From the NCBI RefSeq assembly GCF_006714895.1, contig NZ_VFME01000001.1, forward strand, positions 1,364,001 through 1,428,000: 64,000 bases of DNA. The letters run 5' to 3'. The DNA comes from Gramella sp. Hel_I_59 (GTDB lineage Bacteria; Bacteroidota; Bacteroidia; Flavobacteriales; Flavobacteriaceae). Position numbers and translations under genes: made by a program. This document shows, piece by piece, positions 1 through 64,000 of this stretch. Every line of letters begins with the position of its first letter. Position 1 is the first letter of the stretch. Below the pieces are notes generated by a model. It had not been told where the DNA came from. It was given only the letters and a program-made list of their open reading frames with translations, and ran no database searches.

Positions 1-1518
1 TTTTCTTTAATCAAATCCTTATCTGCTTCAGAAAAAAGACAGTTTTCGCTTTATGTTGGAAGAATTGGGGTGAATTCAGACTCAAAATTCCTGAATTTAT
101 ATAAAGTAATTTCAAAACAGAAAAAATACAATGAAGCTGAAATTCTTGAAAATACCAGTATTACGAAGCTTCAGCTTTCCAACGTCAAAACGCATCTATA
201 CAAGCAGCTTTTAATTTCTCTAAGGCTCAATCCAGCACACCAGAGTATTCCGGTTCAAATTCGGGAACAACTTGATTTCGCCTATATCTTATATCACAAA
301 GGTTTATATAAGCAGAGCTTAAAGTTGCTGGACAAAGTGAAGTTGCTGGCACTAAATTTTGAAGAGAAGAACCTTGCTTACGAAGTTCTGGAGCTTGAGA
401 AGATCATAGAGTCGCAGTATATCACCCGGAGTATGAATAACAGGGCAGATATACTTATTCGTCAAACCCGAGAGATCAGTGCGCTAAATTCATTGTGGGG
501 AGATCTATCGAATCTTTCTTTGGAATTATATGCAATATTTTTAAAACAGGGCTATTGCCGTACTGAAGAAGAAGCAATTTCCATCAAGGAATATTTTAAA
601 AAGCAACTTCCCGATTATACATTTTCAGAGCTTGGTTTTCGAGAGAAATTATGGGTTTATAAATCCCATATGTGGTATAGTTTTTTAATTCAGGATTTTT
701 TGGGCTGTTACCGCTATTCGATGAAATGGAAAGAACTTTTCGTAGAATATGATCATATGATTCCCGTGCATCCTGTTTCTTATTTAAAAGGTAATCATTA
801 CCTGTTGGAATCACTGTTTTATTTAAATCATACAGAGCTTTTTGAAAAGACTTTAATACAATTAGAAAGTTCTTTAAGAGATGCACAGATCCCACATAAT
901 GATAATATTGCTGCACTTTCTTTTCTCTACGTCTATTCCAATAAACTGAATTTAAAGTTTATGAAAGGGGAGTTTGGAGATAACCAGGAGCTCGTCAAAA
1001 AGATCACAGATAAGATCACAAAATTTAAGGGCAGGTTGGATGAGCACCACATAATGGTATTTTACTACAAGATCGCCTGTTTGTACTTTGGGGATGGGGA
1101 TAATAAAAAGTGTATTGCTTTTCTAAAAAAGATCATCACTAATAAATCACTGGGAATGCGGGAAGATCTTATGTGTTTCTCTCGAATTCTCAATCTTGTA
1201 GCACATTATGAGGCCGGGCTCGATTATCATCTGGATCATCTTGTGAAATCCACCTACAAGTTTCTTATTAGAATGAACGATCTGCATGAAGTTCAGAAAG
1301 AGATGATCAAATTCTTGAGAAAGCTACCGGATGTTTCTCCTCTGGATATTAGAGATGAATTCAAGAAATTACATGCTGTTCTCAAAGTTTTCGAGCAACA
1401 TCCTTATGAAAGAAGGGCTTTTTTATACCTGGATATCATTAGCTGGCTGGAAAGTAATATTGAAAATGTTCCAGTAAAAACTATCATTCAGCAAAAAACT
1501 GCCGCATCTTCGCGTTAA
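1..1518 (+). CDS. Helical-repeat (TPR-like) hypothetical protein, 5' end outside the window
   Basis: The frame is open from base 1 with no stop, and the residues before the GTG at 70 (LIKSLSASEKRQFSLYV) look like the N-terminus of a Bacteroidota family that begins with LIKSLxxSEKRxFKLY. The gene therefore starts upstream of the window, and a start at 70 would be an artefact. The visible part is about 505 residues, nearly all alpha-helical, rich in Leu, Lys and Glu, with no signal peptide and no catalytic motif. The helical-pair spacing suggests TPR-like repeats and a scaffold role in the cytoplasm, which is inference. The stop lies 8 bp before the EamA permease gene, so the two are probably co-transcribed. 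Confidence 0.75.
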   Translation, partial: FSLIKSLSASEKRQFSLYVGRIGVNSDSKFLNLYKVISKQKKYNEAEILENTSITKLQLSNVKTHLYKQLLISLRLNPAHQSIPVQIREQLDFAYILYHKGLYKQSLKLLDKVKLLALNFEEKNLAYEVLELEKIIESQYITRSMNNRADILIRQTREISALNSLWGDLSNLSLELYAIFLKQGYCRTEEEAISIKEYFKKQLPDYTFSELGFREKLWVYKSHMWYSFLIQDFLGCYRYSMKWKELFVEYDHMIPVHPVSYLKGNHYLLESLFYLNHTELFEKTLIQLESSLRDAQIPHNDNIAALSFLYVYSNKLNLKFMKGEFGDNQELVKKITDKITKFKGRLDEHHIMVFYYKIACLYFGDGDNKKCIAFLKKIITNKSLGMREDLMCFSRILNLVAHYEAGLDYHLDHLVKSTYKFLIRMNDLHEVQKEMIKFLRKLPDVSPLDIRDEFKKLHAVLKVFEQHPYERRAFLYLDIISWLESNIENVPVKTIIQQKTAASSR

Positions 1519-1526
1519 ATTCAGAT

Positions 1527-2402
1527 ATGACCGCACCAAAGTCTACCAATATTTCGAATATTCTAATGCTCAACCTGGCGGTGTTGCTTATAAGCACATC
1601 CGGAGCCTTGGGTCGTTATATCACATTAGATCCCATAATTACCATTTTCTATCGCTGTGTTTTGGCAGCTGTGATATTTTATGCCTATTGCAAGTGGCAG
1701 GGAATAAGCCTGAAAATCGCTTCGAGAAAAGATGTTCTTAAAGTGATTTCTGGAGGACTGCTTATGGGTGCTCACTGGGTGACTTATTTCTATTCCCTTA
1801 AATATTCCAGCGTTGCCATAGCTTTATTATCCTTATTTACATATCCGGTTATCACTGCGTTTCTGGAGCCATTATTATTTAAAACCCGATTCAATAAGAT
1901 TCATGTTGCACTGGGATTTTTAGTGCTGTTCGGGGTATATTTTCTTAGTCCCGATTTCGATCTGGAGAATAACTCATTTATAGCCGTACTCTTCGGAATT
2001 GCATCTGCTGTATTTTATTCTCTTCGGAATTTACTAATGAAAAAAGAGATCGAACGCTATAATGGATCTACATTAATGTTCTACCAGATACTGGTGGTCG
2101 CCTTAGTACTGTCTCCTGCTTTCTTTTATTCTGAAGTTGCTAAAGTTCTGGAACAATGGAAACCACTGCTAACGCTTGCCTTGCTTACAACCTGTATTGG
2201 GCATACCTTATTCCTGAAGAGTTTTAAGAATTTTAGTATAACTGCGGCGAGTATTATGAGTAGTATACAACCGGTTTATGGAATTGCGCTTGGAGCTATT
2301 TTCTTGAACGAGATCCCTTCAGCAAAGACCATGATAGGTGGTTCACTGATCATAAGCGCGGTTATTATAGAAAGTCTTAGTTCGCTAAGAAGCAAAAAAT
2401 AA
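1527..2402 (+). CDS. EamA/DMT-family permease
   Basis: This 291-residue inner-membrane protein has ten hydrophobic segments arranged as two repeats of five, the standard architecture of the drug/metabolite transporter (EamA) family. The second half contains the typical end-repeat pattern SSIQPVYGIALGAIFLNE followed by a last helix. Substrates of this family (amino acids, metabolites, drugs) cannot be told from sequence. The ATG follows the upstream helical-repeat gene by 8 bp, suggesting one transcript, and a strong hairpin closes the unit just after the stop. Confidence 0.85.
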   Translation: MTAPKSTNISNILMLNLAVLLISTSGALGRYITLDPIITIFYRCVLAAVIFYAYCKWQGISLKIASRKDVLKVISGGLLMGAHWVTYFYSLKYSSVAIALLSLFTYPVITAFLEPLLFKTRFNKIHVALGFLVLFGVYFLSPDFDLENNSFIAVLFGIASAVFYSLRNLLMKKEIERYNGSTLMFYQILVVALVLSPAFFYSEVAKVLEQWKPLLTLALLTTCIGHTLFLKSFKNFSITAASIMSSIQPVYGIALGAIFLNEIPSAKTMIGGSLIISAVIIESLSSLRSKK

Positions 2403-2418
2403 TTTAGAGGGTATAAAA

Positions 2419-2442
2419 AAAGCCACTTGGCTAAGTGGCTTT
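2419..2442. terminator. Bidirectional rho-independent terminator
   Basis: A 10-bp perfect stem (AAAGCCACTT/AAGTGGCTTT) with a 4-base loop sits between two convergent genes. An A-run precedes it and T's follow, so it can stop the EamA gene on the plus strand and the zinc peptidase gene on the minus strand. Confidence 0.85.
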
Positions 2443-2461
2443 CAATATTATTCAATTGCAG

Positions 2462-3307
2462 TTAGTTTAAAACTTCTTTAAAAGTATCTCCCTGTCTTAT
2501 ATCTCCGGTTCTGTATCCGCGCATAAACCAGGCCTTACGTTGTTCTGAAGTTCCATGAGTAAATGAATCTGGATTTACACTTCCACTGGTTCGTTTCTGT
2601 ATGGCATCATCACCAACAGCATTCGCGGCACTCAACGCTTCTTCGATATCTCCTTCACTCAAATACTGCTGATTCTCCTTCGTCCATACTCCTGCATAGA
2701 AGTCGGCTTGGAGCTCAAGCGCTACAGATAGTTCATTAGCTTCAGTCTGACTCGATTGCCGCTGAAGATTACGAACTTTTCCAGCCGTTCCCATCAAATG
2801 CTGAACATGGTGACCAACTTCATGAGCCATCACATAGGCCACTGCGTAATCACCGCCTTTGGCGCCAAATCTTTGTCTTAATTGATCGAAAAAAGTAAGG
2901 TCCATATAAATTTTCTGGTCTGCAGGGCAATAGAAAGGTCCGCTTGCAGACGATGCACCACCACAGGCTGTTTGTACAGCATCGCTAAAAAGAACAAGAC
3001 CAGGTTCCTGGTAGTTCATATTGTTTTCTGCAAAAACATCATTCCAAACATCTTCAGTATCAGCAAGAACGGTTGCAACAAATTCTCCCATTTCTTTTTC
3101 TTCCGCAGTAAGTTCACGGGATTCAGTCTGGGAACTGCCAGATCCTTCCAGTTGTTGTAATACTGAAACATCACCATCGCTAAGAATAAACTGCGCAATA
3201 ACGAAAATCACACCTATAATTCCTCCGCCGGCAATTAATTTACCTTTACCAGAGGAACCTCTACGATCCTCTACATTCCCGCTTTGTCTACGACCTTGCC
3301 ATTTCAT
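2462..3307 (-). CDS. ypfJ: YpfJ-type neutral zinc metallopeptidase, membrane anchored
   Basis: This 281-residue protein has a basic, glycine-rich N-terminus, one membrane helix at about residues 24-42, and a peptidase domain with the zinc motif HEVGH at 162-166 followed by HVQHLMG. It ends with the family's characteristic SFTHGTSEQRKAWF segment. It matches the YpfJ/KPN_02809 family of putative neutral zinc metallopeptidases, whose substrates are unknown. The topology suggests an N-terminal anchor with the catalytic domain outside the cytoplasm. The ATG is followed by a charged stretch typical of the family. It stands alone on the minus strand, 50 bp from the pseudouridine synthase gene and sharing its direction. 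Confidence 0.87.
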   Translation of the reverse strand: MKWQGRRQSGNVEDRRGSSGKGKLIAGGGIIGVIFVIAQFILSDGDVSVLQQLEGSGSSQTESRELTAEEKEMGEFVATVLADTEDVWNDVFAENNMNYQEPGLVLFSDAVQTACGGASSASGPFYCPADQKIYMDLTFFDQLRQRFGAKGGDYAVAYVMAHEVGHHVQHLMGTAGKVRNLQRQSSQTEANELSVALELQADFYAGVWTKENQQYLSEGDIEEALSAANAVGDDAIQKRTSGSVNPDSFTHGTSEQRKAWFMRGYRTGDIRQGDTFKEVLN

Positions 3308-3357
3308 ATTTAGATATTTTGGTTAAAAATAGTAAAAAGGCGGTATGTAAATTCTAA

Positions 3358-4062
3358 TTATATCATAATTGCATCCCAGATAGGATCTTTTGGAGGAGGA
3401 GCCGTGATATGGATCTCTTCTTTTTTCACGGGATGTATAAACCTGAGTTCTCTGGAGTGAAGATGAATACTTGCATCGCGGTTGCTACGATCAAAACCAT
3501 ATTTAAGATCTCCTTTTATAGGACTTCCAATTGCCGATAACTGACTCCTGATCTGGTGATGCCTACCCGTGTGAAGGTCTATCTCCAGTACATAATAACG
3601 ATCAAGCTCTTTGATTAGTTTATAGTCGAGGATCGCTTTTTTAGAATCTGGCACTTCATTTTTATGAGCATAGGATTTATTCTGCTTGGAATTCCTTTTC
3701 ATAAAATGAATAAGCTCATCACTTTCTCTGGGCGGTTTCTCTTTAACAACGGCCCAATACGTTTTTTTCGCGTCCTTTTCCTGAAATAATTTATTGAGTC
3801 TTGGAAGTGCTTTTGAAGTTTTTGAAAACAGCACGATTCCGCTGGTAGGTCTATCCAGCCTGTGAACCACGCCTAAATAAACATTTCCTGGTTTATTATA
3901 TTTTTCTTTGATGTAACTCTTGACCACTTCAGAAAGTGGTTTGTCACCGGTCTTATCTCCCTGGACAATATCACCCGGTCTTTTATTGACGATAATAATA
4001 TGATTATCCTCATGCAGCACCTGCAGATTATCCTTTGTGGAAATTATTTTATCTGAACTCAA
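3358..4062 (-). CDS. RluA-family pseudouridine synthase
   Basis: This enzyme converts specific uridines in rRNA or tRNA to pseudouridine. The catalytic motif HRLDRPTSG is present with the nucleophilic Asp at residue 70, and the second conserved block LHTGRHHQIRSQL follows. At 234 residues it lacks an S4 RNA-binding domain, as in the short RluA/TruC-like members. The target uridine cannot be read from sequence. It is cytoplasmic and lies 61 bp downstream of panB on the same strand, so the two may share a transcript; Bacteroidota often keep this pair together. Confidence 0.9.
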   Translation of the reverse strand: MSSDKIISTKDNLQVLHEDNHIIIVNKRPGDIVQGDKTGDKPLSEVVKSYIKEKYNKPGNVYLGVVHRLDRPTSGIVLFSKTSKALPRLNKLFQEKDAKKTYWAVVKEKPPRESDELIHFMKRNSKQNKSYAHKNEVPDSKKAILDYKLIKELDRYYVLEIDLHTGRHHQIRSQLSAIGSPIKGDLKYGFDRSNRDASIHLHSRELRFIHPVKKEEIHITAPPPKDPIWDAIMI

Positions 4063-4123
4063 TAGTTAAGTTTTGTAAAGAATTAGAAAGATCCAATCAA
4101 TCGATCAATACTATATTTTAAGT

Positions 4124-4942
4124 CTAATATTGTTCATCATCTGAAGGAAATGCGCTGCTTTTCACATCATCTCTGTAATTCTGAAAAGCTTTTGTCATTT
4201 CTCCGTGAAGATCTGCATATCGTCTTAGGAATCTTGGATTAAACTCGTGAGTCATTCCAAGCATATCGTGAACAACCAGTACCTGGCCATCTACACCATT
4301 TCCTGCACCGATCCCAATTACTGGAATGGTTAAACTTGCGGCAACTTCTTTGGCCAGTTTGGCAGGAACTTTCTCAAGAACTATAGCAAAACATCCAATT
4401 TTCTCAAGCATCAGGGCATCAGCCTTCAGTTTTTCTGCTTCCTGTTCTTCTTTTGCACGAACTGTATAAGTTCCAAATTTATAGATGGATTGTGGTGTTA
4501 GTCCAAGATGTCCCATAACCGGAATTCCCGCATGCATGATTCTCTTGATACTTTCTTTGACTTCTTTTCCACCTTCAAGCTTTACGGCATGTCCACCACT
4601 TTCTTTCATGATCCTTATGGCAGAGCGCAATGCCTCCTTGGGATCACTCTGGTAACTTCCAAAAGGAAGATCCACGACTACCAGGGCACGATTGATTGCT
4701 CTAACAACACTGGTTGCATGATAGATCATCTGGTCCAGGGTAATTGGAAGGGTGGTCTCATGACCCGCCATTACATTACTTGCGGAATCACCTACCAAAA
4801 TCACATCGATACCGGCGCCATCCACGATCTGAGCCATAGTGAAATCGTATGCTGTAAGCATGCTGATCTTTTCACCGTTGGACTTCATATCTACCAGTGA
4901 TTTTGTTGTTATTCTCTTGTACTGTTTTTTGGCAACCGACAT
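4124..4942 (-). CDS. panB: 3-methyl-2-oxobutanoate hydroxymethyltransferase
   Basis: PanB makes ketopantoate from 2-oxoisovalerate and methylene-tetrahydrofolate, the first committed step of pantothenate and coenzyme A synthesis. The 272 residues fit the family length. Visible signatures are LTAYDF near the start, the metal-binding VGDSASN and VDLPFGSYQ blocks, KLEGG, and [18 protein letters not shown]. It is a soluble cytoplasmic enzyme. The other pan genes are not in the window. The start is the ATG before SVAKKQYKR. Confidence 0.95.
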
Positions 4943-5007
4943 TCGCGTAAATTTTAATTTCAGTAAAAGTAGTAAATTCGTAGAGCACTGTCAATAATCC
5001 TCGACTT

Positions 5008-5454
5008 ATGAAAAACTTAATGTTTCTGGCGTTTATATTTATTTGCTTCAGTAGCCAAGCACAAACAAAGAATCCGAAGCAATTGGTTATAGATTTTTTC
5101 GAAGCTTTTCATGAGCAGGATACCGTAAAGCTTAAAACTTTTGCTACACAATCACTTCAGCTGAAATCTGTAAGTATGAATGTTGAAGGTAAAACAACTA
5201 TCAGTACTTCAGCTTATCCAGAATTTGTAAAAAGTATTGCCTCCATTCCGAAGCATGTGAAATTTGAAGAAAAAATACATGAGTATAGAATAGAAGAAAA
5301 CGGACTGCTGGCAACAGTCGCAACGCCGTATACCTTCTTTTATAATGGTGAGAAATCACATTGCGGAACCAATGTTTTCAATTTGGTAAAGTTGGACGGG
5401 AACTGGAAGATTCTATTCCTAATGGATTCCCGGAGCAAGCAGGCCTGCGATTAA
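5008..5454 (+). CDS. Secreted NTF2/SnoaL-like protein
   Basis: The protein is 148 residues with a clear signal peptide ending in SSQAQ (cleavage near residue 19). The mature part has the pattern of a small cone-shaped NTF2-like fold: a first helix VIDFFEAFHEQDTVKL, then beta strands, ending with a strand that contains NLVKLDGNWKILFLMDSR. Proteins of this superfamily range from enzymes to binding proteins and no active-site residues are recognisable here. It is predicted to be periplasmic. Its stop overlaps the last 4 bp of the convergent FGE-like gene. Confidence 0.75.
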   Translation: MKNLMFLAFIFICFSSQAQTKNPKQLVIDFFEAFHEQDTVKLKTFATQSLQLKSVSMNVEGKTTISTSAYPEFVKSIASIPKHVKFEEKIHEYRIEENGLLATVATPYTFFYNGEKSHCGTNVFNLVKLDGNWKILFLMDSRSKQACD

Positions 5455-6476
5455 ATATCTTTTACACACCGAAAACCAGTATGCTCTAAACCAGTATCCG
5501 GAACTGAACTCATTCTCGCCGAAACACGATAGCCGCTACAATAACTTTCAGCACATAAAAAGGAACCACCGCGTATCACTTTTTCCTGCTCCATGTTATA
5601 GTAATGTTTAAAATATCCATCTTTCATTTCAGAAGTTCTGGAGTAAGCATCGTCATGATAGGTGTCCAGACACCATTCCCAAACATTTCCTGTAGTTTCA
5701 TACAAACCAAAGTCATTCGCAGGAAAGCTTTTTACAGGTGCCATTTTTTCAAAATTATCCTCAACAGTATTCTTTTTTGGAAATTCACCCTGGTAGAAAT
5801 TCGCATGTTGTGCGGCGATGTCAAAATCATTTCCCCAATGGTAAGTTAGAGAATCACGACCGGCGCTATTAAAATATTCAAATTCAGCTTCTGTTGGTAG
5901 CCTTTTGCCGGCCCATTTAGCATAGGCCATTGCATCATACCATGAAACCTGCACCACGGGATAGTTCCCCTTACCTTCAATAGAGGAATCGGGACCCTGT
6001 GGATGTTGCCAGTTCGCACCTTTCACAAATTTCCACCACCATTCGGGGTTATAGGGATCAAAAACCAAAGCTCCGGGTTCGTAGGTGTTTCCTTTGAGCT
6101 CAAAACTTCTCTCTGCAGTAGTAACATAACCGGTAGCTTCTACAAATTGAGCGAATTCGGCATTGGTAACTTCAGTTTTATCTACGTATATAGATTTGAT
6201 CTCCACTTTATGAACTGGTAATTCATCTTTTTTTACCTGATCAGATTTTCCACCCATCAAATATTCTCCACCACCAAGTTTGATCATGTTTTCGGTAGAG
6301 GAGGAGTCGGATCTGGTTTTGATATAGGATATCTCCTTGAGATATTGCTTATGGTAATCTGAAACCTGACGGGTTTCAGTAGGTTCTATTGCCTGGATTG
6401 GGCCATTTGATTTTTCTTCCTTGCACGATGTAAGCAGGAGGGCTGATAATAAGAATATGAAGATGAAGTTTTTCAC
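5451..6476 (-). CDS. Formylglycine-generating-enzyme-like lipoprotein (SUMF1 family)
   Basis: A lipoprotein signal ends at LLLTSC (Cys18), and a full SUMF1/FGE-sulfatase domain covers about residues 60-341. The family hallmarks are all present: GGEYLMGG, VDKTEVTNAEFAQFV, YPVVQVSWYDAMAYAKWAGKRLPTEAEFEY split over the middle, GNVWEWCLD and RGGSFLC...GFRC. Unlike many SUMF1-fold proteins, it keeps two cysteines five residues apart (Cys308 and Cys313), matching the redox pair of genuine formylglycine-generating enzymes. It could therefore activate sulfatases, presumably after export, although no sulfatase gene is nearby. The related gliding lipoproteins GldJ/GldK share the fold but not this cysteine pair, to my knowledge. 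Confidence 0.8.
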   Translation of the reverse strand: MKNFIFIFLLSALLLTSCKEEKSNGPIQAIEPTETRQVSDYHKQYLKEISYIKTRSDSSSTENMIKLGGGEYLMGGKSDQVKKDELPVHKVEIKSIYVDKTEVTNAEFAQFVEATGYVTTAERSFELKGNTYEPGALVFDPYNPEWWWKFVKGANWQHPQGPDSSIEGKGNYPVVQVSWYDAMAYAKWAGKRLPTEAEFEYFNSAGRDSLTYHWGNDFDIAAQHANFYQGEFPKKNTVEDNFEKMAPVKSFPANDFGLYETTGNVWEWCLDTYHDDAYSRTSEMKDGYFKHYYNMEQEKVIRGGSFLCAESYCSGYRVSARMSSVPDTGLEHTGFRCVKDI

Positions 6477-6498
6477 GTTTGTCCTGAAGAATGAGTCT

Positions 6499-6506
6499 CA
6501 AATATA
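6499..6506 (-). promoter_or_regulatory. -7 box TATATTTG for the FGE-like gene
   Basis: On the minus strand this reads TATATTTG, a perfect match to the Bacteroidota -7 consensus TAnnTTTG. It would place the transcription start about 18 bp before the ATG. No clear -33 TTG element is seen at the normal distance. Confidence 0.45.
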
Positions 6507-6516
6507 AACATAAAAA

Positions 6517-6548
6517 AACCGGAAAATAAATGCTTTTACTTTCCGGTT
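6517..6548 (-). terminator. Rho-independent terminator after the alcohol dehydrogenase gene
   Basis: The arms AACCGGAAA and TTTCCGGTT pair perfectly over a 14-base loop. Read on the minus strand, the stem is followed by a run of seven T's. Confidence 0.8.
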
Positions 6549-6567
6549 ATTCTTCTTAATTTAAAAT

Positions 6568-7572
6568 TTACATCTTCAGTACTACTCTAAACCTGGCCTT
6601 ATTGTTCATCATCTGTTCAAAGGCTTCAGCAACATTATCAAGACTATATTCTTCGATCATAGGTTTTGTGCCTGTCATCGCACTAAATTTGAGGGTGTCT
6701 TCAGAATCTATAGCTGTTCCGCTAGGCCATCCAGCGGCAGATTTTCTTCCCATAAGCAATTGCATAGGAGAAACTTCTATAGGTTCGCCCGTTGCGGCAA
6801 CCATAAGTAATTTTCCGTCTATTCCTAAACCGTCTACTATGGATGTGATTGCATCGCTATGTGGCGCAGTAGCAAGGATTAATTTTGCTCCTCCTAATTT
6901 CTGAAGCTCCTCTGCACCATTTTTTTCGTTCGTATTTATAAATTCATGAGCACCCAGTTTGGATGCAAGCTCTTTTTTGTCATTACTATGAGAAACTGCT
7001 ACAGTGCGCATTCCCATTTTCGCGGCATATTGAATTGCAAGGTGTCCCAGTCCACCAATTCCCTGAACGGCAACGACATCACCTGCTCGTATTCCTGAAT
7101 TTCTCAAAGCATTAAAAACAGTGATTCCGGCACATAATAATGGCGCAGCTTCAGCTGAAGAAAGGTCTTCTGGAATATTGGCCACAGCTTCCTGAGGCGC
7201 CGTCATGTATTCTGCGTAACCACCATCGTAGGAAATCCCGCTTACCTTGGCATTCTCACAACTTATAAAGTCACCGCGACGACACGGCTCACATTCAAAG
7301 CAATGACCACCATGCCAGCCAACTCCAACGCGTTGTCCTTTTTCCCATTTGGAAACATCCTTTCCAATTTCTTCTATAATTCCCACAACTTCGTGCCCGG
7401 GAATTCGAGGATATTCAAGACCTGGGAAACCGCCTTCTTTTACAAAATTATCGCTATGGCAAATCCCACAAGCTTCAACTTTGATTAAAATTTCGTTTGC
7501 TGAAGGACTTGGTTTATCTACATCTTTAATGATAAAATCTCCTCCTGCTTCTTCAATTACTGCTGCTTTCAT
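6568..7572 (-). CDS. Zinc-dependent alcohol dehydrogenase (AdhP-like)
   Basis: This 334-residue medium-chain dehydrogenase oxidises primary alcohols or reduces aldehydes with NAD(P)H. It shows the catalytic zinc ligands (GICHSD, PGHEVVG and a later Cys in APLLCAGIT), the structural-zinc cluster of four cysteines in CFECEPCRRGDFISC, and the nucleotide-binding loop GIGGLGHLA. The family is homotetrameric and cytoplasmic. The gene lies 61 bp downstream of the CPBP protease gene on the same strand and has its own terminator. The in vivo substrate is unknown. Confidence 0.92.
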   Translation of the reverse strand: MKAAVIEEAGGDFIIKDVDKPSPSANEILIKVEACGICHSDNFVKEGGFPGLEYPRIPGHEVVGIIEEIGKDVSKWEKGQRVGVGWHGGHCFECEPCRRGDFISCENAKVSGISYDGGYAEYMTAPQEAVANIPEDLSSAEAAPLLCAGITVFNALRNSGIRAGDVVAVQGIGGLGHLAIQYAAKMGMRTVAVSHSNDKKELASKLGAHEFINTNEKNGAEELQKLGGAKLILATAPHSDAITSIVDGLGIDGKLLMVAATGEPIEVSPMQLLMGRKSAAGWPSGTAIDSEDTLKFSAMTGTKPMIEEYSLDNVAEAFEQMMNNKARFRVVLKM

Positions 7573-7633
7573 AACTTTTATTTTTTGGTTTCAGAAGTTA
7601 CAAAAAGTGAAAGGGAATGCTTTTAAGGCTTTG

Positions 7634-8320
7634 TTAATTTGACAGGGTTAAGGGAAGTATAAAAAGCAGTACCATAGAATTATTCATGCTGTGCATTAAC
7701 ATAGGCCAGATTAGTCCTCGATTCTCCAATTTAATTTTTCCGAAGAAAAAGCCTGCGATAATACGAGGAAAGATCATAATGAATAATATCAGGTCAATTT
7801 GAAAAGTATCTACGTAATTGAAAATATGAACAAAGCCGAAAATGATGGCACCAAGAATCCAGTTGATTAAATAATATCGATGAAGCCAGTAACAGGTCTT
7901 TCTGAAAATATGTTCCGGGATCAATTCTCCCAGGGCATAAAAAGCAAGCAGCAAAGTCCCGCCAAGTACTCCATATTTCAGACTCCAATGAGCTTCATCT
8001 GGGATAAATGCGATACCAATCATAAAAAGAACACAGCAAAAAAAGAATTTGAGACTGAATTCTGTAGGTTTAAGTAAACTTCGGAATATGCCTTCCTCCA
8101 TGACCGGTGCGAAAATGGCCGCCATAAAAGCAAATTTCCATGGTTGTGTTTTTAATAATTCGAAGATCTCGGTTTGCTGATATTTATCGTAATCAAAAGA
8201 TGGAAATGTAGATTGAAGAGCGGCCAGTAGTATGAAGAAAAGGAAATAGCAACCAAGCATCTTTCCGAAATTAGTGAGCAGGTTGAAAATCTTAAACCTC
8301 AGGCTGGCTTCTGGCGGCAT
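7634..8320 (-). CDS. CPBP-family intramembrane metalloprotease (Abi/CAAX-like)
   Basis: This is a 228-residue polytopic membrane protein with about six hydrophobic segments. The family's motifs are visible in order: EEGIFR (Glu75-Glu76...Arg80), FGFVHIFNY, and a final HSMNNS, which together supply the metal and catalytic residues of CAAX-prenyl-protease/bacteriocin-processing proteins. Substrates of bacterial CPBP proteins are mostly unknown; some relate to bacteriocin immunity or to peptide maturation. No bacteriocin gene is adjacent. Confidence 0.82.
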   Translation of the reverse strand: MPPEASLRFKIFNLLTNFGKMLGCYFLFFILLAALQSTFPSFDYDKYQQTEIFELLKTQPWKFAFMAAIFAPVMEEGIFRSLLKPTEFSLKFFFCCVLFMIGIAFIPDEAHWSLKYGVLGGTLLLAFYALGELIPEHIFRKTCYWLHRYYLINWILGAIIFGFVHIFNYVDTFQIDLILFIMIFPRIIAGFFFGKIKLENRGLIWPMLMHSMNNSMVLLFILPLTLSN

Positions 8321-8489
8321 TTATAGTAGCATTTGAAGCTGCAATATAAGAAGAGCAACTTCGGGAATAAAGTTTAAAAAATGGAAATATGCTCTATGTT
8401 CATATGTACTCTGAAAACTTTATGAATAGATTAAGGTTCATCAAAAAGCTTAGATTTTCGTGTTTTTTATCTTTAAGAAAAATAGGATT

Positions 8490-10112
8490 ATGAAGTTTTT
8501 TATAAATGAAGCAGATCAGGTTGTAAATGAGGGAATAGAAGGATTGCTTACTAATCCCAAGCTTACCAGACTGGATAATTTCCCTGAGGTTCGTGTAGTT
8601 TTGCGGAAGGATTGGGATAAATCGAAAGTAGCAATTATTTCTGGCGGTGGATCTGGTCACGAGCCAACTCATGCGGGATTTGTTGGGAAGGGAATGCTCA
8701 CGGCAGCAGTATGTGGTGATATTTTTGCTTCTCCTTCGGTAGATGCAGTGCTTTCCGCAATTATAGCGACGGCAGGTGATAAAGGCTGTCTTTTGGTAAT
8801 CAAGAACTATACAGGAGACCGACTTAATTTTGGTCTTGCGGCAGAGCAGGCCAGGGAAATGGGTTATAAAGTTGAAACGATTATCGTTGGAGATGATATA
8901 GCTTTAGGAGAAGATACAGAACAAAGAGGATTAGCCGGAACGCTTTTCGTACATAAATCGGCGGGATATTTATCTGAAAAAGGAAAGTCACTTGAAGAGA
9001 TTTTAGAGCTAGTGAAAAGAGTTGCGCAAAATTCTTATTCCATAGGTCTTTCGTTAGAGGAAGGACAGAAATTTCAGGGAAAAGAGGAATCTCGTTTAGA
9101 TGAATCTGAAGCTGAATTGGGTCTTGGAATTCACGGGGAACCAGGAGTTGAAAAAATAGCTGTGGCGAAAGCTGATGAGCTTATGGAAACTGCAGTGGAA
9201 AAACTTCAGGAATATACAAGCGGAGATGAGTATGCGCTTATTTTGAATAATCTTGGAAGTGTTACTCCGGTTGAAATGAATGTTTTACTGAATTCTTTCA
9301 GTAAAACTTCAATGGCCGAAAATATAAAATTGCTCGTAGGTCCCGGAAGTTTTATGACTTCGCTAAACATGAAAGGTTTTTCCATCTCTGTCGTGCAACT
9401 GGATGAAGAGATTAGTGAAGCTTTGCTGGCAACCTGTGATCCTGCTTCCTGGTTCATCAGTGAATTTGGAAAAGCCAGTTCGATCAACAGTCCGGAACTT
9501 CCGGAAACTCTTCCTTTTGAATCTTCGGAAAATGCCAGCACTAAGAAGTTGCTTAAGGAAATTGCTGAAGAATTGATCGACATGAAGGATGAGATCAATG
9601 CTCTGGATGAAAAAGTAGGAGATGGGGATGCCGGTTCTACCTTTGCAAGTGCTGGTAAGAATGTACTGGAAGTTATTGACAGGTTGCCATATGCTAAAAA
9701 CTGGGAACTATTCATAAGTATAGGTAGAATCTTTTCCAGAGAAATAGGTGGTTCCAGCGGTGTACTTTTTTCACTCTTATTTACCAGAGCTGGAAACGCA
9801 TTGAAAGAAAATGATGACCTGGGAAAAGCTCTATTAAGCGGATTGGATAAAATGAAGGATTATGGTGGCGCGAAACAAGGGGAGCGTACGATGATTGATG
9901 CCCTGCAACCAGCTTTTGAAGCGATCGCTAATGGAGAAAGTATGGAGAAGGTAAAGTCGGCTGCACGAAAAGGAGCTAATGCTACTAAAGAAATCACCAA
10001 TACTAAATTTGGTAGGTCTTCTTATCTCTCAGAAGATAGTTTAAAGAATGTTCCAGATCCGGGAGCAGAAGTTGTTGCCAGGGTTTTCGAAAAACTGGCG
10101 GCGATTAAATAA
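8490..10112 (+). CDS. dhaKL: Fused dihydroxyacetone kinase (DhaK-DhaL)
   Basis: This 540-residue protein phosphorylates dihydroxyacetone. The N-terminal DhaK part (about 1-330) has ISGGGSGHEPTHAGFVG and GLGIHGEPG, whose His covalently holds the substrate. The C-terminal DhaL part (about 355-540) has the Mg-nucleotide motif DEKVGDGDAG and GGSSGVLFS. DhaK and DhaL in one chain is the layout of ATP-dependent kinases, and no PTS partner DhaM is present. I chose the ATG giving MKFFINEADQ over an upstream GTG, because DhaK proteins begin close to this point. One difference is GDGDAG where GDGDTG is usual. Confidence 0.92.
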   Translation: MKFFINEADQVVNEGIEGLLTNPKLTRLDNFPEVRVVLRKDWDKSKVAIISGGGSGHEPTHAGFVGKGMLTAAVCGDIFASPSVDAVLSAIIATAGDKGCLLVIKNYTGDRLNFGLAAEQAREMGYKVETIIVGDDIALGEDTEQRGLAGTLFVHKSAGYLSEKGKSLEEILELVKRVAQNSYSIGLSLEEGQKFQGKEESRLDESEAELGLGIHGEPGVEKIAVAKADELMETAVEKLQEYTSGDEYALILNNLGSVTPVEMNVLLNSFSKTSMAENIKLLVGPGSFMTSLNMKGFSISVVQLDEEISEALLATCDPASWFISEFGKASSINSPELPETLPFESSENASTKKLLKEIAEELIDMKDEINALDEKVGDGDAGSTFASAGKNVLEVIDRLPYAKNWELFISIGRIFSREIGGSSGVLFSLLFTRAGNALKENDDLGKALLSGLDKMKDYGGAKQGERTMIDALQPAFEAIANGESMEKVKSAARKGANATKEITNTKFGRSSYLSEDSLKNVPDPGAEVVARVFEKLAAIK

Positions 10113-10128
10113 TTGAAGTTAAAATGAT

Positions 10129-10166
10129 AACCCACCTTGAAATATAATACAATCAGGGTGGGTTTT
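10129..10166. terminator. Terminator between dhaKL and sdaA
   Basis: A stem AACCCACCTTGA pairs with TCAGGGTGGGTT (one G-T wobble) and is followed by T's. It lies between two convergent genes and can serve dhaKL; A-richness on the other side is weak. Confidence 0.75.
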
Positions 10167-10176
10167 TCCTTTAATA

Positions 10177-11610
10177 TTAGCAATCACTTAGGCTTACTTT
10201 AACTGCAAGACCACCTTCAGAAGTTTCTTTATACTTCTTATTCATATCCTTTGCGGTTTCCCACATCGTCTCGATCACTTTATCCAGTGGGACCTTAGCG
10301 CGACTTGCATCACTTTCCATGGCAATTTCAGCAGCATTGATCGCTTTGATCGCTCCCATTGCATTTCTTTCGATACATGGAACCTGTACTAAACCAGCAA
10401 TAGGATCACAGGTTAAACCTAAATGATGTTCCATGGCAATCTCACTGGCCATTAAAACCTGTTCCGGGGTTCCTCCCATCAATTCGGTAAGACCACCTGC
10501 GGCCATCGCTGATGAAACCCCAATCTCTGCCTGGCAACCACCCATGGCTGCAGAAATGGTAGCTCCTTTTTTGAAAAGGCTTCCGACTTCGCCGGCAACC
10601 AGCATAAATCTTTTAATATCCTCGTAAGTAGCATCGTGGTTTTCTATACAGAGGTAATACATTAAAACAGCCGGTACAGTTCCCGCACTACCATTAGTGG
10701 GAGCGGTAACAACCCTTCCAAGGGATGCATTAACTTCATTCACACTTAAAGCAAAGCAGGTAACCCATTTAAGGATCTGGCGGAATTTCACTTCGGTTTG
10801 TCGAATGGCAGGAATCCAGTCCTCTACATTAGTATAGGAAGTATCACCAATTAAACGCTGATGCATTTCAAAAGCGCGTCGTTTCACATTAAGACCACCT
10901 GGAAGTGTACCTTCAGTATGACATCCAATATACATGGACTCCAGCATTACATTCCAGATCTGTTTGAAGTTCGCGTCGATCTCTTCATCTGTACGCAGAG
11001 AACGTTCATTTTCAAGTACAATTTCAGAAATGGTTTTATTTTCCTGTTTACAAAATGCCAGTAATTCAGTTGCCTTTTCAATGGAGAAAGGGAAATTCTG
11101 AAAATTCTTCATTTTCTTGCTGGCGTTCTTACGTTCTTTTTTAACCACGAATCCGCCTCCAATGGAATAGAACGAAGAAGAAGTTTTCTTGCCATTGAAT
11201 AGACATGCTCGAAATGTCATTCCGTTAGGGTGAAATTCGAGAAATTTTCTATTAAATTTTATATTTTCAGAGATAGAGAATTCTATTTCTCGTTCGCCAT
11301 TTAATAATATTCTGCCGGTTTCACGAACGTTGCTAATCTCGGAATCGAGGATTTCAATATCCATAGTTACAGGATCATGTCCCAGCAAGCCCAGAACCGT
11401 AGCAATATCTGTAGCGTGACCTTTCCCGGTAAGACTTAGAGATCCATAAAGATCTACATGAATCTTTTCCACCTGGTCGAACCTTTCTTTAGACTTCAAC
11501 TCAGCGACCCAGCGTTGAGCTGCCCGCCATGGTCCAAGAGTATGAGAACTGGATGGACCAACGCCCACCTTCAGCATATCAAAAACACTAATGCATTCGA
11601 TTTTTCGCAT
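10177..11610 (-). CDS. sdaA: L-serine ammonia-lyase, iron-sulfur type
   Basis: This 477-residue single-chain enzyme deaminates L-serine to pyruvate and ammonia. The beta part opens with SVFDMLKVGVGPSSSHTLGPW, and the alpha part carries the family blocks TAPTNGSAGTVPAVL, GGCQAEIGVSSAMAAGGL and GLTCDPIAGLVQVPCIERNA, whose cysteines bind the 4Fe-4S cluster. It is cytoplasmic and oxygen sensitive, as expected for this class. The gene stands alone with a minus-strand -7 box just upstream and is divergent from dnaK. Confidence 0.95.
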   Translation of the reverse strand: MRKIECISVFDMLKVGVGPSSSHTLGPWRAAQRWVAELKSKERFDQVEKIHVDLYGSLSLTGKGHATDIATVLGLLGHDPVTMDIEILDSEISNVRETGRILLNGEREIEFSISENIKFNRKFLEFHPNGMTFRACLFNGKKTSSSFYSIGGGFVVKKERKNASKKMKNFQNFPFSIEKATELLAFCKQENKTISEIVLENERSLRTDEEIDANFKQIWNVMLESMYIGCHTEGTLPGGLNVKRRAFEMHQRLIGDTSYTNVEDWIPAIRQTEVKFRQILKWVTCFALSVNEVNASLGRVVTAPTNGSAGTVPAVLMYYLCIENHDATYEDIKRFMLVAGEVGSLFKKGATISAAMGGCQAEIGVSSAMAAGGLTELMGGTPEQVLMASEIAMEHHLGLTCDPIAGLVQVPCIERNAMGAIKAINAAEIAMESDASRAKVPLDKVIETMWETAKDMNKKYKETSEGGLAVKVSLSDC

Positions 11611-11631
11611 TCAGATAAAATTATTTGAGCA

Positions 11632-11639
11632 CAAAAGTA
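11632..11639 (-). promoter_or_regulatory. -7 box TACTTTTG for sdaA
   Basis: On the minus strand this is a perfect TAnnTTTG element, which would start transcription about 17 bp before the sdaA ATG. No -33 TTG is obvious. Confidence 0.45.
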
Positions 11640-11713
11640 AGGATTTGATAAAGCTACCCATATATAATTGCGAAAATAATATTCCGAAGAAATCAAAGGA
11701 GTATTACTCAGTA

Positions 11714-11797
11714 ATGACAGGGTTGAATTTTAAAAATGACAGTCTGTCATAAGAAAAGCGCTGGCATAATGATTGACTTCAAGTGAGTGTAAAATTG
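11714..11797 (+). promoter_or_regulatory. dnaK upstream region: ATGACAG repeats and -24/-12-like element
   Basis: A perfect palindrome ATGACAGTCTGTCAT covers 11736-11750, and a further ATGACAG half-site begins exactly 22 bp upstream at 11714. Downstream, TGGCATA-N4-TTGA at 11762-11776 matches the sigma-54 core TGGCACR-N4-TTGC with two mismatches and correct spacing. A TAnnTTTG-like box with one mismatch (TAAAATTG) lies at 11790-11797. No CIRCE repeat (the HrcA operator) is present. This looks like a regulated heat-shock promoter; which sigma factor uses it is unresolved. Confidence 0.45.
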
Positions 11798-11827
11798 ATA
11801 AACTAACATAAAACAAGTTATATAGTT

Positions 11828-13759
11828 ATGAGTAAAATAATTGGAATTGACTTGGGTACCACTAACTCCTGCGTTGCCGTAATGGAAGGTAGTGAGCCAA
11901 CAGTGATACCTAATGCCGAAGGAAAAAGAACAACACCATCTGTAATTGCATTTGTAGAAGGTGGAGAAATAAAAGTAGGTGACCCTGCAAAGCGTCAGGC
12001 GGTAACTAACCCAACTAAAACGGTAGCTTCTATTAAAAGGTTTATGGGAAATAAATTCTCAGAATCTGAAAGAGAAGCAGGTAGAGTACCTTATAAAGTA
12101 ACTAAAGGTGATAATGATACTCCACGTGTGGATATCGATGGTCGTCTTTATACTCCGCAGGAACTTTCAGCAATGGTGCTTCAGAAAATGAAGAAAACCG
12201 CTGAAGATTATCTTGGACATGATGTAACGGAGGCTGTAATTACAGTGCCTGCATACTTTAATGATTCTCAACGTCACGCAACGAAAGAAGCTGGTGAAAT
12301 CGCAGGTCTTAAAGTAAGAAGAATAATAAACGAACCAACCGCTGCAGCACTTGCTTACGGATTGGATAAAAAATCTCAGGATCAGAAGATCGCTGTGTAT
12401 GACCTTGGTGGTGGTACATTTGATATTTCTATTCTTGAACTAGGTGATGGTGTATTTGAAGTACTTTCTACTAATGGTGATACTCACCTTGGGGGAGATG
12501 ACTTTGATGAAGTATTGATCGACTACCTGGCTGATAGCTTCCAGAAAGCAGAAGATATCGACCTAAGAAAAGATCCAATGGCACTTCAACGTTTGAAGGA
12601 AGCATCTGAAAAGGCGAAGATTGAATTATCATCTTCTACTCAAACAGAGATCAACCTTCCATACGTAACTGCAACTTCTAGTGGACCAAAACACCTTGTA
12701 GAAACTATCACTAGATCTAAGTTCGAACAATTAGCTTCTGAACTTGTAACAAGATCTATGGAGCCGGTGAAAAAGGCACTTAGTGATGCAGGTCTTTCTA
12801 AGAGCGATATCGATGAGGTAATTCTTGTTGGTGGATCAACTCGTATTCCTAAGATTCAGGAAGAAGTTGAAGCTTTCTTCGGAAAAAAACCTTCAAAAGG
12901 TGTAAACCCAGATGAGGTTGTAGCAATTGGTGCTGCTATCCAGGGAGGTGTACTTACAGGAGATGTTAAAGATGTATTGCTTCTTGATGTAACTCCACTT
13001 TCTCTAGGTATCGAAACCATGGGAGGAGTGAACACGAAACTTATCGAGTCGAATACTACGATCCCAACGAAGAAGTCACAGACTTTCTCTACGGCGGCAG
13101 ACAATCAGCCTTCAGTGGAGATCCACGTACTTCAGGGAGAGCGTCCAATGGCGACAGATAATAAGACGATTGGTAGATTCCACTTAGATGGTATTCCACC
13201 AGCGCAAAGAGGAACTCCGCAAATTGAAGTAACTTTCGATATTGATGCCAATGGTATCATTAAAGTAAGTGCTACAGACAAAGCAACTGGAAAATCTCAG
13301 GATATTCGTATCGAAGCTTCTTCAGGATTAACTGAAGAGGAAATCGAGAAAATGAAGAAGGAAGCTGAAGCAAATGCTGAAACCGATAAGCAGGCTAAAG
13401 AAAAAGTTGATAAGCTTAACGAAGCAGACAGCATGATCTTCCAGACTGAAAAGCAACTGAAAGAATTTGGAGATAAGATCTCTGAAGACAAGAAGAAGCC
13501 AGTGGAAGAAGCTTTAGAAGAATTGAAAAAAGCTTACGAAACTAAGGAGATTGAGCAAATTTCTCCAGCTTTAGACAAATTGAATGAGGCATGGAAGACT
13601 GCATCAGAAGAAATGTACAAAGCTCAAGCAGAAGCTCAGGGCGGTCAGCCAGGCGGACCACAGCAAGGTGCTACAGGCGCTGAAGGTGGAGCAGCAGATG
13701 GTGGAGCCTCTCAGGGTGCAGATGATGTAGAAGATGTAGATTTTGAAGAAGTGAAGTAA
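11828..13759 (+). CDS. dnaK: Chaperone protein DnaK (Hsp70)
   Basis: This 643-residue ATP-driven chaperone binds exposed hydrophobic segments of unfolded proteins in the cytoplasm and works with DnaJ and GrpE, neither of which is in the window. The nucleotide domain starts with [18 protein letters not shown] and has [16 protein letters not shown] and [11 protein letters not shown]; the substrate domain follows from about residue 385, and the Gly/Gln/Ala-rich tail ends in [12 protein letters not shown]. Length and tail are standard. It is monocistronic, with a strong terminator and a palindrome-bearing upstream region. Confidence 0.98.
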
Positions 13760-13780
13760 TTCACAATCAATATATTTTAG

Positions 13781-13811
13781 AAAAACCTCGCAGAAATGCG
13801 AGGTTTTTTTG
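13781..13811 (+). terminator. Rho-independent terminator of dnaK
   Basis: The stem AAAAACCTCGC pairs with GCGAGGTTTTT over a six-base loop and runs into a T-tract. Confidence 0.92.
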
Positions 13812-14076
13812 TTTGGAACCTGGTCTAACCCAATGTGCCGTTCATTTGCAAACTGGACCGTATCTATAACAGTTATCTTACAATTTGCACTATTCTCTTA
13901 GCGGTTTTTAATATTAAATAGGTTTCCGCAATATGAATATTTCTCGAATTAAAGCAAACTTAACGTCTTAACCTAAAAGTGATTTTAAGATAATTTAAGT
14001 ACTACAGTGGCTTAACATCCTGGCTGAGTTCAAACTGTATTTTTATCACAACTAAACAACTTAAATTATTTTTCAA
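13812..14076. other. Intergenic region before the collagen-like lipoprotein gene
   Basis: With the dnaK terminator, this gap is a little over 300 bp. I see no ORF, RNA gene, hairpin or consensus TAnnTTTG box in it; it presumably carries the promoter of the next gene. Confidence 0.4.
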
Positions 14077-15636
14077 ATGAACAGAATTACAAATTTTATG
14101 AGTCGGCTATTTTTACTAGCCGCCTTATCATTGGCGATCAGCGGTTGCGAAGCTGAAGACGGTGTAGATGGTACAAATGGAACCGATGGTCAGGATGGTG
14201 TAGATGGTATCAATGGAGAGGATGGCCAGGATGGAGAGGATTTTACACCAGCTCCCGAAATATTCGAAAATAAAAGTGCGGTAGATCCACTAGTTAGCAT
14301 GTCGCCTCAATTCAGCTTCGTTCAGGCTTATTCTTTACTGAGTACACCAGATGTGGTAGGAGATGATTTCCAACTTGCAGGTTCTGCTGATGGAGCAGGA
14401 TTTCTAAAAGACGGTGACGGTTACATGTACGTGGTGAACTGTGAAGATAGCTATGCAGTTGCGAGAATTAGGTTTGACCAATACATGAACCCAGTAAGCG
14501 GAGACTATCTATTGAACTCAGGTGTTTCAGATTATGCGCGTCAATGTTCTGCTACTATGTGGGAAGCCAGTATTCATGGTGGATCCAAAGATCTTTTCCT
14601 TTCAGCTTCAGAAAGTATCAATTACGATGTAAAAGGGATAGATCCATGGGTAGAAAATCCAACTCCGCAGGCAGATTTCGGACTTGATGCACTTGGAGAA
14701 TTTTCCTGGGAAAACGCTGTACCACTTCCTAAGGATGCGTACACTGGAAAGACTGTAATCATTGGAGGCGATGATGACTCCTCTGGATCTGAAGGACAGG
14801 TGGTGCTTTATTATTCTGAAAATGCTGATGACGACCTGGAAAACGGGAAGATCTATGTGCTTCGTGCGAAAGAAATTTCAGATGGGATGGATGGAAAAAA
14901 AGCTGTAGAATCTGATGTTGTCTATAATGAGTCAAGTTTTGATCTTCAATCCACCTACGAAGTAGAATTTGTTGAGATCGAGAATGGTAAAGATCTCACT
15001 AAAGATGAAATGGAAACCGCTAGTTCCAATGTGCTTGCTACTCAATTTATGAGAGTTGAAGACGTGGATTATCAGAAAGGAGCCGATTCTAATGCTAGAA
15101 ATGTATATTTCGCGGTAACCGGTAGAGGTCCAGGTAGAGGTACTTATAACGACTGGGGTACGGTATATAAACTTGAATTGGACGAAAATTCTCCACTTTC
15201 AGGTAAACTAACTCAGATCGTTAGTGGAAATACAGATACCAACAACATGGATGGAAATTTAGGAGCTCTGCAAAGTCCTGATAATATCTGTGTTACTGAA
15301 AATTTCGTTTATATCCAGGAAGATCCAAACAGCTTTAGTAGAGGACATTCTGCATATATCTATCAGTCAGATTTAAACGGACAGAATATTCAGCATGTGC
15401 TTGAACTTATTGTAAGACAGGACCTGGATCCAGATAATTCTACAGGTTTTAGTGGAGAATTTGGTTCATTAATAGATGTTTCAGACAAACTTGGAGAACC
15501 GGGAACTTTTCTTCTCGCTGTACAACCGCACTATTGGGAAAGTAGTGATTTCATGAATTTAGACGGTCATACCAATGCTGACCGTGAAGATGACCAGGCA
15601 TCACAAATAGTTTTACTAAGAGGGTTACCTAGATAA
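14077..15636 (+). CDS. Lipoprotein with collagen-like repeats, PhoX-like propeller suggested
   Basis: The protein is 519 residues. A lipoprotein signal ends at LAISGC (Cys24), and residues 29-55 are nine consecutive Gly-X-Y triplets rich in Asp and Asn (GVDGTNGTDGQDG...). The remainder is beta-rich, with motifs such as TGRGPGRGTYNDWGTVYKLELD and LQSPDNICVTENFVYIQED that recall the PhoX/DUF839 calcium-dependent phosphatase propeller. That assignment is an inference and no metal site is proven. The triplets could form a spacer or triple helix holding the domain off the outer membrane. A strong terminator separates it from the broken di-heme peroxidase gene, but the two are a likely functional neighbour pair. 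Confidence 0.65.
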   Translation: MNRITNFMSRLFLLAALSLAISGCEAEDGVDGTNGTDGQDGVDGINGEDGQDGEDFTPAPEIFENKSAVDPLVSMSPQFSFVQAYSLLSTPDVVGDDFQLAGSADGAGFLKDGDGYMYVVNCEDSYAVARIRFDQYMNPVSGDYLLNSGVSDYARQCSATMWEASIHGGSKDLFLSASESINYDVKGIDPWVENPTPQADFGLDALGEFSWENAVPLPKDAYTGKTVIIGGDDDSSGSEGQVVLYYSENADDDLENGKIYVLRAKEISDGMDGKKAVESDVVYNESSFDLQSTYEVEFVEIENGKDLTKDEMETASSNVLATQFMRVEDVDYQKGADSNARNVYFAVTGRGPGRGTYNDWGTVYKLELDENSPLSGKLTQIVSGNTDTNNMDGNLGALQSPDNICVTENFVYIQEDPNSFSRGHSAYIYQSDLNGQNIQHVLELIVRQDLDPDNSTGFSGEFGSLIDVSDKLGEPGTFLLAVQPHYWESSDFMNLDGHTNADREDDQASQIVLLRGLPR

Positions 15637-15653
15637 TTCCAATTTTAGTTTCT

Positions 15654-15684
15654 ACAGGTCTTCGTTTTTACGAAGACCTGTTCT
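15654..15684 (+). terminator. Rho-independent terminator after the collagen-like lipoprotein gene
   Basis: A perfect 12-bp stem ACAGGTCTTCGT/ACGAAGACCTGT with a TTTT loop is followed by T-rich sequence. It lies only 14 bp before the ATG of the next gene. Confidence 0.88.
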
Positions 15685-15697
15685 TATTTATAGAAAT

Positions 15698-17530
15698 ATG
15701 TTCAAAAAAATACTTCTGGCAATCATTCTAATTGCCCAGTTTTCCTGTAAGTAAGAATCGGAATATCTTGCTCTTAATTCTGAAAATAATCAGGGCTGGA
15801 CTCAGGCGCACAAATTCTACCAAAATTCGTTAAATAACAGTATTCAGCATTTATCTGAAATAAAAAATAATGGTCTGGATGATCCTTCTAATAAAGAGCT
15901 TTTTAAGAAAGCAAGACAGGAATGGAAAAAAGCAGAACCCTTTGCGGCGTATTTAAATCCTGCAGTGGGACATCGTGTAAATGGACCTGCACTTCCAGTC
16001 TTTCTTGAGGATAATTCCAGGTTTATGCCGGCGGTTGGATTGCAAAAGATAGAGGAAAGTATTTATGATAGGGAAGTTACAGCGCAGGAATTTCAGGAAG
16101 AACTGAAAGTTACCCTGGGATTAATGGGAAACCTTCAGAAGAATATAGACAAGCGAGAGTTAACCACAGAACGCTTTTTTATTGCAACGCAGCAACAATT
16201 ACTCAGGATCCTTAGTCATTCGATCACTGGATTTGATACTCCAGTTAGTCATTTGGGGATAGAGGAGGCGGCAGTCTCGTTAAGAGCCTTGAATGAGGTA
16301 TATGTTCTCACCCTTCGAAAAATTATCCAGCAGAAGGACATAGATTTGGATAAAAGATTTCAGCAAAAGCTTATAAGTTCAGCTAAATATCTGAAAGAGA
16401 ATACAGATTTCGAGACGTTTGATCGTTACGAGTTTACCAGAGAGTATTTGAACGATATCACAAGTTTATGGCTGCAAATAAGAAATACTTCGGGACTTTG
16501 GGAAGGTACTGCCAATCAACCTTTTAATTTCAATGCACCAACATTTTTCGAAGAGGATAGTTTCAAGCCTGAATATTTCATGCAGAATGTAAACAGAAAG
16601 AATTCTGGAATGAAAGTAGCGCTTGGTGAGAAATTATTTTTCGAGAAAAAGCTTTCAAAGAATGGACGTATGGCGTGCGCAACCTGTCATCTTCCAGAAA
16701 AGGCCTATGCAGATGGGTTGACTTTCAGTAAAGATAATCAGGGAATGGAGCTTAGTAGAAATACACCTACCCTTATAAATTCGGTTTATCAACGAGGATT
16801 TTTCTGGGATGGTAGATCTGAAGGTTTGATGGGACAAATCTCTTCAGTATTTACTAATAAAAAAGAATTTGATACCGGAGTGCATGAATTTTCCGAAGAG
16901 ATTTTACAGGATTCCACCTATCAGGAAATGATCCAAGAGACTTTTGGTGGTATTCCGCGGGGTAATACTGAACTTATTAAAGCATTGTCTGCATATATTT
17001 CCACGCTGAATGGAATGAATAGTAAATTTGACCGTAATATTTCTGGCAAGGAAAACACATTTACAGAGCAGGAAAAACGCGGGTTTAATTTATTTGCCGG
17101 TAAAGCCCTCTGTGCGACCTGTCATTTTTTACCCCTCACCAATGGAACCGTTCCGCCATTCTATACTGAAACCGAAAAGGAGATCATAGGTGTTCCAGAA
17201 ACAGCCGCGAATAATAAGCTGGACGATGATACCGGTTTTTACTGGAGCTATAGAGTTGAAGAGCATAAAGGAATGTTCAAAACTCCTGGAGTGCGAAATA
17301 TAGCTTTAACTGCTCCATACATGCACAACGGAGTTTATACGAATCTTGAGCAGGTAATTGACTTTTATAATAAAGGAGGTGGAGCTGGATTGGGCTTTGA
17401 TCTGCCACATCAAACCCTACCATTTAATAACCTGGAACTCAATGAAGACGAACAGGCTGATCTGGTAGCTTATTTGAAAACGCTAACGGATACTAAAGTA
17501 ACTGGTAGCGATAAGGATCTTTCAATTTAG
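15698..17530 (+). pseudogene. Di-heme cytochrome c peroxidase/MauG-like lipoprotein, interrupted by in-frame TAA
   Basis: An ATG at 15698 opens a textbook lipoprotein signal (MFKKILLAIILIAQFSCK), but codon 19 is TAA (15752-15754). The same frame then stays open to 17530. It encodes an alpha-helical N-terminal domain with imelysin-like features (GPALPVFLEDN, VGLQKIEES) and a di-heme domain with two heme motifs, CATCH in ACATCHLPEK and CATCH in LCATCHFLPL, plus the MauG/CCP block PYMHNGVYTNLEQVIDFYN. A GTG at 15965 could restart translation, but that product would lack an export signal and so could not mature as a c-type cytochrome. A single C-to-T change (CAA to TAA) would explain it. It overlaps the convergent NRAMP-like gene by 9 bp. 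Confidence 0.8.
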
Positions 17531-18769
17531 CAAAGTATAGATATAAACAAAATTGAAGAGAACCAGCACCACAAGGCAGCATAAACTAAAAATTCGGTAC
17601 TGCTTACCAGGCTGGTCTTCTTTTCTCATATTGTTGCCGGTCACGAGTTTATAATTGAACCATGCGAGCAAGGGAGCTGATAGAAATGATAAAGCTGTAG
17701 CGAAATCTATCAGCACCGTAAAAGTCATGCTAAAATAGGAGAGGATCACCAGGGCAACAGCTGGAATGATAAAAATTGCCAGTCGGTAGGAATTCCATTT
17801 TTCAGAGGTTGTTGCATCAGGTTTTTCGATCATGTAAACTTCAGAAAGCACCCGGGGGAAGGCATCTGTAACCGCAAGGGTCGTGGAGAACATAGCGATT
17901 AGGGCAGCGATAGCCACCAGTGTTTCGCTCCAAGGTCCCAAAGTGGCTCCATAAAGCGCTACCAACTGTCCCGAAAATTCCACACCGTTCCCGGAAAATT
18001 CTGTATTGGAACCGAACATTATAAGTGCTCCCATTAGAAAAAATAACAGACCAATAATTGCAGCGGCGAGGTAACCCACGTTGAAATCTGCAAATGCTTC
18101 CCTTATACTTATTTTTCCAGTAGATACCGATTTTTCCCTGGTCCAGATCGAATGCCATACGGCGGCATCTAACGGAATTGGCATCCAACCCATAAAGGCA
18201 ATGATAAAAGCTATACTTGCCGTATTCCAGAGATCTGGTGATGCAATGGATAGCGAACGATCAAGCCTCCCGTCACCAAACGCCAATACGACTGCGATCA
18301 AAGTAGCCAACCCAAGTAAGCTAACGATGAATTTCATGGATTTGTCCAGTGCCGGGTATCTTCCTATAAGTAGTAAAGCGATACAAATGGCAGAAATTAT
18401 AAGACTCCAGCTAAAAGTTCCCCAGGCCATTCCAAAAAGTCGTTCAGCAAGACCGGCGGTTACGATCGTAACTGCAGCCTGAATAATGAACATGCTACCC
18501 ACCGTAATAAAGATAAACAGTGCATAAGGCAATTTACCCAGACGCCTGTAACCCTGAATGAGATGTTCACCACTGGAAGCAGCGTACCTGGGACCGAATT
18601 CGAGAAATGGATATTTAGTAATGCACGCGAGCAATAAGATCCAGATGAGTAAGAATCCGTAATCTGCACCGGCTCTGGTCGCCTGTACTAAATGCGAAAC
18701 TCCAATTGCGGCTCCGGCAAGCAAAAAGCCCGGACCCAAAGATCTCAAAATTGATCTACTTTTCGGCAT
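17522..18769 (-). CDS. NRAMP-fold transporter with altered metal-binding motifs
   Basis: The protein is 415 residues with eleven hydrophobic segments, and the opening LGPGFLLAGAAIG...AGADYGFLLIW is plainly the NRAMP TM1-TM2 region. NRAMP proteins import Mn2+ or Fe2+ with protons. However, the TM1 metal motif DPGN is here G-V-S-H (residues 23-26), and the TM6 MPH is MPI (from Met196). The usual Asp and Asn ligands are thus missing, so the substrate may not be Mn2+ or Fe2+. The start codon overlaps the stop of the upstream esterase gene by one base (TAATG), indicating translational coupling. Confidence 0.8.
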   Translation of the reverse strand: MPKSRSILRSLGPGFLLAGAAIGVSHLVQATRAGADYGFLLIWILLLACITKYPFLEFGPRYAASSGEHLIQGYRRLGKLPYALFIFITVGSMFIIQAAVTIVTAGLAERLFGMAWGTFSWSLIISAICIALLLIGRYPALDKSMKFIVSLLGLATLIAVVLAFGDGRLDRSLSIASPDLWNTASIAFIIAFMGWMPIPLDAAVWHSIWTREKSVSTGKISIREAFADFNVGYLAAAIIGLLFFLMGALIMFGSNTEFSGNGVEFSGQLVALYGATLGPWSETLVAIAALIAMFSTTLAVTDAFPRVLSEVYMIEKPDATTSEKWNSYRLAIFIIPAVALVILSYFSMTFTVLIDFATALSFLSAPLLAWFNYKLVTGNNMRKEDQPGKQYRIFSLCCLVVLVLFNFVYIYTLLN

Positions 18770-19410
18770 TAGCTGGTTTTAGCAATTTTAGTGATAATTT
18801 CCTGGTTTAGTTCGTGTCCACCTTCAAAAGCATGAATATTGATCTCCTCTCCAAATATTTCCTTCAATCTGGATTCTTCAACTTCTATGATCCCTTTTTT
18901 GAGGTATTCATCCTGTGTTCCATAGATAAAATGAAAATTGGTTTCTTTCAGAAACTCGAAATCTGCCTTATTAAGTTCTTGTGGTACTTTTCCGGAGTGC
19001 ATAATAAGATTGGCGCATTTAATTTTGCGTCTGGCTACGAACCTGGTAGCGACAGAAACACCTTGTGAATATCCAAGAATATTCAGTTTATGAACATTTG
19101 AAAGATCTTCAGCATCATAAACAGCGTCAAGATACTTCAGCACGTTTTCAATCTCAGCTTCAAGATTCTCCCGGGTAAGCCAGGAAGCGCCCATATGCCT
19201 GTATTCTCCATTGAGATAATATTTCGATTGAGCCTGTGGAGCAATGATATAATTCTCAGCATCCAGATGATTAAAATGTCTTATAAAATACCTGCTTAAA
19301 TAACCTATTCCGTGGAGCACTAGCCATACAGTTCTGGTATTTTCAGAATGTTCATTCAAGGTAGAATAGGTGTTGTGAATGGTATAAGAAAGACTTTTCT
19401 CCTTACTCAT
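18769..19410 (-). CDS. Alpha/beta-hydrolase esterase
   Basis: This 213-residue cytoplasmic serine hydrolase belongs to the phospholipase/carboxylesterase type. It has the nucleophile elbow GYSQG, an oxyanion-region motif VWLVLHGIGYLSRYF, and a late FEGGHELN with the catalytic His. I use the ATG giving MSKEKSLSYT: the longer reading with 24 extra residues would run into the divergent thioesterase gene and adds a segment atypical of the family. It overlaps the NRAMP-like gene by one base and is probably transcribed with it. Substrate unknown. Confidence 0.8.
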   Translation of the reverse strand: MSKEKSLSYTIHNTYSTLNEHSENTRTVWLVLHGIGYLSRYFIRHFNHLDAENYIIAPQAQSKYYLNGEYRHMGASWLTRENLEAEIENVLKYLDAVYDAEDLSNVHKLNILGYSQGVSVATRFVARRKIKCANLIMHSGKVPQELNKADFEFLKETNFHFIYGTQDEYLKKGIIEVEESRLKEIFGEEINIHAFEGGHELNQEIITKIAKTS

Positions 19411-19458
19411 GGTTGTCGCAGGTTTTGTATTTTTACAAATAAACCAATCTTTTAAAAG

Positions 19459-19881
19459 ATGACGAAGGAAGAAGTACTGCAACTTTCAAAAAAGGTCTGT
19501 AAGAACACACTTATGGAAACCCTTGAAATAGAGTTTTCTGAAATTGGGGAAGATTACCTGATCGCTAAAATGCCGGTGAATTCAAGAGTCCATCAACCTG
19601 ATGGAGTTTTACATGGCGGTGCGACGGTAGCCCTGGCAGAAAGTGTTGGAAGTATGGCCAGTTATGTTTTTCTGGATACCGATAACTTTTTTATTCGGGG
19701 TATTGAGATCGCTGCGAACCATCTTAGAAGTGTAAAAGAAGGATGGGTTTATGCCAAAGCGACTTTTATTCATAAAGGTAGAACCACGCAATTATTTGAA
19801 ATAAAGATCACAGATGAGGAGGATCGCCTGATCTCCCTGGTGAAGTTAACGACAATTGCTCTTCCAAAAGAAACCAAATGA
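19459..19881 (+). CDS. menI: Hotdog-fold thioesterase, probable 1,4-dihydroxy-2-naphthoyl-CoA hydrolase
   Basis: The protein is 140 residues of PaaI/YbgC-type hotdog fold, with the active-site helix block HQPDGVLHGGATVALAES. It overlaps the isochorismate synthase gene by 4 bp (ATGA) and precedes menD, so the natural reading is the hydrolase that releases 1,4-dihydroxy-2-naphthoate in menaquinone synthesis. The fold and active site are visible; the substrate is inferred from the neighbours. It acts in the cytoplasm. Confidence 0.8.
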   Translation: MTKEEVLQLSKKVCKNTLMETLEIEFSEIGEDYLIAKMPVNSRVHQPDGVLHGGATVALAESVGSMASYVFLDTDNFFIRGIEIAANHLRSVKEGWVYAKATFIHKGRTTQLFEIKITDEEDRLISLVKLTTIALPKETK

Positions 19882-21023
19882 TCACAGAAGAAGAATTATT
19901 TGCCAGTATAAGAACTCAGACCGATAAAGAATTTCCATTTGTCGCCTATCGGAAACCTGGGGAAAAAAGTGTGAAACTGATCTGTCAAACCTCTGCGGAA
20001 AGCTATAGTGGCGAAGGCCTGCAGACGCCGGGATTTGTATTTGCTGCCTTTGATTCTTTAAATCAATCGCTGCTTATTCCTATTGATGAAGCTGAAGTTT
20101 TTAATTGTAATTACGAAAACCGACCAGTAAGTCAGCCAGTTCCCCCACAGCCTGAGCAACCCATGCCGGCAAGGAATTCTCAGGACCAGGTCAAGCATGA
20201 ACAATTAGTGCAATCTGGGATCGATCAGATCAAAAATAGTAGTATTGATAAGATCGTACTGGCAAGGGCTGAAAAGGTAAAGGTCCACGACCCCGATCCC
20301 ATTCCCATTTTTAGAAGACTACTCGACAGGTATGAGGAGGCTTTCGTCTATTTCTGGTATCATCCGGAAACCGGCACCTGGATGGGCGCTACTCCGGAAA
20401 CTCTTTTGCATTCTGAACGTAATAGATTTAAAACGATGGCTCTTGCCGGCACCCAGCTTTACGAAGAAGGTTCGGAAATTACCTGGCGTCAAAAAGAAAT
20501 AGAGGAGCAGGCAATTGTAACCAGTTATATCGATAAAGAGTTGCAAAAGATTTCAGAAGTAAAAGAACTAAAGATCGGAGAGCCTTATAATGTAAGAGCA
20601 GGAAATCTGCTGCATATAAGAACAGATATTCAGGGGTCTTTTGATTCCAGTTCTGCACTTTCCAGAATCGTGACGGCGCTTCATCCTACACCGGCGATTT
20701 GTGGTATACCGAAAGCTGAGGCACTACAATTTATCCTTCAGAATGAAGAAATGGACAGAGAATATTATAGTGGATATCTGGGGGAAGTTCAACTCAGTAA
20801 GGAAGTGAAGAGGAATTCGAACCGAAGAAATCAAGAAAATCAGCAATTTGCATCGATTTCCAGAGTTTCTAACCTTTATGTAAATCTTCGTTGCATGAAA
20901 CTGGAGCAGGATATCGCAAAGATTTTTGTTGGTGGTGGCATCACTAAAGATTCCAATGCAGGGGAAGAATGGTATGAGACGGTGAATAAATCTGTCACCA
21001 TGCGCAGGGTTCTTGTTAAATAA
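19878..21023 (+). CDS. menF: Isochorismate synthase
   Basis: This 381-residue enzyme isomerises chorismate to isochorismate, the entry to menaquinone synthesis. Chorismate-binding family blocks are clear: KIVLARAEKV, MGATPETLL, LAGTQ, LHPTPAICGIPKAEA, EEMDREYYSGYLGEV and the last VGGGIT. An EntC-type siderophore role is the alternative, but menD directly follows and the thioesterase gene overlaps its start by 4 bp, which favours MenF. It is cytoplasmic and Mg2+-dependent. Confidence 0.9.
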   Translation: MITEEELFASIRTQTDKEFPFVAYRKPGEKSVKLICQTSAESYSGEGLQTPGFVFAAFDSLNQSLLIPIDEAEVFNCNYENRPVSQPVPPQPEQPMPARNSQDQVKHEQLVQSGIDQIKNSSIDKIVLARAEKVKVHDPDPIPIFRRLLDRYEEAFVYFWYHPETGTWMGATPETLLHSERNRFKTMALAGTQLYEEGSEITWRQKEIEEQAIVTSYIDKELQKISEVKELKIGEPYNVRAGNLLHIRTDIQGSFDSSSALSRIVTALHPTPAICGIPKAEALQFILQNEEMDREYYSGYLGEVQLSKEVKRNSNRRNQENQQFASISRVSNLYVNLRCMKLEQDIAKIFVGGGITKDSNAGEEWYETVNKSVTMRRVLVK

Positions 21024-21058
21024 GCTTCAAAAACTCTTTCCAGCTTAGACGTAAATAC

Positions 21059-21066
21059 TAATTTTG
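21059..21066 (+). promoter_or_regulatory. -7 box TAATTTTG just before menD
   Basis: This is a perfect TAnnTTTG match ending 7 bp before the menD ATG. If used, the mRNA would begin within a few bases of the start codon and be nearly leaderless. No convincing -33 TTG is seen. Confidence 0.4.
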
Positions 21067-21073
21067 GAAGTCT

Positions 21074-22807
21074 ATGAAATATTCAAAAATTCCGGTAGCG
21101 AGGTCTGTGGTAGCTCTTTGCGTTGCCAAGAATATTAAGCATGTAGTAATTTCGCCAGGTTCGAGGAATGCGCCCTTAACGATCGGTTTTACGCATCATG
21201 ATGATATTACAGCTTATAGTATTGTAGATGAGCGTTGTGCAGCATTTTTCGCGTTGGGAATTGCTCAACAAAAGAGAACACCGGTGGCACTGGTCTGTAC
21301 TTCAGGTTCGGCATTGCTAAACTATTATCCGGCGATCGCTGAAGCATTTTACAGCGATATTCCATTGGTGGTAATTTCCGCAGATCGGCCCATAGAGCGT
21401 ATTGATATTGGTGATGGACAAACCATCAGGCAGAAGAACGTTTTCGAAAATCATATTCTGTATTCTGCCAATCTCTATTCTGAACTGGTACTGGAACATC
21501 AATCTGAAGATACCAAGCTTCAGCAGAAACAATTTGAAGCACGAAAACATAACGAACGGGAAATCAACCTGGCTTTGAATAAAGCGATAGAAGAAAAGGG
21601 GCCTGTACATATTAATGTGCCTTTCTACGAGCCACTTTATGATACGGTAGAACATATAGAAGTAGATCCTTTACAGATCCTTCCCGAGGTGAATGAGAAG
21701 CACTATACAGAAGCGCAATTGAACAGCTATGTACAGGAGTGGAATAGCGCCAAGCGTAAGATGGTGATCGTCGGGGTGGCCCAGCCAAACCTTATAGAAC
21801 AGAAGTTTCTTGACATGCTTGCTAAAGATCCCAGCGTGATCGTTTTTACTGAAACCACATCGAATATTCATCATCCAGATTTTTTTACCAGGATCGATAC
21901 GTTGGTAGGACCTATCGAAAAGGAAGAAAATAAAGAGGAATTATTCAGAAAATTGCAACCTGATATTTTGCTCACTTTCGGCGGAATGATCGTATCAAAA
22001 AAGATCAAAAACTTTCTGCGTAATTACAATCCTAAGCATCACTGGCATGTAGATTCTAAAAAGGCTTATAATACCTTCTTTTGTCTTAATAAACATTTTG
22101 AAACAGAGGTGAATGATTTCTTTCATTCATTTATACCGCTTACTGAGACATTTGCCAGCGATTATGGAAATTTCTGGAAAGATATAAAATCTAAACGGCA
22201 GCATCGCCACGAAGAATACATGTCTGAGATCCCATATTCAGATCTTAAAGCGATGCAATTGATCGCGCCAGAGGTGCCAGATCATAGTATCGTGCATTTC
22301 GCGAATAGTTCTACCATTAGATATGCGCAGCTTTTCGAATGGGATCGAAGTCTGAACACTTTTTGTAATCGAGGAACCAGTGGGATTGATGGTAGTACAT
22401 CAACTTCTATTGGAGCAGCGATAGCTTCAGATAAACCTGTTTTGTTTATTACGGGTGATTTAAGCTTCTTTTATGACAGTAATGCACTGTGGAATGATCA
22501 TATACCATCCAATTACCGCATTATTTTACTGAATAATAGTGGTGGAGGTATTTTCAGAATATTGCCGGGAAATAAAGATTCAGAGAATTTTGACACTTTT
22601 TTCGAAACTACTCATGAATTGCAGGCGAAGCCTGTTTGTGAGCTGTATGGCTTTGACTATTCCAAAGCTACCAATGAACAGGAAATAGAGCATGAACTGA
22701 AAGATTTCTTTGATGCTTCTGAAAAACCTAAATTGCTTGAAATTTTTACTCCGCGTAAAATGAACGACAAGGTATTGCTGGAATATTTCAGTTTTATGAA
22801 ATCTTAG
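21074..22807 (+). CDS. menD: SEPHCHC synthase (2-succinyl-5-enolpyruvyl-6-hydroxy-3-cyclohexene-1-carboxylate synthase)
   Basis: MenD adds the succinyl-semialdehyde carbanion, made from 2-oxoglutarate on thiamine diphosphate, to isochorismate. The 577 residues fit the family. Visible features are the N-terminal block VISPGSRNAPLTIGF with DERCAAFFALGIA, the CTSGSALLNYYPAIAEA segment, and the C-terminal thiamine-Mg motif starting GDLSFFYDSNALW and ending NNSGGGIF. It follows menF by about 50 bp and may also have its own promoter. It is cytoplasmic. Confidence 0.96.
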   Translation: MKYSKIPVARSVVALCVAKNIKHVVISPGSRNAPLTIGFTHHDDITAYSIVDERCAAFFALGIAQQKRTPVALVCTSGSALLNYYPAIAEAFYSDIPLVVISADRPIERIDIGDGQTIRQKNVFENHILYSANLYSELVLEHQSEDTKLQQKQFEARKHNEREINLALNKAIEEKGPVHINVPFYEPLYDTVEHIEVDPLQILPEVNEKHYTEAQLNSYVQEWNSAKRKMVIVGVAQPNLIEQKFLDMLAKDPSVIVFTETTSNIHHPDFFTRIDTLVGPIEKEENKEELFRKLQPDILLTFGGMIVSKKIKNFLRNYNPKHHWHVDSKKAYNTFFCLNKHFETEVNDFFHSFIPLTETFASDYGNFWKDIKSKRQHRHEEYMSEIPYSDLKAMQLIAPEVPDHSIVHFANSSTIRYAQLFEWDRSLNTFCNRGTSGIDGSTSTSIGAAIASDKPVLFITGDLSFFYDSNALWNDHIPSNYRIILLNNSGGGIFRILPGNKDSENFDTFFETTHELQAKPVCELYGFDYSKATNEQEIEHELKDFFDASEKPKLLEIFTPRKMNDKVLLEYFSFMKS

Positions 22808-22876
22808 TCGGCTGTTATAGGCTTCTATTTTCACTTTTTTATTAACTTACCTGAGCTAAAACTTAAAATTTAGATC

Positions 22877-23221
22877 ATGAGTAAACTTGATGAAAAAGTA
22901 GGTCAGTATATAGATGACCTTAAAACCAAAGTAGGAGAGGATAATCCTGATGTGGATCTTCTGCGGAAACTGGCTCAATCCATGGGTCCAAGTATTTATA
23001 ACGCCGATGCTGAAACTGTTGCTGCTTCCAGTAAATCTGAAGTTGAAACAGTAAAGAACAACTTCGTTATGAAAAAACTTGGAGTGACTGATGGAGAGAA
23101 GGCAGACGAAGCTATTAGCCAGGTTATGGAAAAGTATGGAAAATCAAATCGTAATAAATACAGAGTGGTGATTTACTACCTTCTAACCAAGCATTTTGGT
23201 AAGGAAAGTATGTACAAATAG
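22877..23221 (+). CDS. DUF2853 family protein
   Basis: This is a 114-residue soluble protein, mostly helical, that begins MSKLDEKVGQYIDDLK and has KYRVVIYYLLTKHFGKE near its C-terminus. It matches the DUF2853 family, small proteins of unknown function common in Bacteroidota and proteobacteria. It has no signal, membrane segment or cysteines. It sits between menD and a terminator, so it may be read through from the men genes. Confidence 0.82.
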   Translation: MSKLDEKVGQYIDDLKTKVGEDNPDVDLLRKLAQSMGPSIYNADAETVAASSKSEVETVKNNFVMKKLGVTDGEKADEAISQVMEKYGKSNRNKYRVVIYYLLTKHFGKESMYK

Positions 23222-23240
23222 ATTACTTCAACCATATATA

Positions 23241-23280
23241 AAATCCGTTTGTGTGATAATCTCATAAACGGATTTTTTTA
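23241..23280 (+). terminator. Rho-independent terminator after the DUF2853 gene
   Basis: A 10-bp perfect stem AAATCCGTTT/AAACGGATTT with a 15-base loop runs into a T-tract. Confidence 0.85.
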
Positions 23281-23294
23281 TTGCTGATTAACAG

Positions 23295-23302
23295 TATCTT
23301 TG
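23295..23302 (+). promoter_or_regulatory. -7 box TATCTTTG for the CvfB-like gene
   Basis: This is a perfect TAnnTTTG element 19 bp before the ATG, directly behind the previous terminator. Confidence 0.5.
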
Positions 23303-23321
23303 TATGCTAAATTTTTAGACT

Positions 23322-24170
23322 ATGATCAGGTTAGGAGAATACCATGAATTAAGTATTATTAGAGAAAGTGATCACGGTGTGTATCTTGAGAACGATGCCG
23401 GTGATGAGGTGCTTTTGCCTAATAAATACGTTCCTGAAACCTGGATGGTCTATGATAAGATCAATGTTTTTGTGTACCTGGATCATTCAGAAAGACCGGT
23501 AGCAACAACTTTGAAGCCTAAGATCAAGTTAGATCAATTCGAAAATCTTACCTGTGTTGAGGTTAGTAAATTCGGGGCATTCCTGGATTGGGGACTGGAG
23601 AAGCATCTTTTTGTTCCATTTAAGGAACAGGTGATCCCTATGCAAAAAGGAGAGCGCTATCTTGTGTTCTGTTACCTGGATCTTGAAACAGAACGACTTA
23701 CTGCATCTTCCAAAGTACATGCATTTCTTGATAATTCTGAACTTACCGTAGAACCATTTGAAGAGGTGGATCTAATCGTGAGTAACGAAACCGACCTTGG
23801 TTTTAATGTGATCATTAACCAGTTGCACTTAGGTTTGATCTATCACGATGAAGTCTTTAAAAAACTGCGAATTGGTGATTCTCTAAGAGGTTTTATTAAG
23901 AAAATAAGAACCGATAATAAGATCGATATCATGTTGCAAAGGCCGGGATATCGAAGTATCGAGCCAAATGCTCAGAAAATTCTTGATAAGCTCGAGTCTT
24001 CAGGAGGTTTTATTGATCTAACAGATAAGTCTGATCCTGCAGATATCAAATCCAGATTGCAAATGAGTAAAAAGAGCTTTAAAAAAGCAATTGGTAGCCT
24101 TTACAAGAACAGGCAAATTGATCTGAATGAAGACGGAATCACTTTAAAAGAGGAAGAGCAGGATCAATAG
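23322..24170 (+). CDS. CvfB-like S1 RNA-binding protein
   Basis: The protein is 282 residues with several S1-like OB-fold repeats followed by a winged-helix domain at the C-terminus (about 220-275), the layout of CvfB/YitL proteins. Recognisable parts are GEYHELSIIRESDHGVYL near the start, the repeat CVEVSKFGAFLDWGLEKHLFVP, and the C-terminal RLQMSKKSFKKAIGSLYKNRQI. CvfB in Staphylococcus affects virulence gene expression through RNA; the role here is inferred to be RNA binding. Its tail overlaps the convergent gene by 7 bp. Confidence 0.87.
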   Translation: MIRLGEYHELSIIRESDHGVYLENDAGDEVLLPNKYVPETWMVYDKINVFVYLDHSERPVATTLKPKIKLDQFENLTCVEVSKFGAFLDWGLEKHLFVPFKEQVIPMQKGERYLVFCYLDLETERLTASSKVHAFLDNSELTVEPFEEVDLIVSNETDLGFNVIINQLHLGLIYHDEVFKKLRIGDSLRGFIKKIRTDNKIDIMLQRPGYRSIEPNAQKILDKLESSGGFIDLTDKSDPADIKSRLQMSKKSFKKAIGSLYKNRQIDLNEDGITLKEEEQDQ

Positions 24171-24619
24171 ATATATCGATACGGAGTATTATATCTTCTC
24201 ACTCCATAACTACGCTGATTGTAATTGTTCAGGAAAGGATTGTAGAATGGGTTGCTAAAGGAATCATTTCTATCTCTAGCCTGGATACTTCCCGTCACTT
24301 CAAAAATTTTCTTTTCTCTGGTTCTCTGCGGAAGCGGAGATCCAAGGTCAATTTCACGCGTAATTTTATTTCTATTTGATTTGTCTATGATCGCCAGCAT
24401 ATCGATCTGGTCTTTCTGAATATCATTCCGAAGATGCATAAAAGAACCATCAGAAATATTAAATTCTGAAGGTTGCTGCCAGTTAAAACTGAAATCTTTC
24501 CAGTCGTTTTGGATACCACGGTTACCAATTTCGAAGTCCTTACGATCCCAATACCCGAATTCCTGAGCAGAAGTACTAAAACCTGCCAGCAAAAAAAGTA
24601 GGATGTAAAGAATTCTCAT
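24164..24619 (-). CDS. Secreted hypothetical protein
   Basis: The protein is 151 residues. The start is the ATG giving MRILYILLFLLAGFSTSAQ, a good signal peptide; nine residues upstream of it would spoil the signal. The mature part has no family I recognise. It is rich in Asn, Arg, Phe and Tyr, and its C-terminus (NPFYNPFLNNYNQRSYGVRR) is a low-complexity tail. It is probably periplasmic or surface exposed. It is a single gene between the CvfB-like and DUF2059 genes. Confidence 0.6.
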   Translation of the reverse strand: MRILYILLFLLAGFSTSAQEFGYWDRKDFEIGNRGIQNDWKDFSFNWQQPSEFNISDGSFMHLRNDIQKDQIDMLAIIDKSNRNKITREIDLGSPLPQRTREKKIFEVTGSIQARDRNDSFSNPFYNPFLNNYNQRSYGVRRYNTPYRYIY

Positions 24620-24752
24620 GATCAGTTTTTTTCTGAAGAATATCAAAAATGGTGCAAAAACATTAAATATGTTCCAATTCTTTTAAAAATTATTGAAACA
24701 GTTTTGCAAAAACTATTATTTTCACTTCCAAATTATAAAATCGAACACAAAT

Positions 24753-25160
24753 ATGAAAAGATTAATATGGAGTATTGGAGTTGCGTTTATTGGATTCACC
24801 TCTATGGCGCAGGAGCAAATGACTTCAGAAGAAACAAAAGCAATCAAATTAATAGAGCTTACTTCAGGTCAGCAATTTGATATTATGACCGAGCCGATCG
24901 TGAAAATGGTTGCTGAAGATAAAAGAGAAGAATTTAAGAAAGAACTTTCTGCCAGCACTGAGGAATTGTATAAGAAAATGGCGGTGATCTATACTGAAAA
25001 GTTTACAGAAGAAGAACTTGATGAGATTCTTGCATTCTATGCTACACCGGTAGGAGAGAAGATGGTTGAACTTACTCCAGACATAACGAAAAAAGCTATG
25101 GAGATAGGCCAGGCCTGGGGAATGGAATTACAACCTATGATGGCAAAATATATGCAATAA
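24753..25160 (+). CDS. DUF2059 domain secreted protein
   Basis: The protein is 135 residues. I chose the ATG giving MKRLIWSIGVAFIGFTSMAQ, a proper signal peptide, over a longer frame with 20 poor residues. The mature protein is helical and fits DUF2059: LIELTSGQQFDIM near the start and FTEEELDEILAFYATPVGEKM in the middle. DUF2059 proteins are periplasmic and of unknown function. Confidence 0.8.
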   Translation: MKRLIWSIGVAFIGFTSMAQEQMTSEETKAIKLIELTSGQQFDIMTEPIVKMVAEDKREEFKKELSASTEELYKKMAVIYTEKFTEEELDEILAFYATPVGEKMVELTPDITKKAMEIGQAWGMELQPMMAKYMQ

Positions 25161-25183
25161 TTAATTGCTGTCAAGTATGATCT

Positions 25184-25213
25184 AAACCTGTTCTCTGGAA
25201 CAGGTTTTTTTAT
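25184..25213 (+). terminator. Rho-independent terminator after the DUF2059 gene
   Basis: A 10-bp perfect stem AAACCTGTTC/GAACAGGTTT with a TCTG loop and a T-tract. Confidence 0.9.
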
Positions 25214-25263
25214 CTACTTTCTGAAGTGAACTTAAAACTTTATTTTTACTGAAAACTATTTGT

Positions 25264-26103
25264 ATGGCTACGATAAACTGGAAAACAGTACGTGAATATG
25301 ATGATATAACCTATAAGAAGGCAGACGGGGTTGCAAGAATAGCATTTAACCGATCAGATGTTAGAAATGCCTTCAGACCAAAAACAACTTCAGAGCTTCT
25401 GCATGCTTTTCAGGATGCACATGAAGATACTTCGATTGGTGTGGTACTACTTTCTGCTGAAGGACCTTCTACAAAAGATGGAAAATGGGCATTTTGTAGT
25501 GGCGGAGACCAGAAGGCTAGAGGCCACCAGGGTTATGTAGGTGAAGATGGATATCACAGGCTGAATATTCTTGAAGTACAACGGCTAATTAGATTTATGC
25601 CAAAAGCAGTGATCTGTGTGGTTCCCGGTTGGGCAGTAGGTGGTGGTCACAGTTTACATGTGGTCTGCGATCTTACGCTGGCTTCTAAGGAACATGCAAT
25701 CTTCAAGCAGACAGATGCAGACGTCACCAGTTTTGACGCCGGCTATGGCTCTGCATACCTTGCAAAGATGGTGGGACAGAAGAAAGCCAGAGAGATCTTC
25801 TTTTTAGGAAGAAACTATTCTGCTCAGGAAGCTTATGAAATGGGTATGGTGAACGCCGTGATCCCACATGAAGAATTGGAAACTACTGCCTTTGAATGGG
25901 CTCAGGAAATTTTAGAAAAATCACCGACTTCCATAAAAATGCTGAAGTTTGCTATGAATCTTACCGATGATGGGATGGTAGGGCAGCAGGTATTTGCTGG
26001 TGAGGTCACCAGACTGGCTTATATGACAGATGAAGCCAAAGAGGGTAGAGATGCATTTTTAGAGAAAAGGAAACCAAATTTCGAAAAAAAGTGGATTCCA
26101 TAG
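25264..26103 (+). CDS. menB: 1,4-dihydroxy-2-naphthoyl-CoA synthase
   Basis: MenB closes the second ring of the menaquinone head group from O-succinylbenzoyl-CoA. This 279-residue crotonase-fold enzyme has the MenB-specific blocks FCSGGDQKARG, VVPGWAVGGGHSLHVVCDLTLAS, TDADVTSFDAGYGSAYLA and GREIF-like REIFFLGR. It is separated from menI-menF-menD by about 2.4 kb of unrelated genes and by terminators, so it is expressed independently. menA, menC and menE are not in the window. Confidence 0.97.
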   Translation: MATINWKTVREYDDITYKKADGVARIAFNRSDVRNAFRPKTTSELLHAFQDAHEDTSIGVVLLSAEGPSTKDGKWAFCSGGDQKARGHQGYVGEDGYHRLNILEVQRLIRFMPKAVICVVPGWAVGGGHSLHVVCDLTLASKEHAIFKQTDADVTSFDAGYGSAYLAKMVGQKKAREIFFLGRNYSAQEAYEMGMVNAVIPHEELETTAFEWAQEILEKSPTSIKMLKFAMNLTDDGMVGQQVFAGEVTRLAYMTDEAKEGRDAFLEKRKPNFEKKWIP

Positions 26104-26160
26104 AGAATTCACGCAACCATTTCAGGAAAAGAACGTCTTTGTAGTAGAACTAAATTTTAG

Positions 26161-26727
26161 ATGATTATGGGATTCCCAAAAATAGTATACAAATTCTTTG
26201 TCCTGTTTCTAACAGTTGTAAGCTTTAGCTCATGTAGTAGCGATGATAAAACTGAAAATGAAAACGAATTTGTTGGTGAAAGTGGTATCAATTCTTCAGA
26301 AAGCAAAGATTTATGGCTATCCTTGAAAAGTACTAATAAGGATAGCTATGAGTATACCATAGAAACAGTATCCTGGACAGGCTTCGCTACTTCAACTACA
26401 ATCAAGGTTGAAAATGGGGAAGTAGCAAGTAGAGAATTTACCTCTACCCAGCCCCAGGAAGAGAATCCAGCCGAAACTGAAATTGTCCAAGAATATATAG
26501 AAACAGAATCTGATCTTGGAACTCATGAGAGTGGAGCAGATATTCTGACCATAGATGAACTATATAGCCTTTGTTTTGCAGAATATCTAACTGTAGATAC
26601 TGATTCCAACCTTATATATTTTGATACTACTTCTGAAGGAGTTATCAATACCTGTGGTTATGTAAATAAGGATTGTGCAGATGATTGTTTTGTTGGTTTT
26701 AAACTGACTGACTTTACCTGGTTATAG
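26161..26727 (+). CDS. Hypothetical lipoprotein
   Basis: The protein is 188 residues (186 if the second ATG is used). The lipoprotein signal ends at VVSFSSC (Cys25) followed by SSDDKTEN, the Ser/Asp-rich linker usual for outer-membrane lipoproteins of this phylum. The rest is acidic, with four C-terminal cysteines (SLCFAEY, NTCGYV, KDCADDCF) that could form two disulfides. I recognise no family. It lies upstream of a second small lipoprotein on the same strand. Confidence 0.6.
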   Translation: MIMGFPKIVYKFFVLFLTVVSFSSCSSDDKTENENEFVGESGINSSESKDLWLSLKSTNKDSYEYTIETVSWTGFATSTTIKVENGEVASREFTSTQPQEENPAETEIVQEYIETESDLGTHESGADILTIDELYSLCFAEYLTVDTDSNLIYFDTTSEGVINTCGYVNKDCADDCFVGFKLTDFTWL

Positions 26728-26809
26728 GATTATTTAAAACGAGATGTTTAAGTATAATTTCACGGTCTTGGGTAAAAACTATACTTCTAAACAGACTTAA
26801 GACTTCAAT

Positions 26810-27376
26810 ATGAAAAAACTACTTATTCTGATGTCAGTATTCCTGATTGTCGCTTGTTCTGAAGATTCAGATCCTAGAATTCTTGATCAGGAAGTTCTAA
26901 AGGAGAAACCTGAAGTGGTTGAAGAAGCTACTGAGGAAGAAACTGAAGCCGAAGCCGAAAGCGACGATAAGGAAGAAGACTCAGATACCGAAATTGAAGT
27001 AGAACTTCCTCAAGTTTGGAAATTATTTAAAATGAGCTGTAGTAATACCGAGGAGTGTACAAAAGAAGGAGATGAAATGGATTTCCAGGATACTTATACC
27101 TTCAGGGAAGATAAAACGGTTGAAAAGATCAGGATCAGGCAGAATGATACGATAAAGGTAGAAGGAACTTTTAAAGTAACTAAATCGTATTATGATACCC
27201 CAGCTTATACACTGCAATATGATGGAGAACCAACTATGGATGATATTGAGATCTATTCAACTTGTATGAGTAGAAAAGAATATCTTTATATGATTCAGGA
27301 TGACGAAAATATCCTGATAAATACTGTGGATGATTGTGGTGGACCTAGGATGTTCTATAGCAGGGAAGATCAATAA
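26810..27376 (+). CDS. Hypothetical lipoprotein with acidic linker, lipocalin-like domain
   Basis: The protein is 188 residues with a lipoprotein signal ending at FLIVAC (Cys16). Residues about 28-65 are an extreme Glu/Asp linker. The remainder has a Trp-Lys-Leu start (VWKLFKMSC), then antiparallel-strand patterns such as DTYTFREDKTVEKI and VEGTFKVTKS, which fit the small lipocalin-like folds common in this phylum. Function unknown. A strong terminator follows. Confidence 0.6.
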   Translation: MKKLLILMSVFLIVACSEDSDPRILDQEVLKEKPEVVEEATEEETEAEAESDDKEEDSDTEIEVELPQVWKLFKMSCSNTEECTKEGDEMDFQDTYTFREDKTVEKIRIRQNDTIKVEGTFKVTKSYYDTPAYTLQYDGEPTMDDIEIYSTCMSRKEYLYMIQDDENILINTVDDCGGPRMFYSREDQ

Positions 27377-27400
27377 AATCAATGAACTACGACAATAAAT

Positions 27401-27433
27401 AAAAAAGCCGTGTAGAAATACACGGCTTTTTTT
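27401..27433. terminator. Bidirectional rho-independent terminator
   Basis: A 14-bp perfect stem AAAAAAGCCGTGTA/TACACGGCTTTTTT with a GAAA tetraloop lies between convergent genes and works in both directions. Confidence 0.93.
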
Positions 27434-27453
27434 AGTCCCGATATATCTGGAAT

Positions 27454-28329
27454 TTAATACGTTCTTTTAATCAAGTCATCAATTTTTGCTGCAATTTCTT
27501 CATGAACCTCCTCCTGGAGAAAATGTCTTGATGAAAGCAAATGAGTTTCCTGAGTATCGGTTAATTCCTCCAGTTCTTTGCTGAAATGTTCGTAGGTTAG
27601 TGCCGGATCATCCTCACCCCATACTGCCTGAATTGGATAGTCTACATTTTTTAAAGCAGTCTGTACTAAATTCTGAAATTCTTCAGTTTGGTTGAAATTT
27701 CTCATGAGCTTCAGAAAAGCTTTACCATCATCTTCTCTCTTTAGTAGATCAACGTAGGCTTTAATTTCCGCAGAAGTCGAGCAGGAAGAATCGTTTACTC
27801 CCATTTGAGAAAACATAATTGGCCAGGTAGCGTGAGTAATCGAAATTAACTCAGCCTCACCCAGGACTTTTTTCTCGAATGGTCGCATCACCAGTGGCTT
27901 CTTGAAATTCTGAATATCTATCATCGTATTCAGTATTGTAATCGATTGTACCTTTTCAAGATTTTTAGCAGCTAGCGCAAACCCAACTGGACCACCAATG
28001 TCATGAACTACTAAATGAAACTTTTCAATTTTTAATTCTTTTAAACAGTCTGTAAGGAAGTCGGCAAAATTATTGAATTCATAATCAAAATCTTCTGGCC
28101 TGTCGGTTAAGCCAAGCCCGGGAAGATCCACAGAGACACCACGACGACCTTTTTCAGCTAGTGAATCTATAACTTTTCTATATAGAAAGGAGGAAGTAGG
28201 CACTCCGTGAACACAAAAAACCACTTCACCACTTCCTCTGTCCAGAGCGAATGTGTTGATACCGTTAATGTCAAAATATTTCCCTTCTCGTTCGTGATTT
28301 TTGATCACGTCTTCAATTTCCTTACCCAT
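27454..28329 (-). CDS. Alpha/beta hydrolase of the haloalkane dehalogenase/epoxide hydrolase type
   Basis: The protein is 291 residues with HGVPTSSFLYR at 41-51, an Asp nucleophile in VHDIGG (Asp110) and a C-terminal catalytic His in SSRHFLQEE. The Asp nucleophile points to haloalkane dehalogenases or epoxide hydrolases. True dehalogenases bind halide with a Trp next to the nucleophile and either an Asn after the HG of HGNP or a second Trp. Here those positions are Ile111 and Val43, so dehalogenase activity is doubtful. It is cytoplasmic, lies 135 bp downstream of the E1 gene on the same strand, and is separated from it by a terminator. Confidence 0.8.
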   Translation of the reverse strand: MGKEIEDVIKNHEREGKYFDINGINTFALDRGSGEVVFCVHGVPTSSFLYRKVIDSLAEKGRRGVSVDLPGLGLTDRPEDFDYEFNNFADFLTDCLKELKIEKFHLVVHDIGGPVGFALAAKNLEKVQSITILNTMIDIQNFKKPLVMRPFEKKVLGEAELISITHATWPIMFSQMGVNDSSCSTSAEIKAYVDLLKREDDGKAFLKLMRNFNQTEEFQNLVQTALKNVDYPIQAVWGEDDPALTYEHFSKELEELTDTQETHLLSSRHFLQEEVHEEIAAKIDDLIKRTY

Positions 28330-28411
28330 AATCTTTATTATTTGAATAATTATAAAGCTACGATCTTAGAAATAAGTCTATCGAAAGCACATCTTAAAGT
28401 GTGCTTAAAGA

Positions 28412-28442
28412 AAACAAAAAAGCCGCGAATGAATCGCGGCTT
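28412..28442 (-). terminator. Rho-independent terminator after the fused E1 gene
   Basis: On the minus strand the stem AAGCCGCGA/TCGCGGCTT is followed by a T-run interrupted by one G. Confidence 0.85.
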
Positions 28443-28464
28443 ATATAATAATAGATAGATCTCA

Positions 28465-30864
28465 CTATCGTAGTTTCGGATATTTATTCGGATTCGTTTC
28501 GTGCATGATCGCATACACTTTTTCGAAAATATCTTCCGCAGATGGTTTAGAGAAATAATCACCGTCTGTACCATAAGCTGGCCTATGTTCTTTAGCGCTT
28601 AATGTTTGCGGTTTACTGTCCAGGTATCTGTATGCATTCTGTTCATCAAGAACTTTCTGCAGGATATAGGCTGAAGCTCCTCCAGGAACATCTTCATCGA
28701 TTACCAGTAGTCGGTTTGTTTTCTGAACACTTTTTACAATGTCATGGTTAATATCAAAAGGTAATAAAGACTGAACATCTATCACCTCGGCATCAATATC
28801 AACCTGAGCCAATTCCTTTGCTACTTCTTCAACGATTCGTAATGTAGAACCGTAAGAAACAAGAGTAATATCTGTACCTTCCTTCAAAGTTTCAGTAACT
28901 CCAATAGGCGTTTTAATATCCTTTAGGTTCGTAGGTAGCTTTTCTTTAAGTCTATATCCGTTTAGGCATTCAATAACTAATGCTGGAGTATCTAATGCAA
29001 GCAAGTGATTGTAGAAACCAGCAGCTTTCGTCATGTTTCTAGGAACAAGAACGTACATTCCTCTTACAAGATTAAGAATACCGGCCATTTGCGAACCACT
29101 ATGCCAAATACCTTCCAGGCGATGTCCCCTAGTCCTAACTATTAGTGGTGCCTTTTGCATTCCTTTAGTTCTGTAGTGTAAAGTTGCAAGATCATCACTC
29201 ATTCCCTGAAGACAATACATTACATAGTCAAGATACTGGATCTCTGCAATTGGACGGAGTCCTCTCATTGCCATTCCAATTCCCTGTCCAAGAATAGTTG
29301 CTTCTCTAATCCCGGCATCAGAAACTCTGAATTTCCCATATTTATTCTGAAGTCCTTCAAGACCCTGGTTTACGTCACCAATTTCACCTGCATCTTCACC
29401 AAATATCAAAGCATTTGCATGATTTTCAAAGATCTGATCGAAATTGTCTCTCAGGATAATCCGAGCATCCACTTCATCTGCTTCCTCATTATATTCAGGC
29501 AATACTTCTGTTAACGTATTTTCTTCGATATATAAATGTGAGCTATATTCACCTTTATTTTCTTCTCCAAATTCACTCAACCAATTAAGTAATTCATCTT
29601 TTTCAGCAGAAGATTCACCGATTGTATATCTCAAGGTTTGTCTTGCAGCAGAAATAAGATCTTTCTTCAAAGGTTCTCTGTCATTCGCAATATTCTCTTT
29701 GAGAGAATTGATAAAGTTCCCGTTAGAACTATTGCCAGCTACCTTACCAAGAAGTTCTACAACTTGCTTCTTTCTCGCCAGAGTTGGTTTTAAGTAATTG
29801 TTCCAGGCATTGCTTTTAGCTGTTCTTACCTGTTTTTTGATCTCTTTCTCCATGACCTCAAGATCTTCAGCATTGGAGAAATTATTTTCTATAATCCACT
29901 CACGGAACTTCACATTACAATCATGTTCCTTCTCCCAGTTCAATCGGTCTTCAGATTTATATCTCTCGTGAGATCCAGAAGTCGAGTGACCCTGGGGCTG
30001 TGTCAATTGCTGAACATGGATGAGAACCGGGCAATGCTCTGCACGTGCAATAGACGATGCTTTTTCATAGGCATCTACCAAAGCTGGATAATTCCAGCCT
30101 TCTACCACAATGATCTCATAACCATCATGTTCCTCATCACGCTGAAAGCCTTTAAGGATTTCAGATATATTTTCTTTTGTAGTTTGATGCCTGGCGTGTA
30201 CAGAAATTCCATACTCGTCATCCCAGACACTCATCACCATTGGTACCTGCAAAACACCGGCAGCATTAATGGTTTCCCAGAAATGACCTTCACTTGTACT
30301 GGCATTCCCAATGGTTCCCCATGCTACTTCGTTTCCATTATCTGTAAATTTCTCAGCAGAAATTCCATCAACATTTCTATAGATCTTGGATGCTTGAGCA
30401 AGACCAAGTAGTCTCGGCATTTGCCCGGCAGTAGGAGAAATATCTGAACTGGAATTCTTTTGTTCCATCAAGTTTTTCCATTCTCCATTCGCATCGAGGC
30501 TATGCGTCATAAAATGACCACCCATCTGTCTTCCGGCAGACATTGGTTCATTTTCCAGATTCGTATCAGCATATAAACCGGCAAACAACTGCTCCGGAGT
30601 AAGAGCGCCTATAGCCATCATAAAAGTTTGATCGCGGTAGTAACCCGATCTAAAATCACCATTCTTGAAAGCTTTGGCCATCGCCAGTTGAGGTACTTCC
30701 TTTCCATCTCCAAATATTCCGAACTTCGCCTTACCGGTAAGTACTTCCCGTCTACCTAAAAGACTACACTCTCTGCTGGTGACAGCAATTTTGTAATCTT
30801 CAATTACCTGAGACTTGAATTCATCAAAAGAAATAGAATTTTCAGTTTGTGTTTCGCTTTGCAT
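28465..30864 (-). CDS. Fused 2-oxoacid dehydrogenase E1 (alpha and beta in one chain)
   Basis: The protein is 799 residues. The alpha half (about 1-400) contains the thiamine-diphosphate region GTIGNASTSEGHFWETIN...VWDDEYGIS, and the beta half (about 475-799) starts at DARIILRDNFDQIF and includes EDAGEIGDVNQG and VIDVQSLLPFD. It decarboxylates branched-chain 2-oxoacids or pyruvate as the E1 of a lipoyl complex; the single-chain form is common in Bacteroidota. E2 and E3 are not nearby. I use the ATG giving MQSETQTE (or the ATG two codons earlier), because the -7 box lies just upstream and excludes the first TTG. Confidence 0.88.
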   Translation of the reverse strand: MQSETQTENSISFDEFKSQVIEDYKIAVTSRECSLLGRREVLTGKAKFGIFGDGKEVPQLAMAKAFKNGDFRSGYYRDQTFMMAIGALTPEQLFAGLYADTNLENEPMSAGRQMGGHFMTHSLDANGEWKNLMEQKNSSSDISPTAGQMPRLLGLAQASKIYRNVDGISAEKFTDNGNEVAWGTIGNASTSEGHFWETINAAGVLQVPMVMSVWDDEYGISVHARHQTTKENISEILKGFQRDEEHDGYEIIVVEGWNYPALVDAYEKASSIARAEHCPVLIHVQQLTQPQGHSTSGSHERYKSEDRLNWEKEHDCNVKFREWIIENNFSNAEDLEVMEKEIKKQVRTAKSNAWNNYLKPTLARKKQVVELLGKVAGNSSNGNFINSLKENIANDREPLKKDLISAARQTLRYTIGESSAEKDELLNWLSEFGEENKGEYSSHLYIEENTLTEVLPEYNEEADEVDARIILRDNFDQIFENHANALIFGEDAGEIGDVNQGLEGLQNKYGKFRVSDAGIREATILGQGIGMAMRGLRPIAEIQYLDYVMYCLQGMSDDLATLHYRTKGMQKAPLIVRTRGHRLEGIWHSGSQMAGILNLVRGMYVLVPRNMTKAAGFYNHLLALDTPALVIECLNGYRLKEKLPTNLKDIKTPIGVTETLKEGTDITLVSYGSTLRIVEEVAKELAQVDIDAEVIDVQSLLPFDINHDIVKSVQKTNRLLVIDEDVPGGASAYILQKVLDEQNAYRYLDSKPQTLSAKEHRPAYGTDGDYFSKPSAEDIFEKVYAIMHETNPNKYPKLR

Positions 30865-30885
30865 GAACATTATTTTGAATAGTAG

Positions 30886-30916
30886 CAAATGTAGCGAAAA
30901 TCAAAATTATACACAA
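30886..30916 (-). promoter_or_regulatory. Promoter of the fused E1 gene
   Basis: On the minus strand, TTG is followed after 20 bp by TACATTTG, matching the Bacteroidota TTG-N17-23-TAnnTTTG pattern. The start of transcription would fall about 15-20 bp before the ATG. Confidence 0.6.
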
Positions 30917-31053
30917 TTCAAATTTTGACCACAAAACTGATAATAATTCAATTTTAACCTTTATTTATTATTTATTTCAGAAATAATAGGCGTGAGATCT
31001 AGAATTCGTTGTTAAATACGAAATTGTTCTGAGTATAACGTAAGGGAATATAT

Positions 31054-33867
31054 TTAATACCAGCGTCTTGTAAATAGCTTTATAATTGTGCCAATATCAA
31101 GGGAGACGATGAACCTGATCTTTTCATCGTAATTTTCCTGAGCTACTTCCCAGCCAAGATTCGAGTAAACGGGAAGAAACAGTTCAAAATAATCCTGAAC
31201 CAGACTCATACGTATACCGGAATCGTAAAGTAATTTCCCATTCTCATGCCTATTCTTTACAATGCCCACATCACCATAAGCGTAGATCCATTTCCAGATA
31301 TTGGTACTTGCGTTCATAGTGGTAATCCATTCATTAGCATATTCCGGTTGGAGTTGAGATTTGAAGCCACCTTCCGCAACAATGATCTGTTGGCTGAACA
31401 ACCCGCTTCCCTGACTTCTTCCGTAGTAATTATAGTCAAAAAGATAATCTGTAGGACGATCCAGCGCAAAACTGAAGTAATCATTATTACGGGCATCATT
31501 GTATAAGAATGTTCCTCCAAAGAATCTTAAATTGATTTGCCTGTTATTGGTGAACAATTTTCTATACTCTGCTGTGACCGCTATTTTACTGAACTTATCT
31601 GATAGCTGGTAATCGAAAGATGCAGTTAGATGCTTTAGAAAGTTAGGATTGCTATAGCTGTATTTTACATTCAGGACATTATAATCTGGCTGAAGGAGTG
31701 GATCCTCAGGATTTTGATCCCGATGAACATTAATGTTTCTAATCAATAAACGCTGACTTTCATTACTCCTTAAATATGAGTTTCTGAAAGCGAAAACCAG
31801 GAAGGGACTGTACTTCTGGTAGAATAGATCATATCCATAAGAATACCGTGAACCACCAATCCCATAATAGATAAGGTACAGGTCATTATTATCGAACTGA
31901 TGGGCATTATAGAATGATGCCGACCCAACAACAGTTTCACTGCCAAAACCATATTTTGGAGAAAGGGAAAAGTTGAAAGTTTTGCTCAGGACTGTTTTGT
32001 TATAAAGTTTGGGTCCAATGGAAATACCATCATACAGGTTAAAATCAAATTCTGGCATAAAAAAGATCTGGTTGTACCTTGGATCTTCAATATCCTGAAG
32101 TAATCTGAATTGTATAGGCTTATTGAGGAGCGTGGTTACTCTCTTGTAATTGTTTCTTTGATTAAACTCCGGGATCTCTGCTTCATAATTTAAAGCAAGT
32201 CTTTCGATATCCATTCGGGGTATAGTAACGGTTTTGGTATCCCGAACCTTTTCGACCCAGGTCTTATAGATCGATTTTCCGTCCTTAAGTCCGTAGAGAC
32301 TAATAGGCATTTCGTTCTGCCTTAAATTCTGAATTTGAACATCCAGAGAGTCATCCTCTCTTTTTGTTACCTTCTGAATCTTAAAATCAATTTTAGTATT
32401 GCTACCTACGTAATCTTCAAAAAACCATGAAATATCTTTCCCTGCATTTTTCTGAAGGATCTCTGCAAACTGATCATCGCTAGTAGATTTCAGTTTATAA
32501 TTCTTATAAAATTCACCAATTGATTTCGACACCGTCGAGTCGCCTAGAAACTCTTCAAGATATTTGATCCCAACACCAGCTTTATAGGCGTTTGCGATAT
32601 TCTTATTGAATTTGACCAGCGAATCCTGGCTGGTATTTAGTGGCTGATCAATATTCATCCTGGCCACGTTCATGTACAGGAACTGGTATTGATCGTTAAA
32701 TTCAAGATCTGCAGCATGAAACCAGCGAATTCCAATAATGTCACTTAAGTTCCCAATAAGTTTCATTTTGGGATAGTAAGTGTCCACGTAATCGATCATT
32801 AATGAAACCAGAATAGCATCGGTCACCCATTTTTCGGTTCTTGGATTGATGAAAACTGAGTTCTGGAGATAGTAATTAGTTACAGTTTTGAATAGTTTTA
32901 GATCATATTGAAATCCGTCGGGAAATGGCCGTATAAAACCTGGTAATTGGTTCAGGCCATAAATAGGACTGTTCAGATAATCTTCCTGGGTAATAAAGAT
33001 ATTTTCATTGGGATAGCTTCCCAGCCGATCATCAAGAAAACTAAAAGTTCGGGAGAGCAGCTTTGTTTTGTTTTCCAGCTCAATATCTTCATCACGGATA
33101 TTGGTTATTACTTTATTAGAGTTTGCAGGTAGAGATTCAAAAATATAAGTATTGGTCAGGTACATTTTGCTGTCCACGCGTTGGTCTCCGCTAAAATGAA
33201 TGGTCTTAAAACCTTTTCTAGTTTGGGTGCGGGTAAGGTCTAATGCTGAAGCCGCATAATATTCAGTAGGAATATCGATAGCGATCTCAATATTGTACGG
33301 ACTTACATATTGGGTACCTAGATCCTTGTGGCTATAGAGTTTCCACCCATTATCCAGTGGAGCAGGAGTCATGTACCAGTAACGCAATTTGTAATTCCCA
33401 TTACCATCCCGACCAAATCGGGTGAATTTGTCATCAGGGATTTTTAAGTCGTATTGTAGATTTAAGGTGATAGAATCTCCGGAGGCCAATGGTTCTGGGA
33501 GAAATACTCGTACGAGGTCTTCAATATTGCCGGGACGATCCCATTCCAGGGAGGATCCTTCAGCAGAATTAATAGAATCAATGGTGGTATGACCACGTTC
33601 TTCCTGCCTGGCAAAATGAAATCGGCGTGCAAAATCTTCAGCAAACCTCTTCGCCAGCGGAGAAGTCTTGGAACTAAATGCATTGTTCCAGTCATTCAGG
33701 TAAATACTTACCAGTTCCCTCTCTTCAGTATTAATAAAGGTAATTTGCTGGTCGACTTTAATAGTATGAAGACTGTCAACCAGGCGGGCATTCACCTTTA
33801 TGGCATTTTGTGCAGAAAGCCATAACGGGAATAGTAAGACTAGAAAGAAACACTGAAGGTATTTCAA
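31054..33867 (-). CDS. Degenerate M1-family peptidase fused to an outer-membrane beta-barrel
   Basis: The protein is 937 residues with a signal peptide ending at PLWLSAQ. Residues about 21-500 follow the M1 aminopeptidase layout: a beta-sandwich, then a catalytic-like domain and helical region. Where the zinc motif HExxH should be, the sequence is K-T-V-T-N (327-331), and 18 residues later the third ligand Glu is Asp350 in WVTDA. All metal ligands are therefore lost. From about residue 580 to the end the chain is made of amphipathic strands and stops with an aromatic Trp-Tyr, as outer-membrane barrels do. I infer an inactive peptidase domain displayed by a barrel, perhaps for binding. It is a single gene. 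Confidence 0.72.
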   Translation of the reverse strand: MKYLQCFFLVLLFPLWLSAQNAIKVNARLVDSLHTIKVDQQITFINTEERELVSIYLNDWNNAFSSKTSPLAKRFAEDFARRFHFARQEERGHTTIDSINSAEGSSLEWDRPGNIEDLVRVFLPEPLASGDSITLNLQYDLKIPDDKFTRFGRDGNGNYKLRYWYMTPAPLDNGWKLYSHKDLGTQYVSPYNIEIAIDIPTEYYAASALDLTRTQTRKGFKTIHFSGDQRVDSKMYLTNTYIFESLPANSNKVITNIRDEDIELENKTKLLSRTFSFLDDRLGSYPNENIFITQEDYLNSPIYGLNQLPGFIRPFPDGFQYDLKLFKTVTNYYLQNSVFINPRTEKWVTDAILVSLMIDYVDTYYPKMKLIGNLSDIIGIRWFHAADLEFNDQYQFLYMNVARMNIDQPLNTSQDSLVKFNKNIANAYKAGVGIKYLEEFLGDSTVSKSIGEFYKNYKLKSTSDDQFAEILQKNAGKDISWFFEDYVGSNTKIDFKIQKVTKREDDSLDVQIQNLRQNEMPISLYGLKDGKSIYKTWVEKVRDTKTVTIPRMDIERLALNYEAEIPEFNQRNNYKRVTTLLNKPIQFRLLQDIEDPRYNQIFFMPEFDFNLYDGISIGPKLYNKTVLSKTFNFSLSPKYGFGSETVVGSASFYNAHQFDNNDLYLIYYGIGGSRYSYGYDLFYQKYSPFLVFAFRNSYLRSNESQRLLIRNINVHRDQNPEDPLLQPDYNVLNVKYSYSNPNFLKHLTASFDYQLSDKFSKIAVTAEYRKLFTNNRQINLRFFGGTFLYNDARNNDYFSFALDRPTDYLFDYNYYGRSQGSGLFSQQIIVAEGGFKSQLQPEYANEWITTMNASTNIWKWIYAYGDVGIVKNRHENGKLLYDSGIRMSLVQDYFELFLPVYSNLGWEVAQENYDEKIRFIVSLDIGTIIKLFTRRWY

Positions 33868-33943
33868 CGAAATTTAAGTTTAGTGCTGATAAAAATCAGA
33901 TCTAAATATAAACAAAGTTTGATACCTTCAGCAGTTGAAAATA

Positions 33944-34633
33944 TTAGAAATTCGGGCTTAAGTTATATTCATCATAGAATTTATCCAGAATGTCTATTAC
34001 TTCGTCTTCAGTATCTACAACCTGCACCAGATCAATATCTGCAGGACTAATATTTTGAAAACTATCAAGAAGGGTAGTTTTAATCCATTCAACAAGGCCT
34101 CCCCAGAATTCTGTTCCTACAAGAATAATCGGAAACTTATCGATCTTATGTGTTTGAATTAGAGTAATCGCCTCGAACAATTCGTCAAGCGTACCAAAAC
34201 CACCAGGCATCACAACAAAACCCTGGGAATATTTTACGAACATTACCTTTCTAACGAAGAAATAATCAAAATCAAGACTTTTATCGTTGTCTATGTATGG
34301 ATTATCATGCTGCTCAAAAGGAAGATCGATATTAAGTCCAACAGATGTACCGCCGGCAAGGTGAGCTCCTTTGTTACCAGCCTCCATAATCCCGGGACCA
34401 CCACCAGTGATCACGCCATAACCATGGTCAACAATCTTTTTCGCCACTTTTTCGGCCAGTCCGTAATATTTCATATCGGGTTTAGTTCGTGCAGATCCAA
34501 AAATAGAAACACAAGGTCCAATCTGGCTTAGTTTCTCGTATCCATTCACGAATTCACCCATTATCTTAAAAATCGCCCAGGAATCATTCGTTCTTATCTC
34601 GTTCCAGGCTTTATTGCTATTTGCTGCTTTCAT
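33944..34633 (-). CDS. LOG-family protein (TIGR00730)
   Basis: The protein is 229 residues with the two nucleotide-binding signatures of the family, GGGPGIMEAGNKGA and MPGGFGTLDE. LOG proteins are often annotated as lysine decarboxylases, but characterised members are cytokinin-nucleotide phosphoribohydrolases or AMP/nucleotide hydrolases. A cytoplasmic nucleotide 5'-monophosphate nucleosidase is the likely activity. The gene begins 9 bp after uvrA on the same strand, so they probably share a transcript. Confidence 0.87.
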   Translation of the reverse strand: MKAANSNKAWNEIRTNDSWAIFKIMGEFVNGYEKLSQIGPCVSIFGSARTKPDMKYYGLAEKVAKKIVDHGYGVITGGGPGIMEAGNKGAHLAGGTSVGLNIDLPFEQHDNPYIDNDKSLDFDYFFVRKVMFVKYSQGFVVMPGGFGTLDELFEAITLIQTHKIDKFPIILVGTEFWGGLVEWIKTTLLDSFQNISPADIDLVQVVDTEDEVIDILDKFYDEYNLSPNF

Positions 34634-34642
34634 ATGGTTGGT

Positions 34643-37474
34643 TTAACTCATTTCCTTCTTCAGGAAGCGAGCAGTGTAACTTTTAGTGTTTTTAATTATT
34701 TGTTCAGGGGTGCCGATTGCGACAACTTCACCGCCACCTTTACCGCCTTCGTATCCTATATCGATGATATGATCTGCCATTTTAATCACATCCATATTGT
34801 GTTCTATAATAAGGACAGTATTTCCTTTATCGGTTAGCGAATTTAAGACATCCATTAGAACCCTGATATCTTCGAAATGTAAACCGGTAGTTGGCTCGTC
34901 CAAGATATAAAAAGTATTCCCGGTATCTCTTTTGGAAAGTTCAGTCGCCAGTTTAATTCTCTGGGCTTCCCCTCCAGAAAGTGTTGTGGATTGTTGTCCT
35001 AGACTAATATATCCCAGTCCAACATCTTGAATCGTCTTTAGTTTTCTGTAGATTTTCGGAATGTTCTCAAAGAAAGGAGTAGCCTCATTGATGGTCATTT
35101 CCAGCACATCTGCGATAGATTTTCCCTTATATCGAATCTCCAGAGTCTCACGATTAAATCGTTTCCCCTGGCATGTTTCGCATTCTACGTAAACATCTGG
35201 CAGGAAATTCATTTCGATCACACGAAGTCCGCCACCTTTACAAGTTTCACATCTTCCGCCTTTTACATTGAAACTGAATCTTCCTGGTTTATAACCACGA
35301 ATTAGTGATTCGGGTGTTTTGGCAAAAAGATTTCGCACTTCAGAAAATACGCCGGTATATGTAGCGGGATTAGAACGCGGGGTTCGTCCAATAGGACTTT
35401 GGTTAATATCAATTACCTTATCTATATGATCCAGTCCTTTAATAGTTTTGTAAGGTTTAGGAACCTTAACTCCATTAAAATAATGAGCATTCATAATAGG
35501 GTAGAGGGTCTCATTGATCAAAGTGGATTTACCACTTCCCGAAACACCAGTTACCGCGATCATCTTTCCTAACGGAATCTTGATACTCACATTCTTCAGG
35601 TTATTTCCTGTCGCACCTTTTAATTCGATCGACTTCCCGTTACCTTTTCGTCTTTTCTGCGGAATGGCGATGGCCTTTTTACCACTCAAATAATCTGCGG
35701 TTAACGTAGAATGATTCAGCAGTTCTGAAGGAGGACCTTCGCTAATGATCTCACCACCGAATTTCCCGGCACGTGGTCCAATATCGATCACGTGATCTGC
35801 CCTTTCGATCATATCCTTGTCATGCTCCACAACGATCACAGTATTCCCGATATCTCTCAAAGATTCCAGAGAATTGATCAGCTTTTCGTTATCGCGTTGA
35901 TGCAGTCCAATACTTGGTTCATCAAGAATGTACAAAACACCTACCAGTTGAGATCCAATCTGTGTAGCAAGTCTTATACGTTGTGCTTCCCCACCTGAAA
36001 GTGATTTGGAACCACGATTTAGATTAAGGTACGTAAGACCTACATCTACCAGAAAGGCGATACGGGCGCGTATTTCTTTTACGACTTCTTCACCAATCTG
36101 TAATTGTTTTGCTGAAAGCTTCGCTTCGATATTTTCGAACCAGTCAGCAAGGTCTGAAATATCAAGATTAGCAAGTTCTGCAATATTTTTATCATTTATT
36201 CTGAAGTATAATGCTTCCTTTTTTAATCTGGTACCTTCACATTCGGGGCAATCTACCTTGTCCATGTATTCTTTTGCCCATCTGCGTAAAGAAGTAGAAT
36301 CGTTGTTCTTAAAGGTTGTTTCAATAAAGCTTGCGACACCTTCAAAATCGATCTTAAAATCCCGGGTGATTCCTAAAGCCTTGGATTCCTTGGAGAATTT
36401 TTCTTTTCCTCCATATAGAATCATATCCAATGCTTCCTTCGGAATCTTATTGATAGGATCATTCAGACTGAAATCAAAGCGTTCAGCTATAAGTTCAAGT
36501 TGAGAAAATACCCAGTTCTTTTTTTGAGGCCCGTGAGGTTCCAGACCTCCGTTTTTAATGGATTTCTTAGGCTCCGGAATAATCTTGTCAATATTCACCT
36601 GATACAAAGTACCTATCCCATTACAATTAGGACAGGCTCCTTTAGGCGAATTGAAAGAAAAACTATTAGGCTCTGGATTAGGGTAACTTATTCCAGTAGT
36701 AGGACACATAAGATTCCTGCTAAAGTATCGAACTTCACCACTATCCTGATCGAGGATCATAAGAGTATCCTCACCATGATACATAGCAGTTTTGATACTT
36801 TCATCAAGTCTTTTATCTGCTTCAGGCTTTTTTTCAATTTTCAGGCGGTCTACAACGATCTCAATATCATGAGTCTTGTATCGATCCAGCTTCATGCCTT
36901 TTTCAATATCCACCACTTTCTCATCTGCCCGAACTTTTATAAATCCCTGCTTGGCAATGGATTCGAACAATTCGCGGTAGTGACCTTTTCTACTTCTTAT
37001 TACTGGTGCAAGAATATTTACCTTTTTACCCTTAAAATCCTGCAAGATGAGTTCTTTGATCTGGGAGTCTGTATAGCTCACCATTTTCTCACCAGTCTTG
37101 TAACTGTAGGCTTCTCCGGCTCTGGCAAACAATAATCTCAAAAAATCATAGATCTCTGTGATCGTTCCTACAGTACTTCTAGGGTTTTTACTGGTTGTTT
37201 TCTGTTCTATGGCGATCACTGGAGAGAGACCTTCAATTTTATCCACATCTGGACGTTCCAGGCTTCCTAAGAACTGGCGGGCATATGCAGAAAAAGTTTC
37301 AATATATCTACGCTGTCCTTCAGCATAGATAGTATCAAATGCGAGTGAAGATTTACCAGATCCCGAGAGACCGGTAATCACAACCAGCTGTTCCCTGGGT
37401 ATGGAAACATCTATATTCTTAAGATTGTGAACTCTAGCTCCTAATACTTCGATACTGTCTTCAAATTTCGCCAT
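34643..37474 (-). CDS. uvrA: Excinuclease ABC subunit A
   Basis: UvrA recognises DNA lesions with UvrB in nucleotide excision repair. It is 943 residues with two ABC modules: Walker [15 protein letters not shown] and [14 protein letters not shown], signatures [17 protein letters not shown] and [15 protein letters not shown], and Walker [16 protein letters not shown] and [15 protein letters not shown]. The C-terminal zinc module (CETCKGGG...CETCQGKRF) is intact. In the first zinc module the CxxC is CPTT, as I recall for other Bacteroidota UvrA. I use the ATG giving MAKFEDS; the TTG four codons earlier lies almost on the -7 promoter box. Confidence 0.97.
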
Positions 37475-37491
37475 ACATTTTTTCAAGATGG

Positions 37492-37499
37492 CAAAGTTA
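37492..37499 (-). promoter_or_regulatory. -7 box TAACTTTG for uvrA
   Basis: On the minus strand this is a perfect TAnnTTTG match about 18 bp before the uvrA ATG. It makes a start further upstream unlikely. No SOS-box was recognised. Confidence 0.5.
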
Positions 37500-37859
37500 C
37501 TTATTGTAGCGCTATTAAGAAAGCCGAAGTCAAAGTACTGTTGTTAAGATACCTGTAATTTATTTGTAAGAAGGAATCAGAGCTAAACTTGTTAAGCGAA
37601 TCATAAATTAAGACTGATTTTGACTTTCCATTCGTTTAACGGAGTTAATGTCGTTAATAAAATCTTAATTGCCTACAATCTAAATTATTGATTGTCAGAG
37701 TAATATTACTATAAAAATTTTATCTCTGGATTTACAGCTACTATATTTGAGTATCCCTAAAAATGTTCCCGATCTGTTCATGATCATTTAGAAGTGTAAC
37801 TGTAACCCTACTCAGTTGCAATTGGAGCTTGTTTATATTTATTTAATGTTTGAGAGAAA
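37500..37859. other. Intergenic region between uvrA and the LuxR-type regulator
   Basis: About 360 bp without an ORF. Apart from the uvrA -7 box at its left edge, it contains an inverted repeat ACAATC-N9-GATTGT near 37675-37695, which could be an operator or chance. No TAnnTTTG box for the regulator gene was found, so its promoter remains unassigned. Confidence 0.4.
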
Positions 37860-38864
37860 ATGCAGAAGAAACAATTACTTATTGTAAGTAAGAATGAATT
37901 GCTTATCCAGGAACTTGTTCAGGGTTTGAGCACTATGTTTGATGTTTCCATAGAAGGATCCATCCATGTAGCTTATCACAGGGTTCTTAACTTATTACCA
38001 GATACGATCGTTTTTGACAAAACTTCCTATCGTAAACCTTCAGATTTTAAGAATCTGAAAAACTTTAAAGCAACCCACTTTCTAAAAAGAGCACATCTTG
38101 CAATCTATGGAAGTCCGTTGGAAATTAAGATGATGGCAAAACGATACAAAGATCTTGTAGATGAGTATCATTCTACTGCCACAGGTTTAGAGCAATTGGT
38201 TTCTAGAATCGCTCGCACTGCAGAGCAACACAAACTTAATTACTGGCATGAATGCTTTATGGGACTTTTTCACTTAATGAATCAACCCGTGCTGCTTCTA
38301 GAGAAAGACCAGATAGTTAATATGAACGATGTCGCAAGAAATACATTCAGGACCAGTGAGGAAATGCTGGATATTACAGATATAGTGAGACCGGATACTA
38401 AAAATACCATACGGGAATGCTTACGCAAATTTGCAAAAGGTAAGCATATGCATGCTACAACTGAAACTACTCTCAGGATCACCAGTCAGAAGCTTAGAAA
38501 TGCACGCATTACGCTTTCAAAACTGACTCCGAAAATTCAGGATACCTATATAATGCTAATCGATTTTATGGGTGATGAATATAGCCTTCGTGGGAACGTG
38601 GGTTCTACGGCTACGGAAGTTGAAAATTCTCTGTCGATGGCAAAATGTATGGAAGAGGAGAATTTCACGAGAAGAGAAAAAGAGATCATTACACTTTTAT
38701 GTAAGGGCTATAAGACTAAGGAGATTTCAGAAGCACTATTTATAAGTCCGAAAACAATAGAGAAGCACAGATCGAGTATTATAAAAAGAACAAATTCAGA
38801 TACGATCCTTGAAAGCATTATTTACGCTATCAATCACAACCTGGTTGAAATGCCTAAATCTTAA
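37860..38864 (+). CDS. PAS/LuxR-type transcriptional regulator with receiver-like N-terminus
   Basis: The protein is 334 residues in three parts. Residues 1-120 resemble a receiver domain: an Asp (Asp53, in TIVFDK) sits at the phosphorylation position, but the acidic pocket after the first strand is Ser-Lys-Asn instead of Asp-Asp, so phosphorylation is doubtful. Residues about 130-240 look like a PAS domain (VLLLEKDQIVNMNDVARN). The C-terminus is a clear LuxR/GerE helix-turn-helix, FTRREKEIITLLCKGYKTKEISEAL...TIEKHRSSI. No histidine kinase is adjacent. It lies directly upstream of the three modular lipoproteins and a palindrome, so it is the candidate local regulator. Confidence 0.8.
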   Translation: MQKKQLLIVSKNELLIQELVQGLSTMFDVSIEGSIHVAYHRVLNLLPDTIVFDKTSYRKPSDFKNLKNFKATHFLKRAHLAIYGSPLEIKMMAKRYKDLVDEYHSTATGLEQLVSRIARTAEQHKLNYWHECFMGLFHLMNQPVLLLEKDQIVNMNDVARNTFRTSEEMLDITDIVRPDTKNTIRECLRKFAKGKHMHATTETTLRITSQKLRNARITLSKLTPKIQDTYIMLIDFMGDEYSLRGNVGSTATEVENSLSMAKCMEEENFTRREKEIITLLCKGYKTKEISEALFISPKTIEKHRSSIIKRTNSDTILESIIYAINHNLVEMPKS

Positions 38865-38896
38865 AGCATTGTTAAACAGGTATTTTAAGATCTATA

Positions 38897-38914
38897 ATAG
38901 GGGATTTCCCCTAT
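38897..38914. promoter_or_regulatory. 18-bp perfect palindrome, candidate operator
   Basis: ATAGGGGA-TT-TCCCCTAT has two 8-bp perfect arms and is GC-rich against an AT-rich background. It begins 32 bp after the stop of the LuxR-type regulator and about 340 bp before the first lipoprotein ATG. The size fits a site for a dimeric LuxR-type protein. It could also be a weak hairpin, but no T-run follows. Confidence 0.4.
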
Positions 38915-39255
38915 AAAATTGAGAGATACAATGACATATATTTACCTAGATTTCTAAAAGAGGTTGCCCCCATCTTCACAAAATCTTTCCTACACTAAGA
39001 TCGCCCCCGATCCTTACTTAATAAATTGAAAAGAATCATCTCATTTGAGATAACAAATATTATTTATTAACCATTCGAAAATTTATTAACCAAAACTCTG
39101 TAATTATGAAGTAGATAGTCACTCCCACCTGGTTCCATCTGAACCGGAAAACTCGTAAGATTAGATCTTAAGAACCTTTATCCACGAACATATATCGTTC
39201 CCTGGACCAGACATTTATTAACCATTCTAAAAATTTTAACCAAAACTTTTTAATC
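38915..39255. other. Long leader region with duplicated translation-start segment and two-codon ORF
   Basis: The stretch 39062-39111 (ATTTATTAACCATTC ... TTAACCAAAACT ... ATGAAG) recurs at 39213-39261 with few changes, the second copy leading into the first lipoprotein gene. The first copy ends in ATG AAG TAG, a two-codon ORF. Further upstream, GCCCCCATC and GCCCCCGATC recur about 40 bp apart (38966 and 39003), and GGTTC-N5-GAACC sits near 39131. No CDS is present. Confidence 0.5.
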
Positions 39256-40725
39256 ATGAAAAAATTTAATTTATACCTCGCTATTTTCTCGATGTGTGCT
39301 TTGGTGCTCACCGGGTGTAGCAAAGATGAAAACGAAAAAATAAATCCAGGCGAAGATTCAGCATTTGTTGAGATCACTTTTGGAGCATCACTTGACGAAC
39401 TCGTAAACCGGGCCGTACAGGTTAATAAGGATCATTTTAACCAAGTTCCAACCTGTTCAGATGCTACACCTACTGTAGCAAGAATCGAATTTTCCTATGG
39501 AGGGCAGAATTATTCGACAGATGTAGATATTTTGTTTGATGGAACTGCATACTTTACAGATTACTCTGAAGCACTAAAGATCCCAGTAGCAAATAATGGT
39601 ACGACTACCGTTACTTTAACTGGTTTTATGGTGTATGATGGAGATCCTACTACAGATGGTGATATTATCTGGATCGCACCTAAATCTTCTGAAGAAGGTC
39701 AGTTTGATGGGTATGTAGATAATCCTCTACCATTTGATTTTGATGTTAGAGATGGTACAAAACCATACATTGATATTGAAGTTTTGTGTTATGATAGACG
39801 TATGGTAAATGAATATGGATATGTATTCTTTGAACTTGAAAATACTGAACTAATCAACTTCTGTATTTTTGGAAACTTCTGTCCACCATCTGGTAGACAC
39901 TACCTTGCTTCTTATAGCGTAAATGTATGGACAGTAGATGAAAACGGTAATAATCTTGTAGATCTTTATGATGGTGGAATAGAAAATATGATCGTTGAAG
40001 AAGACGGACAGTATTCTGCAGACCCATTATGTATCGTATTACCAGATAGATTAGACGAGACCGATAGATATCGTATTGAAATTAGAATTCAAGATGGTCC
40101 TGATTATGACGCTAATGAAGGTGAATTAATTAGAACTGCAATTCTTACAGATCTAGAGATTAGAACATTTTTTGATGGCGATGATAACCTGGAATACTAC
40201 CACTTCTTTGAAGGTTGTGGAGAGTCTGATGATCCACAAATCTTTGATGATCCTCGTGACGATACCATGGTTTATAAGACTTGTGCTAAAGAATTAAATG
40301 ATTCTGGTGTTATAGCCTTGGCTTCTGTTGCAAAAACAGGAAATAAATTTGATGTAACCGTACTTGCTACTAATACTACTGCAGGAATGAGTCATCTACA
40401 GCATATTCATGGATTTGCTCCTGTACAGGGAGTTCAACAGGATGCAACCTGTCCAACTATGGACGCTGCTGGTGCTGACGGAATTCTAACCCTAGCAGAA
40501 GGCGTTCCTTTCTATGGACCTGTCCAACTAGGTCTGTCTGTTTCTGGAGATGAATTCCCGGTTGCCGATGCAAATGGAAATTATATCTACGAAAGAGTTT
40601 TCACACTTTCAGCGGAAGAAATGGAAAATCTTACATCTCTTGATAAGAATGTGATTGTAATTCATGGTCTTGATGGCAATGCTACTTTACCAGTAGCATG
40701 TGGAGAACTTACTTTAGTTCAATAG
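39256..40725 (+). CDS. Modular surface lipoprotein 1 (shared N-domain, CHRD-like C-module)
   Basis: The protein is 489 residues with a lipoprotein signal ending at LVLTGC (Cys21). Residues about 37-325 form a domain shared with the next two genes, with blocks NKDHFNQVPTCSDA, FSYGGQNY, DGYVDNPLPFDF, DGTKPYIDIEVLCYD, RRMVNEYGYVFF, GRHYLASYSV and SADPLCIVLP. I do not recognise this domain. The C-module (about 338-489) has HLQHIHGF and VIVIHGLDG and resembles CHRD or SOD-like beta domains, which is inference. The Asp/Glu-rich composition suggests calcium binding and an outer-membrane surface location. It is the first of three tandem paralogues and ends in its own terminator. Confidence 0.65.
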   Translation: MKKFNLYLAIFSMCALVLTGCSKDENEKINPGEDSAFVEITFGASLDELVNRAVQVNKDHFNQVPTCSDATPTVARIEFSYGGQNYSTDVDILFDGTAYFTDYSEALKIPVANNGTTTVTLTGFMVYDGDPTTDGDIIWIAPKSSEEGQFDGYVDNPLPFDFDVRDGTKPYIDIEVLCYDRRMVNEYGYVFFELENTELINFCIFGNFCPPSGRHYLASYSVNVWTVDENGNNLVDLYDGGIENMIVEEDGQYSADPLCIVLPDRLDETDRYRIEIRIQDGPDYDANEGELIRTAILTDLEIRTFFDGDDNLEYYHFFEGCGESDDPQIFDDPRDDTMVYKTCAKELNDSGVIALASVAKTGNKFDVTVLATNTTAGMSHLQHIHGFAPVQGVQQDATCPTMDAAGADGILTLAEGVPFYGPVQLGLSVSGDEFPVADANGNYIYERVFTLSAEEMENLTSLDKNVIVIHGLDGNATLPVACGELTLVQ

Positions 40726-40730
40726 TATCA

Positions 40731-40762
40731 AAGGGACACTTATTCAAAGTGTCCCTTTTTTT
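40731..40762 (+). terminator. Terminator between modular lipoproteins 1 and 2
   Basis: The arms AGGGACACTT/AAGTGTCCCT pair perfectly over a short loop and run into seven T's, 26 bp before the next ATG. It may act as an attenuator in the array. Confidence 0.88.
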
Positions 40763-40786
40763 AAATCAACTTAAAACACAACATAA

Positions 40787-42514
40787 ATGAAACATTTTAA
40801 AATTTGCTTGGGATTATTAGCAATGTTAGCGTTGCTGGTAATGTCATGTAGCCAGGAAGATCAATCTTCCTCTGAAACGGGCACAGATGTTCAGTCTGTA
40901 GACTTACAATTTGGAGCATTATTAAATGACCTGGCAAACCGGGCCATGAGCGTAAATAAGGATCATTTTAACCAAATTCCTGATTGTTCAGATGCACTTC
41001 CAGCGGTAGCTAGTATAGCTTTTAGCTATGGCGGAAATGACTATGATGTAGATGTGGACATTCTGAATGACGGATCAGATTTTTATACAGCATATTCAGA
41101 AGATCTAAAAATACCAGTAGCTAATAATAGCTCTGTAACCGTGACCTTAAATGGTTTTCGTGTTTATGACGGTGATCCAGATGATGATGGTGAGCTAATT
41201 TGGGTAGCTCCAATTGAAGCTACACCCGGACAGTTTGATGGATATGTAGATAACCCTTTGCCTTTCACTTTTGAAGTTCGTGACGGTACGAAACCTTATA
41301 TCGACATTGAAGTTTTATGTTTCGATCGCAGAATGGTCAACGAATATGGTTATCCTTTCTTTGATCTGGTACCTGGAAAACTGTATCCTCTGTGCTTTTT
41401 TGCAAACTATTGCCCTAGCGTAAATGGTAGACATTATGTAGGTAACTATAGCGTAGATCTTTATTATGATAATGGTGAAGAGCGTATTAAACTTTATTCT
41501 ACAGCACAAACGCCAACAACTGGTGAAACTAATGGAGAATACTTTGCAGATCCTCTTTGTTTAGTAGTACCAGAATCTCCTTTTGAAGATCCTACTACTG
41601 AATATCTTTTCTATACAGTTACTCCTTTAGACTGGGCAGATTCTTATGGTGATATAGACAATACACCACTAGCAGAAGTTGGTCTAAACTGGAATGATGT
41701 TGACGAATTATTAAGCGCCGATGGCGAATCTGTAGACTATATACACCTATTTATAGGTTGCGAGCCACCAATAGGAGATTGTCCTGGTGTACCAACAGAA
41801 GGAGATATGGATGGAGATTGCGTGCCAGATGTTGATGACGAATGTCCAGAAGTTCCAGGTACTGCTGAAAATTTTGGTTGTCCAGATGATGAATGTCCTG
41901 GAGAGGATTTAGATGGTGATGGATTGTTCGGAGACTGTGATCAGTGTCCTAACGATGCTGGAACAGCTGATAATTTTGGTTGCCCAGTAGATGATTGTAC
42001 CACTGATACTGATAATGATGGTGTAGTAGATTGTGAAGATGAATGTCCAGATACTCAGGGTCCAGCAGATAATGATGGTTGTCCAGAAGATAATGGAGGT
42101 GATACTTGTGAAACAGCATTTATGTTTGGTGATACACAGATCAATGACATTTCAAATGGTAATCGTTGGGGATGGGCCGAAAATTTCGATACCACTATCG
42201 ATGGCAACAGTAAAACTTTCAATTTCTGGGCTGGAGCTGGTCAAAATGATACTAGCAAAGGAGAACTTGTAGGTACTGTCACAATTACTGTCGATGGAGA
42301 CGAGGTGAATTTTGATATCGATCTTGAGTCAGGAGTTAGTTTGGATGATCTTCACGTTTACTTAAGCGAAGATAACCCTGGAAATACAGCAAAAAGTCCA
42401 GGTCAGTATAACAGAAATGATGAGGTAAGTACAGGTAATTTAGATTTCACTCTAGACCGTACCAGTGACGATTCCAGTTTTTGGATAATCGTTCACGGAG
42501 TAGCTTGTTATTAG
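40787..42514 (+). CDS. Modular surface lipoprotein 2 (shared N-domain, TSP3 repeats, beta C-module)
   Basis: The protein is 575 residues with a lipoprotein signal ending at LLVMSC (Cys21). Residues about 37-325 repeat the unrecognised shared domain (NKDHFNQIPDCSDA, DGTKPYIDIEVLCFD, RRMVNEYGY, GRHYVGNYSVDLY, ADPLCLVVP). Residues about 331-435 are thrombospondin type-3-like calcium repeats (DMDGDCVPDVDDECP, DLDGDGLFGDCDQCP, DTDNDGVVDCEDECP). The last 135 residues, beginning ETAFMFGDTQIND, are a beta domain with SFWIIVHGVACY at the end; its family is unknown to me. It is probably an exported, calcium-stiffened surface protein. Confidence 0.65.
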   Translation: MKHFKICLGLLAMLALLVMSCSQEDQSSSETGTDVQSVDLQFGALLNDLANRAMSVNKDHFNQIPDCSDALPAVASIAFSYGGNDYDVDVDILNDGSDFYTAYSEDLKIPVANNSSVTVTLNGFRVYDGDPDDDGELIWVAPIEATPGQFDGYVDNPLPFTFEVRDGTKPYIDIEVLCFDRRMVNEYGYPFFDLVPGKLYPLCFFANYCPSVNGRHYVGNYSVDLYYDNGEERIKLYSTAQTPTTGETNGEYFADPLCLVVPESPFEDPTTEYLFYTVTPLDWADSYGDIDNTPLAEVGLNWNDVDELLSADGESVDYIHLFIGCEPPIGDCPGVPTEGDMDGDCVPDVDDECPEVPGTAENFGCPDDECPGEDLDGDGLFGDCDQCPNDAGTADNFGCPVDDCTTDTDNDGVVDCEDECPDTQGPADNDGCPEDNGGDTCETAFMFGDTQINDISNGNRWGWAENFDTTIDGNSKTFNFWAGAGQNDTSKGELVGTVTITVDGDEVNFDIDLESGVSLDDLHVYLSEDNPGNTAKSPGQYNRNDEVSTGNLDFTLDRTSDDSSFWIIVHGVACY

Positions 42515-42525
42515 ATAAAAAATTG

Positions 42526-42569
42526 TTCCATCTTGGAGAAACTTTAATTAACTCCAGGATGGAATATTT
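42526..42569 (+). terminator. Hairpin between modular lipoproteins 2 and 3
   Basis: Thirteen-base arms TTCCATCTTGGAG and CTCCAGGATGGAA pair with one wobble over a 13-base loop, followed by only a short T-rich stretch. It is a weak terminator or processing/attenuation structure. Confidence 0.65.
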
Positions 42570-42596
42570 TGAATAAAATATTAACCAAATATATAA

Positions 42597-44219
42597 ATGA
42601 TGAAATTTATTAATAAATATATAGCATTGGTAGCCGTGTTCGCTATGATGTTTACATCCTGTAGTAAGGATGAAAGTTCTGAGGGACTAGATGACGCAGA
42701 ACTTCAGGCAGTGGAAATTACGTTTGGAGCTTCGCTTAATGATCTGGTAGATCGAGCGGCTCAAAGCATAAGCAAGGATCATTTCAATACAATTCCTGAT
42801 TGTTCTGATGCTGAACCAGCTGTAGCAAGAATAGATTTTAGCTACGGTGGAAACAGTTACCAGACAGATGTATCAATTCTAAAGGATGCAAATGGATATT
42901 TTACCGACTATTCCGAAGATCTTAAAATATTAGTTCCTAACAATGGACAGGTGACAATTAGCCTGGACGGTTTTATGGTCTATGATGGTGATCCGGATAC
43001 TACCGGAAACTTGATCTGGGTAGCTCCAAAAGAGTCTGATGGTGATTTCGATGGTTATGTAGACCAGGCACTGCCTTTCGATTTTACTGTTGAAGATGGT
43101 ACTAAACCATACATTGATGTAGAAGTTCTCTGTTTTGATCGCCGTATGGTAAACGAATATGGATACGTATTTTTTGATATTCTTCCAGAAGTTATATATC
43201 CATTATGTCTATTTGTAAACTACTGTGACGAAGATGGCAGACATTATGTAGCTGATTATAGTATTGATCTGTACTTTGGAGAGGATGCGTCTGGTATTCA
43301 ACTTTATGATCATACCGAAAGTTCAGCTATGGCTTCAACTGGAGATTACGGAGATGGTCAGTATTACGCAGATCCACTTTGTCTTGTAGTTCCAGGTCCA
43401 CCTGCTAATCTTGGTGACAACGAACCTTACTTATTTATGGTGCTGTACCCGCAAGATTGGGATGGTACTGGTGACATTGATAACTCACCAATACAGGGAA
43501 TAACTTTATCATGGAACATGGTTAAGTCATTACTCAATGGAGATGGAACAACAAATGAATATTATCACCTGCTTATTGGTGAATGTGAAGGTGCCTTGAC
43601 CGGAGATGGTACTGGTGGAAATGGTGGTGGAACAGGAGACACAGATCTTGACAACGATGGTGTTGACAATGATGTGGATCAATGTCCTAATACACCAGCC
43701 GGGGCTACTGTAAATGCAGTTGGATGTCCAGATTCAGACGGAGATGGAGTTTATGACAATGATGATCTATGTGAAGAAACTCCAACTGGTACTACAGTAG
43801 ATGAAGACGGTTGTCCCGTAGATGTAGGAGGAACTGATTGTGGAACTGCAACCTGGGGACGTGATGATCTCGTAGAAGGTTTTGGTCTTGTAATCGTTTC
43901 AGATTTTGCTTTTCCTGTAAGGATTTTTGCTGAAGCCTCTACTTTAGATGGTTTAAATGAAAACCTGGAAATTGGCTCAATTCAGTTGAGTACAGTTGAA
44001 GGAGGAATTGGAGTAGCTATTAATTTAGAAGACGGAGACTATGAAGTAACGGGATACACAATTAGTGCAAGCTTAAATGCAGATGGTAGTGACCCGATAG
44101 TTGAATCTGGTTCTTCAATTGCGGCGGGCGGTTCGGCGAACGAGACACTTACAATTCCATCATTCGATGATTTATACTTGAAAATCGAATTCGATATCTG
44201 TGAAGTTTCTGTGAATTAA
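42597..44219 (+). CDS. Modular surface lipoprotein 3 (shared N-domain, TSP3 repeats, different C-module)
   Basis: The protein is 540 residues, with a lipoprotein signal ending at AMMFTSC (Cys22). The shared domain spans about residues 38-326 (SKDHFNTIPDCSDA, DGYVDQALPFDF, DGTKPYIDVEVLCFD, RRMVNEYGYVFF). A Gly-rich linker (TGDGTGGNGGGTGD) leads to two TSP3-like repeats with DLDNDGVDNDVDQCP and DSDGDGVYDNDDLCE. The C-module (about 415-540) is beta-rich and differs from those of genes 1 and 2. The leader contains TTAACCAAAT, matching the leader element of gene 1. ATGATG offers two starts, the first used here. Confidence 0.65.
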   Translation: MMKFINKYIALVAVFAMMFTSCSKDESSEGLDDAELQAVEITFGASLNDLVDRAAQSISKDHFNTIPDCSDAEPAVARIDFSYGGNSYQTDVSILKDANGYFTDYSEDLKILVPNNGQVTISLDGFMVYDGDPDTTGNLIWVAPKESDGDFDGYVDQALPFDFTVEDGTKPYIDVEVLCFDRRMVNEYGYVFFDILPEVIYPLCLFVNYCDEDGRHYVADYSIDLYFGEDASGIQLYDHTESSAMASTGDYGDGQYYADPLCLVVPGPPANLGDNEPYLFMVLYPQDWDGTGDIDNSPIQGITLSWNMVKSLLNGDGTTNEYYHLLIGECEGALTGDGTGGNGGGTGDTDLDNDGVDNDVDQCPNTPAGATVNAVGCPDSDGDGVYDNDDLCEETPTGTTVDEDGCPVDVGGTDCGTATWGRDDLVEGFGLVIVSDFAFPVRIFAEASTLDGLNENLEIGSIQLSTVEGGIGVAINLEDGDYEVTGYTISASLNADGSDPIVESGSSIAAGGSANETLTIPSFDDLYLKIEFDICEVSVN

Positions 44220-44225
44220 TTCTTA

Positions 44226-44277
44226 AAAAGACCCGCATGATTAATTAACCGGGGGGTGACTAATTTGCGGGTTTTTT
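44226..44277 (+). terminator. Rho-independent terminator after modular lipoprotein 3
   Basis: AAAAGACCCGCA pairs with TGCGGGTTTTTT around a 28-base GC-containing loop and runs into a T-tract. Confidence 0.8.
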
Positions 44278-44304
44278 ACCCACTCCTGTGGAGTGTGTGT
44301 AAGG

Positions 44305-44335
44305 CTGTCTGGAGAAATCCAGACAGTTTTTTTTT
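44305..44335 (+). terminator. Second, orphan rho-independent terminator
   Basis: A 9-bp perfect stem CTGTCTGGA/TCCAGACAG with a GAAA tetraloop is followed by nine T's. It is stronger than the terminator 28 bp upstream, and no ORF lies between them. Confidence 0.85.
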
Positions 44336-44632
44336 GTGGAGGTATTAAAAAAATATATATGTTAACGATTCTAAATCAGTTAACTGTATGAAGGAATCCA
44401 CGTACATAGTAACTGGGATATGTTGCATTAATAAGGGTTTTATCAGTTAAATGATTTCCTGATAAAGCTGAAACGCGAACTGTAGAATAAATTGAAAATG
44501 ACTGATTCTAAGCATTTTGTAAGAATTAGATTGTTAAAAAATTAACTAAATTATTAGTTAATTTTTATGGAATGAGAATTGCTAAACCCAGAGTGTATTA
44601 TTAACTATTAAATTTTAAAAAAAGACCTACTT
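44336..44632. other. Leader region of the first astacin gene
   Basis: About 300 bp without an ORF. It includes a perfect 13-bp-arm AT-rich hairpin at 44537-44566 (AAAAATTAACTAA, loop ATTA, TTAGTTAATTTTT), 67 bp before the ATG, and several GTTAA/TTAAC elements. The leader ends GACCTACTTATG, nearly identical to the TTAACCTACTTATG before the second astacin gene. Confidence 0.5.
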
Positions 44633-45688
44633 ATGACAAAATTAAAGAGTTTACTCCTGCTATCAGCTTTTGCAATGATAAGCTGTAGCGAGGATTCAAC
44701 TTCAGAACTTGCAACTGCTGAAAATGAAACCCAGATCACTTCAACAGAATCAAAAGATGATATTACCGAGATTGCATTTCCAGATTCTAAAGGAACTGCT
44801 ACTGATGTTTATTATACAGGTATTAAAATGGCTGTAGAGAATGTCAACGGTAATTATATTTTTGAAGGGGATATTATGATTCCCAAGGGTAAAGCTTCTA
44901 AAAGCCCTGTAAATTTAGTTTTAGAAAAAGGAGATGAGGTATCTCAAGCTAAAAGTGTTGGTAGAACTTCAGCTTACTGGGAAGATAATACAGTGTACTA
45001 CGAAATTGATTCCAGGCTAGGCAACCAGGATCGCGTATTCGATGCTATTAGCCATTGGGAAGCAAACACTAATCTCGAATTCGTGAAAAGATCTGGTCAG
45101 TCAGACTATATTTATTTCACTCCGGGATCAGGTTGTTCTTCTTATGTTGGAAAAGTTGGCGGGAAGCAGAATATTACTCTAGCCGATGCTTGTTCCACTG
45201 GTAACACCATTCATGAAATTGGACATGCCATTGGCCTTTGGCACGAACAAAGCCGAGTGGATAGAGATAAGCATATTACTATCAACTTTGAAAATATTCA
45301 AACAGGTAGAGAATACAATTTCCAGACTTACCAGGAAAATAACTTTGATGGTGATGAGTTTACAACCAATTTAGATTTTGGTTCTATCATGATGTATAGC
45401 CCATACGCATTCTCTAAAAATGGTCAACCTACGATCACTAAGACTGATGGTAACACCTATAGTGTTCAGAGATCTCAGCTGTCCAACGGTGATGTTACAG
45501 GGATTAATGCTATGTACCCTTCATCTAATGGTGGGGAAGAGAAACCAACTCAGAACTATATAAACGGAGAATACTACACTATCGAAGGTCTTACAGTTTT
45601 AAGATATTACGATCAATGGTACTATAATATGGGCTGGTACGGTTGGAAACGTGTTGAGTTGATAGAAGGTGTCTGGTATTTTGCTTAA
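44633..45688 (+). CDS. Astacin-family (M12A) zinc metalloprotease lipoprotein 1
   Basis: The protein is 351 residues with a lipoprotein signal ending at AFAMISC (Cys18). A pro-region to about residue 110 contains FEGDI (77-81), the Asp-switch motif that keeps astacins latent by binding the zinc. The catalytic domain has the complete zinc motif HEIGHAIGLWH (194-204) with EQSRVDRD, and the Met-turn SIMMY (251-255). Cysteines CSS and ACS flank the motif. A Tyr/Trp-rich tail of about 43 residues (NGEYYTIEGLTVLRYYDQW) follows a short linker. The close paralogue directly follows, separated by a terminator-like hairpin. It presumably acts at the cell surface. Confidence 0.9.
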   Translation: MTKLKSLLLLSAFAMISCSEDSTSELATAENETQITSTESKDDITEIAFPDSKGTATDVYYTGIKMAVENVNGNYIFEGDIMIPKGKASKSPVNLVLEKGDEVSQAKSVGRTSAYWEDNTVYYEIDSRLGNQDRVFDAISHWEANTNLEFVKRSGQSDYIYFTPGSGCSSYVGKVGGKQNITLADACSTGNTIHEIGHAIGLWHEQSRVDRDKHITINFENIQTGREYNFQTYQENNFDGDEFTTNLDFGSIMMYSPYAFSKNGQPTITKTDGNTYSVQRSQLSNGDVTGINAMYPSSNGGEEKPTQNYINGEYYTIEGLTVLRYYDQWYYNMGWYGWKRVELIEGVWYFA

Positions 45689-45719
45689 TACAAACCCACT
45701 TCAATAATTTTAGTTTACT

Positions 45720-45757
45720 CATCGAAAGTTCAAGAGTTTGAATTTTCGATGATTTTC
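45720..45757 (+). terminator. Terminator-like hairpin between the astacin genes
   Basis: The arms CATCGAAA-g-TTCAA and TTGAA-t-TTTCGATG pair with one internal mismatch over a 4-base loop, followed by ATTTT. Confidence 0.7.
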
Positions 45758-45832
45758 CCTTGATTAATTTGAAATTGTCTGAATTAAATCCAAATCATTT
45801 TCAGACTTATACATTAACTAATTAACCTACTT

Positions 45833-46915
45833 ATGAAAAACCTAAAATTTATTTTAGCTGTTCCGTTATTGGCATTTGTCGCCTGTAACGAAGAGAATTA
45901 TGATGATTCTAATACTGGAATGAGCGAAACCAGTTCCTTCCAGAACGATGAGTTTACAGAAATTGCATTTCCGAACGAATCTGGAACTGTTTCTGATATT
46001 TATTTTGCGGGAAGAAAACTTCCAGTAGAAGAATTAAATGGCAAGTATGTATACCAGGGAGATATTTTTCTTTCAGAAGATAATATTTCTAAAACTCCAT
46101 TAGATCTGGTTTTAAATGCTGATGAAGATGTACTAGTCACTGATAAAAGTGTTGGACGTACAAAATTCTTCTGGCCTGAGAATGTAGTCTATTATAACAT
46201 AGATCCTGCATTACCTAACCAACAGAGAGTTTCAGACGCAATTGCGCACTGGGAAAGCAATACTGCTGTAAAATTCGTGCAACGATCTTCAGAAGCTAAC
46301 TATGTTTATTTCACGCCCGGAGGAGGATGTTCTTCTTACGTGGGTATGGTAGGAGGTAGACAACCAATTACTCTTGCAGATGGTTGTTCAACTGGAAACA
46401 CAATACATGAGATTGGTCATGCCGTTGGATTATGGCATGAACAGAGTAGAGCTGACAGGGATCAAACCATTACGGTAAATTTTAATAATATCCTTTCAGG
46501 AAGAGAACATAATTTTTATACGTACGTAGAGGCCGGTTATGATGGCGCAGATTATACTGCTGGTCTGGATCTTGGATCAATTATGATGTATAGTCCTTAT
46601 TCATTTTCTGCCAATGGACAGCCTACGATCACACGAAAAGATGGATCCCTATATTCTGTTCAACGTTCTGTACTTTCCAGTGGTGATCAGGAAGGTATTG
46701 AAGTGATGTATCCAGGAGAAGAGGAGCCGGCACCTACAGAGCCAGAACCAACCGAACCTGAACCAACGAATCCAGAGCCAGAATATATTAATGGGGAATG
46801 GTACGTTATTGAAGGTGTTATGGTTTTAAGAAACAATGATACATGGTATGTTGAAAAAGGTAAAAACCTAAGGGAAGTTGAGCTAATTAACGGAAGATGG
46901 AGATTCGTTAAATAA
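45833..46915 (+). CDS. Astacin-family (M12A) zinc metalloprotease lipoprotein 2
   Basis: The protein is 360 residues with a lipoprotein signal ending at LLAFVAC (Cys18). The pro-region carries YQGDI (74-78), the equivalent of the aspartate switch with Tyr for Phe. The catalytic motif is HEIGHAVGLWH (192-202) followed by EQSRADRD, with Met-turn SIMMY. It differs from its neighbour mainly by a repetitive Pro-Glu-Thr linker (about 296-317) before the same kind of C-terminal tail (NGEWYVIEGVMVLRNNDTW). It is a tandem duplicate, and the linker suggests the tail is a separate, flexible binding or anchoring module. Confidence 0.9.
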   Translation: MKNLKFILAVPLLAFVACNEENYDDSNTGMSETSSFQNDEFTEIAFPNESGTVSDIYFAGRKLPVEELNGKYVYQGDIFLSEDNISKTPLDLVLNADEDVLVTDKSVGRTKFFWPENVVYYNIDPALPNQQRVSDAIAHWESNTAVKFVQRSSEANYVYFTPGGGCSSYVGMVGGRQPITLADGCSTGNTIHEIGHAVGLWHEQSRADRDQTITVNFNNILSGREHNFYTYVEAGYDGADYTAGLDLGSIMMYSPYSFSANGQPTITRKDGSLYSVQRSVLSSGDQEGIEVMYPGEEEPAPTEPEPTEPEPTNPEPEYINGEWYVIEGVMVLRNNDTWYVEKGKNLREVELINGRWRFVK

Positions 46916-46936
46916 ACAGACGATACTTATTAAAAG

Positions 46937-46970
46937 AAAAGCCCGATATGATGTCGGGCTATTTATTTTT
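46937..46970. terminator. Terminator between the second astacin gene and acpH
   Basis: The arms AGCCCGA/TCGGGCT pair perfectly, preceded by A's and followed by T-rich sequence. The hairpin overlaps the 3' end of the convergent acpH gene. Confidence 0.8.
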
Positions 46971-47559
46971 CAGAACTTATTTCTTCCAGTTTTTGATCTG
47001 AAAAGCGCTGTACATCCTTGAAAAATTGCCTAAACTCATTTTCAAATTCATCATAATGTAATTTTAGTTCATCTGTAGCCTGATCCATACCAGATTTTAG
47101 CTTCGTTCTTTTATTCATACCATTCAAAACACTTTGAATTCCATCTATAGAGGCATAACTCAAAAGCCAGTTTTGTTCAATCATATATGGGAGAAAATTC
47201 TTGACATTTGGAGGTAGAACCTCGTAGTTAAGCTTCAGTAGCTCATAGAACTGTATGGTATATTCCTCCAATGGTATATCACAATAGTCTTTCCAGTTAG
47301 CTGCCAGGAAATGATCATAAAAAATGTCTACTATGATACCGCTATAATGCCGGTATCTTTCAGACAAACGATGACTACTTTCTTTAAAAACCGGATGAGT
47401 ATCGGTATAAAAGTCGATTGCACGATGAAGAATTATACCTTTCTGAATTTGAGAGCCATATTTGCGATATTTTTTCCCTTTGATGGAATCTGCCATAAAA
47501 TTGCCGATTTTAACGAGGTCCTCATCACCAGATAGATAAATATGTGCCAGAAAGTTCAT
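46963..47559 (-). CDS. acpH: Acyl carrier protein phosphodiesterase
   Basis: This 198-residue cytoplasmic enzyme of the AcpH family removes phosphopantetheine from holo-ACP. Family blocks are visible: NFLAHIYLSGDEDLVKIGNFMADSIKG split around the start, ILHRAIDFYTDTHP, HYSGIIVDIFYDHFLAANW, and MIEQNWLLSYAS. The His/Asp residues in these blocks belong to an HD-like metal site. It is a single gene, convergent with the astacin pair. Confidence 0.88.
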   Translation of the reverse strand: MNFLAHIYLSGDEDLVKIGNFMADSIKGKKYRKYGSQIQKGIILHRAIDFYTDTHPVFKESSHRLSERYRHYSGIIVDIFYDHFLAANWKDYCDIPLEEYTIQFYELLKLNYEVLPPNVKNFLPYMIEQNWLLSYASIDGIQSVLNGMNKRTKLKSGMDQATDELKLHYDEFENEFRQFFKDVQRFSDQKLEEISSEK

Positions 47560-47606
47560 GCGGGAATATATGAATTAAACAGGGCCAGGGTTAATATTTG
47601 TTAAGT

Positions 47607-47639
47607 TTTGGAAAGTACGGGGTGACACAATTATATTTG
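47607..47639 (+). promoter_or_regulatory. Promoter of glmM
   Basis: TTTG is followed after 21 bp by TATATTTG, a complete Bacteroidota promoter pattern, about 45 bp before the ATG. Confidence 0.6.
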
Positions 47640-47684
47640 TTAAAATTTCTTACAGGTCTTATCAAGATCTATAAATAACTAATA

Positions 47685-49070
47685 ATGACATTAATAAAAT
47701 CAATTTCGGGGATAAGAGGAACTATTGGCGGGAAAACCGGTAATAATTTAACTCCCTTAGATACAGTGAAATTTGCCGCAGCTTATGGCACGTGGTTAAA
47801 AAATAACTCTACTAACAAGAATCTAAAGGTTGCGGTAGGAAGAGATGCCAGAATATCTGGAAAAATGATCCAGGAACTAACGATGAATACCCTAACTGGT
47901 CTGGGAATCGATGTGATCGATCTAGGCTTGTCTACGACTCCAACGGTAGAGGTCGCGGTTCCCTTGGAAAATGCTGATGGTGGAATCATACTTACTGCCA
48001 GCCATAATCCTAAACAATGGAACGCTTTAAAACTATTGAATAGTAAAGGAGAATTTCTTGACGGAGAAGCCGGAGCCCTGATTCTTGAAATAGCAGAAAG
48101 TGAAAATTTTGATTTTGCTGAAGTGGATGATCTGGGGAAAATCACCGTGATCGATGATTATATCGACAGACATATTGAAGAGGTCCTGAAGCTTAAACTT
48201 GTTGATGCTGATAAAGTTTCTTCCGCGAAATTTAAAGTAGCTGTGGATGCAGTAAATTCCACTGGAGGAATTGCTATTCCAGCACTGCTGAAGAGAATGG
48301 GTGTAGAGGTGATTGAATTATACTGTGAACCAAACGGACATTTCCCTCATAATCCAGAACCTTTAAAAGAGCATTTAACCGATATCTGTGACTTAATGAA
48401 AAAGGAGAAGGCAGATCTTGGGATCGTAGTAGATCCAGATGTAGATCGTCTTGCTTTTATAGACGAAAACGGTGAAATGTTTGGTGAGGAATATACATTG
48501 GTCGCTTGTGCAGATTATGTATTATCTAAAACTCCCGGGAACACTGTTAGTAACCTTAGCTCGTCCAGAGCATTAAGAGATATTACAGAAAAACATAATG
48601 GAGAGTATAATGCTAGTGCCGTAGGTGAAGTCAACGTGGTTCAGCTTATGAAGGATTCAAATGCGATCATTGGTGGTGAAGGTAATGGTGGTATCATTTA
48701 TCCGGAAGCACATTATGGTAGAGATAGCCTCGTGGGTACGGCCTTGTTTCTTACATATCTGGCAGAAAAGAAAGAGTCGGTTTCTTCAATAAGAGCAAGT
48801 TATCCTTCTTATTATATGAGTAAGAATAAAATTCAGCTGACTCCAGATCTGGATGTTGATGGTGTTTTGAAGGCGGTTGAAAAAAGACACGCTTCAGAAG
48901 AAATTTCTACAGTAGACGGAGTAAAGATCGATTTTCCAGAAAATTGGGTTCACTTAAGAAAATCCAATACAGAGCCAATCATCAGGATCTATACTGAAGC
49001 AAAATCTCAACAGGAAGCAGATGAGCTGGCACAGAAAATGATATCTGAAATTGAGCAGATCATAGCCTAA
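47685..49070 (+). CDS. glmM: Phosphoglucosamine mutase (or related phosphohexomutase)
   Basis: The protein is 461 residues of the alpha-D-phosphohexomutase family. The N-terminal block SISGIRGTIGG, the catalytic serine loop TASHNPKQWNA, the metal loop DPDVDRLAF, and the sugar-binding GGEGNGGIIYPE are all visible. GlmM interconverts glucosamine 6- and 1-phosphate on the route to UDP-GlcNAc, cell wall and lipid A. A phosphomannomutase or phosphoglucomutase is the alternative. Its stop overlaps the convergent acyltransferase gene by 4 bp. Confidence 0.85.
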   Translation: MTLIKSISGIRGTIGGKTGNNLTPLDTVKFAAAYGTWLKNNSTNKNLKVAVGRDARISGKMIQELTMNTLTGLGIDVIDLGLSTTPTVEVAVPLENADGGIILTASHNPKQWNALKLLNSKGEFLDGEAGALILEIAESENFDFAEVDDLGKITVIDDYIDRHIEEVLKLKLVDADKVSSAKFKVAVDAVNSTGGIAIPALLKRMGVEVIELYCEPNGHFPHNPEPLKEHLTDICDLMKKEKADLGIVVDPDVDRLAFIDENGEMFGEEYTLVACADYVLSKTPGNTVSNLSSSRALRDITEKHNGEYNASAVGEVNVVQLMKDSNAIIGGEGNGGIIYPEAHYGRDSLVGTALFLTYLAEKKESVSSIRASYPSYYMSKNKIQLTPDLDVDGVLKAVEKRHASEEISTVDGVKIDFPENWVHLRKSNTEPIIRIYTEAKSQQEADELAQKMISEIEQIIA

Positions 49071-49972
49071 CTTACTCTGGTAGCTCCTTCTGGAACAGGT
49101 TCATTTCTATGTTTCCAGCGTTTATGCGTCCAGAGATAGTACTCCGGTTTCTCACGAATTTGCTTTTCGAGAAGTTCAAAAAACTTTTGAGTAATAAAAT
49201 GCTCCGGTTCTTCCGGGGCATTTTCAGTTATAGGAACCAGCGTAGCTTCATAAAATCCTCTGCCGGTTTTTTCCACATGTAGGTAGATTACATTAAGATC
49301 CAGACCACGAGCCAGTTTTTCAGAACCTTCAAAAACAGGAACAGAAATACCCATAAATTTCATCCATAGATTGGAACGCTGAAGTCTTGGCGATTGGTCG
49401 GCGATCATAGCGTAATTACCCCGTAATCCTTCCCGCTCATTTTGAATAATTCTCTTGGTCGCTTTGTGAGTGTTTACAAGCTCTCCACCAAGCTTACTAC
49501 GTATCTTGCGAACCATATCATCAAAATACCTGTTCCTTATCTTCTTGTAGATTCCGAAGGATTTATATTTGAGTCCGTAGAGTTGTAGCGCGATAATCCA
49601 TTCATAACTAGCATAATGTGCGCACATCAGGACGATACTCTTGTTTCTGCTTTCAATATCTCTTAAAACTTCAAGATTAGTGAATTTGAAGCGCTTTTGA
49701 ATTTCCTCGTTACTAATAGAGATGCTTTTGATCATTTCCAGAAACATGTCACACATATGCTTGTAGAAAACTTTTTCTATACGTATCAATTCTTCGGAAG
49801 GCTTATCAGGAAACACCATTCTTAGATTCTTTTGAACAGTACTTCGGCGATAGCCAATGACTCTAAAAACCAGGAAATATATAAAGTCTGAGAATATGTA
49901 GAAAATACGAAACGGAAGAATGGATATAAGCCAGAGTAGGGGGTAAACAAGCCAGAAAACTAATCCTTGCAT
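49067..49972 (-). CDS. LpxL/HtrB-like lipid A acyltransferase
   Basis: The protein is 301 residues with an N-terminal membrane helix (LVFWLVYPLLWLISILPFRIFYIF) and the HX4(D/E) catalytic motif as HYASYE, in MCAHYASYEW. Further family blocks are IADQSPR and FMGISVPVFEGSEKLA. The enzyme adds a secondary acyl chain to the lipid A precursor at the inner membrane. It is divergent from the rhomboid gene, with overlapping promoter boxes. Confidence 0.88.
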   Translation of the reverse strand: MQGLVFWLVYPLLWLISILPFRIFYIFSDFIYFLVFRVIGYRRSTVQKNLRMVFPDKPSEELIRIEKVFYKHMCDMFLEMIKSISISNEEIQKRFKFTNLEVLRDIESRNKSIVLMCAHYASYEWIIALQLYGLKYKSFGIYKKIRNRYFDDMVRKIRSKLGGELVNTHKATKRIIQNEREGLRGNYAMIADQSPRLQRSNLWMKFMGISVPVFEGSEKLARGLDLNVIYLHVEKTGRGFYEATLVPITENAPEEPEHFITQKFFELLEKQIREKPEYYLWTHKRWKHRNEPVPEGATRVS

Positions 49973-49986
49973 AAAAAAACTTTCCG

Positions 49987-50005
49987 CAAATATATGGTAT
50001 ATTTG
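49987..50005. promoter_or_regulatory. Back-to-back divergent -7 boxes forming a palindrome
   Basis: CAAATATA-TGG-TATATTTG holds a perfect TATATTTG on each strand, pointing away from each other. One would serve the acyltransferase gene (leader about 10 bp) and the other the rhomboid gene (leader about 15 bp). Confidence 0.5.
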
Positions 50006-50024
50006 AAATTAAACTTTAGTAAAA

Positions 50025-50678
50025 ATGGGAGAATTGAGCCTGGTCACGCTGGTGATCATAGCGGCAAATGCATTAATTTCTTTTAAAGGTTTTAGCGATG
50101 AGACCTTCTTCAACAAGTACAAGTTCAGTACTTCAGATATTCAAAGAGGTTCTAAATTTCAAATATTCACATCGGGATTCCTCCATGTAGATACAAGCCA
50201 CCTTTTTGTAAATATGCTAACGCTCTATTTCTTTGCAAATGTGGTTATCTGGCAGTTAGGCTCTGTAGCTTTTCTTATTATCTATCTTGGGAGTCTGTTA
50301 CTGGGGAATTTATTGTCTTACTATTTCCATAAAAATGATCCGTATTATACGGCCGTAGGTGCCAGTGGTGCGGTCATGGGAATTTTATATTCTGCCATAC
50401 TATTACAACCAGATATGACGCTTGGTTTGTTCTTTATCATACCTGTTCCCGCTTACATCTTCGGAATAGGTTATTTACTTTATACTATTTATGGAATGAA
50501 GCGCAGAACAGATAATATTGGTCATGATGCGCACTTTGGCGGTGCTACCGGTGGATATATTCTAACGATGATTCTGGCACCCTGGGTGTTGGAAAGTCAC
50601 TTGCTAATGGTTATTTTACTAGCTGTGCCTATCGTAATATTGTTCTTTCTTCAAAGAACCGGGTATCTATCTAAGTAA
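50025..50678 (+). CDS. Rhomboid-family intramembrane serine protease
   Basis: The protein is 217 residues with six hydrophobic segments. The catalytic serine is in GASGAVMG and the partner histidine in GHDAHFGGATGG, the two rhomboid signatures. An early SGFLHVDTSHLFVNMLTLYFF block is also typical. It cuts single-pass membrane proteins in the inner membrane; its substrate is unknown. It stops 6 bp before the convergent thioredoxin lipoprotein gene. Confidence 0.92.
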   Translation: MGELSLVTLVIIAANALISFKGFSDETFFNKYKFSTSDIQRGSKFQIFTSGFLHVDTSHLFVNMLTLYFFANVVIWQLGSVAFLIIYLGSLLLGNLLSYYFHKNDPYYTAVGASGAVMGILYSAILLQPDMTLGLFFIIPVPAYIFGIGYLLYTIYGMKRRTDNIGHDAHFGGATGGYILTMILAPWVLESHLLMVILLAVPIVILFFLQRTGYLSK

Positions 50679-50684
50679 GTAGAA

Positions 50685-51806
50685 TTAATTCAGTAGTTCA
50701 CCAATCTTTTCAGCTAAGGCATCACCACGAAGATTCTTCGCTACAATGATTCCGTCTTTATCAAGAATATAAGTCGCCGGGATTGCTGTGATTCCGTATA
50801 ACCTTGCTACAGGATCCTGCCAGAACTGAAGATTAGAAACATGATCCCATTGTTCAAGTTTATCATCTTTAATAGCCTGTACCCATCGGTCTTTCTGTCC
50901 TGGTCGGTCAAGACTTACACTAATAATATTTAAGCCCTGATCTTTGTACTTGTTATAAGTATTAACCAGGTTTGGATTTTCTATTCTACAAGGCTTACAC
51001 CATGCCGCCCAGAAATCTACTACGGTAACCTGGCCCATGCGATCAGAAAGTGCGAGCATTTCACCATCTGGTGTAGGAGCTTCAAAATCTGGTGCCTTAG
51101 ATCCTGTTTCAGCGTTTTTCATCTTCTCTAATTCACTCTTCAGATCTTTTGCCATATCAGTTTGCTTGATACGATCTGAAACTTCACTAAACATATCGCG
51201 AACTTCCTTGGAGCTATGGCTTTTTGAACTCAACATATCTGCAAGCAAAGTAACGGCGAGGAAAGTATCTGTATTCCGACTGAAGATTTCTTCTTTAGCT
51301 TTACGATCATTGTCTTTAAGCTCGGTTTCGGTTGCCTGAATACTCTTCAGTTTTGCAGTATCCTTCTGTATCATTGCAGTTCTCGCTTCCTTCTGCATTT
51401 TCCCGATCTTCCGGTTCATTTCTTTCATATGATCCAGATACTCGTAAAGAGCTTCGTTTTCCTGTCCGCCACTAACACGTGAACTACGAATACTGTCTTT
51501 ATTGATGTTGAATTTCAGTTTTTCGTTTTCAGCAATAAATACAAGATTTCCATTCACTCCTTCGATACGCAAAAAACTTAGAGCAGGAAGATCCATTTCT
51601 TTCATATCCAATTCGAATTTCTCATCCTGAACGATGGCTGTATCTACTGCTTTTGGTGAACGAGTCTTTCCATCCAGTTCTGATATATAGATTTTAGTCC
51701 CATTTTCAACACCCTTCACATCACCACTTAAATAATAACCTTTATCTTCTCCACATCCGGTTAATAAGAAAAGGACTGAGCTAAATAAGAATAAGAATTT
51801 CTTCAT
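50685..51806 (-). CDS. DUF4369-thioredoxin (TlpA/ResA-like) lipoprotein
   Basis: The protein is 373 residues with a lipoprotein signal ending at LFLLTGC (Cys18). An N-terminal DUF4369 domain (about 22-120) is followed by a helical, charged segment and a C-terminal thioredoxin fold (about 235-373) with active site WCKPC and the cis-Pro block AIPATYILD. Such proteins reduce or exchange disulfides in the periplasm, for example during cytochrome maturation. The substrate is unknown. It is a single gene. Confidence 0.9.
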   Translation of the reverse strand: MKKFLFLFSSVLFLLTGCGEDKGYYLSGDVKGVENGTKIYISELDGKTRSPKAVDTAIVQDEKFELDMKEMDLPALSFLRIEGVNGNLVFIAENEKLKFNINKDSIRSSRVSGGQENEALYEYLDHMKEMNRKIGKMQKEARTAMIQKDTAKLKSIQATETELKDNDRKAKEEIFSRNTDTFLAVTLLADMLSSKSHSSKEVRDMFSEVSDRIKQTDMAKDLKSELEKMKNAETGSKAPDFEAPTPDGEMLALSDRMGQVTVVDFWAAWCKPCRIENPNLVNTYNKYKDQGLNIISVSLDRPGQKDRWVQAIKDDKLEQWDHVSNLQFWQDPVARLYGITAIPATYILDKDGIIVAKNLRGDALAEKIGELLN

Positions 51807-51941
51807 TTTTTATGTCTATTTCTGCAAAAATAATGAACTCATGCTTCATTCTGATGGCGTTCTTATAAATAAATGTTAATTTCAGGCCGTTGCTCTGTCC
51901 TGGCTACTTTTCCATTTAATTTTACCTTAAATTATCAAGTT

Positions 51942-54305
51942 ATGTTGCAGCAATTAAAAGATTTTCCATTCGATATACAGATCAGTTTTCATAAGGTGAT
52001 CGAAGAGTATCAAAAGGAGCTTGATGAGATAGAAAGTGAGATTTCCAGGGAATACATGCAGAAAATGCTTGATCATGTTAGTCAATTTCCGGAATTATCT
52101 GAAGGATTTTCAGACCCAAAACTTTTAAAGAAATATCACGCTCCCATTAATATCTTGCTGGATGATCTGTTTCCGAACATTTTATCTAATAACGAGATCA
52201 AAGCTGCAGCAGTTCCATTCCATAATATTCTCTTCAATGTTTCCAAACGACTAAAAGCTATTCTGAATAATGCCGGAAAAGATTTTAAGTTGAAGTTCAG
52301 GCATATGGATGATGAGCTAATTTATATCTTTTCGAGTATACAGATTTTAAAATCCTATGGGTACAAAATAGATATCTCGAGACCTCTGTACTATGATATT
52401 CCAGATGAAGATGGAATAAAACGTCATTACAGAATATCCATGAATGCTGATTTTGTCGATATCATTCGTAAAGATGATGCACCGGAAGTTACACAGAAAG
52501 ATGTGGATATTCTATTGCAAAATGTAGATGATATCGAACTCTGGAAGGAAAAGATTCCTCCGCACAGTTATATTTTCAAAGGTTTTACCATCGTTAATTT
52601 AACCGATGTTACTATAGATGATGCTATTTCAGAATTAAAAACTACCCTGCTTTTCGAAGAAGTGAATGAAGAGGAAGAGTTGGCCAAACTTCAGGAGATT
52701 TTCCGTTCAATATATAACATTTCAGACCTTCGGGTTGGTTTCACCGTATTCAATAAAAAGGATATGGTTTTTGAAAGAATGGATAATAAAGAGGCTCAAA
52801 GTTTTATCCTTGACGAAGTTCTGATGAATGATTGTGAGTCGGGAATCTGTGAAAAAGGCTTCAAAACCCTGATAGATGACAATGCCTATTTCACTATTTC
52901 CAATGTAGAGTCTTATGCGCGTAAATATGACAATTTACTATCTAAGAATCTTATTAAGAACGATGTAAAAAGCTGTCTCTTAGCTCCGGTTGCGAAGAAT
53001 GGTAAGCTTCTGGGAATTTTGGAATTGGCCTCCAGTAGAAAGAATGAGCTAAATAGTATTAATGCTATAAAGCTAGACGATATTCTGCCTTATATCGTGA
53101 CTACGGTGGAGAGAAACCGGAACGATTTTGAAAACAGAATAAAGGCGGTAATCCAGAGTGAGTGTACCTCTATTCATCCAAGTGTTCTTTGGGTATTTGA
53201 GAGAGAAGCCAAGAAGTTTATCAAGGATCTGGATAAGGATGGACTTGCTTCTTTTAAGGATATAACTTTTAAGGACGTTTTTCCATTATATGGCCAGATT
53301 GACATCGTTGCATCTTCTGAAGCCAGGAACAACGCAATCAAAAGTGATCTTATGGATCAGCTGGAGATTATCATGAACATCATTGACAAGGCATACAAAA
53401 TTGAAGAACTTCCAATTTATGATCAGGTAAAGTATCGGGTTTCAGATTTTAAAGAAGAACTACAGGATAGACTGAATGCCAGTAGTGAACAGAAAGTTTT
53501 TAATTTACTGAAGAAGGAAGTGAACCCTTTAATGAGCCATTTGAAAAAACAGTCGGAGGAAATAAGGGAGCTTGTTGAGGAATATACGGGCATGCTCAAT
53601 CCTGAAACCGGATTGGTTTATAATCACCGTAAGAAGTATGACGAGACAGTACAGCAAATAAATCGTACCATGTCCCGCTATATTGATAAAAGGCAGGTGC
53701 AGGCTCAGAATATCTATCCGCATTACTTTGAGAGGTATAAAACTGATGGAGTAGACCATAATATGTATATAGGCGCTTCCATGGCCAACAAGCGACCTTT
53801 TAACAAGGTCTATTTGTTTAATCTGAGATTGTGGCAGTTGAGCACTATGTGCGAAATGGAGAACAGGTTCTATCAATTACAGGAAAGAACTCCCGTAATG
53901 CTTGAAGCGGCTTCTTTAATTCTAGTTTTTAATAGTACAATGTCTATAAGATACAGAATGGATGAGAAAAAGTTCGATGTAGATGGAACTTATAATGCTC
54001 GTTATGAGATTATTAAAAAACGTATTGACAAGGCATTTGTAAAAGGTACCGAGGAGCGTGTAACTCAAAAAGGCAAACTTACAATTGTCTACTCCCAGGC
54101 AAGCGATGAACGAGAGTATTTACAGTATATCAAATACCTTCAGGCAAAGAATTACTTCGGTGATAATGTTGAATTGTTGGAACTGGAAGATGTACAGGGA
54201 GTGGTAGGGCTTAAAGCAATAAGGGTGAACATATTATATTCACCCGATTCCAATCATCCAGAAAGAACGATCAATTATGAAGATCTAATGGAGGAACTAC
54301 ATTAA
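51942..54305 (+). CDS. Large GAF-domain protein of unknown function
   Basis: The protein is 787 residues. I use the ATG giving MLQQLKDFPFDIQ; the longer frame adds 23 residues without family character. There is no signal peptide. A GAF-like sensor region lies at about residues 245-400 (LRVGFTVFNKKDMVFER, then SCLLAPVAKNGKLLGILELAS). The flanking regions are helical and charged, and the C-terminal third (about 560-787) contains repeated Tyr/Arg-rich blocks without a recognised enzyme motif. No kinase, cyclase or HTH signature was found. Its last 9 bp overlap the convergent HD-Pycsar gene. Confidence 0.65.
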   Translation: MLQQLKDFPFDIQISFHKVIEEYQKELDEIESEISREYMQKMLDHVSQFPELSEGFSDPKLLKKYHAPINILLDDLFPNILSNNEIKAAAVPFHNILFNVSKRLKAILNNAGKDFKLKFRHMDDELIYIFSSIQILKSYGYKIDISRPLYYDIPDEDGIKRHYRISMNADFVDIIRKDDAPEVTQKDVDILLQNVDDIELWKEKIPPHSYIFKGFTIVNLTDVTIDDAISELKTTLLFEEVNEEEELAKLQEIFRSIYNISDLRVGFTVFNKKDMVFERMDNKEAQSFILDEVLMNDCESGICEKGFKTLIDDNAYFTISNVESYARKYDNLLSKNLIKNDVKSCLLAPVAKNGKLLGILELASSRKNELNSINAIKLDDILPYIVTTVERNRNDFENRIKAVIQSECTSIHPSVLWVFEREAKKFIKDLDKDGLASFKDITFKDVFPLYGQIDIVASSEARNNAIKSDLMDQLEIIMNIIDKAYKIEELPIYDQVKYRVSDFKEELQDRLNASSEQKVFNLLKKEVNPLMSHLKKQSEEIRELVEEYTGMLNPETGLVYNHRKKYDETVQQINRTMSRYIDKRQVQAQNIYPHYFERYKTDGVDHNMYIGASMANKRPFNKVYLFNLRLWQLSTMCEMENRFYQLQERTPVMLEAASLILVFNSTMSIRYRMDEKKFDVDGTYNARYEIIKKRIDKAFVKGTEERVTQKGKLTIVYSQASDEREYLQYIKYLQAKNYFGDNVELLELEDVQGVVGLKAIRVNILYSPDSNHPERTINYEDLMEELH

Positions 54306-55481
54306 GTAAAAAGCCAGAATAAAGGCGATTACCGAAATAATAATTCCTAACATAAATACCGTATAGGTCATTCTTAGTAGGAAATACTTTCGATGTAGTA
54401 CCTTACCTAAAAGGTGAAGATCCAGCATCAACATTTCGTATACATAATCTTTATCCTTGATCAACTGGTTCATACCCCATTTGAATTGATCAAAAGGCAT
54501 CTTATGGTAATTTCCGAAGAATAAAAGATTCACATTCCTGTTCTTAACCTGTTCTTTAGTGAACTCTCCGGTTGTAACGTTGGGTCTGGTAGACAGGATC
54601 GAAAGAATAATTGACGCCACACTGAAAAGTACTAGTACCAAACTTGGTATTAGCAAATGTTTGTTAGATTCTGCTTCCAGTTTAGGGATCAGGTTGGCAA
54701 GTGCCAGTGAAATGATGATCGCATTTACCGAAAGTAAAATGTTGGCCTTAGTATCGGCAATGTCACTCAGTTTTATATGATTTCGAAGAGTAACCCTGAA
54801 CAGCGTCTGAATACTTCTCTCTGGATTCTCATTCTTATACTTAGCCTTCATTCTGGCTTTATGCTCTTCTTTCTTTAATTTCTTTTCCTGCTTATTCTTA
54901 TCTTCTATAAGCTCAAGCAAATTTTCTTCCTTTTTTGGGTTCCATTCCTGCAGGGCATAATCTGTATAATAGGTATGCTTTTCAGTAAAAACATGGATGT
55001 TCTCTTCAAGCCATTCCGCATTAGTGAAGTTCTTGATATTATGCATTTCCAGTTCCTGTCTCAGGAATTCACTGGTTTCTTCAAAGTATTCCTTACCAAA
55101 GTGAGAGCTATCGGCATCACGTATTATTTTCTCACCGGGTGTTTTTGGAATATTGCTGAAATTGGTTACAAGGATATATTGCTTTACCAAATCTATAAGA
55201 TCCTGAGTAGCGTTTTCCTTCAGAAGAAATTCTTCCGCGATCTCTGCACTCTTATCTTCATGCCCTCTGTAAGTATGAATATAACCGGTGTCATGAAGCC
55301 ATGCAGCCAGGAGTAGTGCCTCCTTGTCTTTAACATTAATTTCAGAATTCTCGATTAATTCTTTAGTACTTTTAACCACACGCTGAGTATGCTGGTAGTT
55401 ATGATAAATAAAGGTGTTAGGTAACTTTTCTTTAAATAAATCTTCAACAAATTTTTCAGCTTTCTCAACGAGATTATTCAT
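54297..55481 (-). CDS. HD phosphohydrolase fused to Pycsar effector transmembrane domain (PycTM)
   Basis: The protein is 394 residues, using the ATG giving MNNLVEKAEKF. Residues 1-190 form an HD domain with H31, H63-D64 in WLHDTGY and a later Asp in RDADSSHFG. A charged coiled segment (about 200-240) leads to a C-terminal membrane domain: TLFRVTLRNHIKLSDIADTKANILLSVNAIIIS, then a second hairpin, the segment FFGNYHKMPFDQF, and a last helix. This matches the DUF5706/PycTM family, whose phage-defence members respond to cCMP or cUMP by damaging the membrane. No pyrimidine cyclase gene is nearby. The HD part might degrade a nucleotide signal; this is inference. Confidence 0.8.
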   Translation of the reverse strand: MNNLVEKAEKFVEDLFKEKLPNTFIYHNYQHTQRVVKSTKELIENSEINVKDKEALLLAAWLHDTGYIHTYRGHEDKSAEIAEEFLLKENATQDLIDLVKQYILVTNFSNIPKTPGEKIIRDADSSHFGKEYFEETSEFLRQELEMHNIKNFTNAEWLEENIHVFTEKHTYYTDYALQEWNPKKEENLLELIEDKNKQEKKLKKEEHKARMKAKYKNENPERSIQTLFRVTLRNHIKLSDIADTKANILLSVNAIIISLALANLIPKLEAESNKHLLIPSLVLVLFSVASIILSILSTRPNVTTGEFTKEQVKNRNVNLLFFGNYHKMPFDQFKWGMNQLIKDKDYVYEMLMLDLHLLGKVLHRKYFLLRMTYTVFMLGIIISVIAFILAFYLM

Positions 55482-55537
55482 ACATGAATTTTTGATTCCA
55501 AGGACCAAATTACAAAAAATAATGACCACAGTTTTCT

Positions 55538-58500
55538 ATGAAAAAAGTTAAACTTTTAGCCGGTATACTTACAATATTAATGGTCATTTCCTGTGCCAGT
55601 CTTGAGCCAAAATACAGGGATGGAGAATCAACTTCAGATTTTGGTTACCCTTCTAATAGAGAGATTGAAAAATCATTTTACCTGCTGGGTGATGGTGGTT
55701 ATTCTCCACCGGGTGGTTCTTCACTAGGTCTGTTAGCCTTCAAATCTTACCTTGATTCAGTAAAGAAAACGGAGAATATTTCAATTTTCTTAGGTGATAA
55801 TATTTATCCTGACGGTATGCCTGCTGAAGGTTCTTCGGGAAGAGAAGAGGCTGAATATCGATTAGATGCACAGCTGGATGCGATCGAAAACTACGAGGGA
55901 AAAGTAGTTTTTATACCTGGAAATCATGACTGGTACAATGAAAAGTTAGAAGGTCTTGATAGACAGAAAGATTATTTGAAAGAGAGATTTGAAGATATTC
56001 TAGTATGGAGTCCGGAAATTGGCTGCGGAATGGAGTCTATTGAAGTTTCTGATAATATCCAGATGATTGTTATAGATTCCCAATGGTATTTAGAAGATTG
56101 GAATGACAATCCCAAGATCAACGATAATTGTGAACAGATCAAAACACGGGAAGCAATGTTCCTGGAAGTAGAATCTGAGATCAAAAAAAATCAGAATAAA
56201 ACCATTCTAATTGCACTTCACCACCCAATCTATACGAATGGTGTACATGGTGGGCAATATACTTTCGACAGGCATATATATCCTTCACAAAAGAAAATCC
56301 CTCTTCCAATTTTAGGGTCTTTAGCTACATTGATCAGAACAACTGGTGGTGTGTCTATACAGGATGCTCAGAACAATCGATATAAATCTCTGGCAACACG
56401 CTTGAGTACCATTGCACAAGGTTCTTCGCGAGTGATCTTTGCTTCGGGACACGAACATTCCCTGCAGTATATTGAGCATGATAGTGTGAAGCAAATCGTT
56501 TCGGGTTCCGGTTCCAAAGCTTCTTATGCGACATTGAGTAATGACGGATTATTTGCATATCCGGGTCAGGGATTTGCGGTACTAGATGTTTTTAAGGATG
56601 GATCTTCCTGGGTAAGTTTCTACGGAAATCAGGAAAACAAACCTAAATTACTGTATCAAACTGAAGTTCTGGAAACTCCTGTACCATTCGAACTCCAGGA
56701 TTATCCAGATGAATTTCCGGAAACTTATACGACTTCAATTTACACGGAAGAGGACACAGAGAAAAGTCCGGTTCATGAGACTGTATGGGGTGAACGATAT
56801 CGGGAACTTTATGGTACTGAGATCACAATGAGAACTGCAGATCTGGATACACTTTATGGTGGGTTAGAAGTTGTTCGCGAAGGTGGAGGGCATCAAACCG
56901 TATCACTTAGAGTAAAAGATAAACAGGGACGAGAATATAATATTAGAAGAGTTCGAAAGGATGCACTTAGATTTCTGCAGAGTGTAGCTTTTAAAAATCA
57001 GCCAGTTGAAAATAAATTAGAAAATACGGTCGCAGAAAACTTGCTTACAGACTTTTATACCGCTGCACATCCGTTCGGATTTATGGCAATTCCAGAGCTT
57101 AGTGATGCTGCTGGCGTGTATCATACCAATCCTGAAATATTTTACCTGCCTAAGCAAGAAGCACTAGGAAAATACAATTCTGTGCATGGTGATGATATTT
57201 ATATGATCGTTGAAAGACCTGAAGAAGGTTGGACAGGCTACGAATCCTTTGGGACTCCAGATCATGATATCGTAAGTACATCAGACATGCTGGAAAGACT
57301 GCGAAGAGATGAGAAATACTTGCTGGATGAGTCAGTATATGTTCGCTCGCGTCTGTTCGATATGCTTATTGGAGATTGGGACAGGCATCAGGATCAGTGG
57401 AGATGGGCCGAAATTGAAGAAGGGGATAAGCACGTATTCAAAGCTATTCCGAGGGATCGAGACCAGGTGTTCAGCAATTTTGATGGAGCGTTTTTTGGGA
57501 CATTAAGAGCGATCACAGGATTTGCCAATCAATTCGCTGTGTATGGAGATGATATTAAAGACGTTGAATGGTTTAATATCGCTGCAATGGGACTGGATAG
57601 ATCACTACTTCAGAATACCGGAAAAAATACCTGGATAGAGCAGGCTGAGTACATTAAAGAAAATGTAACCGATGAAGCTATTCAGAAGGCATTTGCTAAT
57701 TTGCCCGAGGAAACTACAGGAGAGGCTACTCAGGAACTTATAAAAAACGTCCAGGGGAGAAGAGATAATTTGGTTGATATCGCAAATAGATATTACGAAA
57801 AATTAGCAGATCTCGCGATCGTAACCGGGACAGATAAGGACGATTTTATTGATATTGAAAGGTTGACTGATGGAAACACCCGGGTGACTATTACACGCAA
57901 TAAGGAAGGAGAAAGAGCCGAAATATTAAGCGATAAAGTCTATAAAAAAGACGAAACAAATGAGATATGGGTTTATGGACTTGATGATGACGATAAAATT
58001 TTTGTAAAAGGCGAGGGGAAGGCAGCAATATTTGTACGACTGATTGGAGGTCAGAACAATGATGAATACACAATTACAAATGGTTCAAAATTAAAGCTTT
58101 ATGATCATCAATCACTACCGAATACTATTAATGAATTAGACAACGCTAAACTTCGGCTTACAGACAATTACGAGATCAATACATACGATAAGGATAAAAA
58201 AACTTTTGCGTCGGGATCAATCTTGCCTGATTTTAGTTATAATCCAGATGATGCTTTTAATTTTCAGCTGGAATATGTGAAGGCCATCAATAGATTTAAG
58301 CGAAATCCTTTTACCTCTCAGCATACTGTTTCTGCGGAATACCATTCAGCAACAAATGGTTTTGAGTTAGGCTATGAGGCGGAGTTTGCTAATATTGTTG
58401 GAAAATACAACTTGCAATTAGGAGCTAATTTCCAAAGTCCGGATTATTCAGATAACTTCTTTGGCTTCGGAAATGAGACCAATAATCCTGAAGATCAACT

Positions 58501-59254
58501 AGGAATGGATTATAACCGGGTAGGGATTAATGAAATTTCAGCAAAAGCTGCATTAGTCAATAAGACTCCATTCGGTAGCTTTTTCGGATTCACAGCAACT
58601 TTTGAGTCTATTGAAGTAACCGAAAACGATAATAGTTATTTATCTGAAGTATTCACCAGTTCAGAAGAAGATATTTTTCAGAGAAAACATTTTGCGGGTC
58701 TGGATGCTATGTATCGATATGAAAGTTATGACGATGTTCTGGTTCCTACCAGAGGGATGCTGTTTGAGTTGAACCTGGGCGCAAAATTGAATACAGCAGA
58801 TATTGATCGTCAATTTGGTTATTTCAAACCATATATGGGCTTTTATAACGCCTTAACCCGGGATAGAAAACTTGTTTTGAAGACTAGAGCAGAAGCACAT
58901 ATAAATATTGGAAATGAGTATGAGTTTTATCAATCGGCACAATTAGGAGCAAATAGCGGGCTAAGAGGTTATAGGTTTGAGAGGTATTCAGGAAAAAGTT
59001 CCTTTGGTACAGGTGCAGATCTAAGGTATTCGTTTGATACGGTATCTACGAACTTTCTACCTTTCCAGCTAGGGATCTACGGAGGATATGACCTTGGTAG
59101 GGTTTGGTTGAATGAAAAGTCTAGTAACCAATGGCATGATAGTTATGGTGGTGGACTTTGGATCAACAGTGCAGATGCTATACAAGCCAAGGCGAGCGTC
59201 TTCGCGGGAAGTGAAGGTCCAAGATTACAGTTTAGCCTAGGATTAAAGTTCTAA
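55538..59254 (+). CDS. Calcineurin-like phosphoesterase fused to a kinase-like region and an outer-membrane barrel
   Basis: The protein is 1238 residues with a lipoprotein signal ending at LMVISC (Cys19). Residues about 45-370 form a metallophosphoesterase: GDGG (51-54), GDN (86-88), GNHD (128-131), LHHP and GHEHS. A middle region (about 410-700) contains RSRLFDMLIGDWDRHQDQWRW and IPRDRDQVF, a pattern that recalls atypical kinases such as HipA or Fam20/CotH; this is a suggestion only. From about 880 to the end the chain is a 16-strand-type Omp85/surface-antigen barrel ending in GLKF. A strong bidirectional terminator follows. Its location is predicted to be the outer membrane. Confidence 0.8.
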   Translation: MKKVKLLAGILTILMVISCASLEPKYRDGESTSDFGYPSNREIEKSFYLLGDGGYSPPGGSSLGLLAFKSYLDSVKKTENISIFLGDNIYPDGMPAEGSSGREEAEYRLDAQLDAIENYEGKVVFIPGNHDWYNEKLEGLDRQKDYLKERFEDILVWSPEIGCGMESIEVSDNIQMIVIDSQWYLEDWNDNPKINDNCEQIKTREAMFLEVESEIKKNQNKTILIALHHPIYTNGVHGGQYTFDRHIYPSQKKIPLPILGSLATLIRTTGGVSIQDAQNNRYKSLATRLSTIAQGSSRVIFASGHEHSLQYIEHDSVKQIVSGSGSKASYATLSNDGLFAYPGQGFAVLDVFKDGSSWVSFYGNQENKPKLLYQTEVLETPVPFELQDYPDEFPETYTTSIYTEEDTEKSPVHETVWGERYRELYGTEITMRTADLDTLYGGLEVVREGGGHQTVSLRVKDKQGREYNIRRVRKDALRFLQSVAFKNQPVENKLENTVAENLLTDFYTAAHPFGFMAIPELSDAAGVYHTNPEIFYLPKQEALGKYNSVHGDDIYMIVERPEEGWTGYESFGTPDHDIVSTSDMLERLRRDEKYLLDESVYVRSRLFDMLIGDWDRHQDQWRWAEIEEGDKHVFKAIPRDRDQVFSNFDGAFFGTLRAITGFANQFAVYGDDIKDVEWFNIAAMGLDRSLLQNTGKNTWIEQAEYIKENVTDEAIQKAFANLPEETTGEATQELIKNVQGRRDNLVDIANRYYEKLADLAIVTGTDKDDFIDIERLTDGNTRVTITRNKEGERAEILSDKVYKKDETNEIWVYGLDDDDKIFVKGEGKAAIFVRLIGGQNNDEYTITNGSKLKLYDHQSLPNTINELDNAKLRLTDNYEINTYDKDKKTFASGSILPDFSYNPDDAFNFQLEYVKAINRFKRNPFTSQHTVSAEYHSATNGFELGYEAEFANIVGKYNLQLGANFQSPDYSDNFFGFGNETNNPEDQLGMDYNRVGINEISAKAALVNKTPFGSFFGFTATFESIEVTENDNSYLSEVFTSSEEDIFQRKHFAGLDAMYRYESYDDVLVPTRGMLFELNLGAKLNTADIDRQFGYFKPYMGFYNALTRDRKLVLKTRAEAHINIGNEYEFYQSAQLGANSGLRGYRFERYSGKSSFGTGADLRYSFDTVSTNFLPFQLGIYGGYDLGRVWLNEKSSNQWHDSYGGGLWINSADAIQAKASVFAGSEGPRLQFSLGLKF

Positions 59255-59270
59255 AGTTGAATCAAGAACA

Positions 59271-59300
59271 AAAAAAACCGGCTATTTAGCCGGTTTTTTT
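59271..59300. terminator. Bidirectional rho-independent terminator
   Basis: A 14-bp perfect stem AAAAAAACCGGCTA/TAGCCGGTTTTTTT with a two-base loop separates two convergent genes. Confidence 0.93.
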
Positions 59301-59319
59301 GTTTTGAAACATGTTATTC

Positions 59320-60195
59320 TTAGTCCTTATTGACTGAAAGTTTATTGGTAAAATCAATTGTTCTAATAGGGAATGGAATATTGATTCCTTTCGCATCGTA
59401 CGCTTTCTTAATAGCGATGATCGCTGTATTCTGAGCTATAAGAATATCTCTATTCTTCGAAACATCTGTCCAGAATCTCAAGACGTAATTAATTGAACTA
59501 TCTCCAAATTCCTGAAACATCAATTCAACTTCTTCATTGCCTCTCTGCGGAAAAATATCTTCAATAGTCTTAATAGTAAGCTCTCTAACCATTTCTAAGT
59601 CTGAAGAATATCCAACTCCACAATTAACGAATACTCTTGAACGAGCAGTACGTGTGAAATTTTTGAATGGTTCTTCAATAATCTTTCCGTTAGGAATAAT
59701 AACATAATTATTATCGGATTGCTTAATCACTATATTTCTGAGATTGATCTCCATGACCGAACCTGCAAATCCGTTAGTTTCAACCCAATCACCAATTTGT
59801 AATTCTGGGAGAAAACTTAGGATTAAACCTGAAAAAGTATTGTTTAAGGTTCCTTGCAAAGCCAGACCAATAGCTAAACCAACAACTCCCGCTGCCCCAA
59901 GAACTGAAGTCAGGACTGTATCTAGATTTAATAATCCTAGTGCAATGAAAAAACCAATCAGGATAACAATTGCTTTGATCACTTTCGTGGCCATCTGGCG
60001 TATGGAATCTTGCTTGATACTTTTAGCGAAAATCTTATCAAAGATTTTACCGACATACTTCGCGATAAAAACAAAAACGATAAAGACAACCACTGCGAGA
60101 AGGAAGTTTGGAAGACCAAGAATTATGGTATCTAACCATCCCTCTAATTTATCCCATATACCTTTTATTGAATCCTGAAGATTAAATTCTTGCAT
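59320..60195 (-). CDS. mscS: Small-conductance mechanosensitive channel (MscS family)
   Basis: The protein is 291 residues with three N-terminal membrane helices; the third is the pore helix VLGAAGVVGLAIGLALQG, followed by the PELQIGDWVETNGFAGSVMEINLR beta domain typical of MscS. It opens under membrane tension to release solutes on osmotic downshift. It starts 12 bp after dps on the same strand, so the two are probably one stress-related transcript. Confidence 0.93.
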   Translation of the reverse strand: MQEFNLQDSIKGIWDKLEGWLDTIILGLPNFLLAVVVFIVFVFIAKYVGKIFDKIFAKSIKQDSIRQMATKVIKAIVILIGFFIALGLLNLDTVLTSVLGAAGVVGLAIGLALQGTLNNTFSGLILSFLPELQIGDWVETNGFAGSVMEINLRNIVIKQSDNNYVIIPNGKIIEEPFKNFTRTARSRVFVNCGVGYSSDLEMVRELTIKTIEDIFPQRGNEEVELMFQEFGDSSINYVLRFWTDVSKNRDILIAQNTAIIAIKKAYDAKGINIPFPIRTIDFTNKLSVNKD

Positions 60196-60207
60196 ATTTT
60201 AATTTAA

Positions 60208-60705
60208 TTATTTTTTTACTGGTTTATGCTGATCTGAAGTTTTCATTTTCCATGCATCCAACATCCAGCTAGTTTTTTCCAACTCCCTAATATAAGCACC
60301 AATTAGGTCAATTGTACCTTCATCACCCGATTTATCTGCAATTTCTACGACCTTTCTCATTTGCTTAAGTAGTAGTCCGTGGTCTTCAAGTAAAATTTCG
60401 ATCATTTTACTATCAGAAATATCACTAGGAGATTCCTTTAAATTAGAATCTTTTAGATACTCACTCATGTTGCTAGTAGGCTGGTATCTCAAAGTAAGAA
60501 TACGCTCAGCTATCTCATCCACTTTCAGTTTGGCTTCATCGTAAAGCTCTTCGAATTTTTCATGCAGATCGAAAAAGTTTTTTCCAATTACATTCCAGTG
60601 AAAATTTCTAAGTTTTTGATAGTATATGTGATAGTCAGCTAACAAAATATTTAATTCAGAGACCGTTTTTGCAGTCTTTTCTTTATCTAATCCTAAATAG
60701 TTCAT
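60208..60705 (-). CDS. dps: Dps-family DNA-protection ferritin
   Basis: The protein is 165 residues. The Dps ferroxidase helix block NFHWNVIGKNFFDLHEKFEELYDE, the KVDEIAERIL segment and a later EKTSWMLDAW are visible. Dps forms a dodecamer that oxidises and stores iron and shields DNA in starvation or peroxide stress. The Lys-rich C-terminus (SDQHKPVKK) could contact DNA. It is the first gene of a probable dps-mscS unit. Confidence 0.93.
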   Translation of the reverse strand: MNYLGLDKEKTAKTVSELNILLADYHIYYQKLRNFHWNVIGKNFFDLHEKFEELYDEAKLKVDEIAERILTLRYQPTSNMSEYLKDSNLKESPSDISDSKMIEILLEDHGLLLKQMRKVVEIADKSGDEGTIDLIGAYIRELEKTSWMLDAWKMKTSDQHKPVKK

Positions 60706-60737
60706 AGTTTTTGTTTATAGTTTTTTAAAATTCAATT

Positions 60738-60766
60738 CAAAAATATAATGATTGTACCAAATCCAA
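60738..60766 (-). promoter_or_regulatory. Promoter of dps
   Basis: On the minus strand, TTG is followed after 18 bp by TATTTTTG, a complete Bacteroidota promoter pattern, leaving a leader of about 28 bp. Confidence 0.55.
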
Positions 60767-60800
60767 AATTTTAATCAATGGTTTAGTAGAACTTTAACCA

Positions 60801-61121
60801 TTAATCTATAGGTCTGTGATCCTTCAGATCCAGTTTCTTCATCATTTCTTTGGATATCTGTCCGCTGGAGATACCATATCCGTCAGTAAGCACACCTTTC
60901 TGCCCACTAGTGGTGGTAATGGCGTACAGGATCGAATTATCGTCGGGATTACTCATTCCTTCGAAGCGCAGGACTTTATCAACTTCGAATTCTTCAACAC
61001 CGAAGGTTGCATTTTCTGACTTCAATTCGATCTTTTCATCAAGAAGGTTGAAATCATGTTTGTATCCTTCTTCTAATTTCAATTTGTTTATAGCCTGGGA
61101 TAATGTTCCGTAATCTTTCAT
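60801..61121 (-). CDS. Small conserved hypothetical protein
   Basis: The protein is 106 residues, soluble, with no signal or membrane segment. It starts MKDYGTLSQAINKLKLEEGYKHDF and has a C-terminal DGYGISSGQISKEMMKKL. It belongs, I believe, to a small Bacteroidota family sometimes labelled phosphoribosylpyrophosphate synthetase in automated annotation, but nothing here resembles that enzyme (no PRPP loop, far too short). Function unknown. It lies upstream of dps on the same strand, 95 bp away, and dps has its own promoter. Confidence 0.7.
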   Translation of the reverse strand: MKDYGTLSQAINKLKLEEGYKHDFNLLDEKIELKSENATFGVEEFEVDKVLRFEGMSNPDDNSILYAITTTSGQKGVLTDGYGISSGQISKEMMKKLDLKDHRPID

Positions 61122-61451
61122 GGTTGTTTAATTTTAGTAGATGTAAATTACGATGATAGCAGATTATGCACAAGTGGTTGGTCGTGTTTAGGATAAGTTT
61201 AACTGAGTGTTTATAAGGGTTTTCGGGAAGTTTACGAATAAAGTAATGATGTGTATCCTTCAGGTTTAGGAATGAAATATTTGTTTGTGATTAACGGTCT
61301 TAAAAATTAAGGTGTTTGTTAGACAGCGCAAAATTCGTTCGATTAGCCTGATAACTGCAAAACCATAAATTATTCTTTTCTTTGCAAATTGGCGTTTGAA
61401 GGCAGGCATTCCCGCAGTAATTATTGAATTAATTTATTACAACAGTTTATT
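61122..61451. other. Intergenic region between the small hypothetical gene and the LacI-type regulator
   Basis: A 330-bp divergent gap without an ORF or hairpin terminator. A TTTCTTTG near 61377 is one mismatch from TAnnTTTG and might serve the regulator gene; no -33 TTG or LacI-type operator is evident. Confidence 0.35.
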
Positions 61452-62456
61452 ATGAAGAGTAAAATAACCTTGAAAGAGCTTTCAAAATTACTCAATGTGA
61501 GTGTTTCTACGGTCTCGAAAGCACTTCATGATAGTCCGGAAATCAGTCCTAAAACAGCCGAGCGGGTTAAAGAGCTAGCAAAGCTTCACAATTACCGCCC
61601 AAATCCGGTAGCAGTCAATTTGAAAAAAAGTAAGACAGGAACAATTGGTGTTGTGATTCCAAATATTTCGAACAGCTTTTTTGCCAGGGTTCTATCTGGA
61701 ATAGAAGCTCAGGCGCAGCAATACGATCAGCAGATCATTACCTATATTTCCAATGAGTCACTCGATCGCGAGAAGCAGATTTGTGATCTACTGACTTCCG
61801 GAATGGTCGACGGAGTTTTGATTGCAGTTTCAGAAGAAACTCAGAAAAAGGCAGATTACGATCACCTGTTCGCTCTATTAGATTATGATATTCCAGTGGT
61901 TGTCTACGATCGAATCAACCTGGATCTCCTTGCGGATAAAGTGGGCGTGGATGATGAAAAGAGTTTTTATGATGCTACGAAATTCTTTAGAGCAAAAGGT
62001 TTGGAGCGAATTGGGATTGCGTCAGCCATTCACCATGTTGGGATTGGAAAGCTTAGGATATCTGGTTATCAAAAGGCGATGGATAAGTTGCCAGTATTCA
62101 CAGCACGGAGTAGCAGCGAGGGAACTTTGAAGTCCAAGATCGAAAAGCTGTTAGTGACAGAAAAAGTTGAGGCTTTACTCTGTACAGATTTTGAAAGCGC
62201 GATCATCACAACAAGAGTGGCTTATGAACAAAATATCAAAATACCGGAAGATTTAAAGATCATTGGCTATATAAATAAAGACATCGCAGAATATCTTACG
62301 CCATCACTTAGCTATATCGAGCAGCATCCATCGGAACTGGGAATTAAGGCTGTAGAGGTACTAAACCGAAGAATTTCTGGCGATATCGCTGCCGGTAAAT
62401 TTGAAGAGAAAATAATCGCAACAACTATGGTTCATTTGGAATCGAGTAAATTTTAG
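61452..62456 (+). CDS. LacI/GalR-family transcriptional regulator
   Basis: The protein is 334 residues. The N-terminal helix-turn-helix ITLKELSKLLNVSVSTVSKALHDSPEIS and the hinge YRPNPVAVNLKKSKTGTIGVVIP are classical. A periplasmic-binding-like ligand domain (about 60-330) follows, with VVYDRINLDLLADKVGVDDEKSFYDA and PSLSYIEQHPSELG. It binds operator DNA as a dimer in response to a sugar or nucleoside ligand. It stands directly before surface-polysaccharide genes but may control another locus. Confidence 0.92.
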   Translation: MKSKITLKELSKLLNVSVSTVSKALHDSPEISPKTAERVKELAKLHNYRPNPVAVNLKKSKTGTIGVVIPNISNSFFARVLSGIEAQAQQYDQQIITYISNESLDREKQICDLLTSGMVDGVLIAVSEETQKKADYDHLFALLDYDIPVVVYDRINLDLLADKVGVDDEKSFYDATKFFRAKGLERIGIASAIHHVGIGKLRISGYQKAMDKLPVFTARSSSEGTLKSKIEKLLVTEKVEALLCTDFESAIITTRVAYEQNIKIPEDLKIIGYINKDIAEYLTPSLSYIEQHPSELGIKAVEVLNRRISGDIAAGKFEEKIIATTMVHLESSKF

Positions 62457-62502
62457 AAAAATTTATTTAAATTTCCTTTAACATTACTTAAGATTGAAAT
62501 TC

Positions 62503-62510
62503 TATCTTTG
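62503..62510 (+). promoter_or_regulatory. -7 box TATCTTTG for the epimerase gene
   Basis: A perfect TAnnTTTG element 26 bp before the proposed TTG start codon. It supports an independent transcription start for the polysaccharide genes. Confidence 0.5.
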
Positions 62511-62536
62511 CAAATTGATAATTTAAAACTAATAAT

Positions 62537-63535
62537 TTGATAACTGATTCTCAGAAAGATTTATTAAAATCATCAAAAGTACTAGTAACGGGTGGAGCCG
62601 GATTTATAGGTTCTAATCTTTGCGAAAAGCTTTTAGATTTTGGAGCTGAAGTAACCTGCCTTGATAATTTCGCTACCGGTCATAAACATAACATCAAACC
62701 GTTTTTAGAAAATTCCAAATTCAAATTTATTGAAGGGGATATTCGAAATCTGGAAACGTGTCTTCAGGCTACTAAAAATCAAGATTTTGTTCTGCATGAA
62801 GCAGCTTTGGGTTCAGTGCCAAGGTCTATCAATGATCCTATAACAAGTAATGACGTTAATGTGTCAGGTTTTTTAAATATGCTTGTCGCATCTCGTGATA
62901 ATGGAATCAAACGATTTGTGTATGCGGCGAGTTCATCTACTTACGGTGATTCTGAAAACCTGCCAAAGGTAGAGGACGTTATTGGTAAACCTCTTTCACC
63001 ATATGCTATCACTAAATATGTCAACGAACTTTATGCTGATATATTCAATAAGTCTTACGGCTTGAATACAATAGGGCTTCGTTATTTTAACGTATTCGGA
63101 AGACGCCAGGATCCAAATGGCGCATATGCTGCGGTCATTCCAAAATTTGTTATGCAATTGATGGAAAAGGAAAGTCCTGTTATTAACGGAGACGGAACTT
63201 ATTCCAGAGATTTCACTTATATAGATAATGTTGTGCAGATGAACCTTCTTTGTCTGGTTACAGATAATGAAAAAGCCTTAAACGAGGTGTATAATACTGC
63301 AGTAGGTGATCGTACAAACTTAAAGGAATTGACGCAGCTCCTTAAGCAAAATCTAGCTGAATTCGACTCAGATATTGCTGAAGTTGAAATAAAACATGGG
63401 CCTAATAGACCTGGAGATATTCCACATTCACTAGCATCGGTAGAGAAGGCTAAAAAATTACTTAATTATAATCCCACACATAGAATAGAAGATGGTCTAA
63501 AAGAGGCTACTAATTGGTACTGGGATAATTTATAG
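62537..63535 (+). CDS. NAD-dependent UDP-sugar epimerase (WbpP-like, short-chain dehydrogenase fold)
   Basis: The protein is 332 residues with the Rossmann motif TGGAGFIGSNL, catalytic YAITK (Tyr-x3-Lys) after AASSSTYGDS, and RYFNVFGRRQDPNGAYAAVIPKF, which resembles UDP-GlcNAc/UDP-GalNAc 4-epimerases (WbpP, TviC). No ATG precedes the Rossmann motif in frame; TTG giving MITDSQKDLL is the only sensible start and fits the promoter. The gene is 4 bp before the sugar dehydrogenase gene, implying an operon that makes a UDP-hexosaminuronic acid for a surface polysaccharide. Confidence 0.88.
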   Translation: MITDSQKDLLKSSKVLVTGGAGFIGSNLCEKLLDFGAEVTCLDNFATGHKHNIKPFLENSKFKFIEGDIRNLETCLQATKNQDFVLHEAALGSVPRSINDPITSNDVNVSGFLNMLVASRDNGIKRFVYAASSSTYGDSENLPKVEDVIGKPLSPYAITKYVNELYADIFNKSYGLNTIGLRYFNVFGRRQDPNGAYAAVIPKFVMQLMEKESPVINGDGTYSRDFTYIDNVVQMNLLCLVTDNEKALNEVYNTAVGDRTNLKELTQLLKQNLAEFDSDIAEVEIKHGPNRPGDIPHSLASVEKAKKLLNYNPTHRIEDGLKEATNWYWDNL

Positions 63536-63539
63536 ACAG

Positions 63540-64000
63540 ATGAAAGACACTAAAAAAATAGCAGTTATAGGTTTAGGCTATGTCGGATTGCCGCTGGCGA
63601 GACTTTTTTCAACGAAATTTCCTGTGGTTGGTTTTGATATCAACTCGGCGAGAGTAAAGGAATTAATGTCTGGTACAGATTCTACGCTCGAGGTTGAAGA
63701 TAAAGTATTACAAGCTTCCCTTAAAAATGAAAATTCTGAAGCTAAAGGCTTGTATTGTTCAGCAAATCTTGATGAGATAAGAGATTGCAATTATTATATT
63801 ATTACCGTTCCAACTCCTGTTGATAAAAATAATAGGCCAGATCTTACTCCTTTGTACAAGAGTAGTGAAACTGTGGCTAAAGTATTGTCAAAAGGAGATG
63901 TAGTGGTTTATGAATCTACGGTCTATCCTGGAGTTACGGAGGATGAGTGTGTTCCAGTGCTTGAAAAACATTCAGGTCTAAAGTTTAATCAAGATTTCTT
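63540..64000 (+). CDS. UDP-sugar dehydrogenase (WbpO/TviB-like), 3' end outside the window
   Basis: About 153 residues are visible before the window ends in mid-frame. The N-terminal Rossmann motif KIAVIGLGYVGLPLA, the conserved VPTPVDKNNRPDL and the substrate-loop start VVYESTVYPGVTEDE identify a UDP-glucose/UDP-N-acetyl-hexosamine 6-dehydrogenase. The PTPVD and ESTVYPG forms are those of the UDP-GalNAc/UDP-GlcNAc dehydrogenases. Paired with the epimerase 4 bp upstream, it would give UDP-GalNAc uronate. Confidence 0.9.
   Translation, partial: MKDTKKIAVIGLGYVGLPLARLFSTKFPVVGFDINSARVKELMSGTDSTLEVEDKVLQASLKNENSEAKGLYCSANLDEIRDCNYYIITVPTPVDKNNRPDLTPLYKSSETVAKVLSKGDVVVYESTVYPGVTEDECVPVLEKHSGLKFNQDF

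Follow-up and report, generated by a model that had tools for sequence, protein, structure and literature searches.

A lipoprotein row of Gramella with a shared N-terminal region and changing C-terminal modules

How do neighbouring lipoproteins of one bacterium come to share a single N-terminal region and to end in different modules, and what could such an arrangement serve? The question is raised by positions 39256..44219 of a window of 64,000 nt (the whole stretch of DNA that was analysed) from Gramella sp. Hel_I_59, contig NZ_VFME01000001.1. Discussions of how the surfaces of marine flavobacteria vary usually centre on polysaccharide-utilisation systems and capsules. Here the variation lies in a protein locus at a single chromosomal site, genus-wide (N-region in 23 of 24 genomes), in which a constant two-domain base carries many different beta-modules and the outer end behaves as a swappable cassette. 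With its definite genes and sharp borders, it offers a way to ask why bacterial surfaces in the sea turn over. The three genes are, as we think fairly probable, local alleles of lineage-restricted, probably surface-displayed lipoproteins with a constant base and exchanged tips under diversifying selection.

That recognition parts can be exchanged on constant surface proteins is known in general; to our knowledge, neither this lipoprotein family nor its locus has been reported. Among the matches listed for Gramella and Christiangramia lipoproteins, DUF4458 and module exchange, available as excerpts, there is no description of the locus, and it is likewise absent from the excerpts listed for hypervariable surface lipoproteins of Bacteroidetes and flavobacteria and for phage receptors and resistance.

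The gene row and its distribution

The genes, modules and hairpins described here lie on the forward strand. Upstream, the row is adjoined by the gene of a LuxR-type regulator (37860..38864; Pfam GerE domain, 51 bits). A preliminary description of this DNA had called three tandem open reading frames, and all three were recovered exactly. Gene 1 (39256..40725) encodes a lipoprotein of 489 residues with the lipobox LTGC, the shared N-region at about residues 37-325 and a CHRD-like C-terminal module (40267..40722) that lies below the CHRD threshold. The product of gene 2 (40787..42514) has 575 residues: behind the N-region come Asp-rich TSP3-like repeats (41804..42091; three repeats of 87 nt, sub-threshold for TSP_3) and, at about residues 437-575, a C-module of type T0 (42095..42511) that is modelled as a beta-sandwich (pLDDT 87.9, pTM 0.82). 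In gene 3 (42597..44219; 540 residues), N-region and TSP3-like repeats precede an exchangeable C-module of type T2 (43821..44216). Downstream of the row follow an astacin-type (M12A) metalloprotease gene (44633..45688; Pfam Astacin, 165.9 bits) and a second astacin-type gene (45833..46915; 152.3 bits).

Each of the three genes had been credited with a leader and a hairpin of its own. A lipobox is present in all three, and T-tailed, terminator-like hairpins follow gene 1 (40730..40758, 12 pairs) and gene 3 (44301..44330, 13 pairs), but downstream of gene 2 there is an inverted repeat, seen by eye, with no T-run; a scan of the region for T-tailed hairpins returned 7 sites, the expectation from shuffled sequence being 4.8. 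The Bacteroidota-type -7 pattern, in the consensus form familiar to us, occurs upstream of none of the three genes and only inside coding sequence, which leaves promoters of their own putative. A repeat search found a direct repeat of the leader at 39062..39094 (forward strand) and, directly before gene 1, at 39213-39245, the two copies being 82% identical. The first copy is followed by only a two-codon frame and is possibly the relic of a lost array gene.

The family is lineage-restricted, with a thin scatter beyond. Protein searches at E <= 0.001 returned 308, 332 and 278 relatives, of which the best 120 of each were analysed; the named relatives among the best listed belong mostly to Christiangramia/Gramella, and also to Gillisia, Salegentibacter, Salinimicrobium, Zunongwangia and Autumnicola. 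P0001 is matched in 28 of 59 genomes, its own counted, and in 24 of 24 of its own genus, where G010 (73% complete) matches through the CHRD-like module only. At E <= 1e-6, relatives occur in 12 of 397 sampled genomes and 8 of 237 genera of the family; at the level of the phylum, 3 of 395 genomes match. Two distant members have other ends, namely Laminin_G_3 in L099 and a weak DUF4842 in L101.

The LuxR gene is present in 24 of the loci retrieved, and gene order was compared in these: 22 of them, the window among them, belong to its own genus, one to Salegentibacter echinorum (L010) and one to a neighbouring genus (L046). The comparison omits L009 and L012, which are duplicates, and the genus genomes G010 and G023 (73 and 67% complete) yielded no such locus. 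The order of LuxR gene, lipoproteins and astacin is the same in all 24, with UvrA in 23. A gene joining the N-region to the CHRD-like module, as gene 1 does, is present in 21 loci, one joining it to T0, as in gene 2, in 23, and 11 loci have a bare N-region gene; in every locus, the last gene before the astacin is one with a variable module. The gene 1 and gene 2 types are therefore positional, and gene 3 holds the variable position.

Shared region, spacer, modules and export

The alignment of the three N-termini had been claimed on the basis of short motifs, and KDHFN, CSDA, DGTKPYID, RRMVNEYGY, GRHY and ADPLC are indeed present in all three proteins, with small variants in gene 3, where VE precedes DGTKPYID and KDHFN is without its preceding N. 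The N-region comprises ∼290 residues behind the lipoprotein signal. P0002 matches the other two proteins of its own genome at E 1.9e-112 and 4.0e-98, far beyond chance, and profile searches of this genome find three copies of the region and no fourth. Seven cysteines are conserved among 128 members at <85% identity, thinned from 161 proteins: the lipid cysteine and five more in 128 of 128, the sixth in 127 with one gap. The corresponding positions in gene 1 are C21, C67, C178, C203, C209, C259 and C321.

That no published family covers this region holds for named functions and for curated sequence models, but its first half has a recognisable fold, that of the N-terminal domain of BT_0210 (PDB 4ecn), which we take to be Pfam DUF4458 (PF14660). 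The N-region consists of two beta-sandwiches with six conserved cysteines, and half of this base can be linked to a solved fold. BT_0210 bears the title of a leucine-rich repeat protein, whereas in the present proteins the domain is followed by a second sandwich, TSP3-like repeats and beta-modules. DUF4458 gives no match at E <= 1 in the three proteins of the window, against a gathering cut-off of 22.4 bits; some members show weak sequence similarity to it (E 0.029 in 1 of 12; best E 0.048 in 3 of 50), the best score being 18.0 bits in the distant relative L101. A census of DUF4458 in the phylum matched 0 of 118 genomes but also 0 of 14 controls, and is thus uninformative. Searches for a solved relative by sequence returned none with the N-region profile, profiles of 101 and of 50 relatives or one distant single protein as queries (best E 0.32, 0.29, 0.5 and 0.69). 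The label DUF4382, given to P0140 by one source, has no Pfam support at E <= 1.

The TSP3-like repeats can be seen in genes 2 and 3, where they score 15.6 and 19.0 bits, under the Pfam cut-off of 25; relatives do pass the cut-off of the TSP type 3 repeat (PF02412), for example L043 with 204.3 bits. As to the CHRD-like label of gene 1, its C-module has no Pfam match at E <= 1, and even the stand-alone lipoproteins of 182-223 residues that match it in relatives stay sub-threshold for CHRD (PF07452), four of them scoring 17.7-21.9 bits against a cut-off of 24.1. CHRD is found at E <= 1 in 2 of 50 members. Cu/Zn superoxide dismutase was considered for this module and set aside, the SodC model giving a weak 16.2 bits against 230 and a stand-alone relative only weak PDB matches (best E 0.15). 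The modules of genes 2 and 3 are probably remote homologues, to judge from profile comparisons through an intermediate: the hhalign probability is 87.6% between T0 (gene 2) and T1, the commonest gene 3 type, and 89.0% between T1 and T2, the gene 3 type of the window, against only 24.1% between T0 and T2 directly and 1.5 and 2.7% in reversed controls. No profile link was found for gene 3 type T4 (0.4 and 0.7%), or between the CHRD-like module and those of genes 2 and 3 (1.9% and 0.2%, like the reversed controls).

Behind the lipobox, C-x-K-(D/E)2 occurs in 199 of the 241 lipobox-bearing members (of 253 in all); genes 1 and 3 read CSKDE at this place and gene 2 CSQED. The optimal lipoprotein export signal (LES) of Bacteroidota, reported for Capnocytophaga in an excerpt of PMC5080379, is X-K-(D/E)2 after the cysteine, and because most members fit this motif, the proteins are probably extracellular and displayed on the surface. 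The ‘surface scaffold’ of the preliminary description is in this way supported as to ‘surface’, predicted from the lipobox and, in most members, the export signal, while ‘scaffold’ was an interpretation.

Exchange of the C-terminal modules

Diversification by module exchange, as originally proposed for all three genes, is strongly supported for gene 3; for gene 2 it is supported inside a single module type, and for gene 1, whose module follows its N-region, it is not supported. Identity in the N-region was compared with that in the last 112-140 residues, over 1500 random pairs for gene 1, all 1128 pairs for gene 2 and all 1378 pairs for gene 3. The Spearman coefficient is 0.58 for gene 1 (Mantel p 0.001; 60 of 107 proteins taken at random), 0.25 for gene 2 (p 0.002; 48 proteins) and -0.01 for gene 3 (p 0.57; 53 proteins). 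The median module identity of gene 1 climbs from 32 to 80% with rising N identity; that of gene 3 stays at 22-24% until the N-regions exceed 90%, and then reaches 62%. With shuffled gene 3 modules the median is 12% and the 95th percentile 22%, and the 22% of the real modules is low, not nil, consistent with remote homology of several types.

At N identities >= 60%, the modules are <30% identical in 561 of 648 gene 3 pairs, 52 of 524 gene 2 pairs and 0 of 243 gene 1 pairs. N-regions of 97-100% identity are even found with modules of 20-26%, in P0064 against five of the window's own group and in the pairs P0096/P0099, P0176/P0179 and P0178/P0182. The reverse pattern also exists: G011 and G022 share 39% in the N-region and 78% in the module, G014 and P0071 40% and 83%. 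A larger set of 303 proteins comprised 107 of the gene 1 type, 69 of the gene 2 type and 71 of the gene 3 type; the remaining 56, bare, of other kinds or failing the length and motif filters, were left out. In this set, clustering by single linkage, which makes types and clusters approximate, divides the 71 gene 3-type proteins into 21 module types at 40% identity, and a single N cluster of 59 such proteins contains 17 module types. Among the 32 of 253 pairs listed there is also a close pair that agrees throughout, G005 and G014, with N-regions at 81-92% and all three modules at 92%.

Borders of exchange can be read from the DNA. Genomes G012 and G016 are 80-84% identical through all four genes up to the spacer end of the last gene, whose N-region is at 83.5% and whose last 115 codons, the module, are at 47.2%. 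Downstream, identity is 73.6% at 9769-10200, with a dip to 55% near 9950, and 84.7% beyond 10200; in BLAST, the alignment is interrupted between 9413 and 9745 of L075. An unrelated-looking version has here taken the place of the last gene's tip, and the borders are sharp, lying directly after the spacer and immediately ahead of the stop codon. Between the window (G000) and G019, coding parts are 92-98% identical except in gene 3, where the spacer is at 81.9% and the module at 73.7%; the gene 3 N-region (96.0%), the next spacer (98.1%) and astacin 1 (96.5%) remain high, and lesser dips fall in the spacers between genes 1/2 and 2/3 (85%) and near 37500 (83%). These two modules belong to one type, so the difference is that between diverged alleles and not between types. 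The contrast is less clear against G007, which is more distant (gene 3 N-region 86.0%, module 71.5%, next spacer 74.1%). Gene 2 of the window and that of G011 have modules with 96% amino acid identity and first 160 residues with 40-60%; third-position identity is 35-68% over residues 1-400 and 68-93% over residues 401-575, a rise as expected if the module moved between species.

In the close sibling G008, the whole row including the astacins has been replaced between near-identical flanks. The match to the window ends at 39320, two bases past the lipobox cysteine codon of gene 1, and is taken up again at 47033, within the ACP phosphodiesterase gene, leaving 39321..47032 without a high-identity match; the flanks are at 94.2% (30000-39320) and 92.3% (47033-56000). 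The row between them is divergent, comprises six lipoprotein genes and one astacin, and is matched by the window only in pieces of 66-74%. The proteins follow suit: UvrA is 99%, LuxR 98% and ACP phosphodiesterase 91% identical, N-regions 41-45% and the astacin 66%.

Possible roles of the exchanged tips

Tips swapped in this manner suggest recognition molecules that are kept diverse by selection. The constant N-region would be the membrane-proximal base, the Asp-rich TSP3-like stretch of genes 2 and 3 a spacer, and the C-terminal beta-module a recognition tip that contacts something. The position of the exchange borders, at the spacer and immediately ahead of the stop codon, suggests that imported DNA entered by homologous recombination, with conserved N-region and spacer DNA as the putative arm on one side and conserved downstream DNA on the other. 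Diversity of the tips would then be upheld by diversifying selection on their contacts, be these phage, predators, competitors or changing ligands. The slowly changing CHRD-like tip of gene 1 and the semi-conserved tip of gene 2 may have a more constant job, gene 3 being the diversity position. As a tentative extension, this may be a genus-wide recognition-type locus of marine flavobacteria, comparable in its role to bacterial serotype or kin-recognition loci, in which strains and species exchange the gene 3 tip, or at times the whole row together with its astacins, and the type that a cell carries decides which neighbours, predators or phages it can encounter. Among the possible drivers, recognition by phage or competitors is placed first, substrate capture beside the astacins next and self-recognition last.

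No exchange would be needed if the gene 3 C-module merely evolved very fast, under relaxed or positive selection, in an otherwise conserved protein. The remote homology among several gene 3 module types is compatible with such a course, as is the fall of module identity to 62% at N identities of 92-98% within the window's own group; the dip between G000 and G019 fits equally well. It is contradicted by types that recur on distant N-regions, with N-regions at 36-40% and modules at 45-83%: of the 13 types with two or more members, 5 are spread over several N clusters. In addition, the third-position identity of the gene 2 module between G000 and G011 rises instead of falling, and in G008 an entire row is replaced, all of which makes fast evolution alone very improbable. 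The weakest contender is that the proteins are Mfa1/FimA-type fimbrillins polymerising into fibres. Fimbrillins are exported Bacteroidota lipoproteins with beta-sandwich domains and allelic types, and so far resemble the proteins of the row; however, the Mfa1/FimA model (NF038041) reaches 21.8 bits with the signal peptide included, against a curated cut-off of 130, and without the signal peptide the Mfa1 matches vanish, with no family at E <= 1 in any of the three proteins.

Recognition of phage or competitors, the preferred driver, has also to be set against two other uses of a variable tip. The lipoproteins might capture substrates for a proteolytic locus, the astacins cutting proteins or peptides, the tips binding different substrates and diversity tracking diet. 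The row is followed by astacin genes in 24 of 24 loci, and the astacin that accompanies the G008 row is itself divergent; yet no SusC- or SusD-like protein is among the seven of the window that were scanned, LuxR regulator and ACP phosphodiesterase included, and tip change at N identities of 97-100% appears faster than a change of diet should need, so that substrate capture seems unlikely. A self/non-self locus is more doubtful again: putative homotypic binding of tips between neighbouring cells would decide partner choice, as with TraA of myxobacteria, a polymorphic cell-surface receptor with many natural types in the excerpted account of PMC6372800. With this precedent, a polymorphic tip on a constant base, the many types and the replacement of the whole locus would agree, but the TraB-model match of gene 2 sits at residues 370-433, inside the TSP3-like part.

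The likeness to TraA is that of a polymorphic surface protein with many types; for TraA, which occupies a single locus, the recognition role is proven, whereas here a row of paralogues stands with proteases and the recognition role is putative. Borrelia vls, as excerpted from PMC11499132, is also a surface lipoprotein diversified by recombination, but it draws on silent cassettes beside one expression site, whereas the exchange described here runs between strains and species. In further distinction from vls, a search of the window's own genome with its gene 3 module found no further copy, although strongly diverged cassettes would be missed in this way; in other genomes, orthologues of this module were found in 2 of 38.

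The LuxR-type regulator and the leader repeat

The LuxR-type regulator beside the lipoprotein row (window 37860-38864) was compared with its counterparts at 23 other loci: identity is only 43-57% for 20 of these and 98% for the remaining three. UvrA, encoded next to it, is 81-92% identical where seen in those 20 loci. The regulator changes unusually fast. In the close sibling G008 it has been kept, although the row was replaced.

Between the regulator gene and gene 1 of the row (39256-40725, forward strand) lies a leader repeat of gene 1, with its first copy at 39062-39094 and its second at 39213-39245. The first copy is followed by a two-codon frame, included in the interval 39062-39111, and the two together are perhaps the remnant of a deleted array gene.

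N-region proteins and copies elsewhere

Proteins of 832-1079 aa carrying the N-region common to the row occur at other loci in relatives (L043, L045, L051 and L054), with the same kind of terminal module; two of the four were scanned against Pfam, which placed TSP3 repeats and PPC domains (78 and 53 bits) in L043 and L045. One in-frame stop falls inside each of five N-region matches, in genomes G006, G008, G012, G016 and G030. The stop-bearing frames of G006, G008 and G030 are short copies of the N-region only, so the stop in these three need not mean decay, because the natural end of the frame may fall within the match.

C-terminal modules outside the row

In relatives, the CHRD-like module of gene 1 also exists alone, in the form of lipoproteins 182-223 aa long (L092, L093, L095 and L096) that share the motifs HPQHIHG, VLHG and PVACG. 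A module related to the C-terminal beta-module of gene 2 (40787-42514, forward strand) is found in two large proteins, L109 (1888 aa) and L110 (1600 aa), whose C-terminal tail we take to be type IX-like. In the window's own genome, outside the row, a 493-aa frame (matched at G000:C1:121329-121754) has only its TSP3-like repeats in common with gene 2.
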